Of a stretch of DNA of 64,000 nt, positions 1 to 64,000 are shown piece by piece. Numbering within the stretch: position 1 is the stretch's first letter; every line of letters begins with the position of its first letter. Below the pieces are notes generated by a model that was not told the origin of the DNA, did no database searches, and was given only the letters and a program-made list of their open reading frames with translations. This stretch comes from Desulfobotulus alkaliphilus. Its GTDB lineage: Bacteria; Desulfobacterota; Desulfobacteria; Desulfobacterales; ASO4-4. The translations under genes were made by a program, and so were the position numbers. The DNA lies in contig NZ_VLLC01000010.1 in NCBI RefSeq assembly GCF_007830435.1, positions 1 through 64,000 of the forward strand, written 5' to 3'.

Positions 1-317
1 CCATCTTGAAGAACAACCCCCACATCGCCAGTGCCAGGGAAAAGTACATCAAGTTCACCCAGGATGATCATATGCGTGAAGCCTATGAGTCCCACCTCAA
101 ATGGAAGAGGGATCATAAGACGGATCTGCTTTATGCCAGAAGTGAGGGACGCCATGAAGAGAAGTTTGAAACCATCATGCGTCTTTCCAAGCTCAATCTA
201 AATCCCCATGATATTGCCGTAGGTGTTGGGCTTACCCCTGAAAAAGTCAGAGAAGTCCTTGCTGCAGGGGATAAGGGGGTGGATGTTCTTATTGGCAAAA
301 CTACCATCAAACAATAG
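1..317 (+). CDS. Rpn-family nuclease/transposase, C-terminal part (cut by window edge)
   Basis: The frame is open from the left edge to a stop at 315-317, so only the last 105 or so residues are visible. They resemble the C-terminal helical part of Rpn/YhgA-like PD-(D/E)XK nucleases (recombination-promoting nuclease, often named putative transposase): a charged helix of the type AREKYIKFTQDDHMREAYE, then a run ending in a small helix-turn-helix-like segment (DIAVGVGLTPEKVREVL) usual at the end of that family. The catalytic domain would lie to the left, so activity cannot be judged. Nothing links it functionally to the flagellar genes; it marks accessory DNA. Family assignment rests on the tail only. 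Confidence 0.55.
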   Translation, partial: ILKNNPHIASAREKYIKFTQDDHMREAYESHLKWKRDHKTDLLYARSEGRHEEKFETIMRLSKLNLNPHDIAVGVGLTPEKVREVLAAGDKGVDVLIGKTTIKQ

Positions 318-398
318 TCCTGTCCGGGTCTGAGCAAAAAACGGGGCACAAAAAGGCCCACCCTTTTTTTCTTTATTGATTCTTAAAAGGAAAACCTT

Positions 399-641
399 AT
401 GCACCAGAAACCTTATTTTATAAGGGCAGAATGGGATGATGAAGCAAGGGTCTGGGTTGCCAGCAGCGATGATATCCCCGGCCTTGCCACAGAAGAAGAA
501 AATCTTGAGTCCCTCATCCATAAACTCAAAACAATAATCCCTGAGCTCCTTGAAGCCAACGGAATGATCCCGGAGACTGAAATTCCCTTTGAAATTTTTT
601 CAAGACGCTTCGAACTCGCAGGCTCCCAGGCCGACGGATGA
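399..641 (+). CDS. hicB: HicB-like antitoxin (DUF1902 type)
   Basis: 80-residue acidic protein. The N-terminal half has the HicB beta-strand pattern (YFIRAEWDDEARVWVASS, then DIPGLATEEEN) followed by an amphipathic helix; there is no added DNA-binding domain, as in the DUF1902 subgroup. In type II HicAB systems such proteins sit in and block the RNase HicA. A purine-rich AAAAGGAAAA ribosome site precedes the ATG. The stop overlaps the ATG of the hicA remnant (ATGA, 638-641), so the two were translated as a coupled pair, here with antitoxin first. With the toxin broken (next entry) it may be an orphan. Confidence 0.7.
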   Translation: MHQKPYFIRAEWDDEARVWVASSDDIPGLATEEENLESLIHKLKTIIPELLEANGMIPETEIPFEIFSRRFELAGSQADG

Positions 642-832
642 AAAACTATAGCAAATAGCTAAAAAAACATCTTGCCCAGGCGGGCTGTTTCTTTGAGCGA
701 CAAGGAAAAGGTGATCATGAAATCTGGTACAGCCCCCAAACCAACATCCGTTTTGTTGTGGATCATGATATCCGGTCAAGACACACAGCCAACGCAGTAC
801 TCAAACAGGCTGGCCTGAACAAAAAATTCTAA
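638..832 (+). pseudogene. hicA: hicA-like mRNA interferase, interrupted by an in-frame amber codon
   Basis: Reading from the ATG at 638 gives MKNYSK, then TAG at 656-658, then an otherwise intact 58-codon frame to TAA at 830-832. The downstream part has the HicA layout: a helix ending in Gln-Ala-Gly-Cys-Phe, a strand with Gly-Lys-Gly-Asp-His (the His at the place of the HicA catalytic histidine), then a helix ending KQAGLNKKF. No ATG, GTG or TTG lies between the TAG and the catalytic region, so re-initiation is unlikely to give an active enzyme. Loss by a single nonsense mutation is the simplest reading. Amber suppression or a base-call error remain possible. Confidence 0.75.
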
Positions 833-852
833 ACACACAATAAGCACACTGA

Positions 853-1926
<1,074 letters not shown>

Positions 1927-2120
1927 AACAGCAGCAACTGAATATGTAGTACTGAATACAAATCATAAAATTAACTAAAAGTTTTTGTAACTGTTCAGAA
2001 TGCATATTTGTATCTTTCTTTTTTTTAAAAAAATAGTGTCTGTCTAAAAACGATATGCAGAATCTTTTTAGTGCAAGGCAAGGCAGGACAGTCTGAATTT
2101 TGGTTTATAGGAGAGCTTCG

Positions 2121-2681
2121 GTGCCAAACAACATAAAAACTGATGAAACAAAAAAGGGCCGAGTGCTCTGGATTACCGGGCTTTCCGGTGCCGGTAAAAC
2201 GACCCTTAGCCGCCTCCTTTTTCTGCGCTTACGCCAGTTGGAACTTGCCCCCATATTACTTGATGGCGATGAACTCCGTGCAGTATTCGGACAGCAGGCC
2301 TATAACATGCAAAGCCGTCTTGAACTTGGCTATTCATATATAAATCTCTGCAAGACACTGAGCAGCCAGGGGCATATTGTTATTATTGCAGTGATTGGCC
2401 TGATCAAAGATCTACATTTGTATAGAAAGCAACAACTGCCTGATTGTTTTGATATTTTCCTGGATGTTCCGATCAGTGAACTTCAGCTGCGTGATCCCAA
2501 GGGCTTGTATCTCAAATACAGACAAGGCTTAGTAAAAGATGTTTACGGTTTAGACTTAAAAGCCGATCCACCACCATCTCCACATCTTCATCTACGCTTT
2601 GATCCTTGTAAAAATGCAGAAGACTGGGCAGCTCAGGTAGAGGATGCCTTATCTACCTATCTTGTTAATGGCCAAGCCTGA
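2121..2681 (+). CDS. CysC-like (adenylylsulfate-kinase family) nucleotide kinase
   Basis: 186 aa from a GTG at 2121 with TAGGAGAG upstream; an in-frame TTG at 2100 lacks such a site. It has the APS-kinase P-loop ([14 protein letters not shown]), the LLDGDELR segment, and the lid [11 protein letters not shown]. The APS-binding FISP(Y/F)RxDR segment is replaced by [14 protein letters not shown], so the acceptor is probably not APS. It begins a tight run with a cytidylyltransferase/PEP mutase. In Campylobacter phosphoramidate synthesis a CysC homologue (Cj1415) phosphorylates the 3'-hydroxyl of a CMP-linked donor; by analogy this kinase may act on CMP-phosphonate. That substrate is inference. 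No sulfate-activation genes are nearby. Confidence 0.75.
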
Positions 2682-2698
2682 ATATAAAGGAATGTATT

Positions 2699-4024
2699 AT
2701 GCCTGATTCAGAATCACAACGGGATAAAAAAAAAGTCTATCTTGGCATGAGCGCCGATCTGGTGCATCCTGGTCATCTAAATATTATTCGTACCGCAGCA
2801 GGTCTTGGTGAAGTTACGGTTGGTCTTCTCACAGATGAAGCCATTGCCAGCTATAAACGCATTCCATATATGTCCTTTGATCAGCGCAGGGAAGTGATTG
2901 AAAATATTAAGGGGGTGGATCGGGTTGTAGCCCAGACCACGCTGGATTATGTGCCGAACCTTGAAGCCCTGAAGCCAGACTATGTGGTACATGGTGATGA
3001 CTGGCGTGATGGGATACAGAAAACAACCCGTCAGAGGGTGATAGACTGCCTTGCACAATGGGGTGGTGAGCTGGTGGAAGTTCCTTATACGCAGGGTATT
3101 TCATCCACACAGATCAACAGGGCTTTGCGTGATATTGGTACAACGCCGGATATACGTCTAAATTCCCTGAAAAGAATGTTAAAGGTCAAGCCCCTTCTGC
3201 GTTTTCTTGATATTCATAACGCCCTTTGTGGCCTTATCATAGAAAACACCGCCATGGTAAACGAAAAAGGCAGGTGTGAATTTGACGGCATGTGGGGCAG
3301 TAGCCTTACGGATTCCACGGCAAAGGGCAAGCCAGACATAGAAGCCGTTGATGTTTCTTCCCGCATCCATACCCTTAACGAGGTTCTGGAAGTCACAACA
3401 AAACCCATTATCTATGATGCGGACACAGGCGGACAGCCGGAGCATTTTGCATTTACCGTTAAAACCCTTGAAAGACTCGGGGTATCAGCTGCCATTATTG
3501 AAGATAAAACCGGTTTGAAGAAAAATTCGCTGTTTGGAACGGATGTGCCTCAAACCCAGGACAGTGTGGAAAACTTCTGCCATAAAATACAGGTAGGCAA
3601 AAAAAGTCAGGCCACGGACGGGTTTATGATTATAGCCAGAATAGAAAGTCTGATTCTGGGGAAAGGCGTAGAAGATGCACTGATGCGGGCCAGAGCCTAC
3701 CTGCAGGCTGGTGCGGACGGCATTATGATTCACAGCAGAAACAAAACACCCGATGAGGTATTTGCCTTCTGCAGGGAATACAATAGATTTGAAAACCGTA
3801 AACCCCTTGTGGCCGTACCTTCAAGCTATAATCATGTCACTGAAGCCGAGCTGCAGGAACATGGTGTAAATATTGTCATATATGCCAATCATCTTCTTCG
3901 CAGTGCCTATCCTGCCATGGTAAAAACAGCGGAATGTATTCTACGGTATGGCCGTTCTTCAGAATGTGACGCACAGCTCATGCCCATAAAAGAAATTCTG
4001 GAGCTGATTCCGGGTACCCGTTAG
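2699..4024 (+). CDS. aepX: Bifunctional cytidylyltransferase / phosphoenolpyruvate mutase (Fom1-like)
   Basis: 441 aa fusion. Residues about 10-140 form a nucleotidylyltransferase ([15 protein letters not shown] with the HxGH motif; later [10 protein letters not shown]). Residues about 160-440 are phosphoenolpyruvate mutase, which makes the C-P bond by turning PEP into phosphonopyruvate; the signature EDKxxxKxNS is complete ([10 protein letters not shown] near residue 266). The same two-domain order occurs in Fom1 of fosfomycin synthesis, whose N-terminal domain couples 2-hydroxyethylphosphonate to CMP. The following genes supply decarboxylation and reduction, so a CMP-activated hydroxyethylphosphonate is the likely product. 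AAAGGA precedes the ATG. No fom3 or fom4 homologue is present, so an antibiotic is unlikely. Confidence 0.92.
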
Positions 4025-4070
4025 CAGTATTGATCCATGATTCTTTTAAACAATATGAAAGATACCCGCT

Positions 4071-5204
4071 ATGCTTTCTCCTGAAACATTTTTTGATACC
4101 TTACGCAGAAAGGGTATTGATTTATTTGCAGGTGTGCCGGATTCTCTTTTGTCTGGTATCTGCGCCTGCATAGAAGATCGCTGCCCCAAAAGCTCTCATG
4201 TGATTACTGCCAATGAAGGCAATGCCATAGCCCTTGCGGCGGGTTTTCATCTGAGTACGGGGAAGACTGCTGCTGTATATATGCAGAATTCAGGGCTTGG
4301 TAACTGCATCAATCCCCTCACTTCCCTTACAGATCCTGAAGTTTACCGTATCCCTGTACTGCTCATTATCGGCTGGAGAGGAGAACCTTCGGTAAAGGAT
4401 GAGCCGCAGCATGTCAAGCAAGGCCGCATAACGGAAAAGCAGCTTAATCTTCTTGAAATCCCATACTGGATACTGGATGGAAACACAGATATGAAAAAAG
4501 TTGTCCAGCAGGCCGTGGACAGCCTGAATAAAAACGCTTCACCAGCAGCCATTCTTGTCCGTAAAAATACCTTTTCTCCATATAAAAGCTCTCAAAAAAC
4601 AACGATGCCATCCACATTGAAGCGGGAAGATGCACTGGCCTGCATACTTCGCCTTGCAAAAGATGATCTCATCATATCCACTACAGGAAAAACATCCCGT
4701 GAAGTGTATGCCTTAAGAGAATCATTCAATCAGAAACAGCGAGATTTTCTCACCGTGGGTTCCATGGGGCATACATCATCCATTGCCCTGGGCGTTGCCC
4801 TTGGAAGACCTGAAAAACGGGTGATATGCCTTGATGGTGATGGTTCTCTGCTTATGCATATGGGTGCCATCCCTGTGATTGGAAGCATGAAGCCTGAAAA
4901 TTTTATCCATGTTTTACTCAATAACGGTGCCCATGAATCCGTTGGCGGTCAGCCTACCGTGGCAAACAGGGTGGACTTTGCATCGCTTAGCCTTGCATGC
5001 GGATACAAAAAATATGAAAAAGTATGCGACATTGAAGGTATTCAGAGGGCATGGCAAAAGCTGGGCAGGGAGAAAGGGCCTTTAATGCTGGAAGTTGTTA
5101 TAAAAACAGGATCAAGGGCTGATCTGGGAAGGCCTTCTACAACACCGGCGGAAAACAAGCAGGCATTTATGCAGGCTGCTATGGAGGGTGCTGTTCATGG
5201 ATGA
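4071..5204 (+). CDS. aepY: Phosphonopyruvate decarboxylase
   Basis: 377 aa thiamine-diphosphate enzyme that pulls the unfavourable PEP mutase reaction forward by decarboxylating phosphonopyruvate to phosphonoacetaldehyde. Visible: the PYR-domain start FAGVPDSLLSGICA, VITANEGNAIALAAG with the catalytic Glu, MQNSGLGNCINPL, and the TPP/Mg motif GDGSLLMHMG followed by LLNNGAHESVGGQPT near residues 265-300. Length matches AepY/Fom2/Ppd enzymes rather than larger acetolactate synthases. It follows the PEP mutase by 46 bases and its 3' end overlaps the next gene by 8 bases, so the three are co-translated. Confidence 0.93.
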   Translation: MLSPETFFDTLRRKGIDLFAGVPDSLLSGICACIEDRCPKSSHVITANEGNAIALAAGFHLSTGKTAAVYMQNSGLGNCINPLTSLTDPEVYRIPVLLIIGWRGEPSVKDEPQHVKQGRITEKQLNLLEIPYWILDGNTDMKKVVQQAVDSLNKNASPAAILVRKNTFSPYKSSQKTTMPSTLKREDALACILRLAKDDLIISTTGKTSREVYALRESFNQKQRDFLTVGSMGHTSSIALGVALGRPEKRVICLDGDGSLLMHMGAIPVIGSMKPENFIHVLLNNGAHESVGGQPTVANRVDFASLSLACGYKKYEKVCDIEGIQRAWQKLGREKGPLMLEVVIKTGSRADLGRPSTTPAENKQAFMQAAMEGAVHG

Positions 5205-6387
5205 CCCCTGTGCTGACATGGCCCGTGCCTCATACTGGAATCATTACAATCCAGTCAGAATCATAGCTGGTGCAGGCGCAATAAATCATATCGGGCTATG
5301 TATGGAGCAGTTCTTTCCTGCCCCTGATCCATCAGAAACAGGAAAACAAAAGCATACCGGCACAATCCTGCTACTGACAAGTAAAGGATTTACCCGCAGG
5401 GGAGCAGTAGATAGGCTTTGTGGTATTATTGTCTCTGCAAGGCCCTGGGTGCATATGGAGATCCATGATTCTGTTCAGCCAAATCCGGATATGCGGGATA
5501 TGGAAAGCCTGACCCACAAATACAAAGGTCACACCATCAGCGGCATTATTGCAATGGGTGGCGGAAGTGTACTGGATACGGGTAAGGTTCTTTCTGTACT
5601 GCTACCCCATATTGTTGCAAACTCTGAGTATGCAGGGCTTGAAGATATTCTCTGTCAGGGGAAAAAGCCTCACTTTTTTAAAAAAATACCCTTGATCGCC
5701 ATCCCCACCACAGCGGGAACCGGTGCTGAAGTGACGCCCTTTGCAACGATCTGGGATGCGCTAAGGCATAAAAAATATTCCCTCAGCGATAATCTTGTTT
5801 TTCCCTGTCATGCCTTATCTGATCCTGAACTCACCCTATCGCTCCCCGAAGAAGAAACAGTGAATACAGGGCTGGATGCCCTTTCCCATGCACTGGAATC
5901 CCTGTGGAATATAAACCGTACTCCCCTAAGCGAAGCTCTTGCATGGCAGGCGCTATATCTTGGGGTAAAGGCCCTGCCAGCTGTTCTTGAACAGCCAGAA
6001 TCCATTGATAAAAGAGCACAAATGACGCATGCAGCCCTTCTTTCTGGTCTTGCAATCAGTCAGACCAAAACAGCACTGGCCCACAGTATTTCTTATCCCC
6101 TTACCAGCCGTTTTAATATCCCCCATGGTCTTGCATGCAGCTTTACACTGGCCGAAATGATACGGCTGTCTGTAAAGGAGAAAGTTTTTCCTGTACATTA
6201 CTCTGCTCTGCTTAAGGAACTTATTTTTCTGCTGGAAAGCCTTGGTTTGAAGAATCGGATAGGCAAGTATGCTTCCTTTAAGGATATTTTGAATGAAAAT
6301 GAGGCCATGCATACACCTGAACGAGCTGACAACTGCATTATCAAGCCGGATCTTATTCGATTGCTCAAACAGTCACTAAACATTTAA
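5197..6387 (+). CDS. Iron-dependent alcohol dehydrogenase, probable phosphonoacetaldehyde reductase
   Basis: 396 aa group III Fe-ADH. The ATG at 5197 is preferred because GGAGG at 5183-5187 is well placed for it; an in-frame GTG at 5188 is too close. Seen: nucleotide motif GGGSVLDTGK, IPTTAGTGAEVTPFATIWD, and the metal-ligand pattern in TGLDALSHALE and FNIPHGLACSF. Relatives next to PEP mutase and phosphonopyruvate decarboxylase (FomC, PhpC, DhpG) reduce phosphonoacetaldehyde to 2-hydroxyethylphosphonate. There is no aminotransferase of the AEP type (PhnW/AepZ) in this window, which favours the alcohol over 2-aminoethylphosphonate. Translationally coupled to the decarboxylase. Confidence 0.87.
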   Translation: MDDPCADMARASYWNHYNPVRIIAGAGAINHIGLCMEQFFPAPDPSETGKQKHTGTILLLTSKGFTRRGAVDRLCGIIVSARPWVHMEIHDSVQPNPDMRDMESLTHKYKGHTISGIIAMGGGSVLDTGKVLSVLLPHIVANSEYAGLEDILCQGKKPHFFKKIPLIAIPTTAGTGAEVTPFATIWDALRHKKYSLSDNLVFPCHALSDPELTLSLPEEETVNTGLDALSHALESLWNINRTPLSEALAWQALYLGVKALPAVLEQPESIDKRAQMTHAALLSGLAISQTKTALAHSISYPLTSRFNIPHGLACSFTLAEMIRLSVKEKVFPVHYSALLKELIFLLESLGLKNRIGKYASFKDILNENEAMHTPERADNCIIKPDLIRLLKQSLNI

Positions 6388-6424
6388 AGCTGGTACAAGC
6401 AAATTACAACAAGAAGAGGCCATA

Positions 6425-7276
6425 ATGAGTGTTAAAAAAATAGCAATTTTTACTGTTGGATATTATGGAAGAGCAACCTACAGAGCCCTCATAAAGAAAA
6501 ACGATATAATAGTAACGGGCTTTTACGATAATAATCCTAATTTATGGGGTACAACAAAGTTTGACTTACCCATATGGAATCCTAAAAAAATTTCAGAACA
6601 TGATTTTGATACAATTGCAGTCCCAGGCCGAGTGCAAAAAGAGATTACCGAACAACTCCTTAGCATGGGCATAAAACATGAAAAAATATGGCATGTTGCC
6701 AAAAACGAGATAAGACCTGACAAAACAGCCCTTGACAGTAGAACGCAGCTACTTAAAGAATTATTCATCCCGCTTATCAATTTCTTGAATAAATCAAATA
6801 TCCCATACTGGGCAATGTACTCATGCTTACTCGCTATTATCAGGGGCGATGAACCTGCCTCATTTGCCGATTTTGATATTTTTTATGATTCAAAATTTAC
6901 AAAATTAATCAATGATTTTTTTGTCATACACTATATAAAAAAAGACCCAGAAAATTCTGTTATATATAAATATGATAACAATAACTCAAATATAGAAATA
7001 ATTAATTTGATAAAAGGTAATCAAAAAAATAAAATACATGAACCAGCAATTATTTCTCTAATGCCAGTTGACCAATCTGAAAAACATCTTTATTCAAAGT
7101 ATAATTTGGACAAAAAAATCCCACTGTTTTTTTTTACAACTAAAAACTATAAAAAATATTTTGGCCTTGACATTTCAATCCCTCATCAATCAGAAATACT
7201 TCTCGAATTTCTCTATGGAAAAGACTGGAAAACACCTCATAACTACTGGGATGGAAAACACAATATGACATTCTAA
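6425..7276 (+). CDS. Rossmann-LicD fusion, candidate phosphonate transferase
   Basis: 283 aa with two parts. Residues 1-105 look like a small Rossmann domain (IAIFTVGYYGRATYRALIKK, then DIIVTGFYDNN), as found fused to glycan enzymes. Residues about 110-280 resemble LicD, the nucleotidyltransferase-fold family that moves phosphocholine or related phospho-alcohols from CDP/CMP donors to glycans: IPYWAMYSCLLAIIRGDE, an Asp-Phe-Asp metal motif (FADFDIFYD, near residue 150), and the closing LLEFLYGKDWKTPHNYW. It follows the dehydrogenase by 37 bases and completes a make-activate-transfer set. The gene is AT-rich with many poly-A runs compared with neighbours, a sign of transfer. Similarity to LicD is moderate, and the acceptor is unknown. 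Confidence 0.68.
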   Translation: MSVKKIAIFTVGYYGRATYRALIKKNDIIVTGFYDNNPNLWGTTKFDLPIWNPKKISEHDFDTIAVPGRVQKEITEQLLSMGIKHEKIWHVAKNEIRPDKTALDSRTQLLKELFIPLINFLNKSNIPYWAMYSCLLAIIRGDEPASFADFDIFYDSKFTKLINDFFVIHYIKKDPENSVIYKYDNNNSNIEIINLIKGNQKNKIHEPAIISLMPVDQSEKHLYSKYNLDKKIPLFFFTTKNYKKYFGLDISIPHQSEILLEFLYGKDWKTPHNYWDGKHNMTF

Positions 7277-7462
7277 AACTTTTAAGACATAAAAAATATT
7301 TAACAATATCTAAAGAAGAAACATAACTGATATCTATTAAAACATGCTGGTCGGCACTGGTTCAGCTGAATGGGATTCTTTGAAAGAATTAATAAAAAGG
7401 ACGGAATGTTTCATTGAACATACTTTTTTATCAACCCATTCAATTATGGAGACTACCCCATC

Positions 7463-7692
7463 ATGGAACGTTTCATGATCGCTTGTCCATCTTGCCAGCC
7501 CCGAAAAAAAAAAAAAACACCGCCTATAAAACCACCAACGCCGACGGACGAACTATCTATTAGTGCACCAGCTGTGGTCGGTACTTTTCCCAGACTTGCA
7601 ACACCTTCTCAATTGGAAAGCCCGCTTCAGCTGAAACCTTTTTGCAAAACACTCTTTTTCCCTTACTATTCCGCAACACTCTGCGGTCTTGA
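7463..7692 (+). pseudogene. Remnant of an insertion-sequence transposase (zinc-ribbon N-terminus)
   Basis: From the ATG at 7463 the frame reads a Cys-Pro-Ser-Cys knuckle, then a run of 13 A (7504-7516). Continuing in another frame gives AYKTTNADGRTIY, an in-frame TAG, then CTSCGRYFSQTCNTF, the second half of a two-knuckle zinc ribbon of the IS1/InsA type, followed by a degraded helix region ending at TGA 7690-7692. The frameshift in the A tract and the stop make it dead. It is the only recognisable content of the 475-base gap between the LicD-like gene and pseF; I see nothing else in 7277-7462. Confidence 0.55.
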
Positions 7693-7751
7693 CAACATTA
7701 CCTTGCATTTCAAGCAAGTCATGAAAAACATTTCTGCCCCAAGAGGAAACC

Positions 7752-8477
7752 ATGAATATCGCCATCATCCCAGCAAGGGGCGGTAGTAAACGTATTCCAG
7801 GAAAAAATATACGCTCTTTTGCCGGAAAGCCAATGATTGCCTATAGTATTGAGGCTGCCATACTTTCAGGCCTTTTCGATCGAATAATCGTTTCAACTGA
7901 TTCTCCCGAAATTGCATCAACAGCACGAAAATATGGCGCTGAAGTACCCTTTCTCCGCCCTGAGAAACTCTCAGATGATCACACACCCACAACACCCGTT
8001 CTGCTTCACTGTCTTCAACATCTTGAAAAGAAAAACACACTACCTGAATATGCCTGTTGTATTTATGCCACAGCTCCTCTGATTCAGCCCTGTTTCATCA
8101 AAAAAGGCTATAAAACCATTAAAACTCGAAAAGTTTCTTCTGTGTTTTCCGTCACAAGCTTTACCTTTCCTATTTTCAGAGCCTTGCACATTACAGAAAC
8201 AGGACACCTTGCCATGTTCTGGCCTGAACATGAGCTGACCCGATCCAACGATCTTCCCGAAGCCTTTCATGATGCAGGACAATTTTACTGGTTCGACTGC
8301 AGAAAATTCATGAAGCACCCGAAAATATATACCGACGATGCCCTGCCTGTAATTCTACCCCGCCACCTGGTTCAGGATATTGATACAGAAGAAGACTGGC
8401 AAAGGGCGGAGTACCTTTACAAAGCACTGCAACTCGAAATAAATCATACTCCAAGCAAAAGACAAACAACCCAATAA
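7752..8477 (+). CDS. pseF: CMP-pseudaminic acid synthase (acylneuraminate cytidylyltransferase family)
   Basis: 241 aa. Activates pseudaminic acid with CTP to give the CMP-sugar used by flagellin glycosyltransferases. The N-terminus holds the family motif IPARGGSKRIPGKNI, then VSTDSPEIASTARKYGAEVPFLRP, DHTPTTPVL, and the C-terminal LVQDIDTEEDWQRAEYLY. Length fits PseF. AAGAGGAAACC precedes the ATG. It opens the second half of the glycan run after the transposase remnant and is followed after 23 bases by a methyltransferase. Confidence 0.93.
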   Translation: MNIAIIPARGGSKRIPGKNIRSFAGKPMIAYSIEAAILSGLFDRIIVSTDSPEIASTARKYGAEVPFLRPEKLSDDHTPTTPVLLHCLQHLEKKNTLPEYACCIYATAPLIQPCFIKKGYKTIKTRKVSSVFSVTSFTFPIFRALHITETGHLAMFWPEHELTRSNDLPEAFHDAGQFYWFDCRKFMKHPKIYTDDALPVILPRHLVQDIDTEEDWQRAEYLYKALQLEINHTPSKRQTTQ

Positions 8478-8500
8478 AACCCTTAGCAAACAGGAAAACT

Positions 8501-9130
8501 ATGACAACAAAAAAATATCAAACCGAACAGGAAAATTTTTGGGCAGGATCATTTGGTAACGAATATATGGAAAGAAACAGAGATCCCCTGCTTGTTTCTT
8601 CAAATATCCACCTGTTTTCAGAAATCATTGCCTGCACAAAGGATGTACACAGCATTTTTGAAGTCGGCGCTAATATCGGTCTCAATATTGACGCACTGAA
8701 CCAGCTTTGCCCCGAAAAAACCACTTCCTCTCTGGAACTCAACACTGAAGCCTTCAGCACCTTAAAAAACAAATGCACGGGCGAAGCATACCAGGGTTCA
8801 GTTCTGGATTTAAATCCTTCTGAACTACCAACCTTTGACTTTACCTTCACCAAGGGTGTTCTCATACACATCCATCCGGACAAACTACCTCTGGTTTATG
8901 AAAAACTATACCAGCTATCCTCAAAATATCTCTGCATCATTGAATACTACAATCCCACACCCGTTGAAGTAGAATATCGGGGGTTCAGAAACAAACTTTT
9001 CAAAAGGGATTTTGCAGGAGAAATACTCACGGCTTATCAGGATCTGAAACTTGTCAATTATGGGTTCAAATATCATAAAGACAATAACTTTCCCATAGGG
9101 GATGTTACATGGTTTTTGCTGAAAAAATAA
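8501..9130 (+). CDS. Pseudaminic-acid-biosynthesis-associated methyltransferase
   Basis: 209 aa class I SAM-dependent methyltransferase. The N-terminus TEQENFWAGSFGNEYMERN and the SAM-binding FEVGANIGLNIDAL, followed by SSLELNTEA and TKGVLIHIHPDKL, match the family repeatedly found between pseF and pseG genes. Its substrate is not established; a methylated pseudaminic derivative is a reasonable guess. AGGAAAACT precedes the ATG, and the last 22 bases overlap pseG. Confidence 0.85.
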   Translation: MTTKKYQTEQENFWAGSFGNEYMERNRDPLLVSSNIHLFSEIIACTKDVHSIFEVGANIGLNIDALNQLCPEKTTSSLELNTEAFSTLKNKCTGEAYQGSVLDLNPSELPTFDFTFTKGVLIHIHPDKLPLVYEKLYQLSSKYLCIIEYYNPTPVEVEYRGFRNKLFKRDFAGEILTAYQDLKLVNYGFKYHKDNNFPIGDVTWFLLKK

Positions 9131-10248
9131 AAAAACCTTGCGTCATTTTCCGTACAGATGCATCTCAAATAATTGGAACAGGTCATGTCATGAGATGTCT
9201 GACTTTAGCTTCTGAATTTAAAAAAAAAGGTATTCAATGCCATTTTGTCTGCAAAAATCATCCTGGCAATCTTACTTCAAAAATTCAGGAGCAGGGCTTT
9301 ACTGTTCATCTGATACCCCTAAGCAAGAAAGTTCATCACACAAACAGCCAATACCAAGATTCCTATAACCCATGGCTGGGTAGTTCATCAAAGGAAGATG
9401 CCGCAGAAACACTTAAAATTCTAAAACTATTGAAACCTCTTTGGGTTGTTCTGGATCACTACTCAATCGGCAGTCAATGGGAACGACAAATACGTCCTTT
9501 CACCTCCAAAATTATGGTGCTGGATGACTTAGCTAATCGCACTCATGATTGTGACATACTCTTAGATCCAAATCGTAATCCTGATTCTGATGACTATAAA
9601 CCACTCACGCCGTCCCACTGCACACTATTGCTTGGAAGTGCCTATGTGCTTTTGCGGGAAGAATTCATAAATATGCAGGCTCAAAGCCTGGAGCGTCGAA
9701 ATTGCCCTGCTCTCAATAATATTCTTATTACCATGGGGGGAACAGATCCCAACAATAATACAGGCCGCATCCTGAAATACCTCCAAGAATCCCCCAGTAT
9801 CAAGGATTTAAATATTTCTGTGGTACTTGGAAGCCAGGCCCCCCACCTGAAAACTATCCAACAACAGATTAAATTGCTTTCCTGCACTACCCAGCTTTAC
9901 ATAGATACCAAAAATATGGCAACAATTATGGCTGAAAATGATTTAGCCATTTCTGCATGTAGCAGCACATCCTGGGAATGTTGCTACATGGGGCTCCCTG
10001 CAATTCTTTTAGTTACGGCAGAGAACCAAAAATTTTTAGCTGACTCCTTAAAAAAAAACAGTTCCTTGTGGATTTTTAATAATTCAGATTATGGTATTTC
10101 TAAAATTCCTGAAATAATAACAGAACTGAAAAAAAACAACGATGCTTTTAAAAAGATAAATCCTCAAAATCAATCACTTATTGATGGCAGAGGAAAAGAA
10201 AGAATCATTGATCAAATAAAAGGACTTAATCAAAAACTAAAAAAATAA
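9109..10248 (+). CDS. pseG: UDP-2,4-diacetamido-2,4,6-trideoxy-L-altropyranose hydrolase, PseG
   Basis: 379 aa GT-B-fold hydrolase that releases UDP from the 6-deoxy-AltdiNAc nucleotide before the PseI condensation. Seen: FRTDASQIIGTGHVMRCLTLA at the N-terminus with the essential Gly-Thr-Gly-His, VLDDLANRTHDCDILLDPN, ITMGGTDPNN, and SACSSTSWECCYMGLPAI near the C-terminus. The ATG at 9109 lies inside the methyltransferase gene with AGGGGATG upstream, so translation is coupled. Longer than the smallest PseG proteins because of extra loops. AT content rises from here to about 12300. Confidence 0.92.
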   Translation: MVFAEKIKKPCVIFRTDASQIIGTGHVMRCLTLASEFKKKGIQCHFVCKNHPGNLTSKIQEQGFTVHLIPLSKKVHHTNSQYQDSYNPWLGSSSKEDAAETLKILKLLKPLWVVLDHYSIGSQWERQIRPFTSKIMVLDDLANRTHDCDILLDPNRNPDSDDYKPLTPSHCTLLLGSAYVLLREEFINMQAQSLERRNCPALNNILITMGGTDPNNNTGRILKYLQESPSIKDLNISVVLGSQAPHLKTIQQQIKLLSCTTQLYIDTKNMATIMAENDLAISACSSTSWECCYMGLPAILLVTAENQKFLADSLKKNSSLWIFNNSDYGISKIPEIITELKKNNDAFKKINPQNQSLIDGRGKERIIDQIKGLNQKLKK

Positions 10249-10362
10249 ACTGGGTTACTATGAGATTATCTAAATTTAACTTTCATATTTACACCCCTCC
10301 CGATTTCTTACTTGATAATAGATTGATGGGGACAACAACAGCAAGGAATAGATGGAGCATAA

Positions 10363-11643
10363 ATGATAAATGAAAGAATTTTTATTAGTGACGCAGCCGG
10401 AGTAATTGAAAGTAAAATGGTACCACGATTAATTGAGCTGGGAGCACAGGTTTTTGTTGGAGACCTTAAGCCAAAACCAAAATTCTTTCCTGCTGAAGGA
10501 ATGATACGATTGGCAGAATCTTCCGAATTAAAAGGAGTGGTAAATTTGGGTGCCGGTAAAGTAAGACGGGTATCTGATATTATTGAGGTCATAAAATCAA
10601 ATATTCCAAATACGAATATAGAAACAGAGGATTCTGTCACTGATATCGAATATGAAAAAAGAAAACTATCCGGAAAAAAACAATATAGTTGTCAAAATGT
10701 ATTGATAACAAGTGCAGGACGAAAAATACCCCTTATAAATTCTGTGGTTGATGGTGTTAAGCGGTTAAATTCAAAAAATCGGGTATATGTAACTGATATT
10801 AATTCAAAAGTACATTCTCAGTATGTCAGTGATGGTTTTATACAACTTCCTGCAACCGACCCAATTAATATTGACGCAATTATAAAGATTTGTTGTGAGT
10901 TTAATATCAATATGATTATTCCAACCCGTGATGGAGAACTCTTGTTCTGGGCTAAAAATCAAGACAAGTTCAAGCAGGATGGAATTGATATCGTTATATC
11001 TGGGGCAGAAGCCGTCTCTACATGTATTGATAAATTAGCTTTTGCCATATTTGGCATTGACATGAAACTTCCTATAATACCTGCATGGGAATCACCACAA
11101 GGAAATGGGCCTTTTGTAGTAAAAGAAAGATTTGGCGCAGGCAGTCGCTCCATAGGTTTAAATCTTTCGCAGGAACAAGCTATTCAACATGGTAAAAATC
11201 TCGATCATCCTATATTTCAGCCTTACATTACTGGTCAAGAAATCAGTGTGGATGCATGGATCGACCGCAATCATAAAGTAAAGGGACTTATACTGCGCTT
11301 GCGTAATGAAATTATAAATGGTGAATCTGTAGTAACAACTACCTTCCGGAATCAAGACTTAGAAAAACAATGCATAAAAATATTGGAAGCATTGCCACTT
11401 AAAGGACCTGTCGTTATTCAGATTCTCATTGATAAATCTGGTTATCCACATATTATCGAATTAAACACTCGTTTTGGCGGCGCCTCTACCGCATCAATTG
11501 CGGCAGGTTTGGATATCTGGTATTGGACATTGCTGGAAGCAAATGGTGAGAATTTAAAAAATTATCCATTCCATAGATGTGTTCAGGATATTCGCCAGAT
11601 AAGAGTACCAAAGGATTTAGTGATCTATGGTTCTGATTTTTGA
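10363..11643 (+). CDS. ATP-grasp enzyme fused to an internally deleted NAD-dependent epimerase domain
   Basis: 426 aa. Residues 1-50 read like the first part of an extended SDR (ERIFISDAAGVIESKMVPRL, then VFVGDLKPKP), and residues 50-100 like its C-terminal part (EGMIRLAESSELKGVVNLGAG, then VSDIIEVIK); the roughly 200 central residues with the catalytic Tyr-Lys are absent. From about residue 110 a complete CarB/PylC-like ATP-grasp follows: NVLITSAGRKIPLINSVV, FNINMIIPTRDGELL, VVKERFGAGSRSIGL, HIIELNTRFGG with metal-binding Glu/Asn. ATP-grasp enzymes join a carboxylate to an amine or thiol, so amide formation on the sugar is possible; the substrate is unknown. Overlaps the HAD gene by 17 bases. 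Confidence 0.75.
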   Translation: MINERIFISDAAGVIESKMVPRLIELGAQVFVGDLKPKPKFFPAEGMIRLAESSELKGVVNLGAGKVRRVSDIIEVIKSNIPNTNIETEDSVTDIEYEKRKLSGKKQYSCQNVLITSAGRKIPLINSVVDGVKRLNSKNRVYVTDINSKVHSQYVSDGFIQLPATDPINIDAIIKICCEFNINMIIPTRDGELLFWAKNQDKFKQDGIDIVISGAEAVSTCIDKLAFAIFGIDMKLPIIPAWESPQGNGPFVVKERFGAGSRSIGLNLSQEQAIQHGKNLDHPIFQPYITGQEISVDAWIDRNHKVKGLILRLRNEIINGESVVTTTFRNQDLEKQCIKILEALPLKGPVVIQILIDKSGYPHIIELNTRFGGASTASIAAGLDIWYWTLLEANGENLKNYPFHRCVQDIRQIRVPKDLVIYGSDF

Positions 11644-12298
11644 TCTTGATGATACCTTATATGAAGAGCGTACTTTTGTACTGAGCGGGCTTAAGGCTGT
11701 TTCTCGATTTGGTCATGATCGATTTGGCTGGAATCCAGAGACTTCCTTCAACTTTATGATAAACATTTTTAATAATTATGGTCGAGGCACTATTTTTGAC
11801 CGCTGGCTTTCATATCATGGTACTTGGAGTAAATCCTTAGTCAATGAGTGTATAAAGTGCTACCGTTACCATACTCCGAATATTGAATTGAATTCTACCG
11901 CAAAAAAAATATTACCATTACTTAAAGAAACACCACTCTATCTGGTAACGGATGGGCATAAAGTAGTGCAAGCGAACAAAGTTGACGCCCTTGGTTTAGA
12001 AGCATTTTTTAAGCGTATTATGATTACACACAGGTTTGGACTAAAGCATGCCAAACCATCCATTTACTGCTTCGAAAAAATAAAAGCTTCTGAAAATTGT
12101 TCATGGTCCGACATGGTTTACATTGGAGACAATCCGGCAAAAGATTTCATCAATCTCAATCCATTGGGCGTTCATACAATTCGTGTACTGACAGGTGAAT
12201 ACAGTAAAGTAATTGGTAAATCAGGCTATGAAGCACAATATCAAATTCAGGCCCTTGACGAATTATTGGTTGCTTTAGACCATTTAAAAGACCAATGA
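11627..12298 (+). CDS. HAD-superfamily hydrolase
   Basis: 223 aa. The nucleophile motif FDLDDTLYEE is at the N-terminus, the Ser/Thr motif in LYLVTDGHK, the Lys in KHAKPSIYCF and the acidic motif in VYIGDNPAKDF, so all four HAD motifs are present and a phosphatase or phosphotransfer activity is expected. The ATG at 11627 lies inside the ATP-grasp gene with AAGGATTTAG upstream. The pairing of ATP-grasp and HAD in a sialic-type sugar cluster suggests a joint modification step, but the substrate cannot be told from sequence. Confidence 0.8.
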   Translation: MVLIFDLDDTLYEERTFVLSGLKAVSRFGHDRFGWNPETSFNFMINIFNNYGRGTIFDRWLSYHGTWSKSLVNECIKCYRYHTPNIELNSTAKKILPLLKETPLYLVTDGHKVVQANKVDALGLEAFFKRIMITHRFGLKHAKPSIYCFEKIKASENCSWSDMVYIGDNPAKDFINLNPLGVHTIRVLTGEYSKVIGKSGYEAQYQIQALDELLVALDHLKDQ

Positions 12299-12350
12299 AT
12301 TCAAAGCTTGCCTAACCGCTACTGGCAACCGGAAAAAGGAGACCGGAAGA

Positions 12351-13403
12351 ATGTCCGAACCCTATATATATATTAATAATCGCCGAATATCACCCCTTAC
12401 CCCTCCCTATATCATTGCCGAACTTTCCGCCAACCACAATGGCAGCTTGGAAAGGGCCCTCGCCATTCTGGAAACGGCCAAAAAATCCGGCGCGGATGCC
12501 GTCAAGCTCCAGACCTATACGGCAGACACCCTCACCCTCAACTGCGATACCGAAGACTTTCAGATCAAAGGTGGCCTCTGGGACGGAAAAAGCCTGTATG
12601 AACTTTACCAGTGGGCCCACATGCCCTGGGACTGGCACGCTCCACTCTTTCAACGGGCAAGGGAACTTAACATAACAATCTTCAGTACGCCTTTTGATAA
12701 AACCGCTGTGGATCTTCTGGAAGATTTAAACGCTCCGGCCTATAAAATAGCCTCCTTTGAAGCCGTTGATCTCCCCCTGATCCGCTATGCCGCTTCCACA
12801 AAAAAGCCCATGATCATTTCCACGGGCATGGCGGACATAGAGGAAATCGCAGAAGCTGTTCAGGCCGCAGAAGACGGAGGCTGCACGGAGCTTGCACTCC
12901 TGCACTGTGTCAGCGGCTACCCGGCGCCTCCCGAAGATTACAACCTGAAAACCATCCCAGACATGATGACCCGCTTCGGCAAAGTCACAGGGCTTTCCGA
13001 CCATACCTTAGACAACGCGACAGCCATTGCCAGCGTGGCCTTGGGTGCCGCCATCATCGAAAAGCATTTTACCCTCGACAGAAAGGGCGGAGGCCCGGAT
13101 GACAGCTTTTCCTTAGAGCCTCCCCAGCTTGAAGCCCTCTGCCGGGATGCCAAGACCGTCTGGCAGGCCTTAGGCAAGGTGGATTACGGCAGAAAATCCA
13201 GTGAACAAGCCAATGCCCTCTTTCGTCGATCCCTCTATTATATAAAAGATATGAAGGCCGGAGAAATCCTTGATGAAGAAAGTGTGCGGAGCATACGCCC
13301 TGGATATGGCCTGGCACCTAAATATCTGAACAATGTTCTTGGAAAAAGGCTTACATCTGATACTCGAAAAGGTAGCCCGGTTAATTGGAAGGACATACTT
13401 TAA
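12351..13403 (+). CDS. pseI: Pseudaminic acid synthase
   Basis: 350 aa NeuB-family enzyme that condenses the free 2,4-diacetamido sugar with PEP. Seen: YIIAELSANHNGSLERA, GADAVKLQTYTADT, FSTPFDKTAVDLLE, YKIASFEAVDLPLI, STGMADIEEI, LHCVSGYPAP, GLSDHT, EKHFTLDR, and a C-terminal SAF/antifreeze-like domain (RSLYYIKDMKAGEIL to SVRSIRPGYGL). The E-x-x-x-x-x-D specificity region and FDKTAVDLLE favour pseudaminic over N-acetylneuraminic acid. AAAAGGAGA precedes the ATG. GC content returns to that of the flagellar genes here. Confidence 0.94.
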   Translation: MSEPYIYINNRRISPLTPPYIIAELSANHNGSLERALAILETAKKSGADAVKLQTYTADTLTLNCDTEDFQIKGGLWDGKSLYELYQWAHMPWDWHAPLFQRARELNITIFSTPFDKTAVDLLEDLNAPAYKIASFEAVDLPLIRYAASTKKPMIISTGMADIEEIAEAVQAAEDGGCTELALLHCVSGYPAPPEDYNLKTIPDMMTRFGKVTGLSDHTLDNATAIASVALGAAIIEKHFTLDRKGGGPDDSFSLEPPQLEALCRDAKTVWQALGKVDYGRKSSEQANALFRRSLYYIKDMKAGEILDEESVRSIRPGYGLAPKYLNNVLGKRLTSDTRKGSPVNWKDIL

Positions 13404-13467
13404 AAACTTCTCTATAATGAGTTATGCAGATAACAATATATACTATAAAAAATACATGGAGCCCCCT

Positions 13468-16335
13468 ATGTCCCTTGACCACAGCTATTATGATCAGAAC
13501 ATAAATCTTCTGAAAGAAAATCACCCCGAGGCCTGGCGTGTGGTCATGGATTATGCAGAACCCCTTCCCGGAGAAATCCATACCGCAAAAGATGGCAATC
13601 CCCTTCTCGTCATCTCAGGTCCAGATGGAAAAGAAATCTGTTTCCATGATAAAAACGATACCCTTGCAGAACTTCAGAGCTATTACAATTTAGTTCCCAT
13701 AAGCAGCACGGGGGTTGCCGCATTCATCGGCATGGGCCTTGGCTACACCCCCCCTGCCATGCTTGAAGACCATAAAAACCTCCGCCATCTGCTGATGTTA
13801 GAGCCCCATACGGGCATATTCTTACAAGCCCTCCATACAAGGGATCTGAGCGTACTACTCACAGATCCAAGGGTATTGCTGGGCATAGGCCCTGATGTCA
13901 ATGTAAAAGAACTGATGTTTCCCATCAACAGGGCTTTGCAACTGGAAAGCTTCCATGTTCTAAAGCACAACCCCTGCTTTCATTTTGCACCAGACCTTTA
14001 CAGGCGTATCCACGATGAAGTTTTTTCCTTTGGTAACAGCTTTAACATGGAAGGCAACACCCTTTCCGCATACGGAAAAAAATTCATAGAAAACCGGTTC
14101 AAGCATCTAAGAACCATCCATCACCATCAGCTTCTGGAAAATCTGAAGGACAGATTTAAAGACAAACCTGCCATCATTGTGGCAGGCGGCCCATCTCTGG
14201 ATAAAAATATTCATCTGCTGACAAAGGCAAAGGATAAGGCCCTTATCATTGCCGCAGACACCGTACTTCCGGCCCTTAAGGCCCATGGACTTACACCTGA
14301 TTTTGTCTCTGCCATAGACATGCAGGATATTGCCATTGAAAAAATCATCAGCCTTGCTGATCAGCCTCTGGACACGGCCCTTGTATGTACTTCATGGCTT
14401 AATGCAAGAATACCGAAAGTTTTTCCCGCAAGGCAGGTTTACTGGACCTTTACCGCAAAAAACATGGAAGCATGGCTAAACAGCCTTGCAGGTGGTAAAA
14501 TCATGACCACAGGTGCGGGTACCGTTGCCCAGCTCAACTTCATCACAGCCATTATGCTAGGCTGCTCACCCATCATCTTTGTGGGTCAGGATCTGGCCTT
14601 TTCCAAAGATCAAAGACATGCCAGCCATACAAACTTGACCAGGGAGATCTCCCCATATGAAAGTAAAAATAAAAATATGATCTGGGTAGATGCCTATGGC
14701 GGCAATGGCCAGGTAGCAACCACCAGGTCTTTCCTCGGTTTTAAAACCCACTTTGAAGATGCCATAGCCGCAGAAAAAGATCGCTTGTTTATCAATGCCA
14801 CAGAAGGCGGGGTACGCATAAAGGGAACGGAAGAACTCCCCCTTGAAACCGTTATCGAGCGCCATTGCAAAGACAATTTAAATATCAAAGAAACACTCCT
14901 CGATAATGAATGCAGCAATAAAATGCCTTCTTCCCTGCGTCTTATGGATTCCTTATCCAGAATACAAAAAGACATAAAAAACAGTTCTAAAAAAATCCAG
15001 CAACTGGAAAAACACATCCAGAGCATCAAAAAACAAAGCCTGAACTTACAGAAAAAAGGCATTTCACCTCCCAACAGTCAGGCCCTGCCCCATGCCATGC
15101 GCCGGGAAATGCAGGAGCTTGATGCCATCAGCCTGAAGCTGGACAATGAAAAAATATGGCCCCTCCTTGATGAAATAACCATGGAAGGGCTGAGGCAGAG
15201 TGAAAGACTGAACCATGAAATTCAACAGCTGGAAAACAGGCCGGAACAATTTTTAAACTGGCTTTTAAAATCTCTGGAAAGGCTTAAAATTATCAATGAT
15301 TTTAGAAAAGAGGTTCTGAATTTCTTTTCTGACACGGTAAACCAAACCCATGCTTTTATGCAGAAAGAAGAAATTCTGCTAAAAAAATCACAAAAAAATA
15401 ATGCTATAATAGCGGCCTCAGCCCTCCTGCAGCTTTACAGCGAGCATGAAGAGATTAATCTTCTTGAAAAAGTATTTGAACAATTAAAACCTCAAATCGA
15501 TGAGTCGCTGGTATATTTATATCATGGAATTATAGCAGCCCATCGCTGCCTGTTCGATAGGATGGAAACTAACTTTACAAAGGCCATAAATCTGGAGCCT
15601 TCCTTTGAGGAAGTTACCCGGCAAATTCGAATAAGAATTGCCCGGTTCCACAATAACTACTATTCTTTTATACCTTTAGAATCACCTGTTTTCAGAGTTA
15701 AAACAAAACTTAAAGCATTTCGTTATAATTCAGGCCTGCCAGAAATCTCAGAAAAAATACTTTTTTTTTCAAGGCGGTTAATTGAGGAATCAGAAAAATT
15801 TATAAAGGAACCAACCCTTTCCTTTCCAAAAGAAACCCTCCAGCTCTGGCACAAAGAACAAATGGAAAACCCAAACCTGCTCCAGCTTGTGACCCCAGAA
15901 AAAGCCTCCGTCATTCACAGCTTCTATGCCAGATACCTCATCACTAAAGAAAATTTAAGCGAAGCAGCCAACGCCCTTCAAGCAGCCACAAAGCTTACCC
16001 CGGATAATCCGGAGCTGCATCTTCTGCTGGCGGATATCTTTTTTGCCACAAAAAACTTCCCCGAAGCCATCACAGCACTGGACAAGGCCGTGGCACTGGA
16101 TCGAAGCCTTGGTGTGGAATGGGAGCATATCGGAGACAGCCTCATGGCATCCGGTCAGGCAGAAGATGCGGCAGCAGTTTATGAGAAAAGCTTTCTGGCC
16201 CTGCCGGAAAATCTTCATCTTCTGAAAAAAATAGGAGATGCCTACCTTGCCATCAACCAGCCCGAAGCAGCAAGGGAAGCCTACCGCCTCCTCAATGAAA
16301 AACTCAGTGCCGCCGGTATGCAGAATGAATCATAA
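13468..16335 (+). CDS. maf: Motility-associated factor (Maf) glycosyltransferase with TPR tail
   Basis: 955 aa from the ATG at 13468 (GGAG 6 bases before). Maf proteins attach nonulosonic acids to flagellin Ser/Thr. The DUF115/MptE-like core carries FIGMGLGYTPPAMLEDH, the motif IIVAGGPSLDKNI near residue 237, DFVSAIDMQD and PIIFVGQDLAFSKDQRHAS. A coiled-coil stretch follows (about 490-600), then from about 820 at least three TPR units (ALQAATKLTPDNPELHLLLA, ITALDKAVALDRSLGVEWEH, VYEKSFLALPENLHLLKKIG). It stands between pseI and the first flagellin, the usual place for a flagellin-modifying Maf. The TPR extension is an addition to the basic family, perhaps for binding flagellin or FliS. Confidence 0.88.
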   Translation: MSLDHSYYDQNINLLKENHPEAWRVVMDYAEPLPGEIHTAKDGNPLLVISGPDGKEICFHDKNDTLAELQSYYNLVPISSTGVAAFIGMGLGYTPPAMLEDHKNLRHLLMLEPHTGIFLQALHTRDLSVLLTDPRVLLGIGPDVNVKELMFPINRALQLESFHVLKHNPCFHFAPDLYRRIHDEVFSFGNSFNMEGNTLSAYGKKFIENRFKHLRTIHHHQLLENLKDRFKDKPAIIVAGGPSLDKNIHLLTKAKDKALIIAADTVLPALKAHGLTPDFVSAIDMQDIAIEKIISLADQPLDTALVCTSWLNARIPKVFPARQVYWTFTAKNMEAWLNSLAGGKIMTTGAGTVAQLNFITAIMLGCSPIIFVGQDLAFSKDQRHASHTNLTREISPYESKNKNMIWVDAYGGNGQVATTRSFLGFKTHFEDAIAAEKDRLFINATEGGVRIKGTEELPLETVIERHCKDNLNIKETLLDNECSNKMPSSLRLMDSLSRIQKDIKNSSKKIQQLEKHIQSIKKQSLNLQKKGISPPNSQALPHAMRREMQELDAISLKLDNEKIWPLLDEITMEGLRQSERLNHEIQQLENRPEQFLNWLLKSLERLKIINDFRKEVLNFFSDTVNQTHAFMQKEEILLKKSQKNNAIIAASALLQLYSEHEEINLLEKVFEQLKPQIDESLVYLYHGIIAAHRCLFDRMETNFTKAINLEPSFEEVTRQIRIRIARFHNNYYSFIPLESPVFRVKTKLKAFRYNSGLPEISEKILFFSRRLIEESEKFIKEPTLSFPKETLQLWHKEQMENPNLLQLVTPEKASVIHSFYARYLITKENLSEAANALQAATKLTPDNPELHLLLADIFFATKNFPEAITALDKAVALDRSLGVEWEHIGDSLMASGQAEDAAAVYEKSFLALPENLHLLKKIGDAYLAINQPEAAREAYRLLNEKLSAAGMQNES

Positions 16336-16364
16336 AAAAATATCCCCCTGCCCCTAAAAAAAAC

Positions 16365-16391
16365 TAAAGAAAACCCGCCTCCCTCCGAAAA
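16365..16391 (+). promoter_or_regulatory. Sigma-28 (FliA) type promoter for flagellin 1
   Basis: TAAA at 16365-16368, 15 bases, then TCCGAAAA at 16384-16391. This matches the FliA pattern TAAA-N15-GCCGATAA with two differences in the -10. It lies about 65 bases before the flagellin start, and fliA is in the same cluster. Confidence 0.55.
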
Positions 16392-16412
16392 GGTAAACAG
16401 GAAGCTTAATAC

Positions 16413-16448
16413 GGGCGCATGGAAGCGCCCCTTTACCACACAGGGAGG
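16413..16448 (+). promoter_or_regulatory. CsrA-type translational control site in flagellin 1 leader
   Basis: A perfect 6-bp stem GGGCGC/GCGCCC (16413-16418 with 16425-16430) presents ATGGAA as the loop, so GGA is exposed. A second GGA sits in the ribosome site GGGAGG at 16443-16448, 7 bases before the ATG. Two GGA sites, one in a hairpin loop and one on the Shine-Dalgarno, is the known arrangement for CsrA repression of flagellin. csrA and fliW are encoded at 27689-28412. Confidence 0.7.
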
Positions 16449-16454
16449 TACCCC

Positions 16455-19400
16455 ATGAGAATCAATACAAACGTGTCGGCACTCAATGCCCACAAAAATC
16501 TCACACAGGCAGATAACAGAATCGGCAGTTCTCTGGAGCGCCTGTCATCGGGCCTGCGCATCAACCGTGCAGCGGATGACGGCTCCGGCATGACCATTGC
16601 CGACTCACTGAGATCCCAGGGACTGGGCCTTGGTCAGGCCATCAGAAACGCAAATGACGGTATCAACATCGTTCAGACGGCGGATGCTGCCCTGGAAGAA
16701 TCCATTAACATCATCAATACCATCAAGCAGAAATCCATTCAGGCGGCCCAGGACGGCCAGACCACGGAAACCAGAGCAGTTATTCAGGCAGACATTGATA
16801 AACTGCTTGAAAACCTTGATACCATTGCCAACACCACATCCTTCAACAACCAGAAGCTCCTTTCCGGTGCCTTCACCAACAAGCAGTTCCAGGTGGGAGC
16901 CTACACAGGAGAGACGGTCAACATCTCCATCTCTGCCTCACAGTCCAGCAGAATCGGCCATGTGACCACAAGTAACCTTACCCTGAAAGACAACCAGCCC
17001 GGTGTTGTGGATCTGGCCATTTACTCCAACACCCTGGATCAGACCTTTGATGTGGAAGCAGTGAATGTTCAGTATAACAACTCCCGCGAAAGCGGTATGG
17101 GCGCAGTGGCAGACGCCATCAACCGCCTCAGCGACACCTTAGGCATTTCAGCAACAGCCTTTGTCCGCTCAACCACAGACCTTGCCGTATCCGCTGGCAC
17201 CACAGACAGTGACTTTGCCATCAACGGCGTAAACATTGGCCAGGTCAATGTACAGAACAACGATTCAGATGGCGCTCTGGTAAAATCCATCAACCAGAAA
17301 ACCGCCCAGCACGGTGTTTTTGCATCCGTAGATACAAGAGGACACCTGACCCTTACATCAACGGATGGCCGGGCCATTCAGGTAAATACCGGCGGCCAGG
17401 CCACAGACGACATTCTCCGCAACACCCAGATGAGCACGGTGGGTCATGTTCAGCTCACCCAGATGAGTGCCTCGGAAATTGTTGTCAACAATGCAGGCGG
17501 CGGTGATGTGGTCAGCCTCACAAATAACCTGGATGTGCAGCGTTCCGACGCCTACACCATGGAAGCAGAAGCAACCAGGGGTTCCCGGCTGGCAGCCACC
17601 TCCACCTTAGGCGCAGGCTGGAAAACCAATCAGGACATTGTAACAAGCTCAGCTTTCACAGGCGACATCACCACCACCCAGACCAGCAGTCTTGAAGCTG
17701 GATCCGTACTGGCCGGTGGCTCCACCGCCGTATTCCAGGGAACAGTGCACGGGGATGTCACCCTTGCCGAAAACTCAAAGCTGACCACAGCTCCCAGCAC
17801 CCTGGCCCTGTACTCAGACATTAAATCAGGCAGTACCCTTGCCGCAGGTACCACCTTTACCAATGGCGTGAGCAGTGGTGGTGGCGTAAAACTGGCCGGT
17901 GAATCCGTCATTGAAGCCACAGGCCAAACCTTTGACGACAACACCATTAAATCCGCCTCCACCCTTGCCGCAGGCACTGTACTGGCGGCCAATACAACCC
18001 TTTCCGGTGTCAGTGTCACCATTGAACAGACAGCAAAAACCGTTGGTGACAGCGATATTAAATCAGGCTCCAGCCTCACCGCAGGTTCCATCATTGGATC
18101 CAATTCAGATCTTACGGGTAACTCTGGCACCATAACCATAGAAGCCACCGGAAATACCATGGGTACCAGCACCATCGGTTCTGGCTCCACCCTGCAAACG
18201 GGTACGGTTCTGGGTAATGGTACCCTCATTGAAAATGTTCAATACACCAGCGGTACATCTTCAGTTTCTGGCGTTAAAATCATGGCTACAGGTCCAGTGA
18301 CTCAGGAAAGCAACATTGCTTCCGGCTCTACACTGAAAGCCGGAACCCTTCTTACGGCTGGTACATTCCTGAGTTCAGGCACAACAATTACGGGTATGGA
18401 CGGTACAAGTTATGGGGGAAGTGGCGTCACCCTTACTGAAGATGTTGTGCTGCAAGCTGATGCAATTGTAAGAAGCGGTGTAACCAGAGCCAATGTTGGC
18501 AGCACCCTTGCAAACAATACTGTCTTGGGAGATCAAAGTCAGGTTTATGCAGATCTTACCCTCGCTGCCGAAACTAAAACAGTATCCGGTACTCTTACCC
18601 TGGCAAACAATTCCAGTCTTGCCGGAGGGTCCATTCTGAAAGAATCTCAGGTGGCAACAGACCTGACCCTGAGAAATGGTACTACCCTAAACTCAGATGT
18701 AACCCTTAAAACAGGCTCCATGCTTGCGGATGGCAGCAATCTCAAAGAAGAGTCTGAGGTGGCTACTGACATCACCCTTAAAGCCAACGCTGATCTAACA
18801 GGAGACCTTTTGGCTGGCAAAGGGTCCAGTTTTGCCGCTGGCACAAGGCTTGAAGTAGATTCCATTATCCACGCTGATGTTACACTGCAAAAGGCTTCAA
18901 CCCTTACAGAGGATATGAACAATATCCTTGCAGAAGTTACCCTTGGAACAGGCTCCATCCTTGCTGAAGACAGCACAATCAAGGGAGGCTCCATTTTCCA
19001 CGGATCTGTGGAAGTTAAAGAGGATGTTTACCTTGCCAGAAAGACCGAGCTTGGTGCAGGCTCCACCATTATACAGGAAGGCTCCTTCATCAAGGCAGGC
19101 TCCACCATCGGCGGAAACGCCACGCTGGATCAGGCTCTCAATGTAACGGGAGACGGATTCACCCTTGGTGTGGGCACCAAACTGACCCAGGGCAGCCAGC
19201 TTGCCAATGGCTCCACCTTTGGCGGCAGCATCACCCTGGCAAATAATGAAACAGTAAAAGGCCAGATGCAGGTAGCCCAGGGTTCCACCCTGGCAGAGGG
19301 CACCAAAATTACCGCTGGCACCTACCTCAGCAATGACATCAGAACCGCTGACGGTATCATGGCCGCAGGCACCGTGCTGAAGGAAGACATTACCACCGTC

Positions 19401-19838
19401 GGCACCAACCGCATCACCAGAGACATGACCCTGCAGGACGGTTCCGTTATCAATGAAGGCAGCATACTGGCAGCCAATGTCACCCAGGATTCAGCCACTG
19501 CCCAGCTTGATGACCGCCAGCAGCTAAGGCTTTCCGAGCTGAGCGTTCTGACCCAGGAAGATGCCCAGAATGCCATTGCCATTGCGGACTCTGCCCTGAA
19601 GGATCTGGACAAAATCCGTACAGACCTTGGTTCCGTACAGAACCAGCTGACTTCCACCGTGGCCAACATCTCCACCACGCGGGTGAATGTTATGGCAGCA
19701 GAATCCACCATCCGTGATGTGGACTTTGCGGAAGAATCTTCCAACTTCACCAAGATGCAGGTTCTGATGCAGGCAGGCACCTTCGCCATGGCCCAGGCCA
19801 ACGCCAGTGCCCAGAATGTAATGAGCCTGCTCCAGTAA
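16455..19838 (+). CDS. fliC: Giant flagellin 1 with hexapeptide-repeat outer domain
   Basis: Filament subunit, 1127 aa against about 300-500 usual. The ATG at 16455 follows GGGAGG. Residues 1-170 are the conserved D0/D1 (MRINTNVSALNAHKNL, LERLSSGLRINRAADDGSG, NDGINIVQTADAALEE); residues about 1035-1127 are the C-terminal D1/D0 (LGSVQNQLTSTVANISTT, ESTIRDVDFAEE, ending NVMSLLQ). Residues about 215-290 look like a flagellin IN-type D2 module (SDFAINGVNIGQVNVQ). Residues about 400-1010 are imperfect hexapeptide repeats such as LAAGTVLAANTTL, fitting [LIV]-[GAED]-x2-[STAV]-x of left-handed beta-helices. No cysteine is seen. Very similar to flagellin 2. Confidence 0.95.
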   Translation: MRINTNVSALNAHKNLTQADNRIGSSLERLSSGLRINRAADDGSGMTIADSLRSQGLGLGQAIRNANDGINIVQTADAALEESINIINTIKQKSIQAAQDGQTTETRAVIQADIDKLLENLDTIANTTSFNNQKLLSGAFTNKQFQVGAYTGETVNISISASQSSRIGHVTTSNLTLKDNQPGVVDLAIYSNTLDQTFDVEAVNVQYNNSRESGMGAVADAINRLSDTLGISATAFVRSTTDLAVSAGTTDSDFAINGVNIGQVNVQNNDSDGALVKSINQKTAQHGVFASVDTRGHLTLTSTDGRAIQVNTGGQATDDILRNTQMSTVGHVQLTQMSASEIVVNNAGGGDVVSLTNNLDVQRSDAYTMEAEATRGSRLAATSTLGAGWKTNQDIVTSSAFTGDITTTQTSSLEAGSVLAGGSTAVFQGTVHGDVTLAENSKLTTAPSTLALYSDIKSGSTLAAGTTFTNGVSSGGGVKLAGESVIEATGQTFDDNTIKSASTLAAGTVLAANTTLSGVSVTIEQTAKTVGDSDIKSGSSLTAGSIIGSNSDLTGNSGTITIEATGNTMGTSTIGSGSTLQTGTVLGNGTLIENVQYTSGTSSVSGVKIMATGPVTQESNIASGSTLKAGTLLTAGTFLSSGTTITGMDGTSYGGSGVTLTEDVVLQADAIVRSGVTRANVGSTLANNTVLGDQSQVYADLTLAAETKTVSGTLTLANNSSLAGGSILKESQVATDLTLRNGTTLNSDVTLKTGSMLADGSNLKEESEVATDITLKANADLTGDLLAGKGSSFAAGTRLEVDSIIHADVTLQKASTLTEDMNNILAEVTLGTGSILAEDSTIKGGSIFHGSVEVKEDVYLARKTELGAGSTIIQEGSFIKAGSTIGGNATLDQALNVTGDGFTLGVGTKLTQGSQLANGSTFGGSITLANNETVKGQMQVAQGSTLAEGTKITAGTYLSNDIRTADGIMAAGTVLKEDITTVGTNRITRDMTLQDGSVINEGSILAANVTQDSATAQLDDRQQLRLSELSVLTQEDAQNAIAIADSALKDLDKIRTDLGSVQNQLTSTVANISTTRVNVMAAESTIRDVDFAEESSNFTKMQVLMQAGTFAMAQANASAQNVMSLLQ

Positions 19839-19869
19839 GCCTTAAGCCTGATTAACCCTTAACCTTAAA

Positions 19870-19899
19870 CCCCCTCTCCTGCCGGAGGGGGTTTTTTTT
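19870..19899 (+). terminator. Rho-independent terminator after flagellin 1
   Basis: Stem CCCCCTC/GAGGGGG (19870-19876 with 19885-19891) followed by eight T. It begins 31 bases after the flagellin stop. Confidence 0.9.
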
Positions 19900-20028
19900 G
19901 CATTATTGAACCTGAGATATGGATGGGGGGAAAAACGCCTGCTTCTGTAAAATCATTATATGCCCGTTGGCTTCGAGAGCCTGTCCCCGTGAAAAGCAAA
20001 GCACTTCCTGATAACCGCCCCTGAAATC

Positions 20029-20044
20029 TGGCATTGATATTGCA
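20029..20044 (+). promoter_or_regulatory. Sigma-54 promoter for the 93-aa gene between the flagellins
   Basis: TGGCATTGATATTGCA has the GG-N10-GC spacing and both conserved blocks of the RpoN consensus. It lies 82 bases before the ATG at 20126. Confidence 0.65.
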
Positions 20045-20125
20045 TGATTTTTCTACAGAAAATCAAAAAACAGGGAAAAATCCTGTCACAAAGCAATTTT
20101 TCCATAAGCCAGAAGGAGGCATACC

Positions 20126-20407
20126 ATGAGTATACAGATTTCCAGCACATCCATCCACCAGCAACCCGGCATAAACAAAGCCGTTTTTCAGCCGGAAAAA
20201 AATGCCCCTGCCAGATCTGTAGCGGAAAACCCCGCTCCGAAAACAGACACAACAACCTTATCTGCCAGAGCACAGGCCTCCTCCCTGCCACCGCAGCCTG
20301 TCAAAAGCTCCGACTTAGCGGAGCATAAAATCACTTCCATGGCAGAAAGCCTTGCATCAGCCCACCAGCCCATCAGTTATGAAAGGGTTATGCAATTGCT
20401 TGAATAA
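20126..20407 (+). CDS. Small conserved-context protein between flagellin genes (unknown; possibly FlgM-like)
   Basis: 93 aa, mostly low-complexity and Ser/Ala/Pro/Gln rich, with no cysteine or membrane segment. A near-perfect ribosome site AGAAGGAGG precedes the ATG, a sigma-54 promoter lies upstream and a strong terminator downstream, so it is a real, separately expressed gene. The segment DTTTLSARAQASS recalls the D-x-V-x-L-S-x-x-A segment of anti-sigma factor FlgM, and the end (ISYERVMQLLE) could be a short helix, but the core FlgM helix pattern is not convincing. No other flgM is visible, including between flgJ and flgN where it often lies. Function left open. Confidence 0.65.
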   Translation: MSIQISSTSIHQQPGINKAVFQPEKNAPARSVAENPAPKTDTTTLSARAQASSLPPQPVKSSDLAEHKITSMAESLASAHQPISYERVMQLLE

Positions 20408-20430
20408 AAAACATCAACAGACCTTATATG

Positions 20431-20473
20431 AAAGCCCCGAAAGCGGCCTTTGCCCTTTCGGGGCTTTTTATTT
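20431..20473 (+). terminator. Rho-independent terminator after the 93-aa gene
   Basis: AAAGCCCCGAAAG pairs with CTTTCGGGGCTTT around a short loop and runs into a T-rich tail. The region 20408-20738 otherwise holds only the sigma-54 promoter at 20629 and the leader of flagellin 2. Confidence 0.9.
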
Positions 20474-20628
20474 GACAAAACAAAACAGTAAAACCATTCA
20501 TCGCCCCCTGCCACCCCCGGAAATTTTTTCCATATCCTTCTCCCCTTTTTTCCTGAATCGCCCGGCAGCGCCCTCCTTATCAGGCACAAAAACGAATCAA
20601 GCCACTGAAAATAAAAACAAAAAAAACA

Positions 20629-20644
20629 TGGCATCCAATTTGCT
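20629..20644 (+). promoter_or_regulatory. Sigma-54 promoter for flagellin 2
   Basis: TGGCATCCAATTTGCT keeps TGGCA, TTGC and the GG-N10-GC spacing of RpoN promoters. It lies 95 bases before the ATG, leaving room for the hairpin leader. Confidence 0.75.
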
Positions 20645-20671
20645 TTTCTTTTAGCCAGAAAACAGAGTGGT

Positions 20672-20733
20672 CCAAAGGGCAATGGGGAAAGCTCTTTGGT
20701 AGATTGCATCAACCCACATCCGCCAAAGGGGGA
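20672..20733 (+). promoter_or_regulatory. CsrA-type translational control site in flagellin 2 leader
   Basis: A 9-bp stem CCAAAGGGC (20672-20680) with GCTCTTTGG (20691-20699), one G-U pair, holds a loop AATGGGGAAA that exposes GGA. A second GGA is in the ribosome site GGGGGA at 20728-20733. Although the sequence differs from the flagellin 1 leader, the architecture is the same, which supports selection for CsrA binding. Confidence 0.7.
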
Positions 20734-20738
20734 ACATC

Positions 20739-23700
20739 ATGGGTCTTAGAATCAATACCAACATAGCAGCCATGAACTCGCACAAGAATCTAACCAAAAA
20801 CGACAGCAGCCTTTCCACATCTCTGGAACGCCTTTCCTCAGGCCTGCGCATCAACAGAGCCGCAGATGACGGCTCAGGCATGACCATCTCCGACTCCCTG
20901 AAATCCCAGGGAATGGGCCTCGGCCAGGCCATCCGGAATGCCAGTGACGGTATCAACATCGTTCAGACGGCCGATGCCGCCCTTGAAGAATCCATCAATA
21001 TAATTAATACCATCAAACAAAAAGCCATTCAGGCAGCCCAGGACGGCCAGACCACGGAAACCCGGGCAGTTATTCAGGCAGACATAGACAGACTTCTGGA
21101 AAATCTGGATAACATTGCCAACACCACTTCCTTTAACAATCAAAAACTGCTCTCCGGTGCCTTCACCAACAAGCAGTTCCAGGTGGGGGCCTACTCCGGT
21201 GAAACCGTTAATATTTCCATAGGCACATCCCAGTCTTCTAAAATCGGACACACCACAAGCAGTCGTCTCACCCTGAAAGACGAGCAGCCCGGCGTGGTGG
21301 ATCTCTCCATTTATTCAAACACTCTGGATAAAAACTTCGACATTGAAGCCATAGAAGTCAAATACAACAATTCCCGGGAAAACGGCATGGGTGCCGTTGC
21401 CGAGGCCATAAACAGGCTTGGAGAAACGCTGGGGGTAACAGCCAAGGCCTTTGTAAGATCCACAACGGACATCAGTGTGGCAGCGGGCACAACCAACAGT
21501 GACTTCAGTATTAACGGTGTCAGCATCGGGCAGGTGGATGTGCAGACCAATGACGGCGACGGTTCTTTGATGAAAGCCATCAACCAGAAAACAGCCCAGC
21601 ATGGTGTTTTTGCCTCCGTGGATCCCAGTGGACGGCTGACTCTTACTTCCACCGACGGCAGAGCCATTGATGTGCATACAGGCGGCGAAGAAACAGAGCG
21701 GGTACTGGCCTATACGGATATGTCCACCACAGGCTATGTGCAGCTTACCCAGATGAGTTCTGCTGAAATCTCCCTCAATAACGTGGGCGGCGGCAATGTG
21801 GTGGATCTCAATACCAATCTGGACATACAAAGATCCGATGCATTTACGGTAAAATCCGATGTCACCAGGGGCTCAAAGCTGGCTGAAACCACCATCCTTG
21901 GTGCCGGATGGACCACACATCAGGATATTGTAACAGGTGAAATCTTTACAGGTGATATAACCACAAAAGAGCAAAGTTCCCTTGAAGCAGGCAGTGTGCT
22001 TGCCAGCGGCAGCACCGCCGTATTCATGGGCACAGTACACGGAGATGTCGTTCTGGGGGATGATTCGGGGCTGACCACAGCACCCGGCACCCTGGCCCTC
22101 TACTCTAGCATTACCAGCGGAAGTATCCTTGCTGCAGGAACCACCTTCGGTGCAGATATGGGAGCCAGCGGTGTTACCCTGAGAGGTGAATCCGTTATAG
22201 AGGGAACAACTGCCTCAACAAAAAATAACAGGATAAATAGCGGCTCCACCCTTGCCGCAGGTACGGTACTGGCCGCAGGTACGGTACTTTCAGGAACAGA
22301 TGTCACCATTAACCAGACCTCCCTGACCGTGGGAGACAGCACAATAATAAGTGGGTCCAGCCTTGCGGAAGGAACCGTTATTGCCGCAAATTCAGATCTT
22401 AAACCCAACAGCGGCCTGATCATCATAGAAACCACGGGAAGCACCATGGGAGAAAGCACCATTGGGTCCGGCTCTACCCTCATGGCAGGTACCGTTCTTG
22501 GCAATGGAACACTCATTGAAAATATTTACAGGATGAGTGGAACAGCCCCAACCAGCGACGGTATACGCATCATGCAGACGGATCAGGTGACAGGCTTTAC
22601 CGTGGAAAGCACCATAGGCTCCGGATCCGTTCTGACAACGGGCTCCATTCTCACAGCAGGTACTTTTATTCCTTCAGGCTCAACAATTATAGGCATGGAC
22701 GGAAATACCTATGGTGGCAGCGGTGTTACCCTCACAAGCAACATCACAGTCCAGAGCGGCAATGTCGCCGCTGGCCTGAAGGCCAATGTGGGCAGTTCCC
22801 TTGCAAACAACACGGTTCTGACCTCAGGAAGTCAGGTCTATACGGATCTCACACTGGCAGTAAAGGCAGGAACAGACAATGGCAACCTTACCCTTGCCAA
22901 CAACTCAAGCCTTGGCGGCGGCAGCATACTCAAAGGCTCTCAGGTGGCAGCAGACATGACCCTTAGGCTTGGCACCACACTGCAATCCAATGTCACCCTT
23001 AAAACCGGGTCCATGCTGGCCGAAGGAACCAGCCTGAAAAGCAATTCAGACGTCGGAGCAGACATAACACTGCGGGCCAGTGCCGAGGTCAAAGGTGCCA
23101 ATCTGACAGCAAAAACCGGTTCCAGCTTTGGGGCAGGCAGCCGCATGGCTACGGACTCCGTGATTGGCACCGAAGTGACACTGAGAAGTGCTTCCACCCT
23201 CTCAGGAAGCATCTCTAACATTCTTGACGAAGTAGTGCTTGGGACAGGCACCATGCTGGGCAGTGGCAGTGAAATCAAAAATGGCTCCATCTACCATGGT
23301 GCCCTTGAAACAGGCAATGACGTCTACCTGACCAAAAGAACGGATCTTGGCAGTGGAACCATTATTAAGCAGGATGGCTCCTACATAAAAGCAGGCTCTA
23401 CCATAGGAGGGGACGCAACCCTTGATAAGGATCTCAATGTCACAGGGAATAAGTTTACTCTGGGTGTGGGCAGCAAACTTGCCACAAGGAGTACCCTTGC
23501 CAACGGCTCCACCATCGGTGGTAATATTACCCTCGCCCAGAACGAAACGGTCCGTTCCCAGATGCAGGTGGCCGCAGGCTCCACCCTTGCCGAGGGAACC
23601 CGCATTGCCGCAGGGACCTATCTTACCACCAACATACAGACAGCAGACGGAATCTACAAAGCCGACACCATACTTCTGGAAGACATTGTCACCACAGGAA

Positions 23701-24134
23701 CCAACAGAGTCGGCAAAGACATGACACTGCAAAAAGGTTCCATACTGGCAGACGGTACCATTCTGGCAGCCAATGTAACCGAAGATGCGGCTACGGCTGA
23801 GCTTGGCAATACAGATACCCGCAGGCTTTCCAACTTAAGCGTACTGACCCAGGATGATGCCCAGTTTGCCATTGCCATTGCAGATTCCGCCCTGAAGGAT
23901 CTGGGGAAAATCAGGACGGATCTGGGTTCTGTGCAGAACCAGCTGACATCTACCATTTCCAATATTTCCACCACAAGGGTAAATGTTCTGGCTGCAGAAT
24001 CCACCATAAGGGATGTGGACTTTGCAGATGAATCCGCCAACTTTACCAAAATGCAGGTACTGATGCAGGCAGGCACCTTTGCCATGGCCCAGGCCAATGC
24101 CACATCCCAGAATGTCATGAGCCTCTTGCAGTAA
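20739..24134 (+). CDS. fliC: Giant flagellin 2 with hexapeptide-repeat outer domain
   Basis: 1131 aa paralogue of flagellin 1 with the same layout: N-terminal D0/D1 to about residue 170 (MGLRINTNIAAMNSHKNL, then SSGLRINRAADDGSGMTI), an IN-type module (SDFSINGVSIGQVDVQ), hexapeptide-repeat region about 400-1017 (for example STLAAGTVLAAGTVLSG), and the C-terminal D1/D0 ending in QNVMSLLQ. Differences are concentrated in the outer domain. The ATG follows AAAGGGGGA. It is expressed from its own sigma-54-type promoter, unlike flagellin 1, so the two may be laid down at different times or positions in the filament. Likely glycosylated by Maf with the sugars made upstream. Confidence 0.95.
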   Translation: MGLRINTNIAAMNSHKNLTKNDSSLSTSLERLSSGLRINRAADDGSGMTISDSLKSQGMGLGQAIRNASDGINIVQTADAALEESINIINTIKQKAIQAAQDGQTTETRAVIQADIDRLLENLDNIANTTSFNNQKLLSGAFTNKQFQVGAYSGETVNISIGTSQSSKIGHTTSSRLTLKDEQPGVVDLSIYSNTLDKNFDIEAIEVKYNNSRENGMGAVAEAINRLGETLGVTAKAFVRSTTDISVAAGTTNSDFSINGVSIGQVDVQTNDGDGSLMKAINQKTAQHGVFASVDPSGRLTLTSTDGRAIDVHTGGEETERVLAYTDMSTTGYVQLTQMSSAEISLNNVGGGNVVDLNTNLDIQRSDAFTVKSDVTRGSKLAETTILGAGWTTHQDIVTGEIFTGDITTKEQSSLEAGSVLASGSTAVFMGTVHGDVVLGDDSGLTTAPGTLALYSSITSGSILAAGTTFGADMGASGVTLRGESVIEGTTASTKNNRINSGSTLAAGTVLAAGTVLSGTDVTINQTSLTVGDSTIISGSSLAEGTVIAANSDLKPNSGLIIIETTGSTMGESTIGSGSTLMAGTVLGNGTLIENIYRMSGTAPTSDGIRIMQTDQVTGFTVESTIGSGSVLTTGSILTAGTFIPSGSTIIGMDGNTYGGSGVTLTSNITVQSGNVAAGLKANVGSSLANNTVLTSGSQVYTDLTLAVKAGTDNGNLTLANNSSLGGGSILKGSQVAADMTLRLGTTLQSNVTLKTGSMLAEGTSLKSNSDVGADITLRASAEVKGANLTAKTGSSFGAGSRMATDSVIGTEVTLRSASTLSGSISNILDEVVLGTGTMLGSGSEIKNGSIYHGALETGNDVYLTKRTDLGSGTIIKQDGSYIKAGSTIGGDATLDKDLNVTGNKFTLGVGSKLATRSTLANGSTIGGNITLAQNETVRSQMQVAAGSTLAEGTRIAAGTYLTTNIQTADGIYKADTILLEDIVTTGTNRVGKDMTLQKGSILADGTILAANVTEDAATAELGNTDTRRLSNLSVLTQDDAQFAIAIADSALKDLGKIRTDLGSVQNQLTSTISNISTTRVNVLAAESTIRDVDFADESANFTKMQVLMQAGTFAMAQANATSQNVMSLLQ

Positions 24135-24153
24135 GATAAAAAAAATCCCTGAC

Positions 24154-24176
24154 ACCCTCTCCCTGCGGGAGAGGGT
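24154..24176. terminator. Strong hairpin after flagellin 2
   Basis: Perfect 10-bp stem ACCCTCTCCC/GGGAGAGGGT with loop TGC, 20 bases after the stop. It lacks a T tract on the + side, while an A tract on its left would act as one on the other strand. It may protect the 3' end or terminate weakly. Confidence 0.5.
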
Positions 24177-24276
24177 CGGGGAAAAAGGATTCGTCCGGGT
24201 TCATTTCAGTTGAGGTAACATCCTTGACAGAGTCAAACCTTGCAGGACCCCGAGGGCGTTCCCCCGCCCAGGCCTC

Positions 24277-24318
24277 GGGCGGTCTCTCCCACCCCAGGGA
24301 AGACCGCCCATTTTTTTT
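24277..24318 (+). terminator. Rho-independent terminator upstream of fliD
   Basis: GGGCGGTCT (24277-24285) pairs with AGACCGCCC (24301-24309), followed by eight T. It ends flagellin 2 transcription. The 24135-24447 gap holds this, the preceding hairpin, a FliA promoter and the fliD leader. Confidence 0.85.
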
Positions 24319-24351
24319 ACGGGCCGAATGGAAGTTTTTTTAAAAATACCT

Positions 24352-24379
24352 TAAGGTTTAAACATCAAATGGCCGATAC
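24352..24379 (+). promoter_or_regulatory. Sigma-28 (FliA) type promoter for fliD operon
   Basis: TAAG at 24352-24355, 16 bases, then GCCGATAC at 24372-24379, which differs from the FliA -10 consensus GCCGATAA only at the last base. About 70 bases before fliD. Confidence 0.5.
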
Positions 24380-24447
24380 CAGATTCATGAAGGGAAGCTG
24401 CCTGGTAAAATCCTTTCTCATACCAGGAAATTCCGGGGAGGTGTAAA

Positions 24448-26172
24448 ATGTCACTGGGAACCATAAGCAGCATAGGGATGGGATCTAACCTGAATCTTGG
24501 CAACATGCTGGACGATCTGAAAGAAATAGACAAAAAGCCCATTAAGAGGCAGGAGGAGAACCGAACAAAACTGCAGGCACAGGCCAGAACCATTGACAGC
24601 CTGAATGCACAGCTTATGGGGGTTCGTTCTGCGGCTTTTTCCCTTTCTCTTGGCTCAAGTTACCTGGGGCGAAGTGTCAGTTCAGGCACGCCGGATGTTG
24701 TCACAGCCAGAGCGCAGACAAGCTCAGGTATTGCAACGGGCAACCATAATATCGAAGTAAACCGCCTTGCACGCAGAAGTGCCTGGCAGAGCCAGGGTTT
24801 TGAAAGTGCTTCTTCAACGGCCTATCCGGCGCTGTCAACAGGCTTCAGCTCTCCTTCAGACACCGCCCTTCAGGAATCCGTCTCCTTCACCATAGGGTTT
24901 GGAGAAGATACGCCCATAAATATCAGCCTGAATGCTGGTGCATCCTTAAAAGATGTTGCAGATGCCATCAACAGTGCGGAAGACAATAAGAATGCCAATG
25001 GGAAGCCACTTATAAGGGCCTCCATTGCCCAGGAAGAACACGGTACCTACATACGCCTTCATGCAGCAGAACCCGATGAAACCCAAAATCAGCAGATCCT
25101 GCTAACTGAAGGCACCCCTGACGCCATTAAATCCTTTGTACAGCCGGATCTCACATTCCGTTATAAGGTTGGCCTTGAAAATGACCCCGTTTATGTGTCC
25201 CTTCAGCCCGGCAGCACCTACCAGCAGATGGTGGATACAATCAACAGCAAGGGGGAAGCCTATGGGATGCAGGCTGCCATTATCTATGAAGGCAATACAG
25301 AAAACCCATACCGTATGACCCTGACATCAACGGATACCGGTGAAGCAAACCGCATTCAGATTGAAGGACTCATGAATGCAAACGGCGAGCATCTTCTGGA
25401 AGAAATGCAGGGAAAAGATGGCGAGTCACTGAATGCCAGCCTTACGGTTAATGGTATATCCTACCAGAGAAACAGAAATGAAGACATCAGTGATGTAATA
25501 CCGGGCTTAAGCCTTGACCTTACAGGCGAAGGAAGGAGTGCTGTTTCCATCCGCCCTGACCATGAAGACCTGAAAGATGATATTCTTAATTTCATCAATG
25601 GTATCATTGAATTTTCAGACACTGTACGCAGACACACCACAAGGGAGCCGGAGGAGGAGGACCAGGGACTCCTGAACGATGTGGGAAGCGTCCGAAACAT
25701 CAATCAGCAGCTTATCAGTATGCTCTCACAGACCTCCGATGACTCTGGCGATACAATAAGTTCCCTTTTTGACATGGGCCTTTCCATTGATCGGACCGGA
25801 AAAATTTCCTTTGATGAAGCAAAGCTTGATAAGGTTCTGTCCGAAGACCCCGATGGGGTAAAAAAATTTTTTCTGGGTAATACTGAAGATGAAGATGCAA
25901 AAGGCTTTGCCGCAAAAACATCCGAACGACTGACCCAGATGACATCAGATACAGGTGTCTTTACGCTGGAAAAAAACAGCATGGAAGACCGGATAAAAAG
26001 ACTGGACACATCCATTGAAAACAGCAAAGCCCGCCTTGACCGTAAATATGAAATCATGGCTTTACAGTTCATTGAGCTTGACAGGGCCATTAACGCCCTG
26101 AACAATCAGGCTGACTTTATGACAAGCATGTTTGATTCCTTTAACAATGCCGCATCAAACAAGAAAAAGTAA
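24448..26172 (+). CDS. fliD: Flagellar filament cap protein FliD (HAP2)
   Basis: 574 aa. Caps the filament and folds exported flagellin. N-terminal segment (IGMGSNLNLGNMLDDLKEI, KLQAQARTIDSLNAQL) and central DNHNIEVNRLARRSAWQS-like region match FliD_N; two IN-type repeats occupy the middle (ISLNAGASLKDVADAINSA; VSLQPGSTYQQMVDTINS); the C-terminal coiled-coil (MEDRIKRLDTSIENSKARL, FIELDRAINALNNQADFM) matches FliD_C. Length is a little above the common 450-480. GGGGAGG precedes the ATG. First gene of fliD-fliS-fliT-flaG. Confidence 0.95.
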   Translation: MSLGTISSIGMGSNLNLGNMLDDLKEIDKKPIKRQEENRTKLQAQARTIDSLNAQLMGVRSAAFSLSLGSSYLGRSVSSGTPDVVTARAQTSSGIATGNHNIEVNRLARRSAWQSQGFESASSTAYPALSTGFSSPSDTALQESVSFTIGFGEDTPINISLNAGASLKDVADAINSAEDNKNANGKPLIRASIAQEEHGTYIRLHAAEPDETQNQQILLTEGTPDAIKSFVQPDLTFRYKVGLENDPVYVSLQPGSTYQQMVDTINSKGEAYGMQAAIIYEGNTENPYRMTLTSTDTGEANRIQIEGLMNANGEHLLEEMQGKDGESLNASLTVNGISYQRNRNEDISDVIPGLSLDLTGEGRSAVSIRPDHEDLKDDILNFINGIIEFSDTVRRHTTREPEEEDQGLLNDVGSVRNINQQLISMLSQTSDDSGDTISSLFDMGLSIDRTGKISFDEAKLDKVLSEDPDGVKKFFLGNTEDEDAKGFAAKTSERLTQMTSDTGVFTLEKNSMEDRIKRLDTSIENSKARLDRKYEIMALQFIELDRAINALNNQADFMTSMFDSFNNAASNKKK

Positions 26173-26215
26173 AAATCCCAAAAAGCCTTTAACCCTGACC
26201 ACTGGAGGAAAACAT

Positions 26216-26806
26216 ATGAGCGCAGCCACAGCATACAAAACCTATCAGAGCAATCATTTTGAAGGCATGGATCCAAGGCGGCTCATTCTCATGCTCTATG
26301 ATGGTGCTCTGCGATTTCTTAAAGGTGCACGGGAAGGTGCTCTGGAAAACAACCCTCAGAAACGGGGAGAAAACCTGGGCCGGGCCATTGCCATTATCAG
26401 TGAACTTCAGGCATCCTTGAATCCTGACATGAATGATGAGGCCACAGAATTCCTGAGGGGATTATATGGCAGCATTCTGGCAGAACTGCCCACGGCATCC
26501 ATCTCCAACAATATAAAACCCATCGAACAGACGGAACGCTACATCACCCAGCTCCGCAAAATCTGGGCAGAAGAAGTCATGGCCCTCCCGGCCACAGGTA
26601 CCGATGCTGTCAGGACCACCCTGAACCAGCAGACAGAAGCAAAACCCGTGGCATCTCCGCAGGAGCAGGCCGCAAAACCACCCACAACCCCCCAGCAGGC
26701 CCCAGCGGGATATCCGCCGCAGCAGAGACCCGCTGCCCCGCCTGTACCCGGATACGGTGGAAAAGGGCAGGCTGTAAGAAATTACGGTCGTGGTTTCACC
26801 GCCTAA
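26216..26806 (+). CDS. fliS: Flagellin export chaperone FliS with Pro/Gln-rich tail
   Basis: 196 aa from the ATG at 26216, preceded by CTGGAGGAAAA; in-frame starts further up lie inside fliD. Residues 1-125 form the FliS four-helix bundle (AYKTYQSNHFEGMDPRRLIL, MLYDGALRFLKGAREGA, LQASLNPDMNDEATEFL, YITQLRKIWAEEVMAL). FliS binds the flagellin C-terminus and blocks early polymerisation. Residues 130-196 are an added disordered tail rich in Pro, Gln and Ala ending in a Gly/Arg stretch, which the roughly 130-aa standard FliS lacks; it might help with the oversized flagellins, but this is a guess. Confidence 0.93.
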   Translation: MSAATAYKTYQSNHFEGMDPRRLILMLYDGALRFLKGAREGALENNPQKRGENLGRAIAIISELQASLNPDMNDEATEFLRGLYGSILAELPTASISNNIKPIEQTERYITQLRKIWAEEVMALPATGTDAVRTTLNQQTEAKPVASPQEQAAKPPTTPQQAPAGYPPQQRPAAPPVPGYGGKGQAVRNYGRGFTA

Positions 26807-26817
26807 GGAGGTTTTTT

Positions 26818-27213
26818 ATGGATTTTTTACCGGAAACTCTGATAAACAGTTTTGATACATATATCAGGATGCAGCAGAATCATCTTCTGAGTCTTGAAAA
26901 AGCTGAGCCTGACATGGAAAGTATGAACTTTGAAAGGTCCAGAAATTATGCGGAACTGGAGCAGGAGCTGCGCTACCTTTTGCGTCAGATACAGACACCT
27001 GCTTTCAACGATGAAACCAGAGAGGAAATGGTAACTGCCTGCAACCACAGAATCCGTGCAATTATGGATACGGATGCCATCATTACCGAAAAAATCAGGC
27101 AGCACAAAGAAACCCTTTCCAAAAAAATGCAGGAAATGAAAAAGGGAAAAACCGCCATAAGCGGATATGGTGCAGGACTTAAGGGAAAAACACTGGTGAG
27201 GCTTTCAGGATAA
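26818..27213 (+). CDS. fliT: FliT-like flagellar protein
   Basis: 131 aa, largely helical (NSFDTYIRMQQNHLLSLEKA, NYAELEQELRYLLRQIQTP, MDTDAIITEKIRQHKETL) with a Lys/Gly-rich C-terminus. No motif proves the family; the call is from size, helical build and position directly after fliS, where fliT or a similar export chaperone lies. GGAGG precedes the ATG, 12 bases after the fliS stop. Confidence 0.6.
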   Translation: MDFLPETLINSFDTYIRMQQNHLLSLEKAEPDMESMNFERSRNYAELEQELRYLLRQIQTPAFNDETREEMVTACNHRIRAIMDTDAIITEKIRQHKETLSKKMQEMKKGKTAISGYGAGLKGKTLVRLSG

Positions 27214-27237
27214 GACCGTAGAATAAGGGAGGGAATC

Positions 27238-27666
27238 ATGGATATCACATCAAATCACGGGATCAAACAAACCGGAGATACCAGCAGAGTCAAAAATATT
27301 TCTGAAATCCAGGGCCTCCAGGAAAACAAACCCCGAACCCTTCAGGAAAACAAAATGCCGTCCGGTGAAGAAGCTCTTAAGCTCCGGGCTGAAAAAAGCC
27401 TTGAAAAAGCTCGGCAGGCCAAGGAAAAAGCAAAAGATACACCGATGGAAGAACTGGAAAAGGCAACCGATGATCTCAACAAATACATGGATGAGCTCAA
27501 AACAAGCTTAGGCTTTACCATTCATGATGAAACCAATGAACTGCTGGTGAACATCATCAATCGGGATACCAAGGAAATCATCAAACAGATTCCACCGGAG
27601 GAGCTTGTGGCCATACGGGAAAAAATGGCAGAGCTGGCGGGTATTCTTCTGGATGAAAGGGTCTGA
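27238..27666 (+). CDS. flaG: Flagellar protein FlaG
   Basis: 142 aa. The C-terminal half fits the FlaG domain: a helix then LGFTIHDETNELLVNIINRD, then KEIIKQIPPEELVAIREKM. The N-terminal half is a charged, low-complexity linker. FlaG proteins influence filament length. GGAGGG precedes the ATG. Last gene of the rightward fliD operon, ending 22 bases from the converging fliW. Confidence 0.88.
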   Translation: MDITSNHGIKQTGDTSRVKNISEIQGLQENKPRTLQENKMPSGEEALKLRAEKSLEKARQAKEKAKDTPMEELEKATDDLNKYMDELKTSLGFTIHDETNELLVNIINRDTKEIIKQIPPEELVAIREKMAELAGILLDERV

Positions 27667-27682
27667 AAAACATTCAGACCCT
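27658..27682. terminator. Hairpin between converging flaG and fliW
   Basis: AGGGTCTGAA (27658-27667) pairs exactly with TTCAGACCCT (27673-27682) and overlaps the flaG stop. It sits where two operons converge and could terminate both, though T tracts are weak. Confidence 0.6.
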
Positions 27683-27688
27683 GCCCTT

Positions 27689-28138
27689 TCATACCACAGG
27701 ATGCTCATAGGAATAATGGGTATCGTACATAACTATCTGTACGGCCTGCCTTTTTTCTGCGTTAACCAGAAGGGGACTCACCAGATTGGCCACAAGGCGA
27801 AGGGCAGCCTCCTTTTCAGGATTATCCCCTTCTTCGGAATACATGCGCACCACCACATAAAGCAGGAGATCATCCTCTGGCTCCTCTGTCCACCCCATCT
27901 CTTCCCGGACGGGTGCCAGATCCACGGAATAGTCGGGTTTGAAAAGGCAAGGGTCCATGAGCATAAGGGCAATGGCCGGTACATCCACACACTGAAGCCA
28001 GCAGAAGGGTCTTGTATCCTCCTTATCCAGAATCACAAAACGTTCTTCACCGGGAAATCCTGCCAGACCATAGGGCAGGTGAAGAATCTTGTCCTCTTCC
28101 ACCTCTATCACACCAAATTTTGCTGTTTCAATCTGCAT
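27689..28138 (-). CDS. fliW: Flagellar assembly factor FliW
   Basis: 149 aa from the ATG at 28138, chosen because GGAGGAAGCG precedes it; an ATG 18 bases upstream lacks a good site. Sequence starts MQIETAKFGVIEVEEDKIL and continues LPYGLAGFPGEERFVIL, PFCWLQCVDVPAIALMLMDP, all typical of FliW. FliW binds either flagellin or CsrA; when free flagellin is exported, FliW sequesters CsrA and flagellin translation resumes. Its start overlaps the csrA end by 11 bases, so the two partners are co-translated. Last gene of the flgN-flgK-flgL operon. Confidence 0.95.
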   Translation of the reverse strand: MQIETAKFGVIEVEEDKILHLPYGLAGFPGEERFVILDKEDTRPFCWLQCVDVPAIALMLMDPCLFKPDYSVDLAPVREEMGWTEEPEDDLLLYVVVRMYSEEGDNPEKEAALRLVANLVSPLLVNAEKRQAVQIVMYDTHYSYEHPVV

Positions 28139-28412
28139 CGCTTCCTCCGGATTCAAGGTGATTGTTTTCAGCTTTTTTCATACGCTCTTTCCAGAGCCTT
28201 AAGGCTGCATCCATGGGCCTTATCCTTACATCTTCCATGGCGGCAAGGTTACACTGCCTTACCCGTTCAAAAACTTCTTCCCTGTGAATGGCAATATTTT
28301 TTGGTGCCCTTATACCCAGCTTGACCCCACCCTTTCCCAGATCCAGTACCTGAATTGTTATATCATCTCCTATGCGGATCTGTTCCCCGGCTTTTCTTGT
28401 CAGAATCAGCAT
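28128..28412 (-). CDS. csrA: Carbon storage regulator CsrA with C-terminal extension
   Basis: 94 aa from the ATG at 28412 with GGGAGA upstream, giving the standard start MLILTRKAGEQIRIGDD. The fold-defining strands ITIQVLDLGKGGVKLGIRAP and IAIHREEVFERV are intact, including the conserved Leu4 and Arg44-type residues used for RNA binding. The C-terminus runs about 30 residues beyond a 61-aa CsrA. Such long tails are typical of FliW-regulated CsrA proteins. Probable targets are the GGA-loop hairpins before both flagellins. Lies 34 bases after flgL. Confidence 0.93.
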   Translation of the reverse strand: MLILTRKAGEQIRIGDDITIQVLDLGKGGVKLGIRAPKNIAIHREEVFERVRQCNLAAMEDVRIRPMDAALRLWKERMKKAENNHLESGGSDAD

Positions 28413-28446
28413 GATCATTCTCCCGGAAGGTGTGGAACTGTTCAAC

Positions 28447-31400
28447 CTACATGTAATCCATCAGACTCATTTTCATTACCTTTGATGTGGAATTCATGGC
28501 TGCCTGATAGGCAAGCTCCCGAGACTGCAGTTTCATAATGGCCTCTATCATATCCGCATCTTCCAGGTGAGATCTGCGCTCTTCGAGGCTGAACTTCATA
28601 TCCATCTGAATCTTTTCCTGAATTTCAAGGCGGTTAAATTTTATCCCCGTATCCGCATGCAAAGAGTTCAGCTGCTTGAAAGAGGTTTCCAGACGCTGCA
28701 TACCCTGCTGCATACCCTGAACATCATTGGCTGCAAGGTCTGCCATGAGATCATTAAGGGTTCTGAAAAGGCTCCATTCCACATCCCGGTTGCTTTCCAT
28801 GGGGCCAGAGGAAACATCTTTTTCAGGGAAACCAAGAACACCGGCAATACTTTGCCCGCTCCCCCCCCTTTCAGGGGCTCCGTGATTACCTGTTTCAAAA
28901 AGAAGATCCAGGGAGTACAGACGCTCATCCTTTTCTTTTATTGAAAACTTTCCCGTATCTTCATCATAATTTACAGAATAGCGGATACCAAAGCCCCTGT
29001 CACGGGATTCCTTCTCAAGGGCTGTTTCCACAGCAAGGGCAAGATCATCCATGCTTTCATAGACACCCGGAGGAATCAGGGCTGTCAGCTCACAGAACTC
29101 CGTATGATCACCCTTTTTCATAACTTCCCTGAAATCAAGGCGGTTATTTGTATCATTAACATCTATCCGCACAATGGGCCTGTCACCAGCAGCAAAAATG
29201 GTGATATCATCTTCATAGGGAAGAAAACCTAAAGTGGAAGCCATGGAGCTTCCTGCATTGGGGCCCGTATGCCACAACAGCCTGGTTTCACTTACCCCCT
29301 CTTTGCCACCTCGTATGGAAAACCCCCTGTCTGGATCATAATCTACAACATATCTTATACCGCTATGGGAAGCCGTGCGCATTTCCGTCTGTATATGGGC
29401 TGCCAGCTCATGGGGATTTGCATAATCCCTTTCAGGTAAGCGGATGGTGTGTACGGCACCGGGCCTGCCGTTTTCATCCACTTCCTGAAAATCCAGTGTG
29501 TTATTGTTTTCTGTAATGGCAAAAAGAGTTGCCTGACCATTGGCTGTATAAGGAAAATCAGCTGTCTCAATAAGAACATCCCTGTCATCCGTATAACCGA
29601 GAACTTTTGCCATACTCCTGTGCCTGCCACTTCCACTTTCCCATAAAAAATTTACGCTGTCCGTTGCACCGCCATCGTCAATGGAAAATTTCCGGGTCAC
29701 GGCATCATAGGTCGCTGTATAAACAACACCATTGGCGGATGCCGCTGTGAGGGCACCTGAAACTGCCGTTTCTAAATCCGTAATACTTCGGTAGTCTCCG
29801 GGTGGAATTTCTGCAGTAAGCTGACCGGATTCTGTGCCGCCGACGGTTTCTTCAAAATTAATGATATTATTTCCAAGGCCTATATCAAAAAGAACGGGAA
29901 GCTCTCTGCTCATGGGATAGGTCAAAACATGCTCAGGCTCCGTAAAACCGAGGATTGCTCCTGCACTGTTTTCTCCTGCATCAGGACCTGTCAGCCAGAG
30001 CATCTCCAGCTTTGTCAGGGTACCGCCATCCTCCCGGATAAAAAAACGGCTTTTTTCTTCATCATAGGTGACGGCATAGCTGATACCCGCTCCGGGATTT
30101 GCCGCCTCTGAAGCTGTTTCCATCGTGTTTTTAATCACTCCGGCCAGCTCATTCATGTCGCTGTAATCCGCCACAGGAATATCCACCGAAAAAACCTGAC
30201 GCACATTGCCCCTTGTTTCTGCAAATTCAATGCGCTGGTTTGTCGCATCAATAACAAGGGGAGCCGTAATAAAATTAACTGGTTCAGTGCTCACAGGCTT
30301 TTCCAGAACTGTATCCGTGCCATAGAAACCCATCTCCCTGCCAATGGAGGTATTGCCCGTAAAACTCACCATGGAAAAAGTTATGCTGTCACCCTTCTTG
30401 ATCCCATCCATATCAACCTTAATCTCTATATCGGAAAAACCATTATCCGAAAGATCCAGGCGAACAACCCCGTTTTCAGGAGTAATTTTCCCGGGCAGTC
30501 TGTAACCGGGATCATTATCTACGATGAAACTGCCCTCTCCGTCCCAGAACAGACCAAAGGGCTTATCCTTTTCCGTAGCCTTTGTAATGGACGCGGGATG
30601 GTGAACAAAAATTTCCAGCTTTTCAGGTGGAATACTCCCCTTAACCGTCGCATTCTCAATCCGTGGCTCTCCACCGCTTGACCATAAAATTTCAGTGCGT
30701 ATATACTCTTTTCCAGGGCCACCCCTTTCACGGATAAAAAAGCTTTTTTCCACGGGATTATAATCCACGGCATAACTCAGACCATAGCCCTCTTTTTCAG
30801 AAAGGGCATTCATGCGCTTTTCCACCTCAAACGCCAGCTCTTTTTCAGTATATACCCCTGTGGGAATTTCCACCTCCATGGTTTTAAGAAAAGCAACGCC
30901 CTGCCCGTTATCCTCCTGAAAAACAAGGGTGTTATTTGTTTTATTCACCTCCACATGGTTCATATAAAAAATCTTTGAACCATCCCTGCCCACCTCCATG
31001 CTCTTACCGTCTCCGGTACGTATACGGAAAGCCTCATGATCCCCCTCATAACTCACACGGGGCGGATTTTCTGAATCATGATAGATGAATGGGGGTTTAT
31101 CCGTTCGGGAACCTCCAAAAATATAGTTTCCGTTCACCTGTGTATTGCCCAGATCCACAATCTGACGAAGCATGCCATCTATGCGTTCAACCGCATCTTT
31201 GCGCTCCTGAGGTCCTGCAGAGGCCGTAATCAGCTTACTGATCTCAAGATTCACCTCTGTCACCAGATCCTTCATGCTGTCCAGTGCCGCATCCGTGGCA
31301 TTCAGCCATGTTTTTCCTGCGCTGATATTTTTTTCAAGCTGCTGCAGGCTGCTAACGGAAGATTTGAGGTGCATCACCTGACTTAAGCCTACCGGGTCGT

Positions 31401-31521
31401 CGTCAATATGATTGATTCTTTTCCCGGTACTCATCACCTCATTGGCTTTATAGAGATCTTTGTTCAAACGCCCCAGACGATAGGTTGAGGTATCAAACAT
31501 GATTTTATTGGGTACGCGCAT
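28447..31521 (-). CDS. flgL: Giant hook-filament junction protein FlgL (HAP3) with tandem outer repeats
   Basis: 1024 aa against about 300 in E. coli. Residues 1-160 match FlgL/flagellin D0-D1 (IMFDTSTYRLGRLNKDLY, TGKRINHIDDDPVGLSQVM, QVNGNYIFGGSRTDKPPF); the last 100 residues are the C-terminal D1-D0 helices. Between them lie five related modules of about 95-110 aa starting near residues 192, 425, 550, 671 and 790. Each runs N-N-x-[LI]-x-F-x-E, then IPPG-Y, a helix, Y-x-V-x-YD, F-x-I, L-W-x-[TS]-G and ends in LGF. The ATG follows GAGGTGATCCC. Directly after flgK. Confidence 0.93.
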   Translation of the reverse strand: MRVPNKIMFDTSTYRLGRLNKDLYKANEVMSTGKRINHIDDDPVGLSQVMHLKSSVSSLQQLEKNISAGKTWLNATDAALDSMKDLVTEVNLEISKLITASAGPQERKDAVERIDGMLRQIVDLGNTQVNGNYIFGGSRTDKPPFIYHDSENPPRVSYEGDHEAFRIRTGDGKSMEVGRDGSKIFYMNHVEVNKTNNTLVFQEDNGQGVAFLKTMEVEIPTGVYTEKELAFEVEKRMNALSEKEGYGLSYAVDYNPVEKSFFIRERGGPGKEYIRTEILWSSGGEPRIENATVKGSIPPEKLEIFVHHPASITKATEKDKPFGLFWDGEGSFIVDNDPGYRLPGKITPENGVVRLDLSDNGFSDIEIKVDMDGIKKGDSITFSMVSFTGNTSIGREMGFYGTDTVLEKPVSTEPVNFITAPLVIDATNQRIEFAETRGNVRQVFSVDIPVADYSDMNELAGVIKNTMETASEAANPGAGISYAVTYDEEKSRFFIREDGGTLTKLEMLWLTGPDAGENSAGAILGFTEPEHVLTYPMSRELPVLFDIGLGNNIINFEETVGGTESGQLTAEIPPGDYRSITDLETAVSGALTAASANGVVYTATYDAVTRKFSIDDGGATDSVNFLWESGSGRHRSMAKVLGYTDDRDVLIETADFPYTANGQATLFAITENNNTLDFQEVDENGRPGAVHTIRLPERDYANPHELAAHIQTEMRTASHSGIRYVVDYDPDRGFSIRGGKEGVSETRLLWHTGPNAGSSMASTLGFLPYEDDITIFAAGDRPIVRIDVNDTNNRLDFREVMKKGDHTEFCELTALIPPGVYESMDDLALAVETALEKESRDRGFGIRYSVNYDEDTGKFSIKEKDERLYSLDLLFETGNHGAPERGGSGQSIAGVLGFPEKDVSSGPMESNRDVEWSLFRTLNDLMADLAANDVQGMQQGMQRLETSFKQLNSLHADTGIKFNRLEIQEKIQMDMKFSLEERRSHLEDADMIEAIMKLQSRELAYQAAMNSTSKVMKMSLMDYM

Positions 31522-31525
31522 GGGA

Positions 31526-34500
31526 TCACCTCATATTGACAAGGGTACTGAGCATTTCGTCGGAAACGGTAATCAGTTTGGCCGCTGCCGTATAGGCCTG
31601 CTGATATTTAATAAGATTCACCATTTCCTCATCCAGAGACACGGCAGAAAGGGTATCCCGCTGTTGCCCAAGATTGGAGAGCATCACCCCGTGAAAATTC
31701 AGGGCACGGGTTTCAGACTGATACCTCAAACCCATGGAGCTGACCATCATATGGTAATACCCCTCCAGGGAAGCATCAGCTCCGGCTGAAACAGCCTTAC
31801 CATTCCTTGAAAACTGCCATTCTTCAAAACGTATACTCTTGTTCTGAAGATCGGCAAGAGCCAGAGCAGTACTGTTATCCCCTCCCCGAATTTCTCCGGT
31901 TTGAAAATCTATCATGCCTGCTGCAATATTCTGAAGTTCAGCAAGGCTTTCATTCATACGTATACTTTTGGCGTCCGTACCCGTAAAAAAAGTATTTACG
32001 CCAAGGGCTGCGGCAAGACCGCTGTTGTGGGCTTCTTCACCGGAAAAAGCAAAACCGTAATGTTCAGGATTGCGTTTTACAATATCAAACTCCACAAAAC
32101 CCGAACCCGTAACTGGCTCATCAAAGGCAAGCTGTATGTCCGCAAGGCCGTTACCATTCATATCTATGCCAAAACCTGAATCAAAATTTTTTCCTGCGGC
32201 TTTTGGATCATCAGGGTCCGGCACAATCACAGCAAGCCCCCTTGGATCTTCAAGGCGCCATGTACCGTCTGCTTCACGATAAATACGAAAATCTTCTATC
32301 TTTTCTTCAAGGGCCGTGGCATCCAGCACACGCATACGGGTATTCACATCACAAAATCCATTAACCCCAGAGCAGCCCATATCACTGATTTCAAAGGTTG
32401 CTGGCCTGCTGGTAAAAGAAAGGCTGCCATCCTGCCCGACCCTTGCACTTATGCCCTCACTCTGCCTGTTGAACTGGGCTGCAAAACTGTCGGTGGTCCA
32501 GCGCCAGTCCGCAGCCTGCATCAGACTGCCTTTACCACCGGCATCTGTCTGGATAACAAAAATATCATCTTTAAAAAGGGTGCCGGACTCAAAACCAAGG
32601 CGCATGCCATCCACTTCAACATAGATGGGCGGCCGGGTTCGTTCATCCACCTTCACCTCCACTTCACCATGGCCATAACGGCTTTCCCAGATAAGGGTAA
32701 CGGTCTCCTCACCCAGGGCTCCGCCCGGTGGCTTAACGCTGAAAATATAGCTGTCGTTTATACTGCCTGCCCTTCCGCTGATACTGATCTCCAGAGGAGC
32801 AGGGCTGCCTGTCTCGCTGGTATTCATGGAAAAGGTATTCCCGGCCACAAGGGTGCCGGGAGAAAGATGAAAAGAAAGATCCGTACCATCCAGTGCATGG
32901 GGTCCGGATTCTTCTATGGCAATAAGCCCTGAAAGACCGGTGTAGTCCCCATTGACATCATACTCCCGCCAGGCAATGGCAGCCCCTGCACCAAAAACAT
33001 CCGATTCCACAACTGGAGACGCATTGCTGAGTATCCGGGAAGCAGGCCCTTCAAGGCCGAATCCGCTTCCCGTAACCACACGAAGGCTGGCATTGCCTGT
33101 GGTGGTATCATCAAATTCTTCTATCCTTATGGCTTCGCCATCATTGCGGACAATGGAAACGGAGCTGCCCGTATGGACTGTTCTGTAAAGCCCGGGATCA
33201 AGGCCTGAAGTCTGCAGGGCCTGGTAGAGACCTTCTGCAAAAGCCTCAGCGCTTAAAGGGGCAGGATCCGGAACCGTATAAATCACATCCATACCATCCA
33301 CAGTGAATGTTATGGTATCATTGGCATTGAAATTTTCAAAACCACCGTAACCGCCAAGGGTAAGGACAGATCGGCCCGAAGGCACAGGATGCTCTGCCCT
33401 GCTGTTGAAAAGACTCCCCTGTCCAGGCTGCGCATCACTGCTGATTTCCATGCCGGGCCCCGTAAAAACCGTAAATGTGGAAGTTTTTACGGCAGACCTG
33501 TCTCCCCCCGCACCAAGAACGGCTGCATCCACAGCAAGGGTTCCCGTAGCCTGCTCATCGGGAGCGATGGTTACTTCAGAAAGGCCTGCACCTCCTGAAC
33601 CCGTTAAAGGCTGGCTCCCCCCCGCAGCACCATCCACAAGGGTTCCTGCAGCTCCATTTACGGTAAAGCCTCCGTCATCATTCCCCCCATGGGTCTGAAG
33701 ATCACGGATATCAAGGGAACTGCCTCCGGAACCCCTTATATTCACTCCGGTTCCTGCGAGTTCCCATGAAATACCCTGCTCCTTTAAGGCCGCACTTTCC
33801 CTGTTGAGTGCTGCCACAAGATTACGGGCAGATTCTGCCGGATCCGCTACCAGCTGAAAGGCGATATCCACACCCGCAAGACTGAATGAGGCAGCACTCC
33901 CGTCCGGTCCAGTATCCGGTAAAAAACCGTCTATTGTTATGGAAGCATTATCCACAACCTTAAAATCAGCGATACCAAGATTGACACCTTTTTCACTGCG
34001 AATAATGGCTCCGCTGCCGCCATAAACCACAGAAAGATCCGAATTCTTATCAAGCACGGCATCCAGAGCTGTCTGAAAATTCAACATGGTTGCAGCATCA
34101 TCTGCCCCAACCCGGAAACGGATCTCTTCCACTGTATTTCCGGATGCAAAACTGAACATGATCTCGTCATCTTCCTGCATATCTCCTGCTCCTGGAAACA
34201 GTTCCGTTATATCCAGAGAAATTTCATGGGGCCAGGCATGGGCATTAAGCCCATTTATACCGTTCAAGGCTTCTGCAATGGCATCTGCGGAAGGATAAAC
34301 CATTCCCTCGCCCCTACCCACTTCAAGGGTATGTATATTGCCCTGCCCATCTTTAACTTTCAGGGTCTGCCTTCCTATGGCCTGATTCAGGGCAGCATCC
34401 AGCGTGGAGGCTGACTGAACCGTACCAAGATGCTGACCATCTGCAATCCAGAGGGACTCCCCTGTACTTCCGCTTCGCAGTACCTCAAACTCATAGGTGC

Positions 34501-35653
34501 TCTCAGGTCTGCCCGTACCTGACCAGTTCTGAACCTCTGCCGTGGAAATCCCCATATCCACCACTGTCTGCGTATAAGAGGAGGGAATGGTTCCCTTGTT
34601 TTCCACCCACATGCCAAAATCCTTTGAATAATCAATGCGATCCCCATAGGGCAGGGTAGCAAGCCAGTTTCCCGCCTCTGGCCTGTAGCTGCCCTGCAGG
34701 GGCTCGGTCATGTAGGCAGACCCGGCACCCATGCTGTGAATCCGGTTGACGTTCCATATGGTTTCCCTTGCAAGGGCATCCATTTCCTGACGGTAACGTG
34801 GCAGTTCCACATCCCGCATTTCCAGCCAGCCCCCAAGGGAACCTCCCTGGATGCGATCCGTGATGTCCACATAACCCGTAGAAGACTCCCACTTGACTTT
34901 ACCGGATTCAAAAATAAGCCCGTAAGAACTGTCACGGGAAACAAGGGGAAAGCCCCCAGCCGTATTAACGGTTATGGCTCCATGGCTGTCTTCAAAACTC
35001 TTGATATCGATATAATTGGCCAGTTCCTTCACCATCTGATTGCGCATATCCCGGTTGTCATTGGAGGTTCTGTTATTCACCTCCTGCCCCATGATGGCCT
35101 GATTCAGTTTTGAGATCTCACGGGTAAGCCGGTTCACTTCCGCAATCCCCGCCTGGATATCCTTGTTCAGATCCTGCTCTATGCGAAAAAAATCCGCATC
35201 CATGGTATTGAAGCGATCCACAAGCTTTGCACCGTTTTCATAGACATTCATCCGCTCTGCGGCACCTGCAGGATTGTTGGCAAGGGTGTTCCAGGAGTCC
35301 CAGAAATCAGGCATCAGATGGCTCATGCTGGTTTCTGAGTTTTCATTAAACATATTGGCAAGTACCTTCATATAGTTCATGAAGGCCTCGGATGCGGAAA
35401 AAGCGGACTTCTGGCTTGTGATACGGTCTTCCAGCAACTGGTCCGCTGTCTGGCGGATCTGCTGACTCATGACCCCGTTGCCAATGAGATGCCCGGACTG
35501 GGCAAGGGGGGCATTGGCAGCCTGAGGCACGGACTGGCGTGAAAAATCCGGGTTGTTCACATTGGCAATATTGTGGCCCGTTACATTGAGGCCAAGCTGC
35601 TGAGCCGCAAGCCCCTGCCTTGCAATATTCATGGTACTGTTGATTCCGGCCAT
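31526..35653 (-). CDS. flgK: Giant hook-filament junction protein FlgK (HAP1)
   Basis: 1375 aa against about 550 in E. coli. N-terminal D0/D1 (NIARQGLAAQQLGLNVTGHN, IANVNNPDFSRQ, QTADQLLEDRI, LVDRFNTMDADFFRIEQDLN, EISKLNQAI) and the C-terminal helix (LSAVSLDEEMVNLIKYQQAY, TAAAKLITVSDEMLSTLVNM) are canonical. About 900 residues of beta-rich outer domain lie between, with a DxNxNGxxD-type loop (GIDMNGNGLADI, near residue 1155) that resembles calcium-binding loops. GGAGGG precedes the ATG. Follows flgN, its chaperone, by 2 bases. Confidence 0.94.
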   Translation of the reverse strand: MAGINSTMNIARQGLAAQQLGLNVTGHNIANVNNPDFSRQSVPQAANAPLAQSGHLIGNGVMSQQIRQTADQLLEDRITSQKSAFSASEAFMNYMKVLANMFNENSETSMSHLMPDFWDSWNTLANNPAGAAERMNVYENGAKLVDRFNTMDADFFRIEQDLNKDIQAGIAEVNRLTREISKLNQAIMGQEVNNRTSNDNRDMRNQMVKELANYIDIKSFEDSHGAITVNTAGGFPLVSRDSSYGLIFESGKVKWESSTGYVDITDRIQGGSLGGWLEMRDVELPRYRQEMDALARETIWNVNRIHSMGAGSAYMTEPLQGSYRPEAGNWLATLPYGDRIDYSKDFGMWVENKGTIPSSYTQTVVDMGISTAEVQNWSGTGRPESTYEFEVLRSGSTGESLWIADGQHLGTVQSASTLDAALNQAIGRQTLKVKDGQGNIHTLEVGRGEGMVYPSADAIAEALNGINGLNAHAWPHEISLDITELFPGAGDMQEDDEIMFSFASGNTVEEIRFRVGADDAATMLNFQTALDAVLDKNSDLSVVYGGSGAIIRSEKGVNLGIADFKVVDNASITIDGFLPDTGPDGSAASFSLAGVDIAFQLVADPAESARNLVAALNRESAALKEQGISWELAGTGVNIRGSGGSSLDIRDLQTHGGNDDGGFTVNGAAGTLVDGAAGGSQPLTGSGGAGLSEVTIAPDEQATGTLAVDAAVLGAGGDRSAVKTSTFTVFTGPGMEISSDAQPGQGSLFNSRAEHPVPSGRSVLTLGGYGGFENFNANDTITFTVDGMDVIYTVPDPAPLSAEAFAEGLYQALQTSGLDPGLYRTVHTGSSVSIVRNDGEAIRIEEFDDTTTGNASLRVVTGSGFGLEGPASRILSNASPVVESDVFGAGAAIAWREYDVNGDYTGLSGLIAIEESGPHALDGTDLSFHLSPGTLVAGNTFSMNTSETGSPAPLEISISGRAGSINDSYIFSVKPPGGALGEETVTLIWESRYGHGEVEVKVDERTRPPIYVEVDGMRLGFESGTLFKDDIFVIQTDAGGKGSLMQAADWRWTTDSFAAQFNRQSEGISARVGQDGSLSFTSRPATFEISDMGCSGVNGFCDVNTRMRVLDATALEEKIEDFRIYREADGTWRLEDPRGLAVIVPDPDDPKAAGKNFDSGFGIDMNGNGLADIQLAFDEPVTGSGFVEFDIVKRNPEHYGFAFSGEEAHNSGLAAALGVNTFFTGTDAKSIRMNESLAELQNIAAGMIDFQTGEIRGGDNSTALALADLQNKSIRFEEWQFSRNGKAVSAGADASLEGYYHMMVSSMGLRYQSETRALNFHGVMLSNLGQQRDTLSAVSLDEEMVNLIKYQQAYTAAAKLITVSDEMLSTLVNMR

Positions 35654-35655
35654 GA

Positions 35656-36144
35656 TCAGACCCTCCGGTTGACATACCCGTTTCCGGTTCCGGCCATGTG
35701 GCGGCTGCGGTCATAGCCCGCCTGCTTCTGGGGCCGCATGAACACGGACATCATTTCCCCCACCACATCCAGGCAAAGACTGACATAGGTAATATTGGCA
35801 TCGGCTGCACTGCGCACCTGCTGGCCCAGATCCTCTGTTTTAAGAAAAAAAGGCTCCAGATCCGCCTGTTCTCCGTGGGAAAGCCGGTCTTTAAGCATCT
35901 GCGGCTGAAAGTGAATGGCTTCCACATCCAGCGGCCTGCCTGCCCTGACCATGACCTGCTTGATGCGCTCCCTTACTTCCATGATGGCTCCGGCGGCCTT
36001 CTGCTTCTCCTCAGCCAGTGGCCAGAGGGGGGCCACATCTCCTGATTTAAGAATATCTGCTTCTTTATCCAGCACGGAAAGAAGGTTCTCAAAGCAGGCA
36101 ATTTTTTCATTGTAAAGGCCCTGGAGTTCCTTTGTCAGTGTCAT
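35656..36144 (-). CDS. flgN: FlgN-type export chaperone for FlgK and FlgL
   Basis: 162 aa from the ATG at 36144 (GGAGGATAGACAC before it). Long helical protein: LTKELQGLYNEKIACFENLL, LDKEADILKSGDVAPLWPLA, EKQKAAGAIMEVRERI, ending in a basic tail. This is the FlgN pattern, and position directly before flgK and flgL supports it. First gene of the flgN-flgK-flgL-csrA-fliW unit, which begins after the flgJ terminator. Confidence 0.85.
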   Translation of the reverse strand: MTLTKELQGLYNEKIACFENLLSVLDKEADILKSGDVAPLWPLAEEKQKAAGAIMEVRERIKQVMVRAGRPLDVEAIHFQPQMLKDRLSHGEQADLEPFFLKTEDLGQQVRSAADANITYVSLCLDVVGEMMSVFMRPQKQAGYDRSRHMAGTGNGYVNRRV

Positions 36145-36245
36145 GTGTCTATCCTCCATGCTGAATAAAGCGATGATGTATATCCCGGATGCCCTGCCGT
36201 TTTTTTGAAAAAAACATGAGCCGAATCAAAAGGGCATAAAAAAAC

Positions 36246-36282
36246 TTATGCAGAAGATCGGCATATCCGAGCCTCTGCATAA
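36246..36282 (-). terminator. Terminator after flgJ (bidirectional hairpin)
   Basis: TTATGCAGA (36246-36254) pairs with TCTGCATAA (36274-36282), with an inner TCGG/CCGA pair. On the - strand it is followed by a run of seven T, and T-rich sequence also flanks the other side. It separates the flgF-flgJ operon from flgN. Confidence 0.65.
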
Positions 36283-36344
36283 ATTTTTTGCATAATATGT
36301 GCCAGAACCTTAAGGTTCACGGCTTCGTATGAATCAACCTGAAA

Positions 36345-36668
36345 TCAGTCGTCCCCGCCAGACCTTGAAAGCTGCCGGTAAAGGAAATCCCGAAGCCCCG
36401 GACTGTTGCCCCCCTTTGAAATGCGCTCGGCCAGCTCCTGATCCAGACGGGACTGCCAGATCTCCTCGGCCTGTCCCTGACCAAAAATACCATCCCCCGG
36501 CAAAGTTTGCCGCATGCCCTTCAGCATGGTCTGCAGCATAATGGCTTCAAAACCGGCGCATGCCTCCTTCAATCTGGCGTCTTCGGCAGCTCTGGCCGCA
36601 GCCTTTGCATCCCCGGCCAGCCGGGACTCCGAAACCATAGGCATCTGTACATCGCTATTCAGGCGCAT
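36345..36668 (-). CDS. flgJ: FlgJ rod-binding protein (no muramidase domain)
   Basis: 107 aa corresponding only to the N-terminal rod-cap domain of enteric FlgJ: LKEACAGFEAIMLQTMLKGM, RQTLPGDGIFGQGQAEEIW, LDQELAERISKGGNSPGL. The C-terminal peptidoglycan hydrolase of E. coli FlgJ is absent, as is common in Deltaproteobacteria; a separate hydrolase must open the wall. Last gene of flgF-G-A-H-I-J, separated from flgI by a 230-base repeat-containing gap. Confidence 0.88.
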   Translation of the reverse strand: MRLNSDVQMPMVSESRLAGDAKAAARAAEDARLKEACAGFEAIMLQTMLKGMRQTLPGDGIFGQGQAEEIWQSRLDQELAERISKGGNSPGLRDFLYRQLSRSGGDD

Positions 36669-36898
36669 ACCACCCTCCCTGCTGTTTGAACTTCCATTAA
36701 GGTTCCTAAGGTCTTTAAGATCTTTTGGGTCCTTAGAGTCTTTAGGGTCTTTAATGTATATGACCAGATTTTACGCATGTTAGCTTAGCACCCGTAAAGG
36801 GTGCACCTACACAAAACAGGGTCGTAAAAACCAAGCGTTAAGGGCAGGCCCCTGTGCCTGCCCGTCTTTAAGGTCTTTAGGATCCTTAAACCAAAACC
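36669..36898. repeat. Intergenic repeat/palindrome block between flgI and flgJ
   Basis: Contains at least five degenerate copies of AGGTCTTTA-like decamers (36705-36755 and 36866-36890), plus two palindromes: GCACCC/GGGTGC (36788-36803) and GGGCAGGC/GCCTGCCC (36842-36863). Paired palindromes in a gap inside an operon recall REP-like elements. I see no gene. A related decamer run lies upstream of fliN (55235-55260). Confidence 0.5.
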
Positions 36899-38008
36899 CT
36901 AAATAATCTCAAGGTCCGCCTGCAGGGCTCCGGCAGCTTTAATGGTCTGAAAAATACTGATCATATCCCTGGGCGTCACCCCGATGGCATTCAGGGCCCG
37001 CACCAGCTCACCAATGGTGGCCCCGCCCCCCATGAGCATGACCTTGGCCATTTCCTCATCCACATCAATCTCGGTTTCCGGCACAACAACGGTTTCCCCC
37101 TCACCAAAAGCCTCAGGCTGACTCACCCTTGCCATCTCCCGGACGGAAATGCTGAGATTGCCATGGGCCACGGCAACGGTGGATATCCTTACATTCTCAC
37201 CGATGACCACCGTACCTGTTTTTTCATTCACCACAATGCGGGCCGGCATATCAGGATTCACCTCCAGCGCCTCAATACCCGCAATGAACATGGGAATAGT
37301 ATTCCGAAGATGCTCTGGAACCTGGATCTGCACCGCTCCGGAATCCAGTGCCATGGCAAGGGGCTTCCCAAGGGCATTGTTAATGGCTTCTGCCATCCGG
37401 ATTACCGTTGTAAAATCCGGCTGATAAAGGGAGAGGGTCAGGCTGGATCTGCCGTTCAGCTCAAAGGGGAGTTGCCTCTCCACTGTAGCACCTCCGGCAA
37501 TGCGACCCACAAGCAGATGGTTTTTCACCTGAGCCGCACCAGCACCTTCCGCACCATGCCCGCCCAAAGCAAGGGCACCCTGGGCAAGGCCGTAGACATT
37601 GCCATCCACCCCCTTAAGGGGTGTCAGCAGAAGAGTGCCGCCTGCAAGACTTTTGGCATCCCCAAGGGAAGAGATCGTCACATCTATCTTATTGCCCACA
37701 CGGGCAAAGGGAGGCAGGCTGGCCGTTACCATAACCGCCGCCACATTCCTGACATTAATCTGATTTCTGTCAATGCTGATCCCCATGCGATCCATCATAC
37801 TGGCCAGGGCCTGGGTGGTAAGGGGGCTGCTCCTGTCACCTGTCCCGTCAAGGCCCACCACAATGCCGTAGCCCAGAAGCTGGTTGGAACGCACCCCCTG
37901 AAAGGCGGCCATATCCTTGATTCTCGCCCCGTGCGCAGGAACAACCAGCACCCATACCAAAAGGGTCAGCAGAAAAAAGATGCTCTTTTTTGTATAATCA
38001 TGCGCCAT
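36899..38008 (-). CDS. flgI: Flagellar P-ring protein FlgI
   Basis: 369 aa from the ATG at 38008 (GGAGGATGCC before it). Signal peptide KKSIFFLLTLLVWVLVVPAHG, then ARIKDMAAFQGVRSNQLLGY, GIVVGLDGTGDRSSPLTTQA, LASMMDRMGISI, and the C-terminal MGGGATIGELVRALNAIGVT and IFQTIKAAGALQADL: a full FlgI. It assembles in the periplasm around the rod at the peptidoglycan. Its start lies just inside the window left by flgH, and the two are probably co-translated. Confidence 0.97.
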   Translation of the reverse strand: MAHDYTKKSIFFLLTLLVWVLVVPAHGARIKDMAAFQGVRSNQLLGYGIVVGLDGTGDRSSPLTTQALASMMDRMGISIDRNQINVRNVAAVMVTASLPPFARVGNKIDVTISSLGDAKSLAGGTLLLTPLKGVDGNVYGLAQGALALGGHGAEGAGAAQVKNHLLVGRIAGGATVERQLPFELNGRSSLTLSLYQPDFTTVIRMAEAINNALGKPLAMALDSGAVQIQVPEHLRNTIPMFIAGIEALEVNPDMPARIVVNEKTGTVVIGENVRISTVAVAHGNLSISVREMARVSQPEAFGEGETVVVPETEIDVDEEMAKVMLMGGGATIGELVRALNAIGVTPRDMISIFQTIKAAGALQADLEII

Positions 38009-38036
38009 GGCATCCTCCGGGTTCTTTCGGCATTCA

Positions 38037-38738
38037 CTAAAACGGCCAGTATCTGTCAACTAACCTTGTCATCCAACCGGGTCTCTGCTTTTCATCAATC
38101 ACGCCCCTGCCGGAATATTCAATGCGGGCATCGGCCAGCACCGTGGACTGCACCCGGTTGTCCGAACCGATATCCTTGGGCCGGATCACGCCGGAAACGG
38201 TAATGTACTGGGTTTCATGGTTGACTTTAAGCTCCCGGCTGCCATAGACCATGACATTTCCGTTGGGCATGACCTTTATAACCCTGGCCCCGATGGATGC
38301 CGTGATACGGCCGGATCTGTCACTCTGACCGGAGCCCTTCAGCTCGGTCCGGGTGTTGGCTTCAAAAAGGCTGGCTGCATCAATATTACCTCCAAGATTC
38401 GAAGTGAGCCCCAGAGCATTGGGGATTCCTGCCCTGGTGGTTGTCTCCCGTTTCAGGTTGGTGTTTGCCGCCACCTGTGAAGTGGCATTTTCAACGATAT
38501 CCACAATAACCGTGTCCCCCACCCGCCTTGCCCGCTGATCCGTAAACAGCATATCTCCCGAATCACTCCAGAGAGATCCTTCCGCTGGCGGCACAGCCCC
38601 GAAAAATGCCGGAGGTGCCTCCATACCCATGGGCTGAGGCACAAGCGCTGCCTGGGGTACGGACTGGGCCGCACAGCCTGCCATCAGGAAAAGAAAAAAA
38701 ACCGTCAGTACAGAATACAGCCCCCTTGTTTTTTGCAT
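38037..38738 (-). CDS. flgH: Flagellar L-ring lipoprotein FlgH
   Basis: 233 aa from the ATG at 38738 (AAGGAGGCGTGAT before it). Lipoprotein signal VLTVFFLFLMAGCAAQ with Cys at the lipobox, then SLWSDSGDMLFTDQRARRVG, DTVIVDIVENATSQVAANT, VYGSRELKVNHETQYITVSG and VIRPKDIGSDNRVQST. Forms the outer-membrane bushing, showing a Gram-negative envelope. Confidence 0.97.
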   Translation of the reverse strand: MQKTRGLYSVLTVFFLFLMAGCAAQSVPQAALVPQPMGMEAPPAFFGAVPPAEGSLWSDSGDMLFTDQRARRVGDTVIVDIVENATSQVAANTNLKRETTTRAGIPNALGLTSNLGGNIDAASLFEANTRTELKGSGQSDRSGRITASIGARVIKVMPNGNVMVYGSRELKVNHETQYITVSGVIRPKDIGSDNRVQSTVLADARIEYSGRGVIDEKQRPGWMTRLVDRYWPF

Positions 38739-38802
38739 ATCACGCCTCCTTCGGGTAATTTCCGGCAGCTCCTGCGCCCTTGTTCCCACTTCCCACTTTC
38801 TG

Positions 38803-39738
38803 CTAAAAAGCCAGACGCACCTGGCCTGCCGCCATCACCTCTCCATGAACAACCTTGCCCGTATGAAGATTTTCCACGGGTATTCGCTCCCCCATGCCCC
38901 CATCCCTGAGAGCCTGACCTGCGGTATGCACCTTAAGGGTCTCACTCTGCACGACCATGCGGACCCGGTCTCCCCGCCGAATCAAAGGCGGTGTCATCAG
39001 GCGGTCCGCACGCAGGGCATCACCGGCACCGACCCTTAAACGGACAGCCATGCCATACACGGCTTCCGGATTCAGAATGACATCATCCCGCAGTTCTGAA
39101 AGATTTCTCCGCTCCATGCGCAGATCCCCAGGACCAATCACCGTGTCCCTTTCCATGGTCCGGACGGCAACGGCAACAGGAGCCATGCGCTCCACCTGTG
39201 CGGCAAAGCGCAGGTTGCCCATGGACTGCCCGTCAACAAATACAGGGAACTGTCCACGGATACGGCTTCCCGTACCGGAATAATTCAGAGCCCCAAGGGT
39301 CAGCCTGCCCAGAGCAAAGGTGTCCTGCCCCTGAAACCGAAGATCCCGGATTTCTATGGAAGCTTCCGGATATTTTTTCTGCATGGCCCTTTGGAGCAGA
39401 ACCTTCACCCTTTCCCCGGATATGGACTGTCCGGGTCGCTCCACCCGAAGCACACCGGGAATCTCATGTTCCGCATCGGGAAATTCCCTGAGAATCAGGA
39501 TGCGGACACGGCTTCCCGGCAGGGAAAGGGAATAGCCGGGTCTCGGGCTGCGGCCCAGAACCAGATCATCCAGTTTTGACGTGCCTTCTATGCTGGCAAT
39601 ATCTCCCAGAAGAATGTCATCCCCTGTCACACGGACGGATTCCGGAATCACCACCCGAACCGATGCAGAAGCAGCCACGGCACTTCCCATAATCAGCCAG
39701 AACAGTATCCACCGGATCATCCTTGCGCCCATTGCCAT
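38803..39738 (-). CDS. flgA: Flagella P-ring assembly chaperone FlgA
   Basis: 311 aa with a signal peptide (MIRWILFWLIMGSAVAASA). The C-terminal SAF-like domain reads VAVRTMERDTVIGPGDLRME, LNPEAVYGMAVRLRVGAGDA, IRRGDRVRMVVQSETLKVHT, as in FlgA. The long N-terminal part seen in deltaproteobacterial FlgA is present. Helps FlgI form the P-ring. Sits between flgG and flgH in the same operon. Confidence 0.93.
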   Translation of the reverse strand: MAMGARMIRWILFWLIMGSAVAASASVRVVIPESVRVTGDDILLGDIASIEGTSKLDDLVLGRSPRPGYSLSLPGSRVRILILREFPDAEHEIPGVLRVERPGQSISGERVKVLLQRAMQKKYPEASIEIRDLRFQGQDTFALGRLTLGALNYSGTGSRIRGQFPVFVDGQSMGNLRFAAQVERMAPVAVAVRTMERDTVIGPGDLRMERRNLSELRDDVILNPEAVYGMAVRLRVGAGDALRADRLMTPPLIRRGDRVRMVVQSETLKVHTAGQALRDGGMGERIPVENLHTGKVVHGEVMAAGQVRLAF

Positions 39739-39748
39739 GGCATCACCC

Positions 39749-40531
39749 CTAGCGTTTCAGACCATTTGCCAGCCCCAGCATGGCATCGGCCGTCTGCACA
39801 CTCTTGGAGTTGGCTTCATAGGCACGCTGACCCACAATCATGCCCACCATCTCCTCCACCACACTGACATTGGACATTTCCAGATAATTGTTGGCAAGGG
39901 TGCCCAGCCCGTCTTCTCCGGGAATGCCTTCAATGGCTGGACCGGAACCCTCCGTGGGGCGAAAAAGATTCTGACCCATGGCAAAAAGCCCTGAGGGATT
40001 GATGAAATTATGAATGGTGATCTGCTCCTGAACCAGAATTTCATCACCCTGCCCATGGGCCGTAAGCAGCCCATTGGACTGGAGCGTCACCAGAATGGTT
40101 TCGGCAGGAATGGCAATTTCCGGCTGCAGCCGGTCTCCGGCCGGGGTGGTGATAAAGCCCTCGGCATCCCTTGTGAAATTACCGGCACGGGTGTACACAG
40201 GCTCACCATTATGCATCACCTGAAAAAACCCCCTGCCCTCAATGGCAAAATCCAGATCATTGCCCGTCTGGGTATAATCCCCTTCCGTGAATACCTTCTG
40301 AACACTTGCGGGCCGCACCCCCATACCCACCTGAATACCCGAAGGGATCTGACCGCCACCCGGCGTGATGGCACCGGCCACCAGCATGGTCTGATACATC
40401 ACGTCCTGAAAGTTGGCCCTGCTTTTTTTAAATCCCGTGGTATTGGTGTTGGCAAGGTTGTTGGCAATGACATCCGTCTGCATCTGCTGAGCCACCATGC
40501 CTGAGGCAGCCGTCCATAAACCTCGTATCAT
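39749..40531 (-). CDS. flgG: Distal rod protein FlgG
   Basis: 260 aa, the usual length. Starts MIRGLWTAASGMVAQQMQTD, then VIANNLANTNTTGFKKSRAN, with the FlgG-specific region TPGGGQIPSGIQVGMGVRP, DFAIEGRGFFQV and the C-terminal NYLEMSNVSVVEEMVGMIVG, QRAYEANSKSVQTADAML. GGGAGGACCCC precedes the ATG. Confidence 0.97.
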   Translation of the reverse strand: MIRGLWTAASGMVAQQMQTDVIANNLANTNTTGFKKSRANFQDVMYQTMLVAGAITPGGGQIPSGIQVGMGVRPASVQKVFTEGDYTQTGNDLDFAIEGRGFFQVMHNGEPVYTRAGNFTRDAEGFITTPAGDRLQPEIAIPAETILVTLQSNGLLTAHGQGDEILVQEQITIHNFINPSGLFAMGQNLFRPTEGSGPAIEGIPGEDGLGTLANNYLEMSNVSVVEEMVGMIVGQRAYEANSKSVQTADAMLGLANGLKR

Positions 40532-40568
40532 GGGGTCCTCCCTTCATTAAAAACATATAAAACGACCA

Positions 40569-41252
40569 TCAGGCAGGCGAACGTCCCAGCTCCGTAATGG
40601 CCTTGGTGTCTATCTCATCGATGGTCATCATCATCTTCTGCTGAATTTCATACATGCGGTGTATGGAAATCATGTGGCTCATTTCCTCCACAACCTCCAC
40701 ATTGGCCATTTCCAGAGCCCCCTGCTTCACCCGTATGTTGGGCGGCGGCAGGGCATCGTCATCATCCCCCTTGTAACGAAAAAGGGTCCGGCCTTCCTTT
40801 TCAAGACCTTCAAGGTTTTGAAAGGTCACAACATCAAGAGCCCCCACCAGCGCCTCATCCACAAAAATATTGCCCTGGGCATCGGCAAAAACCCGGCCAT
40901 CGGCCACACCAAGGGGGGCTCCCCCGGACAGAACAGCTTCACCCTGCTGTGTCACCAGAAAACCATCGGCATTCACCGTGAAATTACCGTTCCGCGTATA
41001 CCTTGGTCCCCTGCTGGTTTCGATGACAAAAAAACCTTCATCTTCCAGGGCAAAATCCAGATCATTGCCCGTCATGCGCACCGGCCCCTGGGTGAGATCC
41101 GTATGGAGCTGTGCCCTGAAAGCCTTATCAAAGGATACAATGTCTTTTTTAAAACCCGGCGTATCCGCATTGGCCAGGTGATTGGATGTGTTTTCAAAAT
41201 GTCTTTCCTGCCGCAGGCCACCCTGCACAGGCCGTGTCATCTGAAGAATCAT
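40569..41252 (-). CDS. flgF: Proximal rod protein FlgF
   Basis: 227 aa. Rod-type D0 at both ends: GLRQERHFENTSNHLANADT, PGFKKDIVSFDKAF and VEVVEEMSHMISIHRMYEIQ; middle has DLDFALEDEGFFVIETSRG, YTRNGNFTVNADGFLVTQQG. Shorter than FlgG and preceding it, as FlgF does. First gene behind a sigma-54 promoter; GGGAGGACGCC precedes the ATG. Confidence 0.92.
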   Translation of the reverse strand: MILQMTRPVQGGLRQERHFENTSNHLANADTPGFKKDIVSFDKAFRAQLHTDLTQGPVRMTGNDLDFALEDEGFFVIETSRGPRYTRNGNFTVNADGFLVTQQGEAVLSGGAPLGVADGRVFADAQGNIFVDEALVGALDVVTFQNLEGLEKEGRTLFRYKGDDDDALPPPNIRVKQGALEMANVEVVEEMSHMISIHRMYEIQQKMMMTIDEIDTKAITELGRSPA

Positions 41253-41284
41253 GGCGTCCTCCCTTTCGCTCTGACCTGATTCAA

Positions 41285-41300
41285 AGCAAAAAAAATGCCA
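41285..41300 (-). promoter_or_regulatory. Sigma-54 promoter for flgF-G-A-H-I-J
   Basis: Read on the - strand: TGGCATTTTTTTTGCT, with GG-N10-GC spacing and both RpoN blocks. About 35 bases before the flgF ATG, so the leader is short. Confidence 0.7.
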
Positions 41301-41430
41301 TGAAACTCAAAAGGCCCACAAAAGGCCCTTTGAAGAATTCCATGACACCTTACACAAAAATTTGCGCCACTTCATTGACGCAGGCTGCCCGGCAATTTTG
41401 ACAGGACAGGGAAAAAACTACCGGGATGCA

Positions 41431-41721
41431 TCAGGGCTTTCGTTTTTTCCCGGTTCTGTAAACAAAGGCCAGAAGCTCCGCCACCACCTGATACAACTCC
41501 GGCGGCACTTCCTTTCCCACATCCAGCGCTTCCAGAAGATTCACAAGATCCCGGTCTTCCTTCACGGGGATACCATGTTCTTCCGCCAGCTCCATGATTC
41601 TTCTGGCAATACTTCCCCGGCCCCTGGCCATGACCTTGGGAGCCGCATCCTCCAGCACCTTGTAACGGAGGGCCACGGCCTTGCGCGGTCCTTTACCAGC
41701 CTTTCCCTTTTCTTCTGCCAT
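41431..41721 (-). CDS. FlhX/FhlB: free-standing FlhB C-terminal-like protein
   Basis: 96 aa matching only the cytosolic FlhB domain that follows the NPTH autocleavage site: AVALRYKVLEDAAPKVMARG, SIARRIMELAEEHGIPVKED, LVNLLEALDVGKEVPPELYQ, VVAELLAFVYRTGKK. The full-length FlhB of this window (51443-52513) has the same order. Such small paralogues can replace the cleaved FlhB fragment in export-specificity switching. Lies directly after a FliK-like gene, the partner of FlhB in hook-length control. Confidence 0.85.
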   Translation of the reverse strand: MAEEKGKAGKGPRKAVALRYKVLEDAAPKVMARGRGSIARRIMELAEEHGIPVKEDRDLVNLLEALDVGKEVPPELYQVVAELLAFVYRTGKKRKP

Positions 41722-41745
41722 CGGGCTTCCCCCGTCCCATAAAAA

Positions 41746-42801
41746 TCACACAACCACCCCCCAGCCGTCACCCGGCACAGCAGCCGCAGCTTCTTCCCAG
41801 ACCCCATTGTTCTCCAGAAGCTGATACCTCACGGGAAGCACCCGGAAGCCAAGGGTCTTAAGCCGCTGGACCAGATCAGGCATTTCTTCTTCAAAAAGGG
41901 ATAAAACCGCTCTATCCTCCGCCCGAAACCCCAGTTGCAGCTCTTTGCCGAAAAGAAGGGCATCGGCCCGGATGCGTCCCAGACTTTCCAGATCCAGATC
42001 CAGACCGGCACGGAGAACCTTAGGGTCCGGGTCTCCCCCGCTGCCTTCTCCCAAATCCATAAAAAAACGGCCCATAAAAAAAATCCCGTCCATGCTCAAG
42101 GGAAGCGGCAGGGAAATACGGCCCTGATCCACCAGATTTCTGGCAATCATTTCCCGGAAATCCTGCACCAGCTCAAGGCCTTCCTTTCCTCCTTCTTTTT
42201 CCGCAAGGCTAGCAAGGGAAAAAAGCATGTCCTCTTTGGCCCCGGAAATCAAAGACTCCCGCATGGCCGAAGGCTCATGGAAAAAAGATCGCACCAGTGA
42301 GGTCAAAGCCTGCTGACTTGCCTTCACATCGGAAGCCATGGATAAAAAAGGCAGGGAAAGGCCCGGTTTTGAAGCACCTGAATCCTGCATACTCCGGCCC
42401 TGCACAAGGGAGGAAAGGAGCTGCAGCACACGCCCCATGGATCGTGGGCCATGGCTGAACCGGCCTGCTCCTGCCTGCGTGGACATAGAGGGTGTTTTTT
42501 CATTAAGGAAATCATGGGAAGAAAGGGAGGCTGATTTTTCACCCTGAACGGGCTGGGGGAGAATTTCCAGAACCGGCCCTTTGGGAGTGGCATGGATACG
42601 CAGCTCCACAAAAGTGCCGGGGGCAAGGGGTTTTTCCGGACGCAGCAGAAGGCTCTGGCCTGCAAAACTCAGACGAATCCTGCCATCGGCAAGGCCCGCT
42701 GCCACCTTTGCGCTGTAACGGGCTCCGGGCCGGAGAAGGGCTTCCAGACGGCTCTGTTCACGGATTCCCGGAAGGGATGAAAGGGACAGGGAAAATGACA
42801 T
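41746..42801 (-). CDS. FliK-like protein (divergent second copy)
   Basis: 351 aa. No strong motif, but the layout recalls hook-length-control proteins: an N-terminal beta-rich part (LRPGARYSAKVAAGLADGRI, PLAPGTFVELRIHAT), a long low-complexity middle, and a C-terminal domain (ISLPLPLSMDGIFFMGRFFM, LDLDLESLGRIRADALLF, LQLGFRAEDRAVLSLFEEEM) that follows the FliK Flg_hook pattern of an amphipathic strand-helix set around a LGRIR segment. A separate FliK lies at the right edge. It overlaps the upstream gene by one base and precedes flhX. Function probably in export switching; not proven. Confidence 0.6.
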   Translation of the reverse strand: MSFSLSLSSLPGIREQSRLEALLRPGARYSAKVAAGLADGRIRLSFAGQSLLLRPEKPLAPGTFVELRIHATPKGPVLEILPQPVQGEKSASLSSHDFLNEKTPSMSTQAGAGRFSHGPRSMGRVLQLLSSLVQGRSMQDSGASKPGLSLPFLSMASDVKASQQALTSLVRSFFHEPSAMRESLISGAKEDMLFSLASLAEKEGGKEGLELVQDFREMIARNLVDQGRISLPLPLSMDGIFFMGRFFMDLGEGSGGDPDPKVLRAGLDLDLESLGRIRADALLFGKELQLGFRAEDRAVLSLFEEEMPDLVQRLKTLGFRVLPVRYQLLENNGVWEEAAAAVPGDGWGVVV

Positions 42802-43289
42802 CAGCGGGAAAGGGCATCCAGTTTGCGTTTCAATTCCAATATCAGGCTCACTTCACCGGGACTGACGGCCAGATCCCTTGCAATGCGTTCGGCATCCCTG
42901 CCCTGATCCGCCAGATCCAGCACGGCACCCTGCAGATCCATGGACTCACTTGTATGCCGTTGACTTTCTGCGGCTTTCAGGGTGGCTTCCGTACGGTTTA
43001 CCATCAGGCTCAGGGCCGTAATTCTGCGGTCCAGATTCTCATTGAGGCTTTGAATCAGACGCTGCTTCTCCCGAAGCTGTTCATCAAATGACTGGGAAAG
43101 ATCCCGTGCCTGATCCACCAGCGGAGCAAGGCTGGCAAGTACACGGTCCACGGCCTTGTGCACGGCCTCGTCCTCCAGACGGCGCATCAGACGACGCAGG
43201 CTGAGAATCACAAAAAATATCAAAAAGATATTGGCAACCATGGGGATGGCAACCCAGTAAAGAAGCGTATCCACAGAATCCTCTTCCAA
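42801..43289 (-). CDS. Membrane-anchored coiled-coil protein with C-terminal HTH-like segment (DUF2802/DUF6115 type)
   Basis: 162 aa. One membrane helix near residues 9-30 (LLYWVAIPMVANIFLIFFVI), a long coiled coil (RVLASLAPLVDQARDLSQSF, LREKQRLIQSLNENLDRRI), and a C-terminal AVLDLADQGRDAERIARDLA then SPGEVSLILELKRK, which looks like a helix-turn-helix of the kind found in small flagellar-cluster proteins of this family. Function is not known. Overlaps the FliK-like gene by one base. Confidence 0.6.
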   Translation of the reverse strand: MEEDSVDTLLYWVAIPMVANIFLIFFVILSLRRLMRRLEDEAVHKAVDRVLASLAPLVDQARDLSQSFDEQLREKQRLIQSLNENLDRRITALSLMVNRTEATLKAAESQRHTSESMDLQGAVLDLADQGRDAERIARDLAVSPGEVSLILELKRKLDALSR

Positions 43290-43295
43290 AAGATG

Positions 43296-43604
43296 TCAGG
43301 CACGGGTGTTCACAAGACTTCCCACACCTTCTGAGTGCCGGGTTTCCAGGGCTTTCTCCTGCTTCTCCTGTCCTTCCCTTTTTTCCGAGTCCCGGCCTTC
43401 ATGTCCGCCTTCCTTACCATCCCTGCCCGCCTTGAAGGCTTCCTCACTGAGCTGCACTTCTTCCCGCCGCCGGGCTTCCCGCTCCGGCTGCACTGCATTG
43501 GCGGCCTGGGAGGAATCGTAGGGCTGGGCCTTCAGGTTATGGGCTTCCCGCACAGCCCCCCCCTGTTGTATCACCATATTGAGATTGGGTATGGTCGTCA
43601 TCAT
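43296..43604 (-). CDS. Hypothetical protein in the flagellar cluster
   Basis: 102 aa; start ATG at 43604 behind GGGGAGGCC. The N-terminus (TTIPNLNMVIQQGGAVREAH) is hydrophilic with some order; the rest is highly charged, rich in Glu, Arg, Lys and Gly, probably disordered. No membrane segment or motif that I recognise. Lies between the giant FliL-like gene and the coiled-coil gene with tight spacing, so it is part of the same operon and likely expressed. Confidence 0.6.
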   Translation of the reverse strand: MMTTIPNLNMVIQQGGAVREAHNLKAQPYDSSQAANAVQPEREARRREEVQLSEEAFKAGRDGKEGGHEGRDSEKREGQEKQEKALETRHSEGVGSLVNTRA

Positions 43605-43689
43605 GGCCTCCCCTTAAAGAAGGTTTCCTGCAAAAAAAGAAAAGCCTCTTGAGGCTGTTCCATAAAAGTAAGGAGCCCTTTCGAAAAGA

Positions 43690-46287
43690 TCAACCAATGG
43701 AAATGCGGGTAAACACCACCCGAAGTACCGGAGCGTCCTGAAAAGACTCATTTAGAGCATCAATTAGACTGTTTTGCAAGTTTTCTTCCGTAATTTCCGT
43801 ATTTTCAGATGCATCCACAGCCCTTTTCAGGGACTGAAAAATCACATCCCGGAAACGGGCGGGCTCTTTCTCATAAAACATGGCCGCCTGCGGGGAAAGA
43901 TCTATGGAAAGGTCTGTCATCAGGTAGGCCGTGTGGGCAACCCCCGGTGAAGAGGGCACAATGAATCCAGGAAGATCCAGAGAAACAATGGCAGGCTGAA
44001 CCGGCAAAGGGCTTTCCTCCGCAGGTAGGGTTTCGGGAAGTGCTGATTCTGCCATGGAAATATCCTCTACTGGAGACCGGAAGAACCACCAGCCACCAGC
44101 CCCTGCCATCATCAGAAAGGCAATGCCCGCAGCCAGTGCCATGGGCCACTTTTTTCGCTTCTTTTTTTCAGACGCTTTTTTTTCATCCGCAGGCACAAGG
44201 ACCACACGCTCCTCTTCCTGTGGAAGCTTTTCTTCCGGAACTGACTTTTCTGCAGAGGATTCTTCAACCGGAGATTCTTCGGAAGCGGGCTCCGTGAGAA
44301 TTGTATCAAAATCCACAACCGTCTCTGCCCCATCCTCCATGTTGTTCAGAAGGGCGTCCAGATCCTCCTGACTGATAACATCTTTACCTTCCTGAAAAGA
44401 CAGCTCTTCCTGAGCAAGTGCTTCTTCCTGGACAGCTTCCTTTTCTGGGGTGGGGTCCTCCACCACCACATCTTTCATCAACTCTTCAAGGTCCTGCTGG
44501 GAAATCAACAGTTCCGCATCCGACTCTCCTTCACCGCCATTATCTTCACCCGGTGGCGTGTTGCCCAGCAGCTTTTCAATGTCATCCTGGGAAATCAGAA
44601 GATCCTCTTCCACATCCCCCTTACTTTTTTCTTCTCCCATGCCGGATAAAAGACGGTCAATGTCATCCTGCCCGATGAAATCATCTTCTGCCTTTTCTTC
44701 CCCTGCCAGCGGCACCGGTTCCTGGGATTCCGGAGCTGCTTTTTCCCCGGCCTGCTCTGCCTGATGGGCCTTAAGGAGGGCATCAAGATAATCCTGACTC
44801 AGAAGATTGGAGCCTTCTTCTGTTTCATGGGAAGGTAAGGGATCGGGCTCTTTGGCTACGGAAGCTTCCGGCGCAGCAAGCCCCAGAAGCCTGTCAAGCT
44901 CATCCTGAGAAATTGCCGGGCTGTCCTTATCCCATTCTGAATCCTCCTCCTGTGACGGTGGTGTTTCTGCGTTTGCATTGCCACCGGATAAAAGGGCCTC
45001 GATGTCATCCTGACTCAGGGTCTCATTACCCGTATCCCCTTCAGCAGGCGCTGGCGTTTCCGATGGAGGGGCGCTTTTGCCGCCATCCCCCGATAAAAGG
45101 CTTTCTATATCGTCCTGACTCAGGGTCTCATTGCCCATATCATCTTCAGAAACCGCTGGCGTTCCCGCAGGAGCATCGCTTTTACCGCCATCCCCCGATA
45201 AAAGGGCTTCGATGTCGTCCTGACTCAGGGTCTCATTGCCCATATCCTCTTCAGAAACCGCTGGCGTTTCCGAAGGAGGGGTATCGCTTTTGCCGCTGTC
45301 TCCCGATAAGAGGGCCTCGATGTCGTCCTGACTCAGGGTCTCATTGCCCATATCCTCTTCAGAAACCGCTGGCGTTTCCGAAGGAGTATCGCTTTTACCG
45401 CCATCCCCCGATAAAAGGGCTTCGATGTCGTCCTGACTCAGGGTATCATTGCCCATATCATCTTCAGAAACCGCTGGCGTTCCCGCAGGAGCATCGCTTT
45501 TACCGCCATCCCCCGATAAGAGGGCCTCGATGTCATCCTGACTCAGGGTCTCATTGCCCGTATCCCCTTCAACAGGCGCAGGCTCTTCCGCAAGAGCAGT
45601 ATCGCTTTTGCCGCCCCCCCCCGATAAGAGGGCCTCGATGTCATCCTGACTCAGGGTATCATTGCTAAAATCATCTTCTGTGGAAGGAGACGGGGCAGGG
45701 GCAGTTGTTTCCGGCCTGGCATCGCCACCGGAAAAAAGGGCTTCAATGTCATCCTGACTCAGGGTATCACTGCTAAAATCATCTTCAACGGGGGCAGATG
45801 TGGCAGGGGCAGTTGTTTCCGGCTTGGCATCGCCACCGGAAAAAAGGGCTTCGATGTCGTCCTGACCCAGGGTGTCACTGCTAAAATCATCTTCTGCAGG
45901 GGACTGATTCTCCTGTACAGGGGGTGCTTTGAAATCACTTTCCGCAAACAGGGCATCAATATCCGCCTGCCCCACCATTCCCGATGCAAAGGGGTCCGCC
46001 TCCTCCCCGGGATGTGCAGCATCTGTTTCCGGGGTTCTGGTTTCAGGGGAAGGAACGGAAAAATCCCCCCGCAGAAAGGCATCAATTTCATCCTGGGTGA
46101 CCGTATCAAAATCAGATCCGGCGGAAGAGACTTCTGCGGCTGCCTCCGCAACTCCGTCTTTTTTTTCATCATGCCCGCCCGCAGCATCCAGCCCTCTGGC
46201 CTCCGTTTCCAGACCACGCAGCAGATCATCAATGTCATCCTGACCGATCTCAAGATCAATTCCGGATTTTCCATTTTTTTCCGCCAT
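43690..46287 (-). CDS. Giant FliL-like protein with 18 FliM-N-terminus-like motifs
   Basis: 865 aa. Residues about 715-737 form one membrane helix preceded by KKKRKK; the C-terminal 120 residues (HTAYLMTDLSIDLS, ARFRDVIFQSLKRAVDAS, VLRVVFTRISIG) follow the periplasmic FliL pattern. The 710-residue cytoplasmic part is very acidic and carries 18 copies of [LIV]-[STG]-Q-x-[DEY]-[IL]-[DE]-x-[LF]-[LFM], for example LSQDDIEALLSG. The FliM of this window starts MSEILTQEEVDSLLDG, and in FliM this segment is the CheY-P docking site. Central units are 35-36 aa and nearly identical. A canonical FliL also exists at 56861. Coupling of CheY-P to the stator ring is inferred. Confidence 0.8.
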   Translation of the reverse strand: MAEKNGKSGIDLEIGQDDIDDLLRGLETEARGLDAAGGHDEKKDGVAEAAAEVSSAGSDFDTVTQDEIDAFLRGDFSVPSPETRTPETDAAHPGEEADPFASGMVGQADIDALFAESDFKAPPVQENQSPAEDDFSSDTLGQDDIEALFSGGDAKPETTAPATSAPVEDDFSSDTLSQDDIEALFSGGDARPETTAPAPSPSTEDDFSNDTLSQDDIEALLSGGGGKSDTALAEEPAPVEGDTGNETLSQDDIEALLSGDGGKSDAPAGTPAVSEDDMGNDTLSQDDIEALLSGDGGKSDTPSETPAVSEEDMGNETLSQDDIEALLSGDSGKSDTPPSETPAVSEEDMGNETLSQDDIEALLSGDGGKSDAPAGTPAVSEDDMGNETLSQDDIESLLSGDGGKSAPPSETPAPAEGDTGNETLSQDDIEALLSGGNANAETPPSQEEDSEWDKDSPAISQDELDRLLGLAAPEASVAKEPDPLPSHETEEGSNLLSQDYLDALLKAHQAEQAGEKAAPESQEPVPLAGEEKAEDDFIGQDDIDRLLSGMGEEKSKGDVEEDLLISQDDIEKLLGNTPPGEDNGGEGESDAELLISQQDLEELMKDVVVEDPTPEKEAVQEEALAQEELSFQEGKDVISQEDLDALLNNMEDGAETVVDFDTILTEPASEESPVEESSAEKSVPEEKLPQEEERVVLVPADEKKASEKKKRKKWPMALAAGIAFLMMAGAGGWWFFRSPVEDISMAESALPETLPAEESPLPVQPAIVSLDLPGFIVPSSPGVAHTAYLMTDLSIDLSPQAAMFYEKEPARFRDVIFQSLKRAVDASENTEITEENLQNSLIDALNESFQDAPVLRVVFTRISIG
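44990..45880 (-). repeat. In-frame tandem DNA repeat, units of about 105-111 bp
   Basis: The + strand word ATGTC(A/G)TCCTGACTCAGGG recurs near 45005, 45113, 45212, 45317, 45428, 45533, 45641 and 45749, with spacings of about 99-111 bases. The central four to five units are almost identical, so copy number may vary by slippage or recombination while keeping the reading frame. Confidence 0.85.
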
Positions 46288-46306
46288 GCCCAGCCCCTTT
46301 TATTCT

Positions 46307-47050
46307 TCAGACATCCATTTCAGCTCCCCGCAGTCTTGTGCGCATTTTTACAAGGGCTGCGGAATGAATCTGGCAAACACGGGATTCGGTACGGTCCAGC
46401 ACCTCACCGATTTCCTTTAATGTCAGATCTTCAAAGTAATAAAGAGAAAGCACAAGCTGTTCCTTTTCCGAGAGACCTGCTATCACCTTTGCCATGCGGG
46501 CCTTCATCTCTTCTTCTGCAAACCGGTCTTCCGGATTATCCTGACCCGTCAGCTGATCCTGAAAGGATTTTCCCGAATCCCTGTCCTTATCTGCTCCCCG
46601 GATACTGGCATCCAGATTCAGGAGGGCTGCACTGTGAATTTCTGCAAGAACATCCTGATAGGCTTCCAGAGAAAGGCCCATGGCCTCTGCCACTTCGCTT
46701 TCCTCCGCAGGCCTTCCCAACTCCCTTTCCACCCCGGCGAGGGCCCTTTCCACATCCTGGGCCTTTTTACGCAGGGATCTGGAAAACCAGTCCAGACTGC
46801 GCAGCTCGTCGAGAATGGCTCCCTTGATGCGGAACTGGGCATAGGTTCTGAACTTCACGTCCTTTTCAGGATCAAACTTATCCACAGCATCCATGAGGCC
46901 AAGGCTGCCCGCACTCATCAGTTCATCCAGGGAAACGGACTGGGGAATGCGCATGGAAATACGCAGGGCCACACTGCGGACCAGATCCGCATGGGCCACG
47001 ATCATGGCCTCCCTTTCCTCGGCTGAGAGAATCCCTTTCAAAACAATCAC
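46307..47050 (-). CDS. fliA: Flagellar sigma factor FliA (sigma-28)
   Basis: 247 aa. Region 2 (HADLVRSVALRISMRIPQSV, SAGSLGLMDAVDKFDPEKDV, KFRTYAQFRIKGAILDELRS, LDWFSRSLRKKAQDVE), region 3 (ELGRPAEESEVAEAMGLSLE) and region 4 (LSEKEQLVLSLYYFEDLTLK, EIGEVLDRTESRVCQIHSAA) are complete. The likely start is a GTG at 47050; an ATG at 47005 has a stronger AAGGGAGG but would trim the N-terminus closely. Directs flagellin and fliD promoters such as those at 16365 and 24352. No FlgM is evident. Confidence 0.96.
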   Translation of the reverse strand: MIVLKGILSAEEREAMIVAHADLVRSVALRISMRIPQSVSLDELMSAGSLGLMDAVDKFDPEKDVKFRTYAQFRIKGAILDELRSLDWFSRSLRKKAQDVERALAGVERELGRPAEESEVAEAMGLSLEAYQDVLAEIHSAALLNLDASIRGADKDRDSGKSFQDQLTGQDNPEDRFAEEEMKARMAKVIAGLSEKEQLVLSLYYFEDLTLKEIGEVLDRTESRVCQIHSAALVKMRTRLRGAEMDV

Positions 47051-47092
47051 GCCCTTTCATTCTGATAAAACCCTGCCCGCAGAGGCTGCCCC

Positions 47093-47986
47093 TCAGGCAG
47101 GCGGCAATGCCGTAAAACGCTTGAAAAAAAGCCTGATGGAACCTTCTGTATCATGGCGGCGGGGCGCACTGACAAGCACTTTGGCAAGCTTTGCGATCTG
47201 CTGACTGCATTCCGCACGGGGATAGGCCGTAAAGACCGTTTTCCTTTCCTGAACGGATCTCCGCAACATGGGGTCCATGGAAATATGTCCCATATATTCC
47301 AGAACCGCCCCCGTCAGAAAACGCTCCGCAGCCTGATTCAGGGTGAGGAAAACCTGTTTGGCCTCTTTCACACTGCTTACCATGTTTACCACAAGTTTAA
47401 AATGCCTGGCCCCGTGTTCGGCCGTCATCACCTTCATCATGGCATAGGCATCGGTGATGGAAGTGGGTTCAGGCGTTGCCACCAGAAGACATTCATCCGC
47501 CGCCAGATTGAAATAAAGCACATTTTTGGAGATGCCCGCCCCCGTATCAATCAGCACCACATCTGCTTTAAGATTCGCATCTTCAAACTCTCCCAACAGG
47601 GTCAGCTTCTGGCCCTCGGTGAGATGGGTCAGCCCGCTGGTGCCGGAACCTGCGGGAATGATGCGGATTCTGTCCGCCGGAGAAACCATCACTTCGTTCA
47701 GCGTCTTTTCTCCGTTCAGGACATGGCCGATATGGAAGGCCGGGCGGATGCCAAAAAGAATATCAATATTGGCAAGGCCCAGATCCGCATCCAGAATCAG
47801 CACCTCCTTTCCCATGCCTGCAAAGGCGCGGGCGAGATTGCCCACAAGGTTGGTCTTCCCAACCCCGCCCTTGCCGCTGCTCACGGCGATCACCCTTGGC
47901 TGATCTGAAGACAGGGCTGCCACAGCCTGCCTGCGCTGCGCGCCCTGACGGCTGATCATTTTTCTCAAACTCGTTGCCTGATCCAC
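47093..47986 (-). CDS. flhG: MinD-like ATPase FlhG (FleN, YlxH)
   Basis: 297 aa. Deviant Walker A SSGKGGVGKTNLVGNLA, ILDADLGLANIDILFG, VLIDTGAGISKNVL, and a DQATSLRKMIS N-terminal helix that in FlhG stimulates the FlhF GTPase. GTG start at 47986 with AAGGGAG upstream. FlhG limits polar flagella number. Directly follows flhF. Confidence 0.95.
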   Translation of the reverse strand: MDQATSLRKMISRQGAQRRQAVAALSSDQPRVIAVSSGKGGVGKTNLVGNLARAFAGMGKEVLILDADLGLANIDILFGIRPAFHIGHVLNGEKTLNEVMVSPADRIRIIPAGSGTSGLTHLTEGQKLTLLGEFEDANLKADVVLIDTGAGISKNVLYFNLAADECLLVATPEPTSITDAYAMMKVMTAEHGARHFKLVVNMVSSVKEAKQVFLTLNQAAERFLTGAVLEYMGHISMDPMLRRSVQERKTVFTAYPRAECSQQIAKLAKVLVSAPRRHDTEGSIRLFFKRFTALPPA

Positions 47987-48010
47987 CCTTTTCTCCCTTC
48001 TTCCTGAACC

Positions 48011-49249
48011 TTACGGGGTTCCTGAAGTTTCAAAAATACGCTGTAAAAGGCCCTTGCGGGTCACAGGATGAATATCTTCGGGAACCCGCTGCCCGTCGGT
48101 CACATAGGAGACCGGCAGCGGATAATCCGCCAACTGATCCAGAATGCCTCCCCTTTTGCGGGTTTCATCCAGCTTGGTGAATACATAGGATCTCGGGGAA
48201 AGCTGGGAAAAATTCTCCGCAGCCTCCCGCATGTTTTCCCGGCCCGTGGCCGCACTGAGAACCAGATGGGTGGCAATGGCCTGCCGCCCTCCCAGAAGTC
48301 CGGCCAGCTCTTCCATGCGTGCATGATCCAGATGGGACAGTCCTGCGGTATCAATGAGAATGACTTCCCGGTTCTGCATCTGCCGCAAAGCCGTCTGAAG
48401 ATCTTCCCGGTTAAAGGCAGGAAGACAGGGAATTCCCATGATACCGGCATAGGTTTTCAACTGCTCCAGAGCACCGATACGGTAGGAGTCTACGGAAATC
48501 AGTCCCACCCGTTTTTTTTGTTTCAGGCTTAAATCTGCGGCCAGCTTGGCAATGGTGGTGGTTTTCCCCACACCCGTGGGACCGGCAAAGGCCACCACAC
48601 AGCGCTGCCCCGTAAGGGATTCAAAGGGCTGCATCCCCTCAATGAGTGCCATCATCTCCACAAACACCCTGCGGGAAAGGGCTTCTTTACCTGCTCCTGC
48701 AGCCTGGGCCGATGTTTCCATGAGCTGCCTTGCCCGTTTTTCCGTAAGGCCCGTACGCACCAGCCGGGTATAAAGGCTGAGGCTTTCCGGGTGTCTTGTA
48801 ATAAAATCAGGAATATGTTCTCCCTGCTGCAGCAGAAAAAGCATGTCCCGGATACTCACAAGCTCATGCTGTACCTGCTGCCAGCCCACTCCCGTGGCAG
48901 AAGCCCCAGAGGAAAAATCCTCAGGTACCCGGTCCAGAACGGCAGCCACATCTTCTTCTGCATCCTCACCCTTTACGCTGAATTTTCTTTCTGGAATCTT
49001 CCCGGAGGCCTTCAGGGGAGAAACTCCCGTACGCAGGCGAAGGTTCCGCACGGGGGCTTCTTTTCTGACCAGAGGTTTTTTCTGTTCCTCTGCCGCAGCC
49101 GTCACCTCAAAGCCGCCGGATCCATAGGGATTTCTGGGATCAATGGGCGATTTACGCGTAGAAAGAATCACGGCATTCACACCCAGCTCCGATTTGACCT
49201 GTGCCAGGGCCTCCTGAATGGAAGGGGCCCGAAAGGTTTTTACGCTCAT
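48011..49249 (-). CDS. flhF: SRP-type GTPase FlhF
   Basis: 412 aa. Starts MSVKTFRAPSIQEALAQVKS with LGVNAVILSTRK, then a linker and N domain, then the G domain: CVVAFAGPTGVGKTTTIAKL, VGLISVDSYRIGALEQLKTY, EVILIDTAGLSHLD, VFTKLDETRKRGGILD. Sets the position of the polar flagellum. One base separates its ATG from the flhA stop. Confidence 0.96.
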   Translation of the reverse strand: MSVKTFRAPSIQEALAQVKSELGVNAVILSTRKSPIDPRNPYGSGGFEVTAAAEEQKKPLVRKEAPVRNLRLRTGVSPLKASGKIPERKFSVKGEDAEEDVAAVLDRVPEDFSSGASATGVGWQQVQHELVSIRDMLFLLQQGEHIPDFITRHPESLSLYTRLVRTGLTEKRARQLMETSAQAAGAGKEALSRRVFVEMMALIEGMQPFESLTGQRCVVAFAGPTGVGKTTTIAKLAADLSLKQKKRVGLISVDSYRIGALEQLKTYAGIMGIPCLPAFNREDLQTALRQMQNREVILIDTAGLSHLDHARMEELAGLLGGRQAIATHLVLSAATGRENMREAAENFSQLSPRSYVFTKLDETRKRGGILDQLADYPLPVSYVTDGQRVPEDIHPVTRKGLLQRIFETSGTP

Positions 49250-49250
49250 C

Positions 49251-51335
49251 TTACAGGGTCACCTTTCCAATGGCTTGAATGTTGACATTCTGCACAATTT
49301 CCGCATGGGAAGTCACGGCAAGGGTGGGAATATTCTGCTCCAGAAGCCGCCTTAAGTGACGCCGCAGGCTGGGATTGCAGAGAAGAACCGGCTGAATATT
49401 CTGGTTCAGGGCCTTTTCCATTTCTCCCCTGACACCCGCCATCAGCTGTTCCGCCAGCCGGGGATCCACGGCAAGGTAGGCACCATGTTCCGTATTCTGA
49501 ATGCTCTTGGTCAGGGTTTCTTCCAGCTTCCTGTCCAGGGTCAGCACGGGCAGGTTGCCATCGGGTCCCATGTAGGGCGCAAGGATGGAGCGTGACAGTT
49601 TCTGACGCACATACTCCGTTAAAAGATCCGGATCCTTGCTCATGGTTCCGTAATCCGCCAGGGTTTCCACAATGGTGAGCAGATCCCGGACCGAAACCCT
49701 TTCCGCAAGGAGATTCTGAAGCACTTTCTGTACCATACCAAGACTCATGATCGAAGGCACCAGTTCTTCCACGGCCTTGGGGCTGTTTTTGGCGAGGTTG
49801 TCCAGAAGATGCTGCACTTCCTGCCTGCCCAGAAGTTCCGCCACATTGCTGCGGATGATTTCCGTCAGGTGGGTGGCCACAACGGTGGAATTGTCCACCA
49901 CCGTATATCCGGAGAACTTGGCTTCTTCTTCCAGATCCGCTGAAATCCAGATGGCCTGAAGCCCGAATGCCGGTTCCGTGGTGGGGAAACCGTCCATACG
50001 GCGGCTCACATCTCCGGGATCCATGGCCAGCACATGGTTGACCATCAGCTCGTACCGGGCCATTTCCACGCCCTTGATCAGCATGCGGTATTCCGCAGGC
50101 CTCAGGTTCAGGTTATCCCGGATATGAATGGGCGGAATGACAATCCCCATCTCCGTTGCAAACTGCCTGCGCATGGACCGTATGCGGCTTAAGAGAGTAC
50201 CATCCTGGGAGCTGTCCACCAGAGGAATCAGCCCATACCCCACCTCCAGCTCCATGGCGTCCATATTCAGAAGATGCTCCACCTCTTCCGGCCCGGAAAC
50301 CGGCGCTGCGGCATCCTCTTCGCCGGCCGCCTCTTTTTCTGCGGCCTCTTCCTGGCTGCGGCCCTTTGACATAAGGTAAAGGGTTCCCCCCAGTGCCAAC
50401 CCCAGACTCATGAAGGGAATACCGGGAAGACCCGGCACAAGCCCCAGAGCAAAAACCAGACAGGATGCCACATAAATGGGCGTGGTTTTGGAAAAAATCA
50501 GCTTGGAAAAGGCCTGCCCGAGGCGATCATCCTCCCCGCCCCTGGAAACGAGAATACCCGCAGCCGTAGAAATGATGAGGGCAGGAATCTGGGTTACCAG
50601 ACCATCCCCCACCGTAAGCAGGGTATAATTGGCTGCGGCCTGTCCCACGGGCATCCCCGCCAGCACCCCAATGATCAGCCCGCCCACAAGGTTGATGCCC
50701 GTGATGATAATCCCTGCAATGGCATCCCCCTTGACAAACTTGGAGGCACCGTCCATGGAACCGTGGAACTCCGATTCCCGGGCAATGGTCATGCGCCGCT
50801 CCTTGGCCTCCCTTTCATCAATGATACCGGCGTTGAGGTCCGCATCAATGGCCATCTGCTTGCCGGGCATGGCATCCAGGGTAAAACGGGCCGCCACTTC
50901 CGCAATGCGGCCTGCACCCTTGGTAATAACCATAAAGTTGATCAGTACCAGAATCACAAAGATAATCAGGCCCACCACATAATCCCCGCCCACAACAAAA
51001 TTGCCGAAGGACTGAATGACAGTTCCCGCCGCCTGGGGCCCTTCATTGCCCCGCAGCAGAATCAGCCGCGTGGAGGCCACGTTCAGGGCCAGCCGGAAAA
51101 GGGTAAGCACCAGAAGCATGGTTGGAAAAATGGAAAATTCCAGCGACCTTTTGGTGTACATGGTGGTGATCAGTACAATGATGGCAAGGGTGATGTTCAG
51201 GGCCAGAAAAAAGTCCAGAAGAAAGGCAGGCACAGGCAAAAGCATGGCCAGAAGAATACCCACCACCGCAAGAACCATTACGATGTCGGCATATTCCTTA
51301 CGAACACCCTGAAAAAGACCGCCCGCTTCTGCCAT
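49251..51335 (-). CDS. flhA: Flagellar export gate protein FlhA
   Basis: 694 aa. Eight membrane segments in the first half, with FSIFPTMLLVLTLFRLALNV, ASTRLILLRG, MPGKQMAIDADLNAGIIDE, AREAKERRM-type FHIPEP loop and GDAIAGIIITGINLVGG. The cytosolic half has ELVPSIMSLGMVQKVLQNLL and the C-terminal linker end NVNIQAIGKVTL. Forms the nonameric export gate with FlhB and FliPQR. Confidence 0.97.
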   Translation of the reverse strand: MAEAGGLFQGVRKEYADIVMVLAVVGILLAMLLPVPAFLLDFFLALNITLAIIVLITTMYTKRSLEFSIFPTMLLVLTLFRLALNVASTRLILLRGNEGPQAAGTVIQSFGNFVVGGDYVVGLIIFVILVLINFMVITKGAGRIAEVAARFTLDAMPGKQMAIDADLNAGIIDEREAKERRMTIARESEFHGSMDGASKFVKGDAIAGIIITGINLVGGLIIGVLAGMPVGQAAANYTLLTVGDGLVTQIPALIISTAAGILVSRGGEDDRLGQAFSKLIFSKTTPIYVASCLVFALGLVPGLPGIPFMSLGLALGGTLYLMSKGRSQEEAAEKEAAGEEDAAAPVSGPEEVEHLLNMDAMELEVGYGLIPLVDSSQDGTLLSRIRSMRRQFATEMGIVIPPIHIRDNLNLRPAEYRMLIKGVEMARYELMVNHVLAMDPGDVSRRMDGFPTTEPAFGLQAIWISADLEEEAKFSGYTVVDNSTVVATHLTEIIRSNVAELLGRQEVQHLLDNLAKNSPKAVEELVPSIMSLGMVQKVLQNLLAERVSVRDLLTIVETLADYGTMSKDPDLLTEYVRQKLSRSILAPYMGPDGNLPVLTLDRKLEETLTKSIQNTEHGAYLAVDPRLAEQLMAGVRGEMEKALNQNIQPVLLCNPSLRRHLRRLLEQNIPTLAVTSHAEIVQNVNIQAIGKVTL

Positions 51336-51442
51336 TGAAAACCCCTGTCAGAGAAAAGTATCTTTTAAAAAATCAGACCAGCCAAAGCCATCATCCGTCA
51401 TGATCCTGACGCACAACACCCTGAACCGTCATTTTTTTGGCC

Positions 51443-52513
51443 TTATTTCCGGCCCCTGCCCTTGAGTTTATACACATAGGCCAGAACCTCGGCCACGGCC
51501 TGATAAAGATCCGCAGGGATGGCCTGCCCCACTTCCACCCATTGAAACAAATTCCGTGCCAGCGGCTTGTTCTCCACAATGGGCACCCCCGCCTCCTTTG
51601 CCACGGCCCTGATGCGTTCAGCCATGCTTCCAGCACCCTTGGCCAGCACCTCAGGCGACTGCATGTTAATGGCATCGTACTTAAGGGCTACGGCAATATG
51701 GGTGGGGTTGGTCACCACCACATCGGCCTTGGGCACATCCTGCATCATCCTTTTTTTGGATGCCTCAAACTGCAACTGGCGGATGCGGCTTTTAATCAGA
51801 GGGTCCCCCTCGGTCTGCTTGCCCTCATCCTTCACCTCCTGCTTGGTCATCTTGATCTGCTGATCAAAATTCCAGCGCTGAAAAATCAGATCCAGCAAGG
51901 CCACAAACACCATGGCCAGCAGCACCCAGAGGAAAATCTTGAAGGAAATTTTCACGATGAACAAAAGAATGGTGGCCACATTGTGGTCATAAAGGCGCAT
52001 CATATGGGGCATCTCACCCTTAACCGCCCGCCATGACACATAAAAAATAATGGTAATTTTAAGAATACTTTTAAAAAGCTCCATCAGACTTTTTTTGGAA
52101 AAAATCCGGCCAAATCCCTTGATGGGGCTAATTTTACTGGCTTTGGGCTCTATGGCTTTCCAGGCCAGCACAAAACCCACCTGAAAGGCATTGGCAAAAA
52201 AAGAAGCCAGAAAAACCGCCAGAAGAAGGGGGGCAATGACCCAGAAAGCCTGCATCCCATAGGTCGTCATCCACAAAAGAGCCTGTTGTATATGTACTTC
52301 AGGAACGCTGGAAAAGGTAAGGGACTGCCGCATTACATTGGTCAGACGCTCATAATACATACTGGCCATGGCATAAAGGGTGGCCACACCGATGAGAAGG
52401 ACCACAACGGAAGGCACTTCCGTACTTTTTGCCACCTGCCCCTCCTCACGGCTCTGCTGGCGTTTTTTTGGGGTGGCATCCTCGGTTTTTTCCTGTCCGC
52501 TTTCTTCGGGCAT
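51443..52513 (-). CDS. flhB: Flagellar export switch protein FlhB
   Basis: 356 aa. Four membrane segments, EKTEDATPKKRQQSREEGQV at the N-terminus, then the cytosolic domain with the autocleavage site in VVVTNPTHIAVALKYDAI, followed by GAGSMAERIRAVAKEAGVPI and YQAVAEVLAYVYKL. Controls the switch from hook to filament export with FliK. GGAGGAGGGG precedes the ATG. A 107-base gap to flhA holds nothing evident. Confidence 0.97.
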   Translation of the reverse strand: MPEESGQEKTEDATPKKRQQSREEGQVAKSTEVPSVVVLLIGVATLYAMASMYYERLTNVMRQSLTFSSVPEVHIQQALLWMTTYGMQAFWVIAPLLLAVFLASFFANAFQVGFVLAWKAIEPKASKISPIKGFGRIFSKKSLMELFKSILKITIIFYVSWRAVKGEMPHMMRLYDHNVATILLFIVKISFKIFLWVLLAMVFVALLDLIFQRWNFDQQIKMTKQEVKDEGKQTEGDPLIKSRIRQLQFEASKKRMMQDVPKADVVVTNPTHIAVALKYDAINMQSPEVLAKGAGSMAERIRAVAKEAGVPIVENKPLARNLFQWVEVGQAIPADLYQAVAEVLAYVYKLKGRGRK

Positions 52514-52522
52514 CCCCTCCTC

Positions 52523-53311
52523 CTATCCACCGCCAAACATACGCAGTACATAATGCAGCATGCCTGGAAAATCCTGAATATAGGCCCTGGAAAAACGAAC
52601 GATCACCTCAAAAACCGCAGCAAAGAAAATCAGACCCACAGCAATTTTTAAAGGAAAGGAGATGATCAGCACATTCATCTGGGGGGCAAATTTGGCGGTG
52701 ATACCAAAGGCCACGGACACAAAGAGAAGGGCCACGATGGCGGGGGCCCCGATCTTGATACCCGTAATGAACATGGAGGCGGTCATTCCCATGATCTGAT
52801 TAAAAAATACCTCGGGCAGGGCAAAACCACCCGGCGGCACCATATGGAAACTTTCCACCAGCGCCCTGAGCAGTATGTAGTGACCATCCAGCAGAATAAA
52901 AACCGTAATGACAGTCCAGTATCCCAGCTGCTCTATCACCGACACCTGGCTTCCTGTCTGGGGATCCACAACATTGACCATGGAAAACCCCATCTGAAAG
53001 CCGATGAGAAGCCCTGCAAGCTGGACGGCTGCAAAAAAAAGCCGCACCACAAGGGCAATGACCATCCCCACAAAAAGCTCCGATACGAGGAGAATGGGCG
53101 CCATGAGTACCTTGTCGGGAAAATGATCCGGGTCTGTGGAGACGGTGGAAAAAAGGACGAGGGTGATGGAAAGGGCCAGCCCCGCCTTGACCAGAGCCGG
53201 AAAGGATTCACTGCCGAAAAAGGGAAAAAGAAACAGAATCACCGAAACCCTTGTCAGCACAAGGAGAAAGTGACGCATTTCATCCGGGGTAAAAATATTA
53301 AGAATTTCCAT
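52523..53311 (-). CDS. fliR: Flagellar export protein FliR
   Basis: 262 aa, six hydrophobic segments: VLTRVSVILFLFPFFGSESF, FPALVKAGLALSITLVLFST, ALVVRLFFAAVQLAGLLIGF, QMGFSMVNVVDPQTGSQVSV. Part of the FliPQR export core. Lies 6 bases after fliQ. Confidence 0.95.
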   Translation of the reverse strand: MEILNIFTPDEMRHFLLVLTRVSVILFLFPFFGSESFPALVKAGLALSITLVLFSTVSTDPDHFPDKVLMAPILLVSELFVGMVIALVVRLFFAAVQLAGLLIGFQMGFSMVNVVDPQTGSQVSVIEQLGYWTVITVFILLDGHYILLRALVESFHMVPPGGFALPEVFFNQIMGMTASMFITGIKIGAPAIVALLFVSVAFGITAKFAPQMNVLIISFPLKIAVGLIFFAAVFEVIVRFSRAYIQDFPGMLHYVLRMFGGG

Positions 53312-53317
53312 GGATAG

Positions 53318-53587
53318 TCACCGGATGTACATGGGAATATTTTCCATGATCCTTGCCGTATAGCTGGTCATCTTTTCCAGCATCCAGGGAGCAAAAAAAA
53401 TCAGGGAAAAAAACACTGCAAGAATCTTCGGTACAAAGGAAAGGGTCATTTCCTGTATGGAGGTCACGGCCTGAAAAATACTCACCATCAGTCCTACCCC
53501 CAGACCGATGAGCAGAAGGGGAGCTGCGATGAGAAGTGTCAGCCAGACGGCTTCCTGTCCGAAACTCACAACAAATTCTGGCGTCAT
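53318..53587 (-). CDS. fliQ: Flagellar export protein FliQ
   Basis: 89 aa from the ATG at 53587 (GAGGAGGTGCCGT before it), the normal FliQ length. Two membrane helices: VWLTLLIAAPLLLIGLGVGL and VPKILAVFFSLIFFAPWML, with IFQAVTSIQEMTLSFVPK between. Confidence 0.95.
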   Translation of the reverse strand: MTPEFVVSFGQEAVWLTLLIAAPLLLIGLGVGLMVSIFQAVTSIQEMTLSFVPKILAVFFSLIFFAPWMLEKMTSYTARIMENIPMYIR

Positions 53588-53600
53588 ACGGCACCTCCTC

Positions 53601-54419
53601 TTATGGTATGGCAAAACTGCGTATCAATGAGCCTGCAATGAGATGCCAGCCATCCACCAGCACAAAAAGCATGAGCTTGAAGGGCAGGGATATCATTACC
53701 GGCGGCAGCATCATCATGCCCATGGCCAGCAGCACACTGGCCACCACCATATCAATGATCAAAAAAGGCACATAAATCACAAAGCCAATGATAAAGGCCG
53801 TTTTCAGCTCGGATATGACAAAGGCGGGAATCAGGTGCAGCAAACTGACACTGTCACGGTTCTCGGGCTTATCCGCCCCGGCTACCTTGATAAAAAGGGC
53901 AAGATCCTTTTCACGGGTGTTGACCAGCATAAATTCACGGATGGGTTTTTCCGCATTGGCAAAGGCTTCCTGATAGGTAATCTGATCCTCCAGATAGGGA
54001 TCCAGGGCATTCTCATAAACTTCAGTCCAGACCGGTTTCATTATGAAAAAGGTCATGAAAAGGGCAAGGCCAATCACCACCTGATTGGGCGGGCTGCTCT
54101 GGATACCGATGGCCTGCCGCAGAAAGTGAAATACCACCACAATGCGGGTAAAGGAGGTCATGAGTACCAGTATGGCCGGTGCCAGAGTCAGAATGGTGAG
54201 AAGGGCCAACACCTCCAGGGCAATGGCCACATCCCTTGGACCCGTGGCCTCTTCCACACCGATACGGATGGAAGGCAGGGGAAAGGTCACGGCCTGGGCC
54301 ATGAAGGGAAAAAAGAATCCTGCACCGGCAATCAGCAGAAAATAAAAGGTCGCCTTCTTTTTCCCTGCCCCTTTCTTCGGGCCGTCATTTCTGCCCATGG
54401 CATCTGCATCAACGCGCAT
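53601..54419 (-). CDS. fliP: Flagellar export protein FliP
   Basis: 272 aa. Signal-like first helix (FYFLLIAGAGFFFPFMAQA), then ALLTILTLAPAILVLMTSFT, RIVVVFHFLRQAIGIQSSPP, NQVVIGLALFMTFFIMKPVW, and LIPAFVISELKTAFIIGFVI, YVPFLIIDMVVASVLLAMGM. All FliP signatures are present. Its first 11 bases overlap the fliO end. Confidence 0.97.
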   Translation of the reverse strand: MRVDADAMGRNDGPKKGAGKKKATFYFLLIAGAGFFFPFMAQAVTFPLPSIRIGVEEATGPRDVAIALEVLALLTILTLAPAILVLMTSFTRIVVVFHFLRQAIGIQSSPPNQVVIGLALFMTFFIMKPVWTEVYENALDPYLEDQITYQEAFANAEKPIREFMLVNTREKDLALFIKVAGADKPENRDSVSLLHLIPAFVISELKTAFIIGFVIYVPFLIIDMVVASVLLAMGMMMLPPVMISLPFKLMLFVLVDGWHLIAGSLIRSFAIP

Positions 54420-54795
54420 CCACTACCTCCGGAACCTCTTCCGCTTCCGTTTTCTTTTTCTGTGCACCGGACAAAAAATCCGCAAAGCCCGGCCGGGATA
54501 AAGAAGCCCCTTCTTTTTCTTCCTCAGAAAATTCCGCAAGGGTACGGATGGAAGAGGCTGTCACGCCCAAAAGCAGCTCCCTTTTTCCAAGGGCCACAAG
54601 CACCACCCGCTCCTTCGGCCCCACCTGAAGGGCTTCCACGACCCGCAAACGCCCGGAAATTCCCCTGAAACTACTTAAGCGCCGGAGCAGGTACAGGGTC
54701 AGCAGCAAAAGGGCCAAAACCAGTATCAGGGTAGCGCCACCCTTCAGGACCAGCAGGCCAAAATCCGGGACCGCAGCCCCTACCCCTTCTTCCAT
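54409..54795 (-). CDS. fliO: Flagellar export accessory protein FliO
   Basis: 128 aa. One membrane helix (GGATLILVLALLLLTLYLL), then RLRVVEALQVGPKERVVLVA and LGKRELLLGVTASSIRTLAE, as in FliO; the C-terminus is charged. Position between fliN and fliP fits. FliO helps FliP assemble. Confidence 0.9.
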   Translation of the reverse strand: MEEGVGAAVPDFGLLVLKGGATLILVLALLLLTLYLLRRLSSFRGISGRLRVVEALQVGPKERVVLVALGKRELLLGVTASSIRTLAEFSEEEKEGASLSRPGFADFLSGAQKKKTEAEEVPEVVDAR

Positions 54796-54884
54796 AAGTC
54801 ACTCTCCGGCTCAGATCTTTTACTCACAAGGGTCGGTCATCAGGCCCATGTATCGTCAGCACGGCAATTTTAACAAATCTGCCC

Positions 54885-55220
54885 TCAAGCCAGGGTCCGC
54901 ACCCGCTCCATGGGACTGATGATATCCGTCAGACGCACGCCAAACTTTTCATTAACCACAACCACCTCACCCCGGGCTACCAGCTTGCGGTTAATGTAAA
55001 TTTCCAAAGGTTCCCCGGCCAGTTTGTTCAACTCCACAATGGAACCCTGCCCCAGTTGCAGCAGATCATTGACAAGCATGCGGCTGCGGCCCAGTTCCAC
55101 GGACAGTTCCAGGGGAATATCCAGAATAAAATCCAGATCCCTTTCGGCAATATCGCCGCTTTCTGCAGGCTCCTGATGCCTTGCTGCGGCTTCCTGACCT
55201 TCCAGCTCCTCATCTGTCAT
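54885..55220 (-). CDS. fliN: Flagellar motor switch protein FliN
   Basis: 111 aa. The SpoA domain reads DFILDIPLELSVELGRSRML, VNDLLQLGQGSIVELNKLAG, EPLEIYINRKLVARGEVVVV, NEKFGVRLTDIISPMERV. Forms the C-ring base together with FliM. GAGGAGGATCC precedes the ATG. Unlike most clusters, a 494-base gap separates it from fliM. Confidence 0.96.
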   Translation of the reverse strand: MTDEELEGQEAAARHQEPAESGDIAERDLDFILDIPLELSVELGRSRMLVNDLLQLGQGSIVELNKLAGEPLEIYINRKLVARGEVVVVNEKFGVRLTDIISPMERVRTLA

Positions 55221-55714
55221 GGATCCTCCTCATTTTAAGGCCTTTAAGGTCTTTAAAAAAATGTAACTATTCAGAACAGTTATTCCGAATTGCCAATACT
55301 GTAATTACAACAGTTTTGTATTGTTGCAAGGCTCCGTGGCTATTTGCAAGTGACATTGCAATCGTTTCGGATCAGAGCTTTGCAGGCCTGTGCGAAAGAA
55401 GCGGCAAACTGTCTGAGCCGCCACAAAGGCAGCGTGCCAAGGCCTGCTATGGTAATCAAAAAGCTTATCCTGCCTGTGGCGGGGGGGTTTTGCCGCTTCC
55501 GCACAGGGCAAGAAGCTCCCGAATAAGATTGCGTCACGGGCAAATAGCCTGGGGCCTGTGCATCTGTCTTGCAGGTATGGTCTTTGGAAAAAGGTGCTGA
55601 ACAGCAACCCACGCCGTGTTACGGCGCTTTGTCATAAAGTAACTTTTGAAGTTACTCAGAAGTTACAAAAAAATAAACAGCCTCTGCCTCCAGCAGCCCC
55701 TTATTTATAAAACA
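55221..55714. other. Non-coding spacer between fliM and fliN
   Basis: No supported gene. It starts (in + coordinates) with an AGGCCTTTAAGGTCTTTA decamer run, then a CAATAC/GTATTG inverted pair near 55293-55327, a TTGCAAGTGACATTGCAA partial palindrome near 55343-55360, and ends with a 30-base direct repeat (55633-55662) shared with 56806-56835 upstream of fliM. A - strand frame at 55305-55607 is open but has no ribosome site and odd composition. An inserted element or small RNA is possible. Confidence 0.5.
55633..55662 (+). repeat. Direct repeat, copy 1, downstream of fliM
   Basis: 30 bases starting CATAAAGTAACTTTTGAAG, matching copy 2 at 56806-56835 at 27 of 30 positions. The two copies bracket fliM exactly outside its coding ends. 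Confidence 0.7.
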
Positions 55715-56698
55715 TTATTTATAAAGCATTTTCATCTTGTCCGTAATACGGAAAGCCTGAAAGCCCCGCTGCACACCGGCAAATCCCTTGAGTTTGCCAA
55801 CACCTTCCACATAAGCCGTAAGGGGCTGTTCTGCGTCCTGCTCCAGGGGAATCACATCACCGGGCTGCATGGTAATGAGCTGCTCTCCTGTAATTTCCGT
55901 ACGTCCCAACTCCACGGAAAGTATCACGTCAGACTCCACAATAATTTCCTTGAGCCGCTTCTGCCAGGTATAGTCCACATCCTCCACCTCGGCCTGGAAA
56001 CCCGATGACAGCTTATGCCGCAGGGGCTCAATCATGGAGTAGGGCTGACAGAGAACCAGCTTTCCCGCAGACTGCTCCAGCTCCACCTCAAAGCGGGTCA
56101 CAATAACAAGGTCTGTGGGCAGAACAATGGTGGCAAACTGGGGGTTCACCTCGCTGCGTACAAGGGTGGTCTGTATGGGTTCCACGGGGGCCCAGGAATT
56201 TTTCAGGTCCTCCAGACAGGAGAGAACCACCTTGCGTATCATGACCTCTTCGATGGTGGTGAATTCCCGGCCCTCCACCTTGGCCTTACCCGTTCCCTTA
56301 CCACCAAAAAAGGTGTCAATGAGGTTGAAAACCAGCTGGCTTTCCAGTACCAGCAGGGCGTGACCACGAAGAGGATCCATGCGGAAAACGTGAAGGCTTG
56401 TGGGAACGGGAAGGGATCTGCCAAATTCGGAGAACTTCAGGGTATCTAAAGATTCGGAACTGATATCCACGTTGGTGTGCAGCAGCATGGACAGGCTGGA
56501 CCGTACCTCACGGGCAAAACGTTCATTGATCACCTCAAAGGTGGGCATACGCCCACGAATAACCTTGTCCTGACTGGAAAAATCATAATGCCCGATGCCT
56601 TCGGCATCCATGGGCATATCCTGTTCCGTCTCCACCTTGCCGGTACTTAAACCGTCCAGCAGGCTGTCAACTTCTTCCTGGGTCAGAATTTCACTCAT
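55715..56698 (-). CDS. fliM: Flagellar motor switch protein FliM
   Basis: 327 aa. N-terminal CheY-P docking segment MSEILTQEEVDSLLDG, then IRGRMPTFEVINERFAREVR, LPVPTSLHVFRMDPLRGHAL, NLIDTFFGGKG and the C-terminal SpoA domain (ILSVELGRTEITGEQLITMQ, PGDVIPLEQDAEQPLTAYVE, GVGKLKGFAGVQRGFQAFRI). Complete. Its docking motif is the template for the repeats in the protein at 43690-46287. It stands alone between two spacers and two direct repeats. Confidence 0.97.
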   Translation of the reverse strand: MSEILTQEEVDSLLDGLSTGKVETEQDMPMDAEGIGHYDFSSQDKVIRGRMPTFEVINERFAREVRSSLSMLLHTNVDISSESLDTLKFSEFGRSLPVPTSLHVFRMDPLRGHALLVLESQLVFNLIDTFFGGKGTGKAKVEGREFTTIEEVMIRKVVLSCLEDLKNSWAPVEPIQTTLVRSEVNPQFATIVLPTDLVIVTRFEVELEQSAGKLVLCQPYSMIEPLRHKLSSGFQAEVEDVDYTWQKRLKEIIVESDVILSVELGRTEITGEQLITMQPGDVIPLEQDAEQPLTAYVEGVGKLKGFAGVQRGFQAFRITDKMKMLYK

Positions 56699-56805
56699 GC
56701 ATCACCCTTTATCCCCATACCCGATAAGCACCCAATTCACCCCACCAGCACGTAAAACCCCTGTCATTTCTTAACTGCAGATCACACCCTGCCATGGCAT
56801 CTTGC

Positions 56806-56835
56806 CATAGAGTAACTTATGAAGTTGCTCAGAAG
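56806..56835 (+). repeat. Direct repeat, copy 2, upstream of fliM
   Basis: 30 bases starting CATAGAGTAACTTATGAAG; 27 of 30 positions equal copy 1 at 55633-55662. Lies between fliM and fliL. Confidence 0.7.
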
Positions 56836-56860
56836 AAAGGATCGGGCCTTCAAAACCGCC

Positions 56861-57382
56861 CTAGGTGGGCCAGTGGATCATATAATCTGTAATATAAAGC
56901 CCCCTGACCCGCACACCACCGGAAACCTCTTCCACCAGATCCGTCAGTTCATACTTCAGTTTCAATTTGCCTGCCACACTTTCCCAGTCTTCGGCCCTGC
57001 CCTTTTCCACATGCTCCCGGATCGCAGAGATAATCCTTTCCCGGTGCCGAAGCAGACGGGGCAGGCCATCGGGCCCCTCCTCCGCCACAATGGCAATTCC
57101 CAGACGCAGGGGAAGGCGGATACCCTCTTCAACGGTCACAGGAATCTTCATTACAGGAAGCCGCCAGAGTCCAGGAATAAGGGCCGCCGTTTCCACTGGC
57201 GCAAACTCATACATTTCTTCCTTTTCCTTGGGCTCCGGTGGCGTACTGAACAGAAAAAATGCAAGCATCATGCCCGCGCATACCACAATCACAAAAAAAA
57301 CAAGCATCCAGACCCAAAGGGCAAAAGGCCCCTTCTTTTCCCGCAGATTCATACCCTTAAGATTTTTTTTCTTATCGGACAT
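56861..57382 (-). CDS. fliL: Flagellar basal body-associated protein FliL (canonical length)
   Basis: 173 aa from the ATG at 57382 (GGAGG 6 bases before); another ATG 6 bases upstream touches the ribosome site. One membrane helix (VWMLVFFVIVVCAGMMLAFF), then a periplasmic domain (IPVTVEEGIRLPLRLGIAIV, HRERIISAIREHVEKGRAED) of FliL size. FliL encircles and supports the MotAB stator. Overlaps motB by 11 bases, as expected for a stator operon. Sequence is divergent, so position weighs in the call. Confidence 0.78.
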   Translation of the reverse strand: MSDKKKNLKGMNLREKKGPFALWVWMLVFFVIVVCAGMMLAFFLFSTPPEPKEKEEMYEFAPVETAALIPGLWRLPVMKIPVTVEEGIRLPLRLGIAIVAEEGPDGLPRLLRHRERIISAIREHVEKGRAEDWESVAGKLKLKYELTDLVEEVSGGVRVRGLYITDYMIHWPT

Positions 57383-58019
57383 CCCCATCCTCCAGAATCA
57401 AAAAAGTCACCCTCCGGTTCCAGGCTCGCTGTCGGCTGTCCTCACCAGCATAAAGGGCAGGATATTTCCTGTCCAGGGCAATACCCATGGTATCCGCAGC
57501 CAGTCCCGCCTGTTCCACAAGATAGCGCCGGACTTCCACGGCCCTTTCCATGGCAAGGGCTGCGGCAGGCTCCCCCTCCATTCCGGTGTCGGGATATCCC
57601 TGCACCAGAACCATGGCGCCAAGGGGCCTGAAAATATCCGATACGGCCTGCAGAAACAAAGGCGCTTCAGGCCGCAGGGCAATGGCCCCCGCATCAAAAA
57701 TTCCATCGGACTCCAGAGTCAGACGGAGGTTTTCTGCACTCTCTTCCAGATGCAGGGTTTTTGCAATACCTGCGGGGAGTGCTGCCAGCTCACGGCGAAG
57801 CCTCAGACTTAAGGCACCGGCCAGCCCCCCCTCTTCCCTTTCTTCTACGGCTTTTTCCTGCACAAAAAAAGAAAAGGCTTCCTGCAGCCTTTCCTTTTCA
57901 AGGGTCTTCATGGCAAAAAGCATGATAAAAAAAGTAAGCAGTAAAAGCAGAAGATCGGCAAAGGTGTGCAGCCATTCCGTCCGGGCAGGCCTTATTTTCT
58001 GTTTCTTTTTAAGCCTCAT
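57372..58019 (-). CDS. motB: Stator protein MotB
   Basis: 215 aa. Residues about 14-38 (TEWLHTFADLLLLLLTFFIM) hold the membrane helix with the proton-carrying Asp in Ala-Asp-Leu. The C-terminal OmpA-like domain reads NLRLTLESDGIFDAGAIALR, VLVQGYPDTGMEGEPAAALA, MERAVEVRRYLVEQAGL, AWNRRVTFLIL. Its ATG overlaps the end of the next-upstream motB-like gene (ATGA). Confidence 0.9.
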   Translation of the reverse strand: MRLKKKQKIRPARTEWLHTFADLLLLLLTFFIMLFAMKTLEKERLQEAFSFFVQEKAVEEREEGGLAGALSLRLRRELAALPAGIAKTLHLEESAENLRLTLESDGIFDAGAIALRPEAPLFLQAVSDIFRPLGAMVLVQGYPDTGMEGEPAAALAMERAVEVRRYLVEQAGLAADTMGIALDRKYPALYAGEDSRQRAWNRRVTFLILEDGDVR

Positions 58020-58696
58020 GGATTCTCCGAAAAAACCCGGAAGAAAAAATCCCGGAACATAAAAGGCCCGCCGCCGGAAGATCCCCTCCCTGAAAAAACC
58101 AGAAGGACCCTTGCATTTTCTTCATCCCTGCCCTGTCCGTAGGCAAACTCAGGAACCAGATCCCCGAATCCCCAGACCTGCATTGCAGACCCCATAACTT
58201 CGGCAACAGCCAATCCCCGGAGCAGGGTCTCGCGCAATGCGGCATCCGGACTGCGGCCTTCCTTCCGCCGGGCATGGACCATGATGCGCTTTCCCTCAAA
58301 ATGCTCCGGAATGGCGGCCCGTATATCTTCCATCAGCAACTTCCCCTCACCGGAAAAGAGATGGGATTCCGGACCAAACAGGGCCTTTTGCGGAAAGCGT
58401 ATCCAGAAATTCCCCTGGGCATCCACCATATACCTGCCTTCCGGCCCCAGCCTTGAAACCAGAGCCGTCAATTCCATGACACCCGGTTCATCAAAACGAT
58501 ACCGCCAGACTCCCGGCCGTAAAGCCCCCAGATCCGCAACACTGCCAAAGCCTGTCCGCACGGACTGAAGCACCCTTTCTCCCCGGTAGATATCCGGAGA
58601 AGACAGGGCATTGAGAAAGGCAAAAAAAGCCAGAAGAATTAAAAAAAGTGCTACCCAAAGCATGGCGTTTCCGGAGAAAAAAAACTTATTTTTCAT
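58016..58696 (-). CDS. MotB-like protein lacking the channel aspartate
   Basis: 226 aa from the ATG at 58696 (GCAGGAAAAAGTG before it). A single N-terminal membrane helix (AMLWVALFLILLAFFAFLNA) without any acidic residue, then a periplasmic domain (WIRFPQKALFGPESHLFSGE, GKLLMEDIRAAIPEHFEGKR, LRGLAVAEVMGSAMQVWGFG) with the outline of an OmpA-like peptidoglycan-binding fold. Overlaps motA and motB, giving a motA-motB'-motB set. It could pair with MotB in a mixed stator or act as a scaffold. Family assignment is moderate. Confidence 0.65.
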   Translation of the reverse strand: MKNKFFFSGNAMLWVALFLILLAFFAFLNALSSPDIYRGERVLQSVRTGFGSVADLGALRPGVWRYRFDEPGVMELTALVSRLGPEGRYMVDAQGNFWIRFPQKALFGPESHLFSGEGKLLMEDIRAAIPEHFEGKRIMVHARRKEGRSPDAALRETLLRGLAVAEVMGSAMQVWGFGDLVPEFAYGQGRDEENARVLLVFSGRGSSGGGPFMFRDFFFRVFSENP

Positions 58697-59462
58697 CACT
58701 TTTTCCTGCTACCGTCTTAAGTGATGGCTGCCTGTGGGCCCGCATCCGCCAGGCCAGCACCCTTGGGTGCTCACCCCGGGCAAGGGAAACCAGCCCATCC
58801 ACCAGCATCTGTTTTTCACGGGCTTCCTGCCTGTCCAGTGCCCGCAGCTTTCCCGCAAGGGGAAGAAAAACAAGATTGGAAAGAAGAGCCCCATAAAAGG
58901 TTGTGAGAAGGGCCACGGCCATCCCCGGCCCGATGGCATCGGGATCATGGAGATTCTGCAGCATCTGTATCAGCCCGATAAGGGTCCCCACCATGCCCAG
59001 AGCCGGTGCATAACTTCCCATGGTGGCAAAAATTTCCGCACCCGCCTCATGCCGCTCACCGGATGCTTCCAGCCCCGAAAGCATAATTTCCCTGATGATG
59101 GCAGGATCTACACCGTCCACGGCCAGTTGCAGACCTTCCGCAAGGAAAGGGTCTGTTTCCCCGGGGATCATTTTTTCAAGACTGAGAACCCCGTCGCGTC
59201 TGGCCTTATGGGCCATGGCTGTGAGCTTATCAACGCTGGCATCCCCTGTGTCACCGGAGGAAAAAAAAACCCGCATCAGCCGTCTGAAAACCGGAAGGAG
59301 GTCTCTCACCGGATAATGGATCAGCGTCGCCCCCAGGGTTCCTCCCACCACAATGAGAAAGGCCTGTAAATTGAAGAAAAAAAGCAGCCCCCCTCCCATG
59401 AAGACCGCAAGTCCCACCAGTCCGAAGGCCGATACAATGCCAATAAGGGTTGCCATATCCAT
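58686..59462 (-). CDS. motA: Stator protein MotA
   Basis: 258 aa from the ATG at 59462, the length typical of MotA; upstream in-frame starts add an unsupported 22 residues. Starts DMATLIGIVSAFGLVGLAVF, then LQAFLIVVGGTLGATLIHYP, a cytosolic loop with KARRDGVLSLEKMI, and FATMGSYAPALGMVGTLIGL, IQMLQNL, VALLTTFYGALLSNLVFLPL. All four membrane helices and the conserved Pro of ALGMVG are present. Proton flow with MotB. Confidence 0.96.
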   Translation of the reverse strand: MDMATLIGIVSAFGLVGLAVFMGGGLLFFFNLQAFLIVVGGTLGATLIHYPVRDLLPVFRRLMRVFFSSGDTGDASVDKLTAMAHKARRDGVLSLEKMIPGETDPFLAEGLQLAVDGVDPAIIREIMLSGLEASGERHEAGAEIFATMGSYAPALGMVGTLIGLIQMLQNLHDPDAIGPGMAVALLTTFYGALLSNLVFLPLAGKLRALDRQEAREKQMLVDGLVSLARGEHPRVLAWRMRAHRQPSLKTVAGKSDEK

Positions 59463-59567
59463 ATAAATACCTGTCCTGCCATAAAATGCAGCCTTGATAT
59501 CAAAAACCTCACCCATGGAGACACACAAGATGTTTCAGGGCGAAACCCGGAGAATAAATGATCAGAT

Positions 59568-59573
59568 ATTATA
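59568..59573 (-). promoter_or_regulatory. Possible sigma-70-like -10 element before motA
   Basis: TATAAT on the - strand, 16 bases after a weak TTGGAT. It is about 105 bases before the motA start in a spacer of 207 bases. Weak evidence. Confidence 0.3.
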
Positions 59574-59601
59574 TATACCATTGCCTTCCATCCAAAAGCA
59601 A

Positions 59602-59638
59602 ACCGGATTCAGGCCTTTGAAAAAGGCAGGAATCCGGT
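59602..59638 (-). terminator. Hairpin after flgE
   Basis: ACCGGATTC (59602-59610) pairs with GAATCCGGT (59630-59638). It lies 32 bases after the flgE stop on the - strand and is followed by a T-containing stretch. Suggests partial termination before motA. Confidence 0.6.
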
Positions 59639-59669
59639 CAGAAAGTAACTGTTTATGGTAAAAGAGAAA

Positions 59670-62411
59670 TCAGCGCTTCATTTGAATCACCGTTTCCAGC
59701 ATACCATCCACCGTGGTTACGGTCTTGGAGTTGGCCTGGAATCCCCTCTGGGTAGTGATCATTCTTACAAACTCATCACCGATGTCCACATTGCTCATCT
59801 CAAGGGAGTTGGGAGAGAGCTTGCCAAGGCCGTTGGAACCGGGCCGACCCGTAATGGCGTTGCCGCTTTCCCGGGTTTCCCTGTAGAGGTTCCCCCCCTC
59901 CTTGTACAGGCCCTGATTGTTCATGAACTTGGCCAGCCCCACCCTGTAAAGGGGAATGAGCTGCCCGTTGGAGTACATACCCGTCATCACCCCTTCGGAA
60001 GAAACATTCACCCCTTCCAGATCCCCGGCACCATATCCGTCTGCCGTCTGATAGATGGTAGAAGAAGTCCGGGCATACTGGGTTGTAGTAAGGGATGAGT
60101 TGATGAAATTCAGGCCATCAAAGGCCGTACCAATATTAAAGGATATCTTCTGCTCGGTGGTACGATAGGTCCCATCCGTGGCCATGCGGCCCGCACTGCC
60201 CAGAAAATCCGCCGTGAACTCATAAAATCCGTCACTGTTAATATCCCTTGCACCCAGACGGCGCCAGGAAGTGCCCCCCTGTATGTCAAAGGAAATGACA
60301 CTGCTTTCCACATTGGCTCCGTGACGCATGGGTTCGGTGAAGGTAAAAACAATGTCTTCTCTGTCATTTTCTCCACCGGAACCGTCAAGATCAATATACA
60401 CCCTGTCCTTGTCACCCCTTACAACGGCATTGGGATAGTCTTCGGGCCTGACACGGGGGTTGATATCAAAGGAAAAAACATTTCCTCCAATTGCAGGGTC
60501 ACTAAACGTCCATTCCACATCCGCATTGCTGCTGCCGTCAAAGCTGATGGCCAGCCTGGTGGGACTAACAGCAGGATCTATAGGATCATCATTAAGAATT
60601 ACGGCGTTGGGGTACTCCCTTGGGGCTACAGGATTAATGGCAAAGGTTAAGCTATCTCCATCCATGCCCGGTGCAGGGAGGTTAAATTGCAAATCAATAC
60701 TCCCATCACCATTTAAATCTATCATTATGTTGCCGTCGCCATCGACACCAATATCCGCAGCACCGTAGCCGGGAATAGTACCGTCCCAATCACCAGTAAC
60801 ATCATTGTAAGTTAACACAACATTTCCGGTTGCAACGGTCATTGCCCGAGGATTATTCACAGTCATAGTGGTGTTTGTTGTGGTAATCTGGCCGGCCCCT
60901 CCAACAAAGGTAGCATTTCTGGGGTCATCAAGGTTCCAGACCCATCCTGTCCCATCAACCCAGGTCACCTGCAACCCCGCCACCTGCTGGTTCAAAACCG
61001 CAGGATTTACAACTTCTATATTACCAATAGTGCCCCATCCGGGGACAGTATCACCCACCTCATCTCCCACCGCTCCCATCACATTCCGCACACTGGGATT
61101 ACTCATGTACCATTCCCCCCGTCCGTCCGCACCTCCCCTGGGGTTCCATACAAGATTCATCCCCTCCATGTCCCTGATCATAACACTGGGATCATTGATC
61201 ATCATCGTGGTGTTATCATTGGCCGTATCGCCCCGGTAACTGAGGCCCACCACATTCTGAACATGGGCATCCCTGGGCTTGTTGATGTCAAACTTCAGAG
61301 AATCCGTAGCCACGGCGTTGGAAGCAAGACGAATAATCATATCCGGTTCCGGCTCCGTATCCGTGGGATCCGGATCAAAAACAATTTCTATGCGCCGTGC
61401 ATCGGAATAAATGATCTGGGCATTGGCATAGGCCTGAGGTATGGGGTTCTGAAACTGCCAGCGATCACCATCATATTCCACATGGAAATCAAAACCGTCT
61501 GAATCCATGGGTTCCGTGGAATTGAGCACAAAGGTGAGGTCATCGTAACGGTTCACTCCTTCAGAGCGCACATTACCAATGCGGCCCGTATATTTCTCCA
61601 TGGTCATATCCGCAATGGAACCATCGGATTCATTAAAATGAATCACCCCTCTGGCCAGAAGGCCCTGCCCCGGAGTTCCCTGCACACCGAGCCGTTTGTC
61701 TTCGGAAGGGTTCATGGTGATGATGTACTCCCAGTCCGAACCGGATTTCTTATCATAATAAATGGTAATATCATGGGTGCTGCCAAGGGCATCATAAACC
61801 TTGACTACGGTCTGATATTCATAGCTGTTGGGGGGAACAGGCGGCTGTTTACCCGCATCCCAGGCATTGGACAACACAACGGACTGGCTTGCCGCATCGG
61901 CATCCAGGTTGGTAATGGCCGTAATTTCCGAAGTCTGTTTCGGAGGAGATGTAAAAGACTGCAAAATGATACTGGTCATGGCACCCATATCATTGCCCGT
62001 TTCTTCATCAAGCTTCCAGCCCTGAACCACCATACCCTCAGGGGTCACAAGTTTGCCGTCTTTGTCAAAATTAAAATTCCCCGCACGGGTATAGTACTCC
62101 TGATTGCTGGCCGGATGCCGGACCACAAAAAAACCGTTACCACCAATGGAAAGGTCGGTGGCATTGCCCGTGGATTCAAAGGATCCCTGATTGTGAAGGT
62201 TATCCACGCTGCCAAGGGCCATACCACGACCCATCTGGGCCGAGCCCGACTGGGTACCTACGGTCTGGTTGAGGACATCGGCAAAGGTATAGCGGCTTCC
62301 CTTGAAACCCACGGTGTTCACATTGGATATATTGTCACCGATCACCTGCATGGATCTGCCCATGTTGGTAAGACCGCTGGTTCCCGTATAAAGAGAGCTT
62401 GTGAGAGACAT
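59670..62411 (-). CDS. flgE: Giant flagellar hook protein FlgE
   Basis: 913 aa from the ATG at 62411 (CCGGAGGTGCCTT before it), about twice the enteric length. N-terminal D0/D1: SLYTGTSGLTNMGRSMQVIG, DNISNVNTVGFKGSRYTFAD; then ATDLSIGGNGFFVVRHP; C-terminal NSLEMSNVDIGDEFVRMITT, QRGFQANSKTVTTVDGML. The enlarged beta-rich middle has Asp/Gly loops of the DxNxDGxxD kind (IDLNGDGSIDLQF near residue 560; RDINSDGFYEF) that look like calcium-binding sites. Follows flgD. Confidence 0.95.
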   Translation of the reverse strand: MSLTSSLYTGTSGLTNMGRSMQVIGDNISNVNTVGFKGSRYTFADVLNQTVGTQSGSAQMGRGMALGSVDNLHNQGSFESTGNATDLSIGGNGFFVVRHPASNQEYYTRAGNFNFDKDGKLVTPEGMVVQGWKLDEETGNDMGAMTSIILQSFTSPPKQTSEITAITNLDADAASQSVVLSNAWDAGKQPPVPPNSYEYQTVVKVYDALGSTHDITIYYDKKSGSDWEYIITMNPSEDKRLGVQGTPGQGLLARGVIHFNESDGSIADMTMEKYTGRIGNVRSEGVNRYDDLTFVLNSTEPMDSDGFDFHVEYDGDRWQFQNPIPQAYANAQIIYSDARRIEIVFDPDPTDTEPEPDMIIRLASNAVATDSLKFDINKPRDAHVQNVVGLSYRGDTANDNTTMMINDPSVMIRDMEGMNLVWNPRGGADGRGEWYMSNPSVRNVMGAVGDEVGDTVPGWGTIGNIEVVNPAVLNQQVAGLQVTWVDGTGWVWNLDDPRNATFVGGAGQITTTNTTMTVNNPRAMTVATGNVVLTYNDVTGDWDGTIPGYGAADIGVDGDGNIMIDLNGDGSIDLQFNLPAPGMDGDSLTFAINPVAPREYPNAVILNDDPIDPAVSPTRLAISFDGSSNADVEWTFSDPAIGGNVFSFDINPRVRPEDYPNAVVRGDKDRVYIDLDGSGGENDREDIVFTFTEPMRHGANVESSVISFDIQGGTSWRRLGARDINSDGFYEFTADFLGSAGRMATDGTYRTTEQKISFNIGTAFDGLNFINSSLTTTQYARTSSTIYQTADGYGAGDLEGVNVSSEGVMTGMYSNGQLIPLYRVGLAKFMNNQGLYKEGGNLYRETRESGNAITGRPGSNGLGKLSPNSLEMSNVDIGDEFVRMITTQRGFQANSKTVTTVDGMLETVIQMKR

Positions 62412-62476
62412 AAGGCACCTCCGGATCAAAAAACGTTAAAAAAAGACTCCGGTTCCGGAATACTATAAAATAATAT

Positions 62477-63559
62477 TTATCCGACACTCCGGACGGCACC
62501 GGAAGAAACCAGACTCCCATCCACATTCAGATAGGGAATTCCATTTCTGTACACAAGGCCCGTAACCTCCCCGGAAACCCGGGTATCTGCCATGGCTCCC
62601 TTGCTGAGAACCCTGTAGGAATAAATGCCCGGAGCCACGGTTACACCAAAACGATCCTTACCATCCCAGGAAATCTCATGGAAATCCCCACCGGATTTTG
62701 TTCCTTCATACAAAGACTTCACAAGATTGCCCTCCCTGTCATAGATCTCCACCAGCACCTCATCTTCCCGGTCCAGGGTGTAACCGGGAATATTCCCGAG
62801 AATACGACCGTCAAAATCAATGCTGGCCGTTTCCGCGGTCACCTCCCTGCCGATATATTCCATGGGACTGATCACCGGGGCTGTGGCAGGTTTTTCCCAC
62901 ACCTTGAGAAGACTTTCAGGGTCCACAAAGGTACCCTTGACCTGAAGGTAGGCTTTTCCGTTGGCATAAAGAATACCCTCCACCGTACCCTCCACAGTAG
63001 TCTGTACCCGCTCCATCCCACCGGGTCCCATGGCAATCACATCATAGCGATAGGAACCATCCGCTACCTGCCGGTCTCCGGTATCCCTTGCATCCCAGGA
63101 GATGGGATGGGAGCCTGCCTCCTGCTGGCCCAGAGAAAGGGTTCGGACCTGCTGGCCCTTTTCATCATAAATGTTAATGGTGACAGAAGCGTTCTCCTCC
63201 AGGGTGTAAAAGCCACCCACGGCCTTACCGCTGGAAACCTCTATGGAATCCACCTCCGCAAGGATTTCCTTACCCATGTAGGCTTCCAGATCCCTTGAAG
63301 AACCAGCCTCCATGGCTTTGAGAATACTTTCCAGGGTTTTATTGGTATTAAAGGCCGCCTCCAGCTGGGAGAACTGGGCCAGCTGGGATGTAAAATCCGT
63401 TCCTTCCATGGGATTCAGCGGATCCTGATTCTGGAGCTGGGCCACCAGCATGGTGAGAAAGGCCTCCCTTCCCAGGGGATCTTTTTCCTCATCTTCCCTT
63501 GCTTTATACTCCGATGCAACCCTGGCCAGCGCTGCATTACCCATTGCATTTGTTTCCAT
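62477..63559 (-). CDS. flgD: Hook cap protein FlgD with duplicated C-terminal module
   Basis: 360 aa against about 230 usual. N-terminal FlgD signature: GREAFLTMLVAQLQNQDPLN, PMEGTDFTSQLAQFSQLEAA. Two copies of the FlgD Fn3/Tudor-like module follow: the first has ENASVTINIYDEKGQQVRTL, ISWDARDTGDRQVADGSYRY and GTVEGILYANGKAYLQVKG; the second EDEVLVEIYDREGNLVKSLY, ISWDGKDRFGVTVAPGIYSY and GEVTGLVYRNGIPYLNVDG. The duplication may fit the cap to the oversized hook. Confidence 0.95.
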   Translation of the reverse strand: METNAMGNAALARVASEYKAREDEEKDPLGREAFLTMLVAQLQNQDPLNPMEGTDFTSQLAQFSQLEAAFNTNKTLESILKAMEAGSSRDLEAYMGKEILAEVDSIEVSSGKAVGGFYTLEENASVTINIYDEKGQQVRTLSLGQQEAGSHPISWDARDTGDRQVADGSYRYDVIAMGPGGMERVQTTVEGTVEGILYANGKAYLQVKGTFVDPESLLKVWEKPATAPVISPMEYIGREVTAETASIDFDGRILGNIPGYTLDREDEVLVEIYDREGNLVKSLYEGTKSGGDFHEISWDGKDRFGVTVAPGIYSYRVLSKGAMADTRVSGEVTGLVYRNGIPYLNVDGSLVSSGAVRSVG

Positions 63560-63575
63560 TTTTGCCCCCTTATCC

Positions 63576-64000
63576 TCAGGCCATCAGATGCAGCCGGGAA
63601 TCCCTGCTGTTAACGGGTATGGATACCGGATGCCTTCGGCCTCCGGATTCTGCCGCTGTGGTCCCATTTTTTTCAGATTTTTTTGATCTTCGGGACTCTC
63701 TCTCCCGCTCGCGCTCCCGGAAAAGGGCAGAATCAAAATCCGGAGACACACTGACCTCAATACGCTCCACCCGCATCCCCTGCTCCTGCATCTGGGCCTT
63801 GAGCTCCGCAGCCTGGGCAAGGAGCAGTTCATGGGTTCCCTTCTGCTCCGCAAGCATTCTGATATTCACAACACCTGCAATATTTTCAATGCGCAAATGC
63901 AAACGACCGAGATGCTCCGGCTTCAACTGGAAACTCACCTCATTCTGCCCATCACGGATGGCATCGGCCATCTTACGACCCACCTGATCCATCACAAAGG
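63576..64000 (-). CDS. fliK: Hook-length control protein FliK, C-terminal part (cut by window edge)
   Basis: The frame is open to the right edge; about 141 residues are visible. They contain the FliK Flg_hook domain: QNEVSFQLKPEHLGRLHLRI, ENIAGVVNIRMLAEQKGTHE, LLLAQAAELKAQMQEQGMRV, ERIEVSVSP, then a basic, disordered tail. LKPEHLG is the diagnostic motif. This is the true fliK, next to flgD and flgE; the protein at 41746-42801 is a divergent second copy. Confidence 0.93.
   Translation of the reverse strand, partial: FVMDQVGRKMADAIRDGQNEVSFQLKPEHLGRLHLRIENIAGVVNIRMLAEQKGTHELLLAQAAELKAQMQEQGMRVERIEVSVSPDFDSALFRERERERESRRSKKSEKNGTTAAESGGRRHPVSIPVNSRDSRLHLMA

Follow-up and report, generated by a model that had tools for sequence, protein, structure and literature searches.

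Fom1, the cytidylyltransferase-PEP mutase of fosfomycin synthesis, forms CMP-2-hydroxyethylphosphonate (CMP-HEP), as stated in PMC6697681, where fusions with PF01467 account for 23.6% of the Ppm proteins. A C-P bond on flagellin has been reported as well, the type A glycan of C. difficile FliC being described as carrying 2-aminoethylphosphonate (AEP, PMC8861647). The product of a characterised relative of the kinase described below is named in PMC6429109. The main new point of our study is the assignment of this kinase.

We analysed 64,000 nucleotides of Desulfobotulus alkaliphilus (contig NZ_VLLC01000010.1, positions 1 to 64,000), referred to as the window. A cassette at 2121-7276 comprises five genes, all on the + strand, encoding a CysC-like kinase, a fused cytidylyltransferase-PEP mutase (PepM), a phosphonopyruvate decarboxylase (Ppd), an Fe-ADH and a LicD-like protein. 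It is flanked by pseB on one side and by pseF-pseG-pseI-Maf-fliC on the other (Table 1). Pse genes, Maf and flagellin genes stand in one block, as in a Pse/Maf flagellin glycosylation island. Both the five-gene run between pseB and pseF-pseG-pseI and the Maf-flagellin neighbours described in the first-pass annotation were found in place. PseC is matched on a different contig of the genome (557 bits); for PseH, the profile search of the genome gave no confident match (best 28.1 bits, cut-off 93.1). The annotation also claimed a sigma-54 promoter, and a putative site lies 43 bases 5' of the likely pseB start. Window sites with at most one mismatch to the consensus are in excess (10 observed, 3.2 expected), but a looser pattern shows no excess in the window (17 observed, 18.2 expected), and the sole exact match of the window (1824-1839) falls within the pseB frame.

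Table 1. Features of the predicted phosphonate cassette and its flagellin glycosylation island in the window
Feature	Position	Strand	Evidence
sigma-54-like -24/-12 site upstream of pseB	866..881	+	TGGCCC-N5-TTGCT, one mismatch to TGGCAC-N5-TTGCW; consensus match only
pseB	925..1926	+	TIGR03589, 544 bits, above cut-off; ATG at 925 likely start
CysC-like kinase (proposed role: nucleotide 3'-kinase acting on CMP-HEP)	2121..2681	+	GTG start; GGAGAG at 2110-2115
fused cytidylyltransferase-PEP mutase (Fom1-like)	2699..4024	+	TIGR02320, 399.3 (cut-off 319.55); PF01467
phosphonopyruvate decarboxylase (Ppd)	4071..5204	+	TIGR03297, 477.9 (cut-off 312.5)
Fe-ADH, proposed phosphonoacetaldehyde reductase	5188..6387	+	PF00465; best family TIGR03405, 306.9, below cut-off 423.7
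Rossmann-like domain + LicD/FKRP-like domain, candidate transferase, motif partly degraded	6425..7276	+	alignment, model
pseF	7752..8477	+	TIGR03584, 322.9, above cut-off
Pse-associated methylase	8501..9130	+	TIGR03587, 251.5, above cut-off
pseG	9109..10248	+	TIGR03590, 323.9, above cut-off
ATP-grasp protein + HAD hydrolase	10363..12298	+	profile searches
pseI	12351..13403	+	TIGR03586, 504.3, above cut-off
Maf-type flagellin glycosyltransferase, TPR tail	13333..16335	+	PF01973, 133.5; PF20157, 19.6, below cut-off 23.5
two large flagellin genes	16419-19838, 20739-24134	+	1139 and 1131 aa frames, flagellin-like starts, by eye

The fused cytidylyltransferase-PEP mutase is of the Fom1 type by all sequence criteria, and cytidylylation of HEP is predicted for it. 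Its residues 10-145 match 5x3d (9.2e-57), which is listed as a phosphoenolpyruvate phosphomutase chain and which we take to be the Fom1 cytidylyltransferase. The motifs HxGH and ISST of the cytidylyltransferase, as HPGH and GISST, and the EDK-x5-NS motif of the PEP mutase are present. Because of its score below the cut-off, the Fe-ADH was not filed as a TIGR03405 equivalog, and its relatives in Desulfamplus (L022) and in a second locus of the same genome (L019) score below this cut-off, too (332.0 and 276.8, respectively). Its proposed role as phosphonoacetaldehyde reductase rests on gene context, i.e. the PepM-Ppd-ADH order.

Among the 80 closest PepM loci, counted with all reading frames kept, Ppd follows PepM without another queried gene between them in 77 and the order PepM-Ppd-ADH occurs in 70, an adjacency exceeding chance. 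A LicD-like gene is the next queried gene in 15 loci; at least two Pse genes are found in 15, Maf in five and flagellin in two. Kinases of the window type are absent from 79 of these 80 loci. Nitrincola (L026) and Desulfoarculaceae (L042) also have a kinase close to PepM, which seemed to lend support at first, but the tree described below places both kinases on the APS side.

The window kinase scores 82.8 bits with PF01583, exceeds the cut-off of NF004041 (159.1, cut-off 127) and stays under that of the apsK equivalog TIGR00455 (95.9, cut-off 138.7). The first kinase tree contained 64 rows, 11 of 75 having been left out (eight of 47-62 bits and the three fragmentary or stop-holding rows L109, L115 and L131). 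It separates 43 APS-side rows from 21 rows with a support of 100/100, and the 21-row clade contains the window kinase and every PepM- or MeOPN-linked kinase. A quick tree of 85 rows keeps 53 and 32 rows apart (SH-aLRT 86); the window kinase forms a long branch in both. P-loop, DGDxxR and other residues are retained in 21/21 members of the non-APS clade. Phe68 occurs in 43/43 APS-side rows but only 2/21 of the non-APS clade, and Phe148 in 41/43 versus 0/21 (numbering counted from the TTG at 2100). The NF004041 score and the clade shared with MeOPN-type kinases place the protein in the Cj1415-type cytidine diphosphoramidate kinase group, with the syntenic Campylobacterales locus L176 standing in for the C. 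jejuni Cj1415 sequence; the MeOPN identity of L176 is based on its gamma-glutamyl-CDP-amidate hydrolase (NF045546, 314.9, cut-off 250). Judged by sequence, the window kinase belongs with its counterpart in the phosphoramidate (MeOPN) pathway of Campylobacter and not with APS kinases, which suggests 3'-phosphorylation of a CMP-activated group as its predicted function.

The gene contexts point in the same direction. Phosphoramidate or PEP-mutase genes are present at 24/29 non-APS-clade loci but at 0/49 APS-side loci from the kinase search, counts that cover the best-scoring kinase matches (lower-scoring ones may belong to either side) and include several short contigs and several near-duplicates. 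The 29 loci, from which the window and Desulfamplus are excluded, consist of four with PepM and Ppd, 18 with a glutamine-kinase-like gene, two with GATase and NTase and five with partial sets or none. Two of them (L178 and L186, both counted as phosphoramidate) come from genomes picked for their PepM locus, as do the APS-side controls L228 and L229. Fisher's test gave 1.5e-15 for the contexts and 0.017 for PepM alone, on loci that are not independent. The locus around the L164 kinase (L180) shows PepM and Ppd. Kinases of the window type adjoin PepM also in Desulfamplus (L022) and in four Campylobacterales loci; in Pseudomonadota and Bacteroidota, PepM was found beside such kinases in 0/11 fetched cases. 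The family, usually labelled as a sulfate-activation kinase, accompanies rare phosphorus decorations instead.

Two possible partners of the kinase were rejected as parts of the system. A CysQ-like bisphosphate nucleotidase adjoins PepM-Ppd-kinase in 4/4 Campylobacterales loci with scores just under the cut-off (195-206, cut-off 228.8), but a search of the window genome found no CysQ-type phosphatase, a control search being positive in 14/14. Sulfotransferase-like proteins occur near MeOPN-type kinases, two of three checked matching PF13469 (L185, L135) and the third (L178) no Pfam family. In the window genome, a search with Sulfotransfer_3 (PF13469) alone gave no match, and we therefore do not assume such a partner for the window kinase.

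The first-pass annotation also named a LicD-like transferase. This could not be upheld in that form: the protein matches no Pfam family including PF04991 at E 0.001 and gives weak NCBIfam matches (21-22 bits), and of the LicD motif (GT and WDDDxD) two Asp (149, 151) are kept and the GT and one Asp are lost. For these reasons we treat it as an uncertain transferase. Its probable LicD homology rests on alignment to syntenic homologues, which do match PF04991, and on the second domain of its predicted structure, which resembles FKRP (E 2.9e-6).

We infer every reaction, the acceptor and the transferase of the following route from the observed genes with their order and families, the phylogeny and contexts of the kinase and the island synteny. 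PEP mutase, decarboxylase and Fe-ADH would convert PEP via phosphonopyruvate and phosphonoacetaldehyde to HEP, which the fused cytidylyltransferase would turn into CMP-HEP. The CysC-like kinase would then phosphorylate the ribose 3'-OH of CMP-HEP, a step modelled on the cytidine diphosphoramidate kinase acting on CDP-amidate in the Campylobacter MeOPN pathway, and yield 3'-phospho-CMP-HEP as a PAPS-like donor. Finally, a transferase, possibly the LicD/FKRP-like protein, would put HEP on a Pse-type glycan which Maf attaches to flagellin. Considering the clade shared with the MeOPN kinase, its contexts and the lost Phe residues, the donor is therefore probably 3'-phospho-CMP-HEP, a PAPS analogue, and not CMP-HEP. 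The product CMP-HEP named earlier would accordingly keep its place in a module making and activating HEP, with an extra step suggested by the kinase family. That the genes form a swappable tailoring cassette making 3'-phospho-CMP-HEP and placing HEP on the Maf-attached nonulosonate glycan of flagellin has, in our estimate, an even chance of being right.

Alternatively, the LicD-like protein might use CMP-HEP directly as its donor, with a different purpose for the kinase. LicD enzymes take plain CDP-activated groups, and PepM-Ppd-ADH occurs without this kinase in islands of Alteromonadales as well as in the second set of this genome. We consider this possible, if doubtful, in view of the 17 bases separating the kinase gene from the PepM gene, the recurrence of this neighbourhood in Desulfamplus and Campylobacterales and the degraded motif of the window LicD-like protein, whereas those of kinase-free islands retain WDDDxD. 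A substrate other than the ribose of CMP-HEP is less probable still: CMP-pseudaminate should arise from the same island (pseF) and the hydroxyl of HEP is free, but no PseI match was obtained in the four fetched Campylobacterales PepM-kinase loci, and characterised relatives of the kinase act on the ribose 3'-OH. The NCBIfam subfamily name, adenylyl-sulfate kinase, would favour a genuine APS kinase that supplies PAPS for glycan sulfation. We set this reading aside as highly improbable on the grounds of the equivalog cut-off, the position opposite the 100/100 branch, the loss of APS-side residues, the lack of CysD or CysN among the window ORFs scanned (Pfam, NCBIfam) and the Sulfotransfer_3 result.

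As to the acceptor, the second PepM-Ppd-ADH set of the genome (L019, by eye) contains no kinase, and therefore HEP may also reach another surface glycan. Genes resembling those of ABC polysaccharide export are in the vicinity of this second set (L019/L020, judged by eye), and 65/80 related PepM loci are without Pse genes. A gene of the L019 type, without Pfam match and by eye of the CDP-glycerol-phosphotransferase type, is common to 16/80 loci. That the HEP of the window cassette is destined for such a glycan rather than flagellin appears unlikely, because the cassette is located inside the Pse-Maf-flagellin island, whose variable slots are occupied by other sugar-tailoring genes in the versions from the same genus. 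In one same-genus genome (G001) no gene separates pseB from pseF; in another (G002) two other genes do, and the amidation genes WbuX/WbuZ follow pseF. Both islands continue with Pse genes, Maf and two flagellins. PepM-Ppd-ADH(-LicD) also recurs within Pse/Maf islands of Alteromonadales. Flagellin as the predicted target is supported by these islands, and so is the earlier proposal of a flagellin glycan bearing a C-P bond, which in view of C. difficile FliC (PMC8861647) is not new as such.

P-N versions of the flagellin-linked set were found in Pseudomonadota and Campylobacterales (L292, L294, L296, L178). With moderate confidence we suggest that P-C and P-N surface decorations, flagellar or other, share 3'-phospho-CMP donors made via a misnamed adenylyl-sulfate kinase, here recruited from phosphoramidate pathways to provide 3'-phospho-CMP-HEP for a flagellin glycan. 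If true, surface phosphonate tailoring would gain a further step, the presence of CysC-like kinases beside PEP mutase genes would have an explanation and a common annotation would be corrected. Moreover, the cassette would offer a genetic source for flagellar phosphonates, which were reported without one in C. difficile.

Compared with the known systems, the window protein has the domain order and cytidylyltransferase sequence of Fom1, but its gene is accompanied by ADH, LicD-like and CysC-like kinase genes in a glycan island and not by antibiotic genes. With the Campylobacter O-methyl phosphoramidate (MeOPN) pathway (cj1415-cj1418) the cassette shares its kinase family and, as predicted, the activation with CMP of an unusual phosphorus group destined for a surface glycan. 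The Campylobacter pathway differs in its P-N instead of C-P bond and in serving the capsule instead of a flagellin island; unlike in that pathway, glutamine kinase, GATase and Cj1416-type NTase are not among the window ORFs scanned (Pfam, NCBIfam). LicD/FKRP proteins resemble the window protein in the fold of its C-terminal domain, and the gene position after ADH is the same, but the latter has an additional Rossmann-like N-terminal domain, a degraded motif and no PF04991 match. The C. difficile FliC glycan carries a phosphonate on flagellin as predicted here, but it is AEP and pepM is missing there, whereas the window is predicted to encode a cassette for de novo synthesis of HEP. Finally, the PntC/Ppm-NTase clusters for surface phosphonates share nucleotidyl activation with the window, but in the tested cases they concern AEP with PF12804 enzymes, and a kinase is never mentioned (PMC6697681).

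From pseB through two large flagellin genes every gene of the window lies on the plus strand, mostly with small gaps; larger ones separate the LicD-like gene from pseF (475 bases) and the two flagellin genes (900 bases). The five genes named in the first-pass annotation were found at the coordinates it had given, and the sigma-54 promoter it had claimed corresponds, as a consensus match only, to a sigma-54-like site upstream of pseB. The window opens contig C11 of a draft genome of 4.0 Mb, from a taxonomic order shared with Desulfamplus. PseC is encoded on contig C14 next to a GTPase-like gene. In G001, a same-genus genome, that gene also adjoins (by eye) the end of the island holding pseC and pseB, so the window's contig probably breaks just upstream of pseB. 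One copy of the dispersed tandem DNA repeat listed below for L020 and L023 adjoins pseC at this likely break. PseH had no confident match in the genome. A HAD resembling that of the window lies close to Pse and LicD genes at locus L298 (by eye).

Features and their coordinates (L, fetched loci)
Feature	Location	Strand	Remark
pseB	window, ATG 925	+	
CysC-like kinase, cytidylyltransferase-PEP mutase (PepM), phosphonopyruvate decarboxylase (Ppd), Fe-ADH, LicD-like gene	window 2121-7276	+	
ATP-grasp and HAD genes	window 10363-12298	+	between pseG and pseI
Second PepM-Ppd-ADH set	same genome, contig C32, L019 8659-16180		adjoins sulfatase-domain membrane protein; ABC-export-like genes near
Spurious frames	L020 8212-8904, L023 2564-3013		repeated SHRASRASATGLREPQPPGFE-like peptide; dispersed tandem DNA repeat
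CysC-like kinase joined to GNAT-like domain (by eye)	L174 9398-10372		second kinase and PepM-Ppd adjoin

Judged by family and motif, the assignments of PEP mutase, decarboxylase and Fom1-type cytidylyltransferase are secure, and the Fe-ADH, scoring under the cut-off of its family model, is the best candidate for the enzyme forming 2-hydroxyethylphosphonate (HEP). As no transaminase gene occurs among the ORFs of the run, the predicted product is HEP and not 2-aminoethylphosphonate (AEP). The second PepM-Ppd-ADH set, whose PepM is 77% identical to that of the window, lacks the CysC-like kinase; the protein family adjoining it is common to 16 of the 80 nearest PepM loci.

A tree of 64 rows separated 43 kinases on the adenylyl-sulfate (APS) kinase side from 21 others, including the window kinase, with a support of 100/100. 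A quick tree of 85 rows gave the same split and placed the window and Desulfamplus kinases next to those of the phosphoramidate loci L291, L292, L294 and L296, the last three of which contain flagellin genes. In the alignment, the clade of the window kinase retains the catalytic residues but has lost the APS-kinase residues Phe68, Phe148, Pro101 and, in most cases, Asn76 (numbered from the TTG at 2100); in APS kinases the two Phe stack on adenine. The kinase of the O-methyl phosphoramidate (MeOPN) pathway is reportedly the subject of a paper by Taylor and Raushel (2018). The product of the window kinase in the proposed mechanism would be 3'-phospho-CMP-HEP.

When 345 genomes of the phylum were searched with the window and Desulfamplus kinases, the best matches outside their own loci had three kinds of neighbour: a nucleotidyltransferase gene resembling Cj1416, an amidotransferase gene resembling Cj1417 and a glutamine-kinase-like gene. 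Among 149 Campylobacterales genomes, locus L176 exhibits the MeOPN gene order with an amidotransferase above the cut-off for gamma-glutamyl-CDP-amidate hydrolase, and four genomes (G450, G542, G530, G465) carry PepM-Ppd with the kinase adjoining or overlapping Ppd and a CysQ-like gene close by. Such genes occur at 24 of the 29 fetched loci of the non-APS clade (PepM and Ppd at 4, glutamine-kinase-like at 18, GATase and NTase at 2) and at none of the 49 APS-side loci, one of which (L201) has a 28-bit PepM-like match. MeOPN-type phosphoramidate sets lie beside flagellin genes at L292, L294 and L296 (Pseudomonadota) and beside a Maf gene at L178 (Campylobacterales), which suggests flagella with P-N decoration. 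P-N and P-C genes stand together at L135 (genome G092), where MeOPN-type genes, a PF13469 sulfotransferase, Ppd and an aminotransferase share a single contig stretch.

Flagellin glycans, the target originally suggested, are supported indirectly. Both same-genus genomes, G001 and G002, hold the same Pse-Maf-flagellin island, and PEP mutase had no match in either. In G001 pseF directly follows pseB and a formyltransferase-like gene precedes pseI; in G002 two other genes separate pseB and pseF, and pseF is followed by amidation genes of the WbuX (327 and 286 bits against a cut-off of 203) and WbuZ-like kinds. The window phosphonate genes therefore occupy a variable slot of this island, the best, if indirect, indication that HEP is destined for flagellin.

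The LicD-like protein may be the transferase, either adapted or impaired. It shares 20-23% identity with syntenic PF04991 proteins in the alignment and retains two Asp, but GT and the complete WDDDxD are lost. Its predicted structure (pLDDT 77, pTM 0.67) combines a Rossmann-like with an FKRP-like half, and FKRP was the second structural match (E 2.9e-6) after a dehydrogenase (TM 0.27).

Phosphonate activation by nucleotidyl transfer is already known (PMC6697681), O-linked protein glycosylation with phosphonate has been proposed for marine microbes (PMC8931226), and 2-AEP has been measured on C. difficile flagellin (PMC8861647); the flagellin-phosphonate search also covered PMC9966250, PMC8498110 and PMC12645811. 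Adenylylsulfate kinase, phosphonopyruvate decarboxylase and phosphonate together were not found in the open-licence papers searched, nor were CMP-2-hydroxyethylphosphonate or 3-phospho-CMP in those spellings.

Genome contigs were scanned with four PepM sequences, yielding 543 relatives. Among the best 80 of these, the order PepM-Ppd-ADH with no other queried gene intervening was found in 70, and in 15 a LicD-like gene came next among the queried genes. Of the same 80, 15 had two or more Pse genes, 5 had Maf and 2 had flagellin. In Alteromonas, Paraglaciecola and Aliiglaciecola, Pse genes, often with Maf, precede PepM-Ppd-ADH-LicD. These islands are a counterpart of the window without the kinase.
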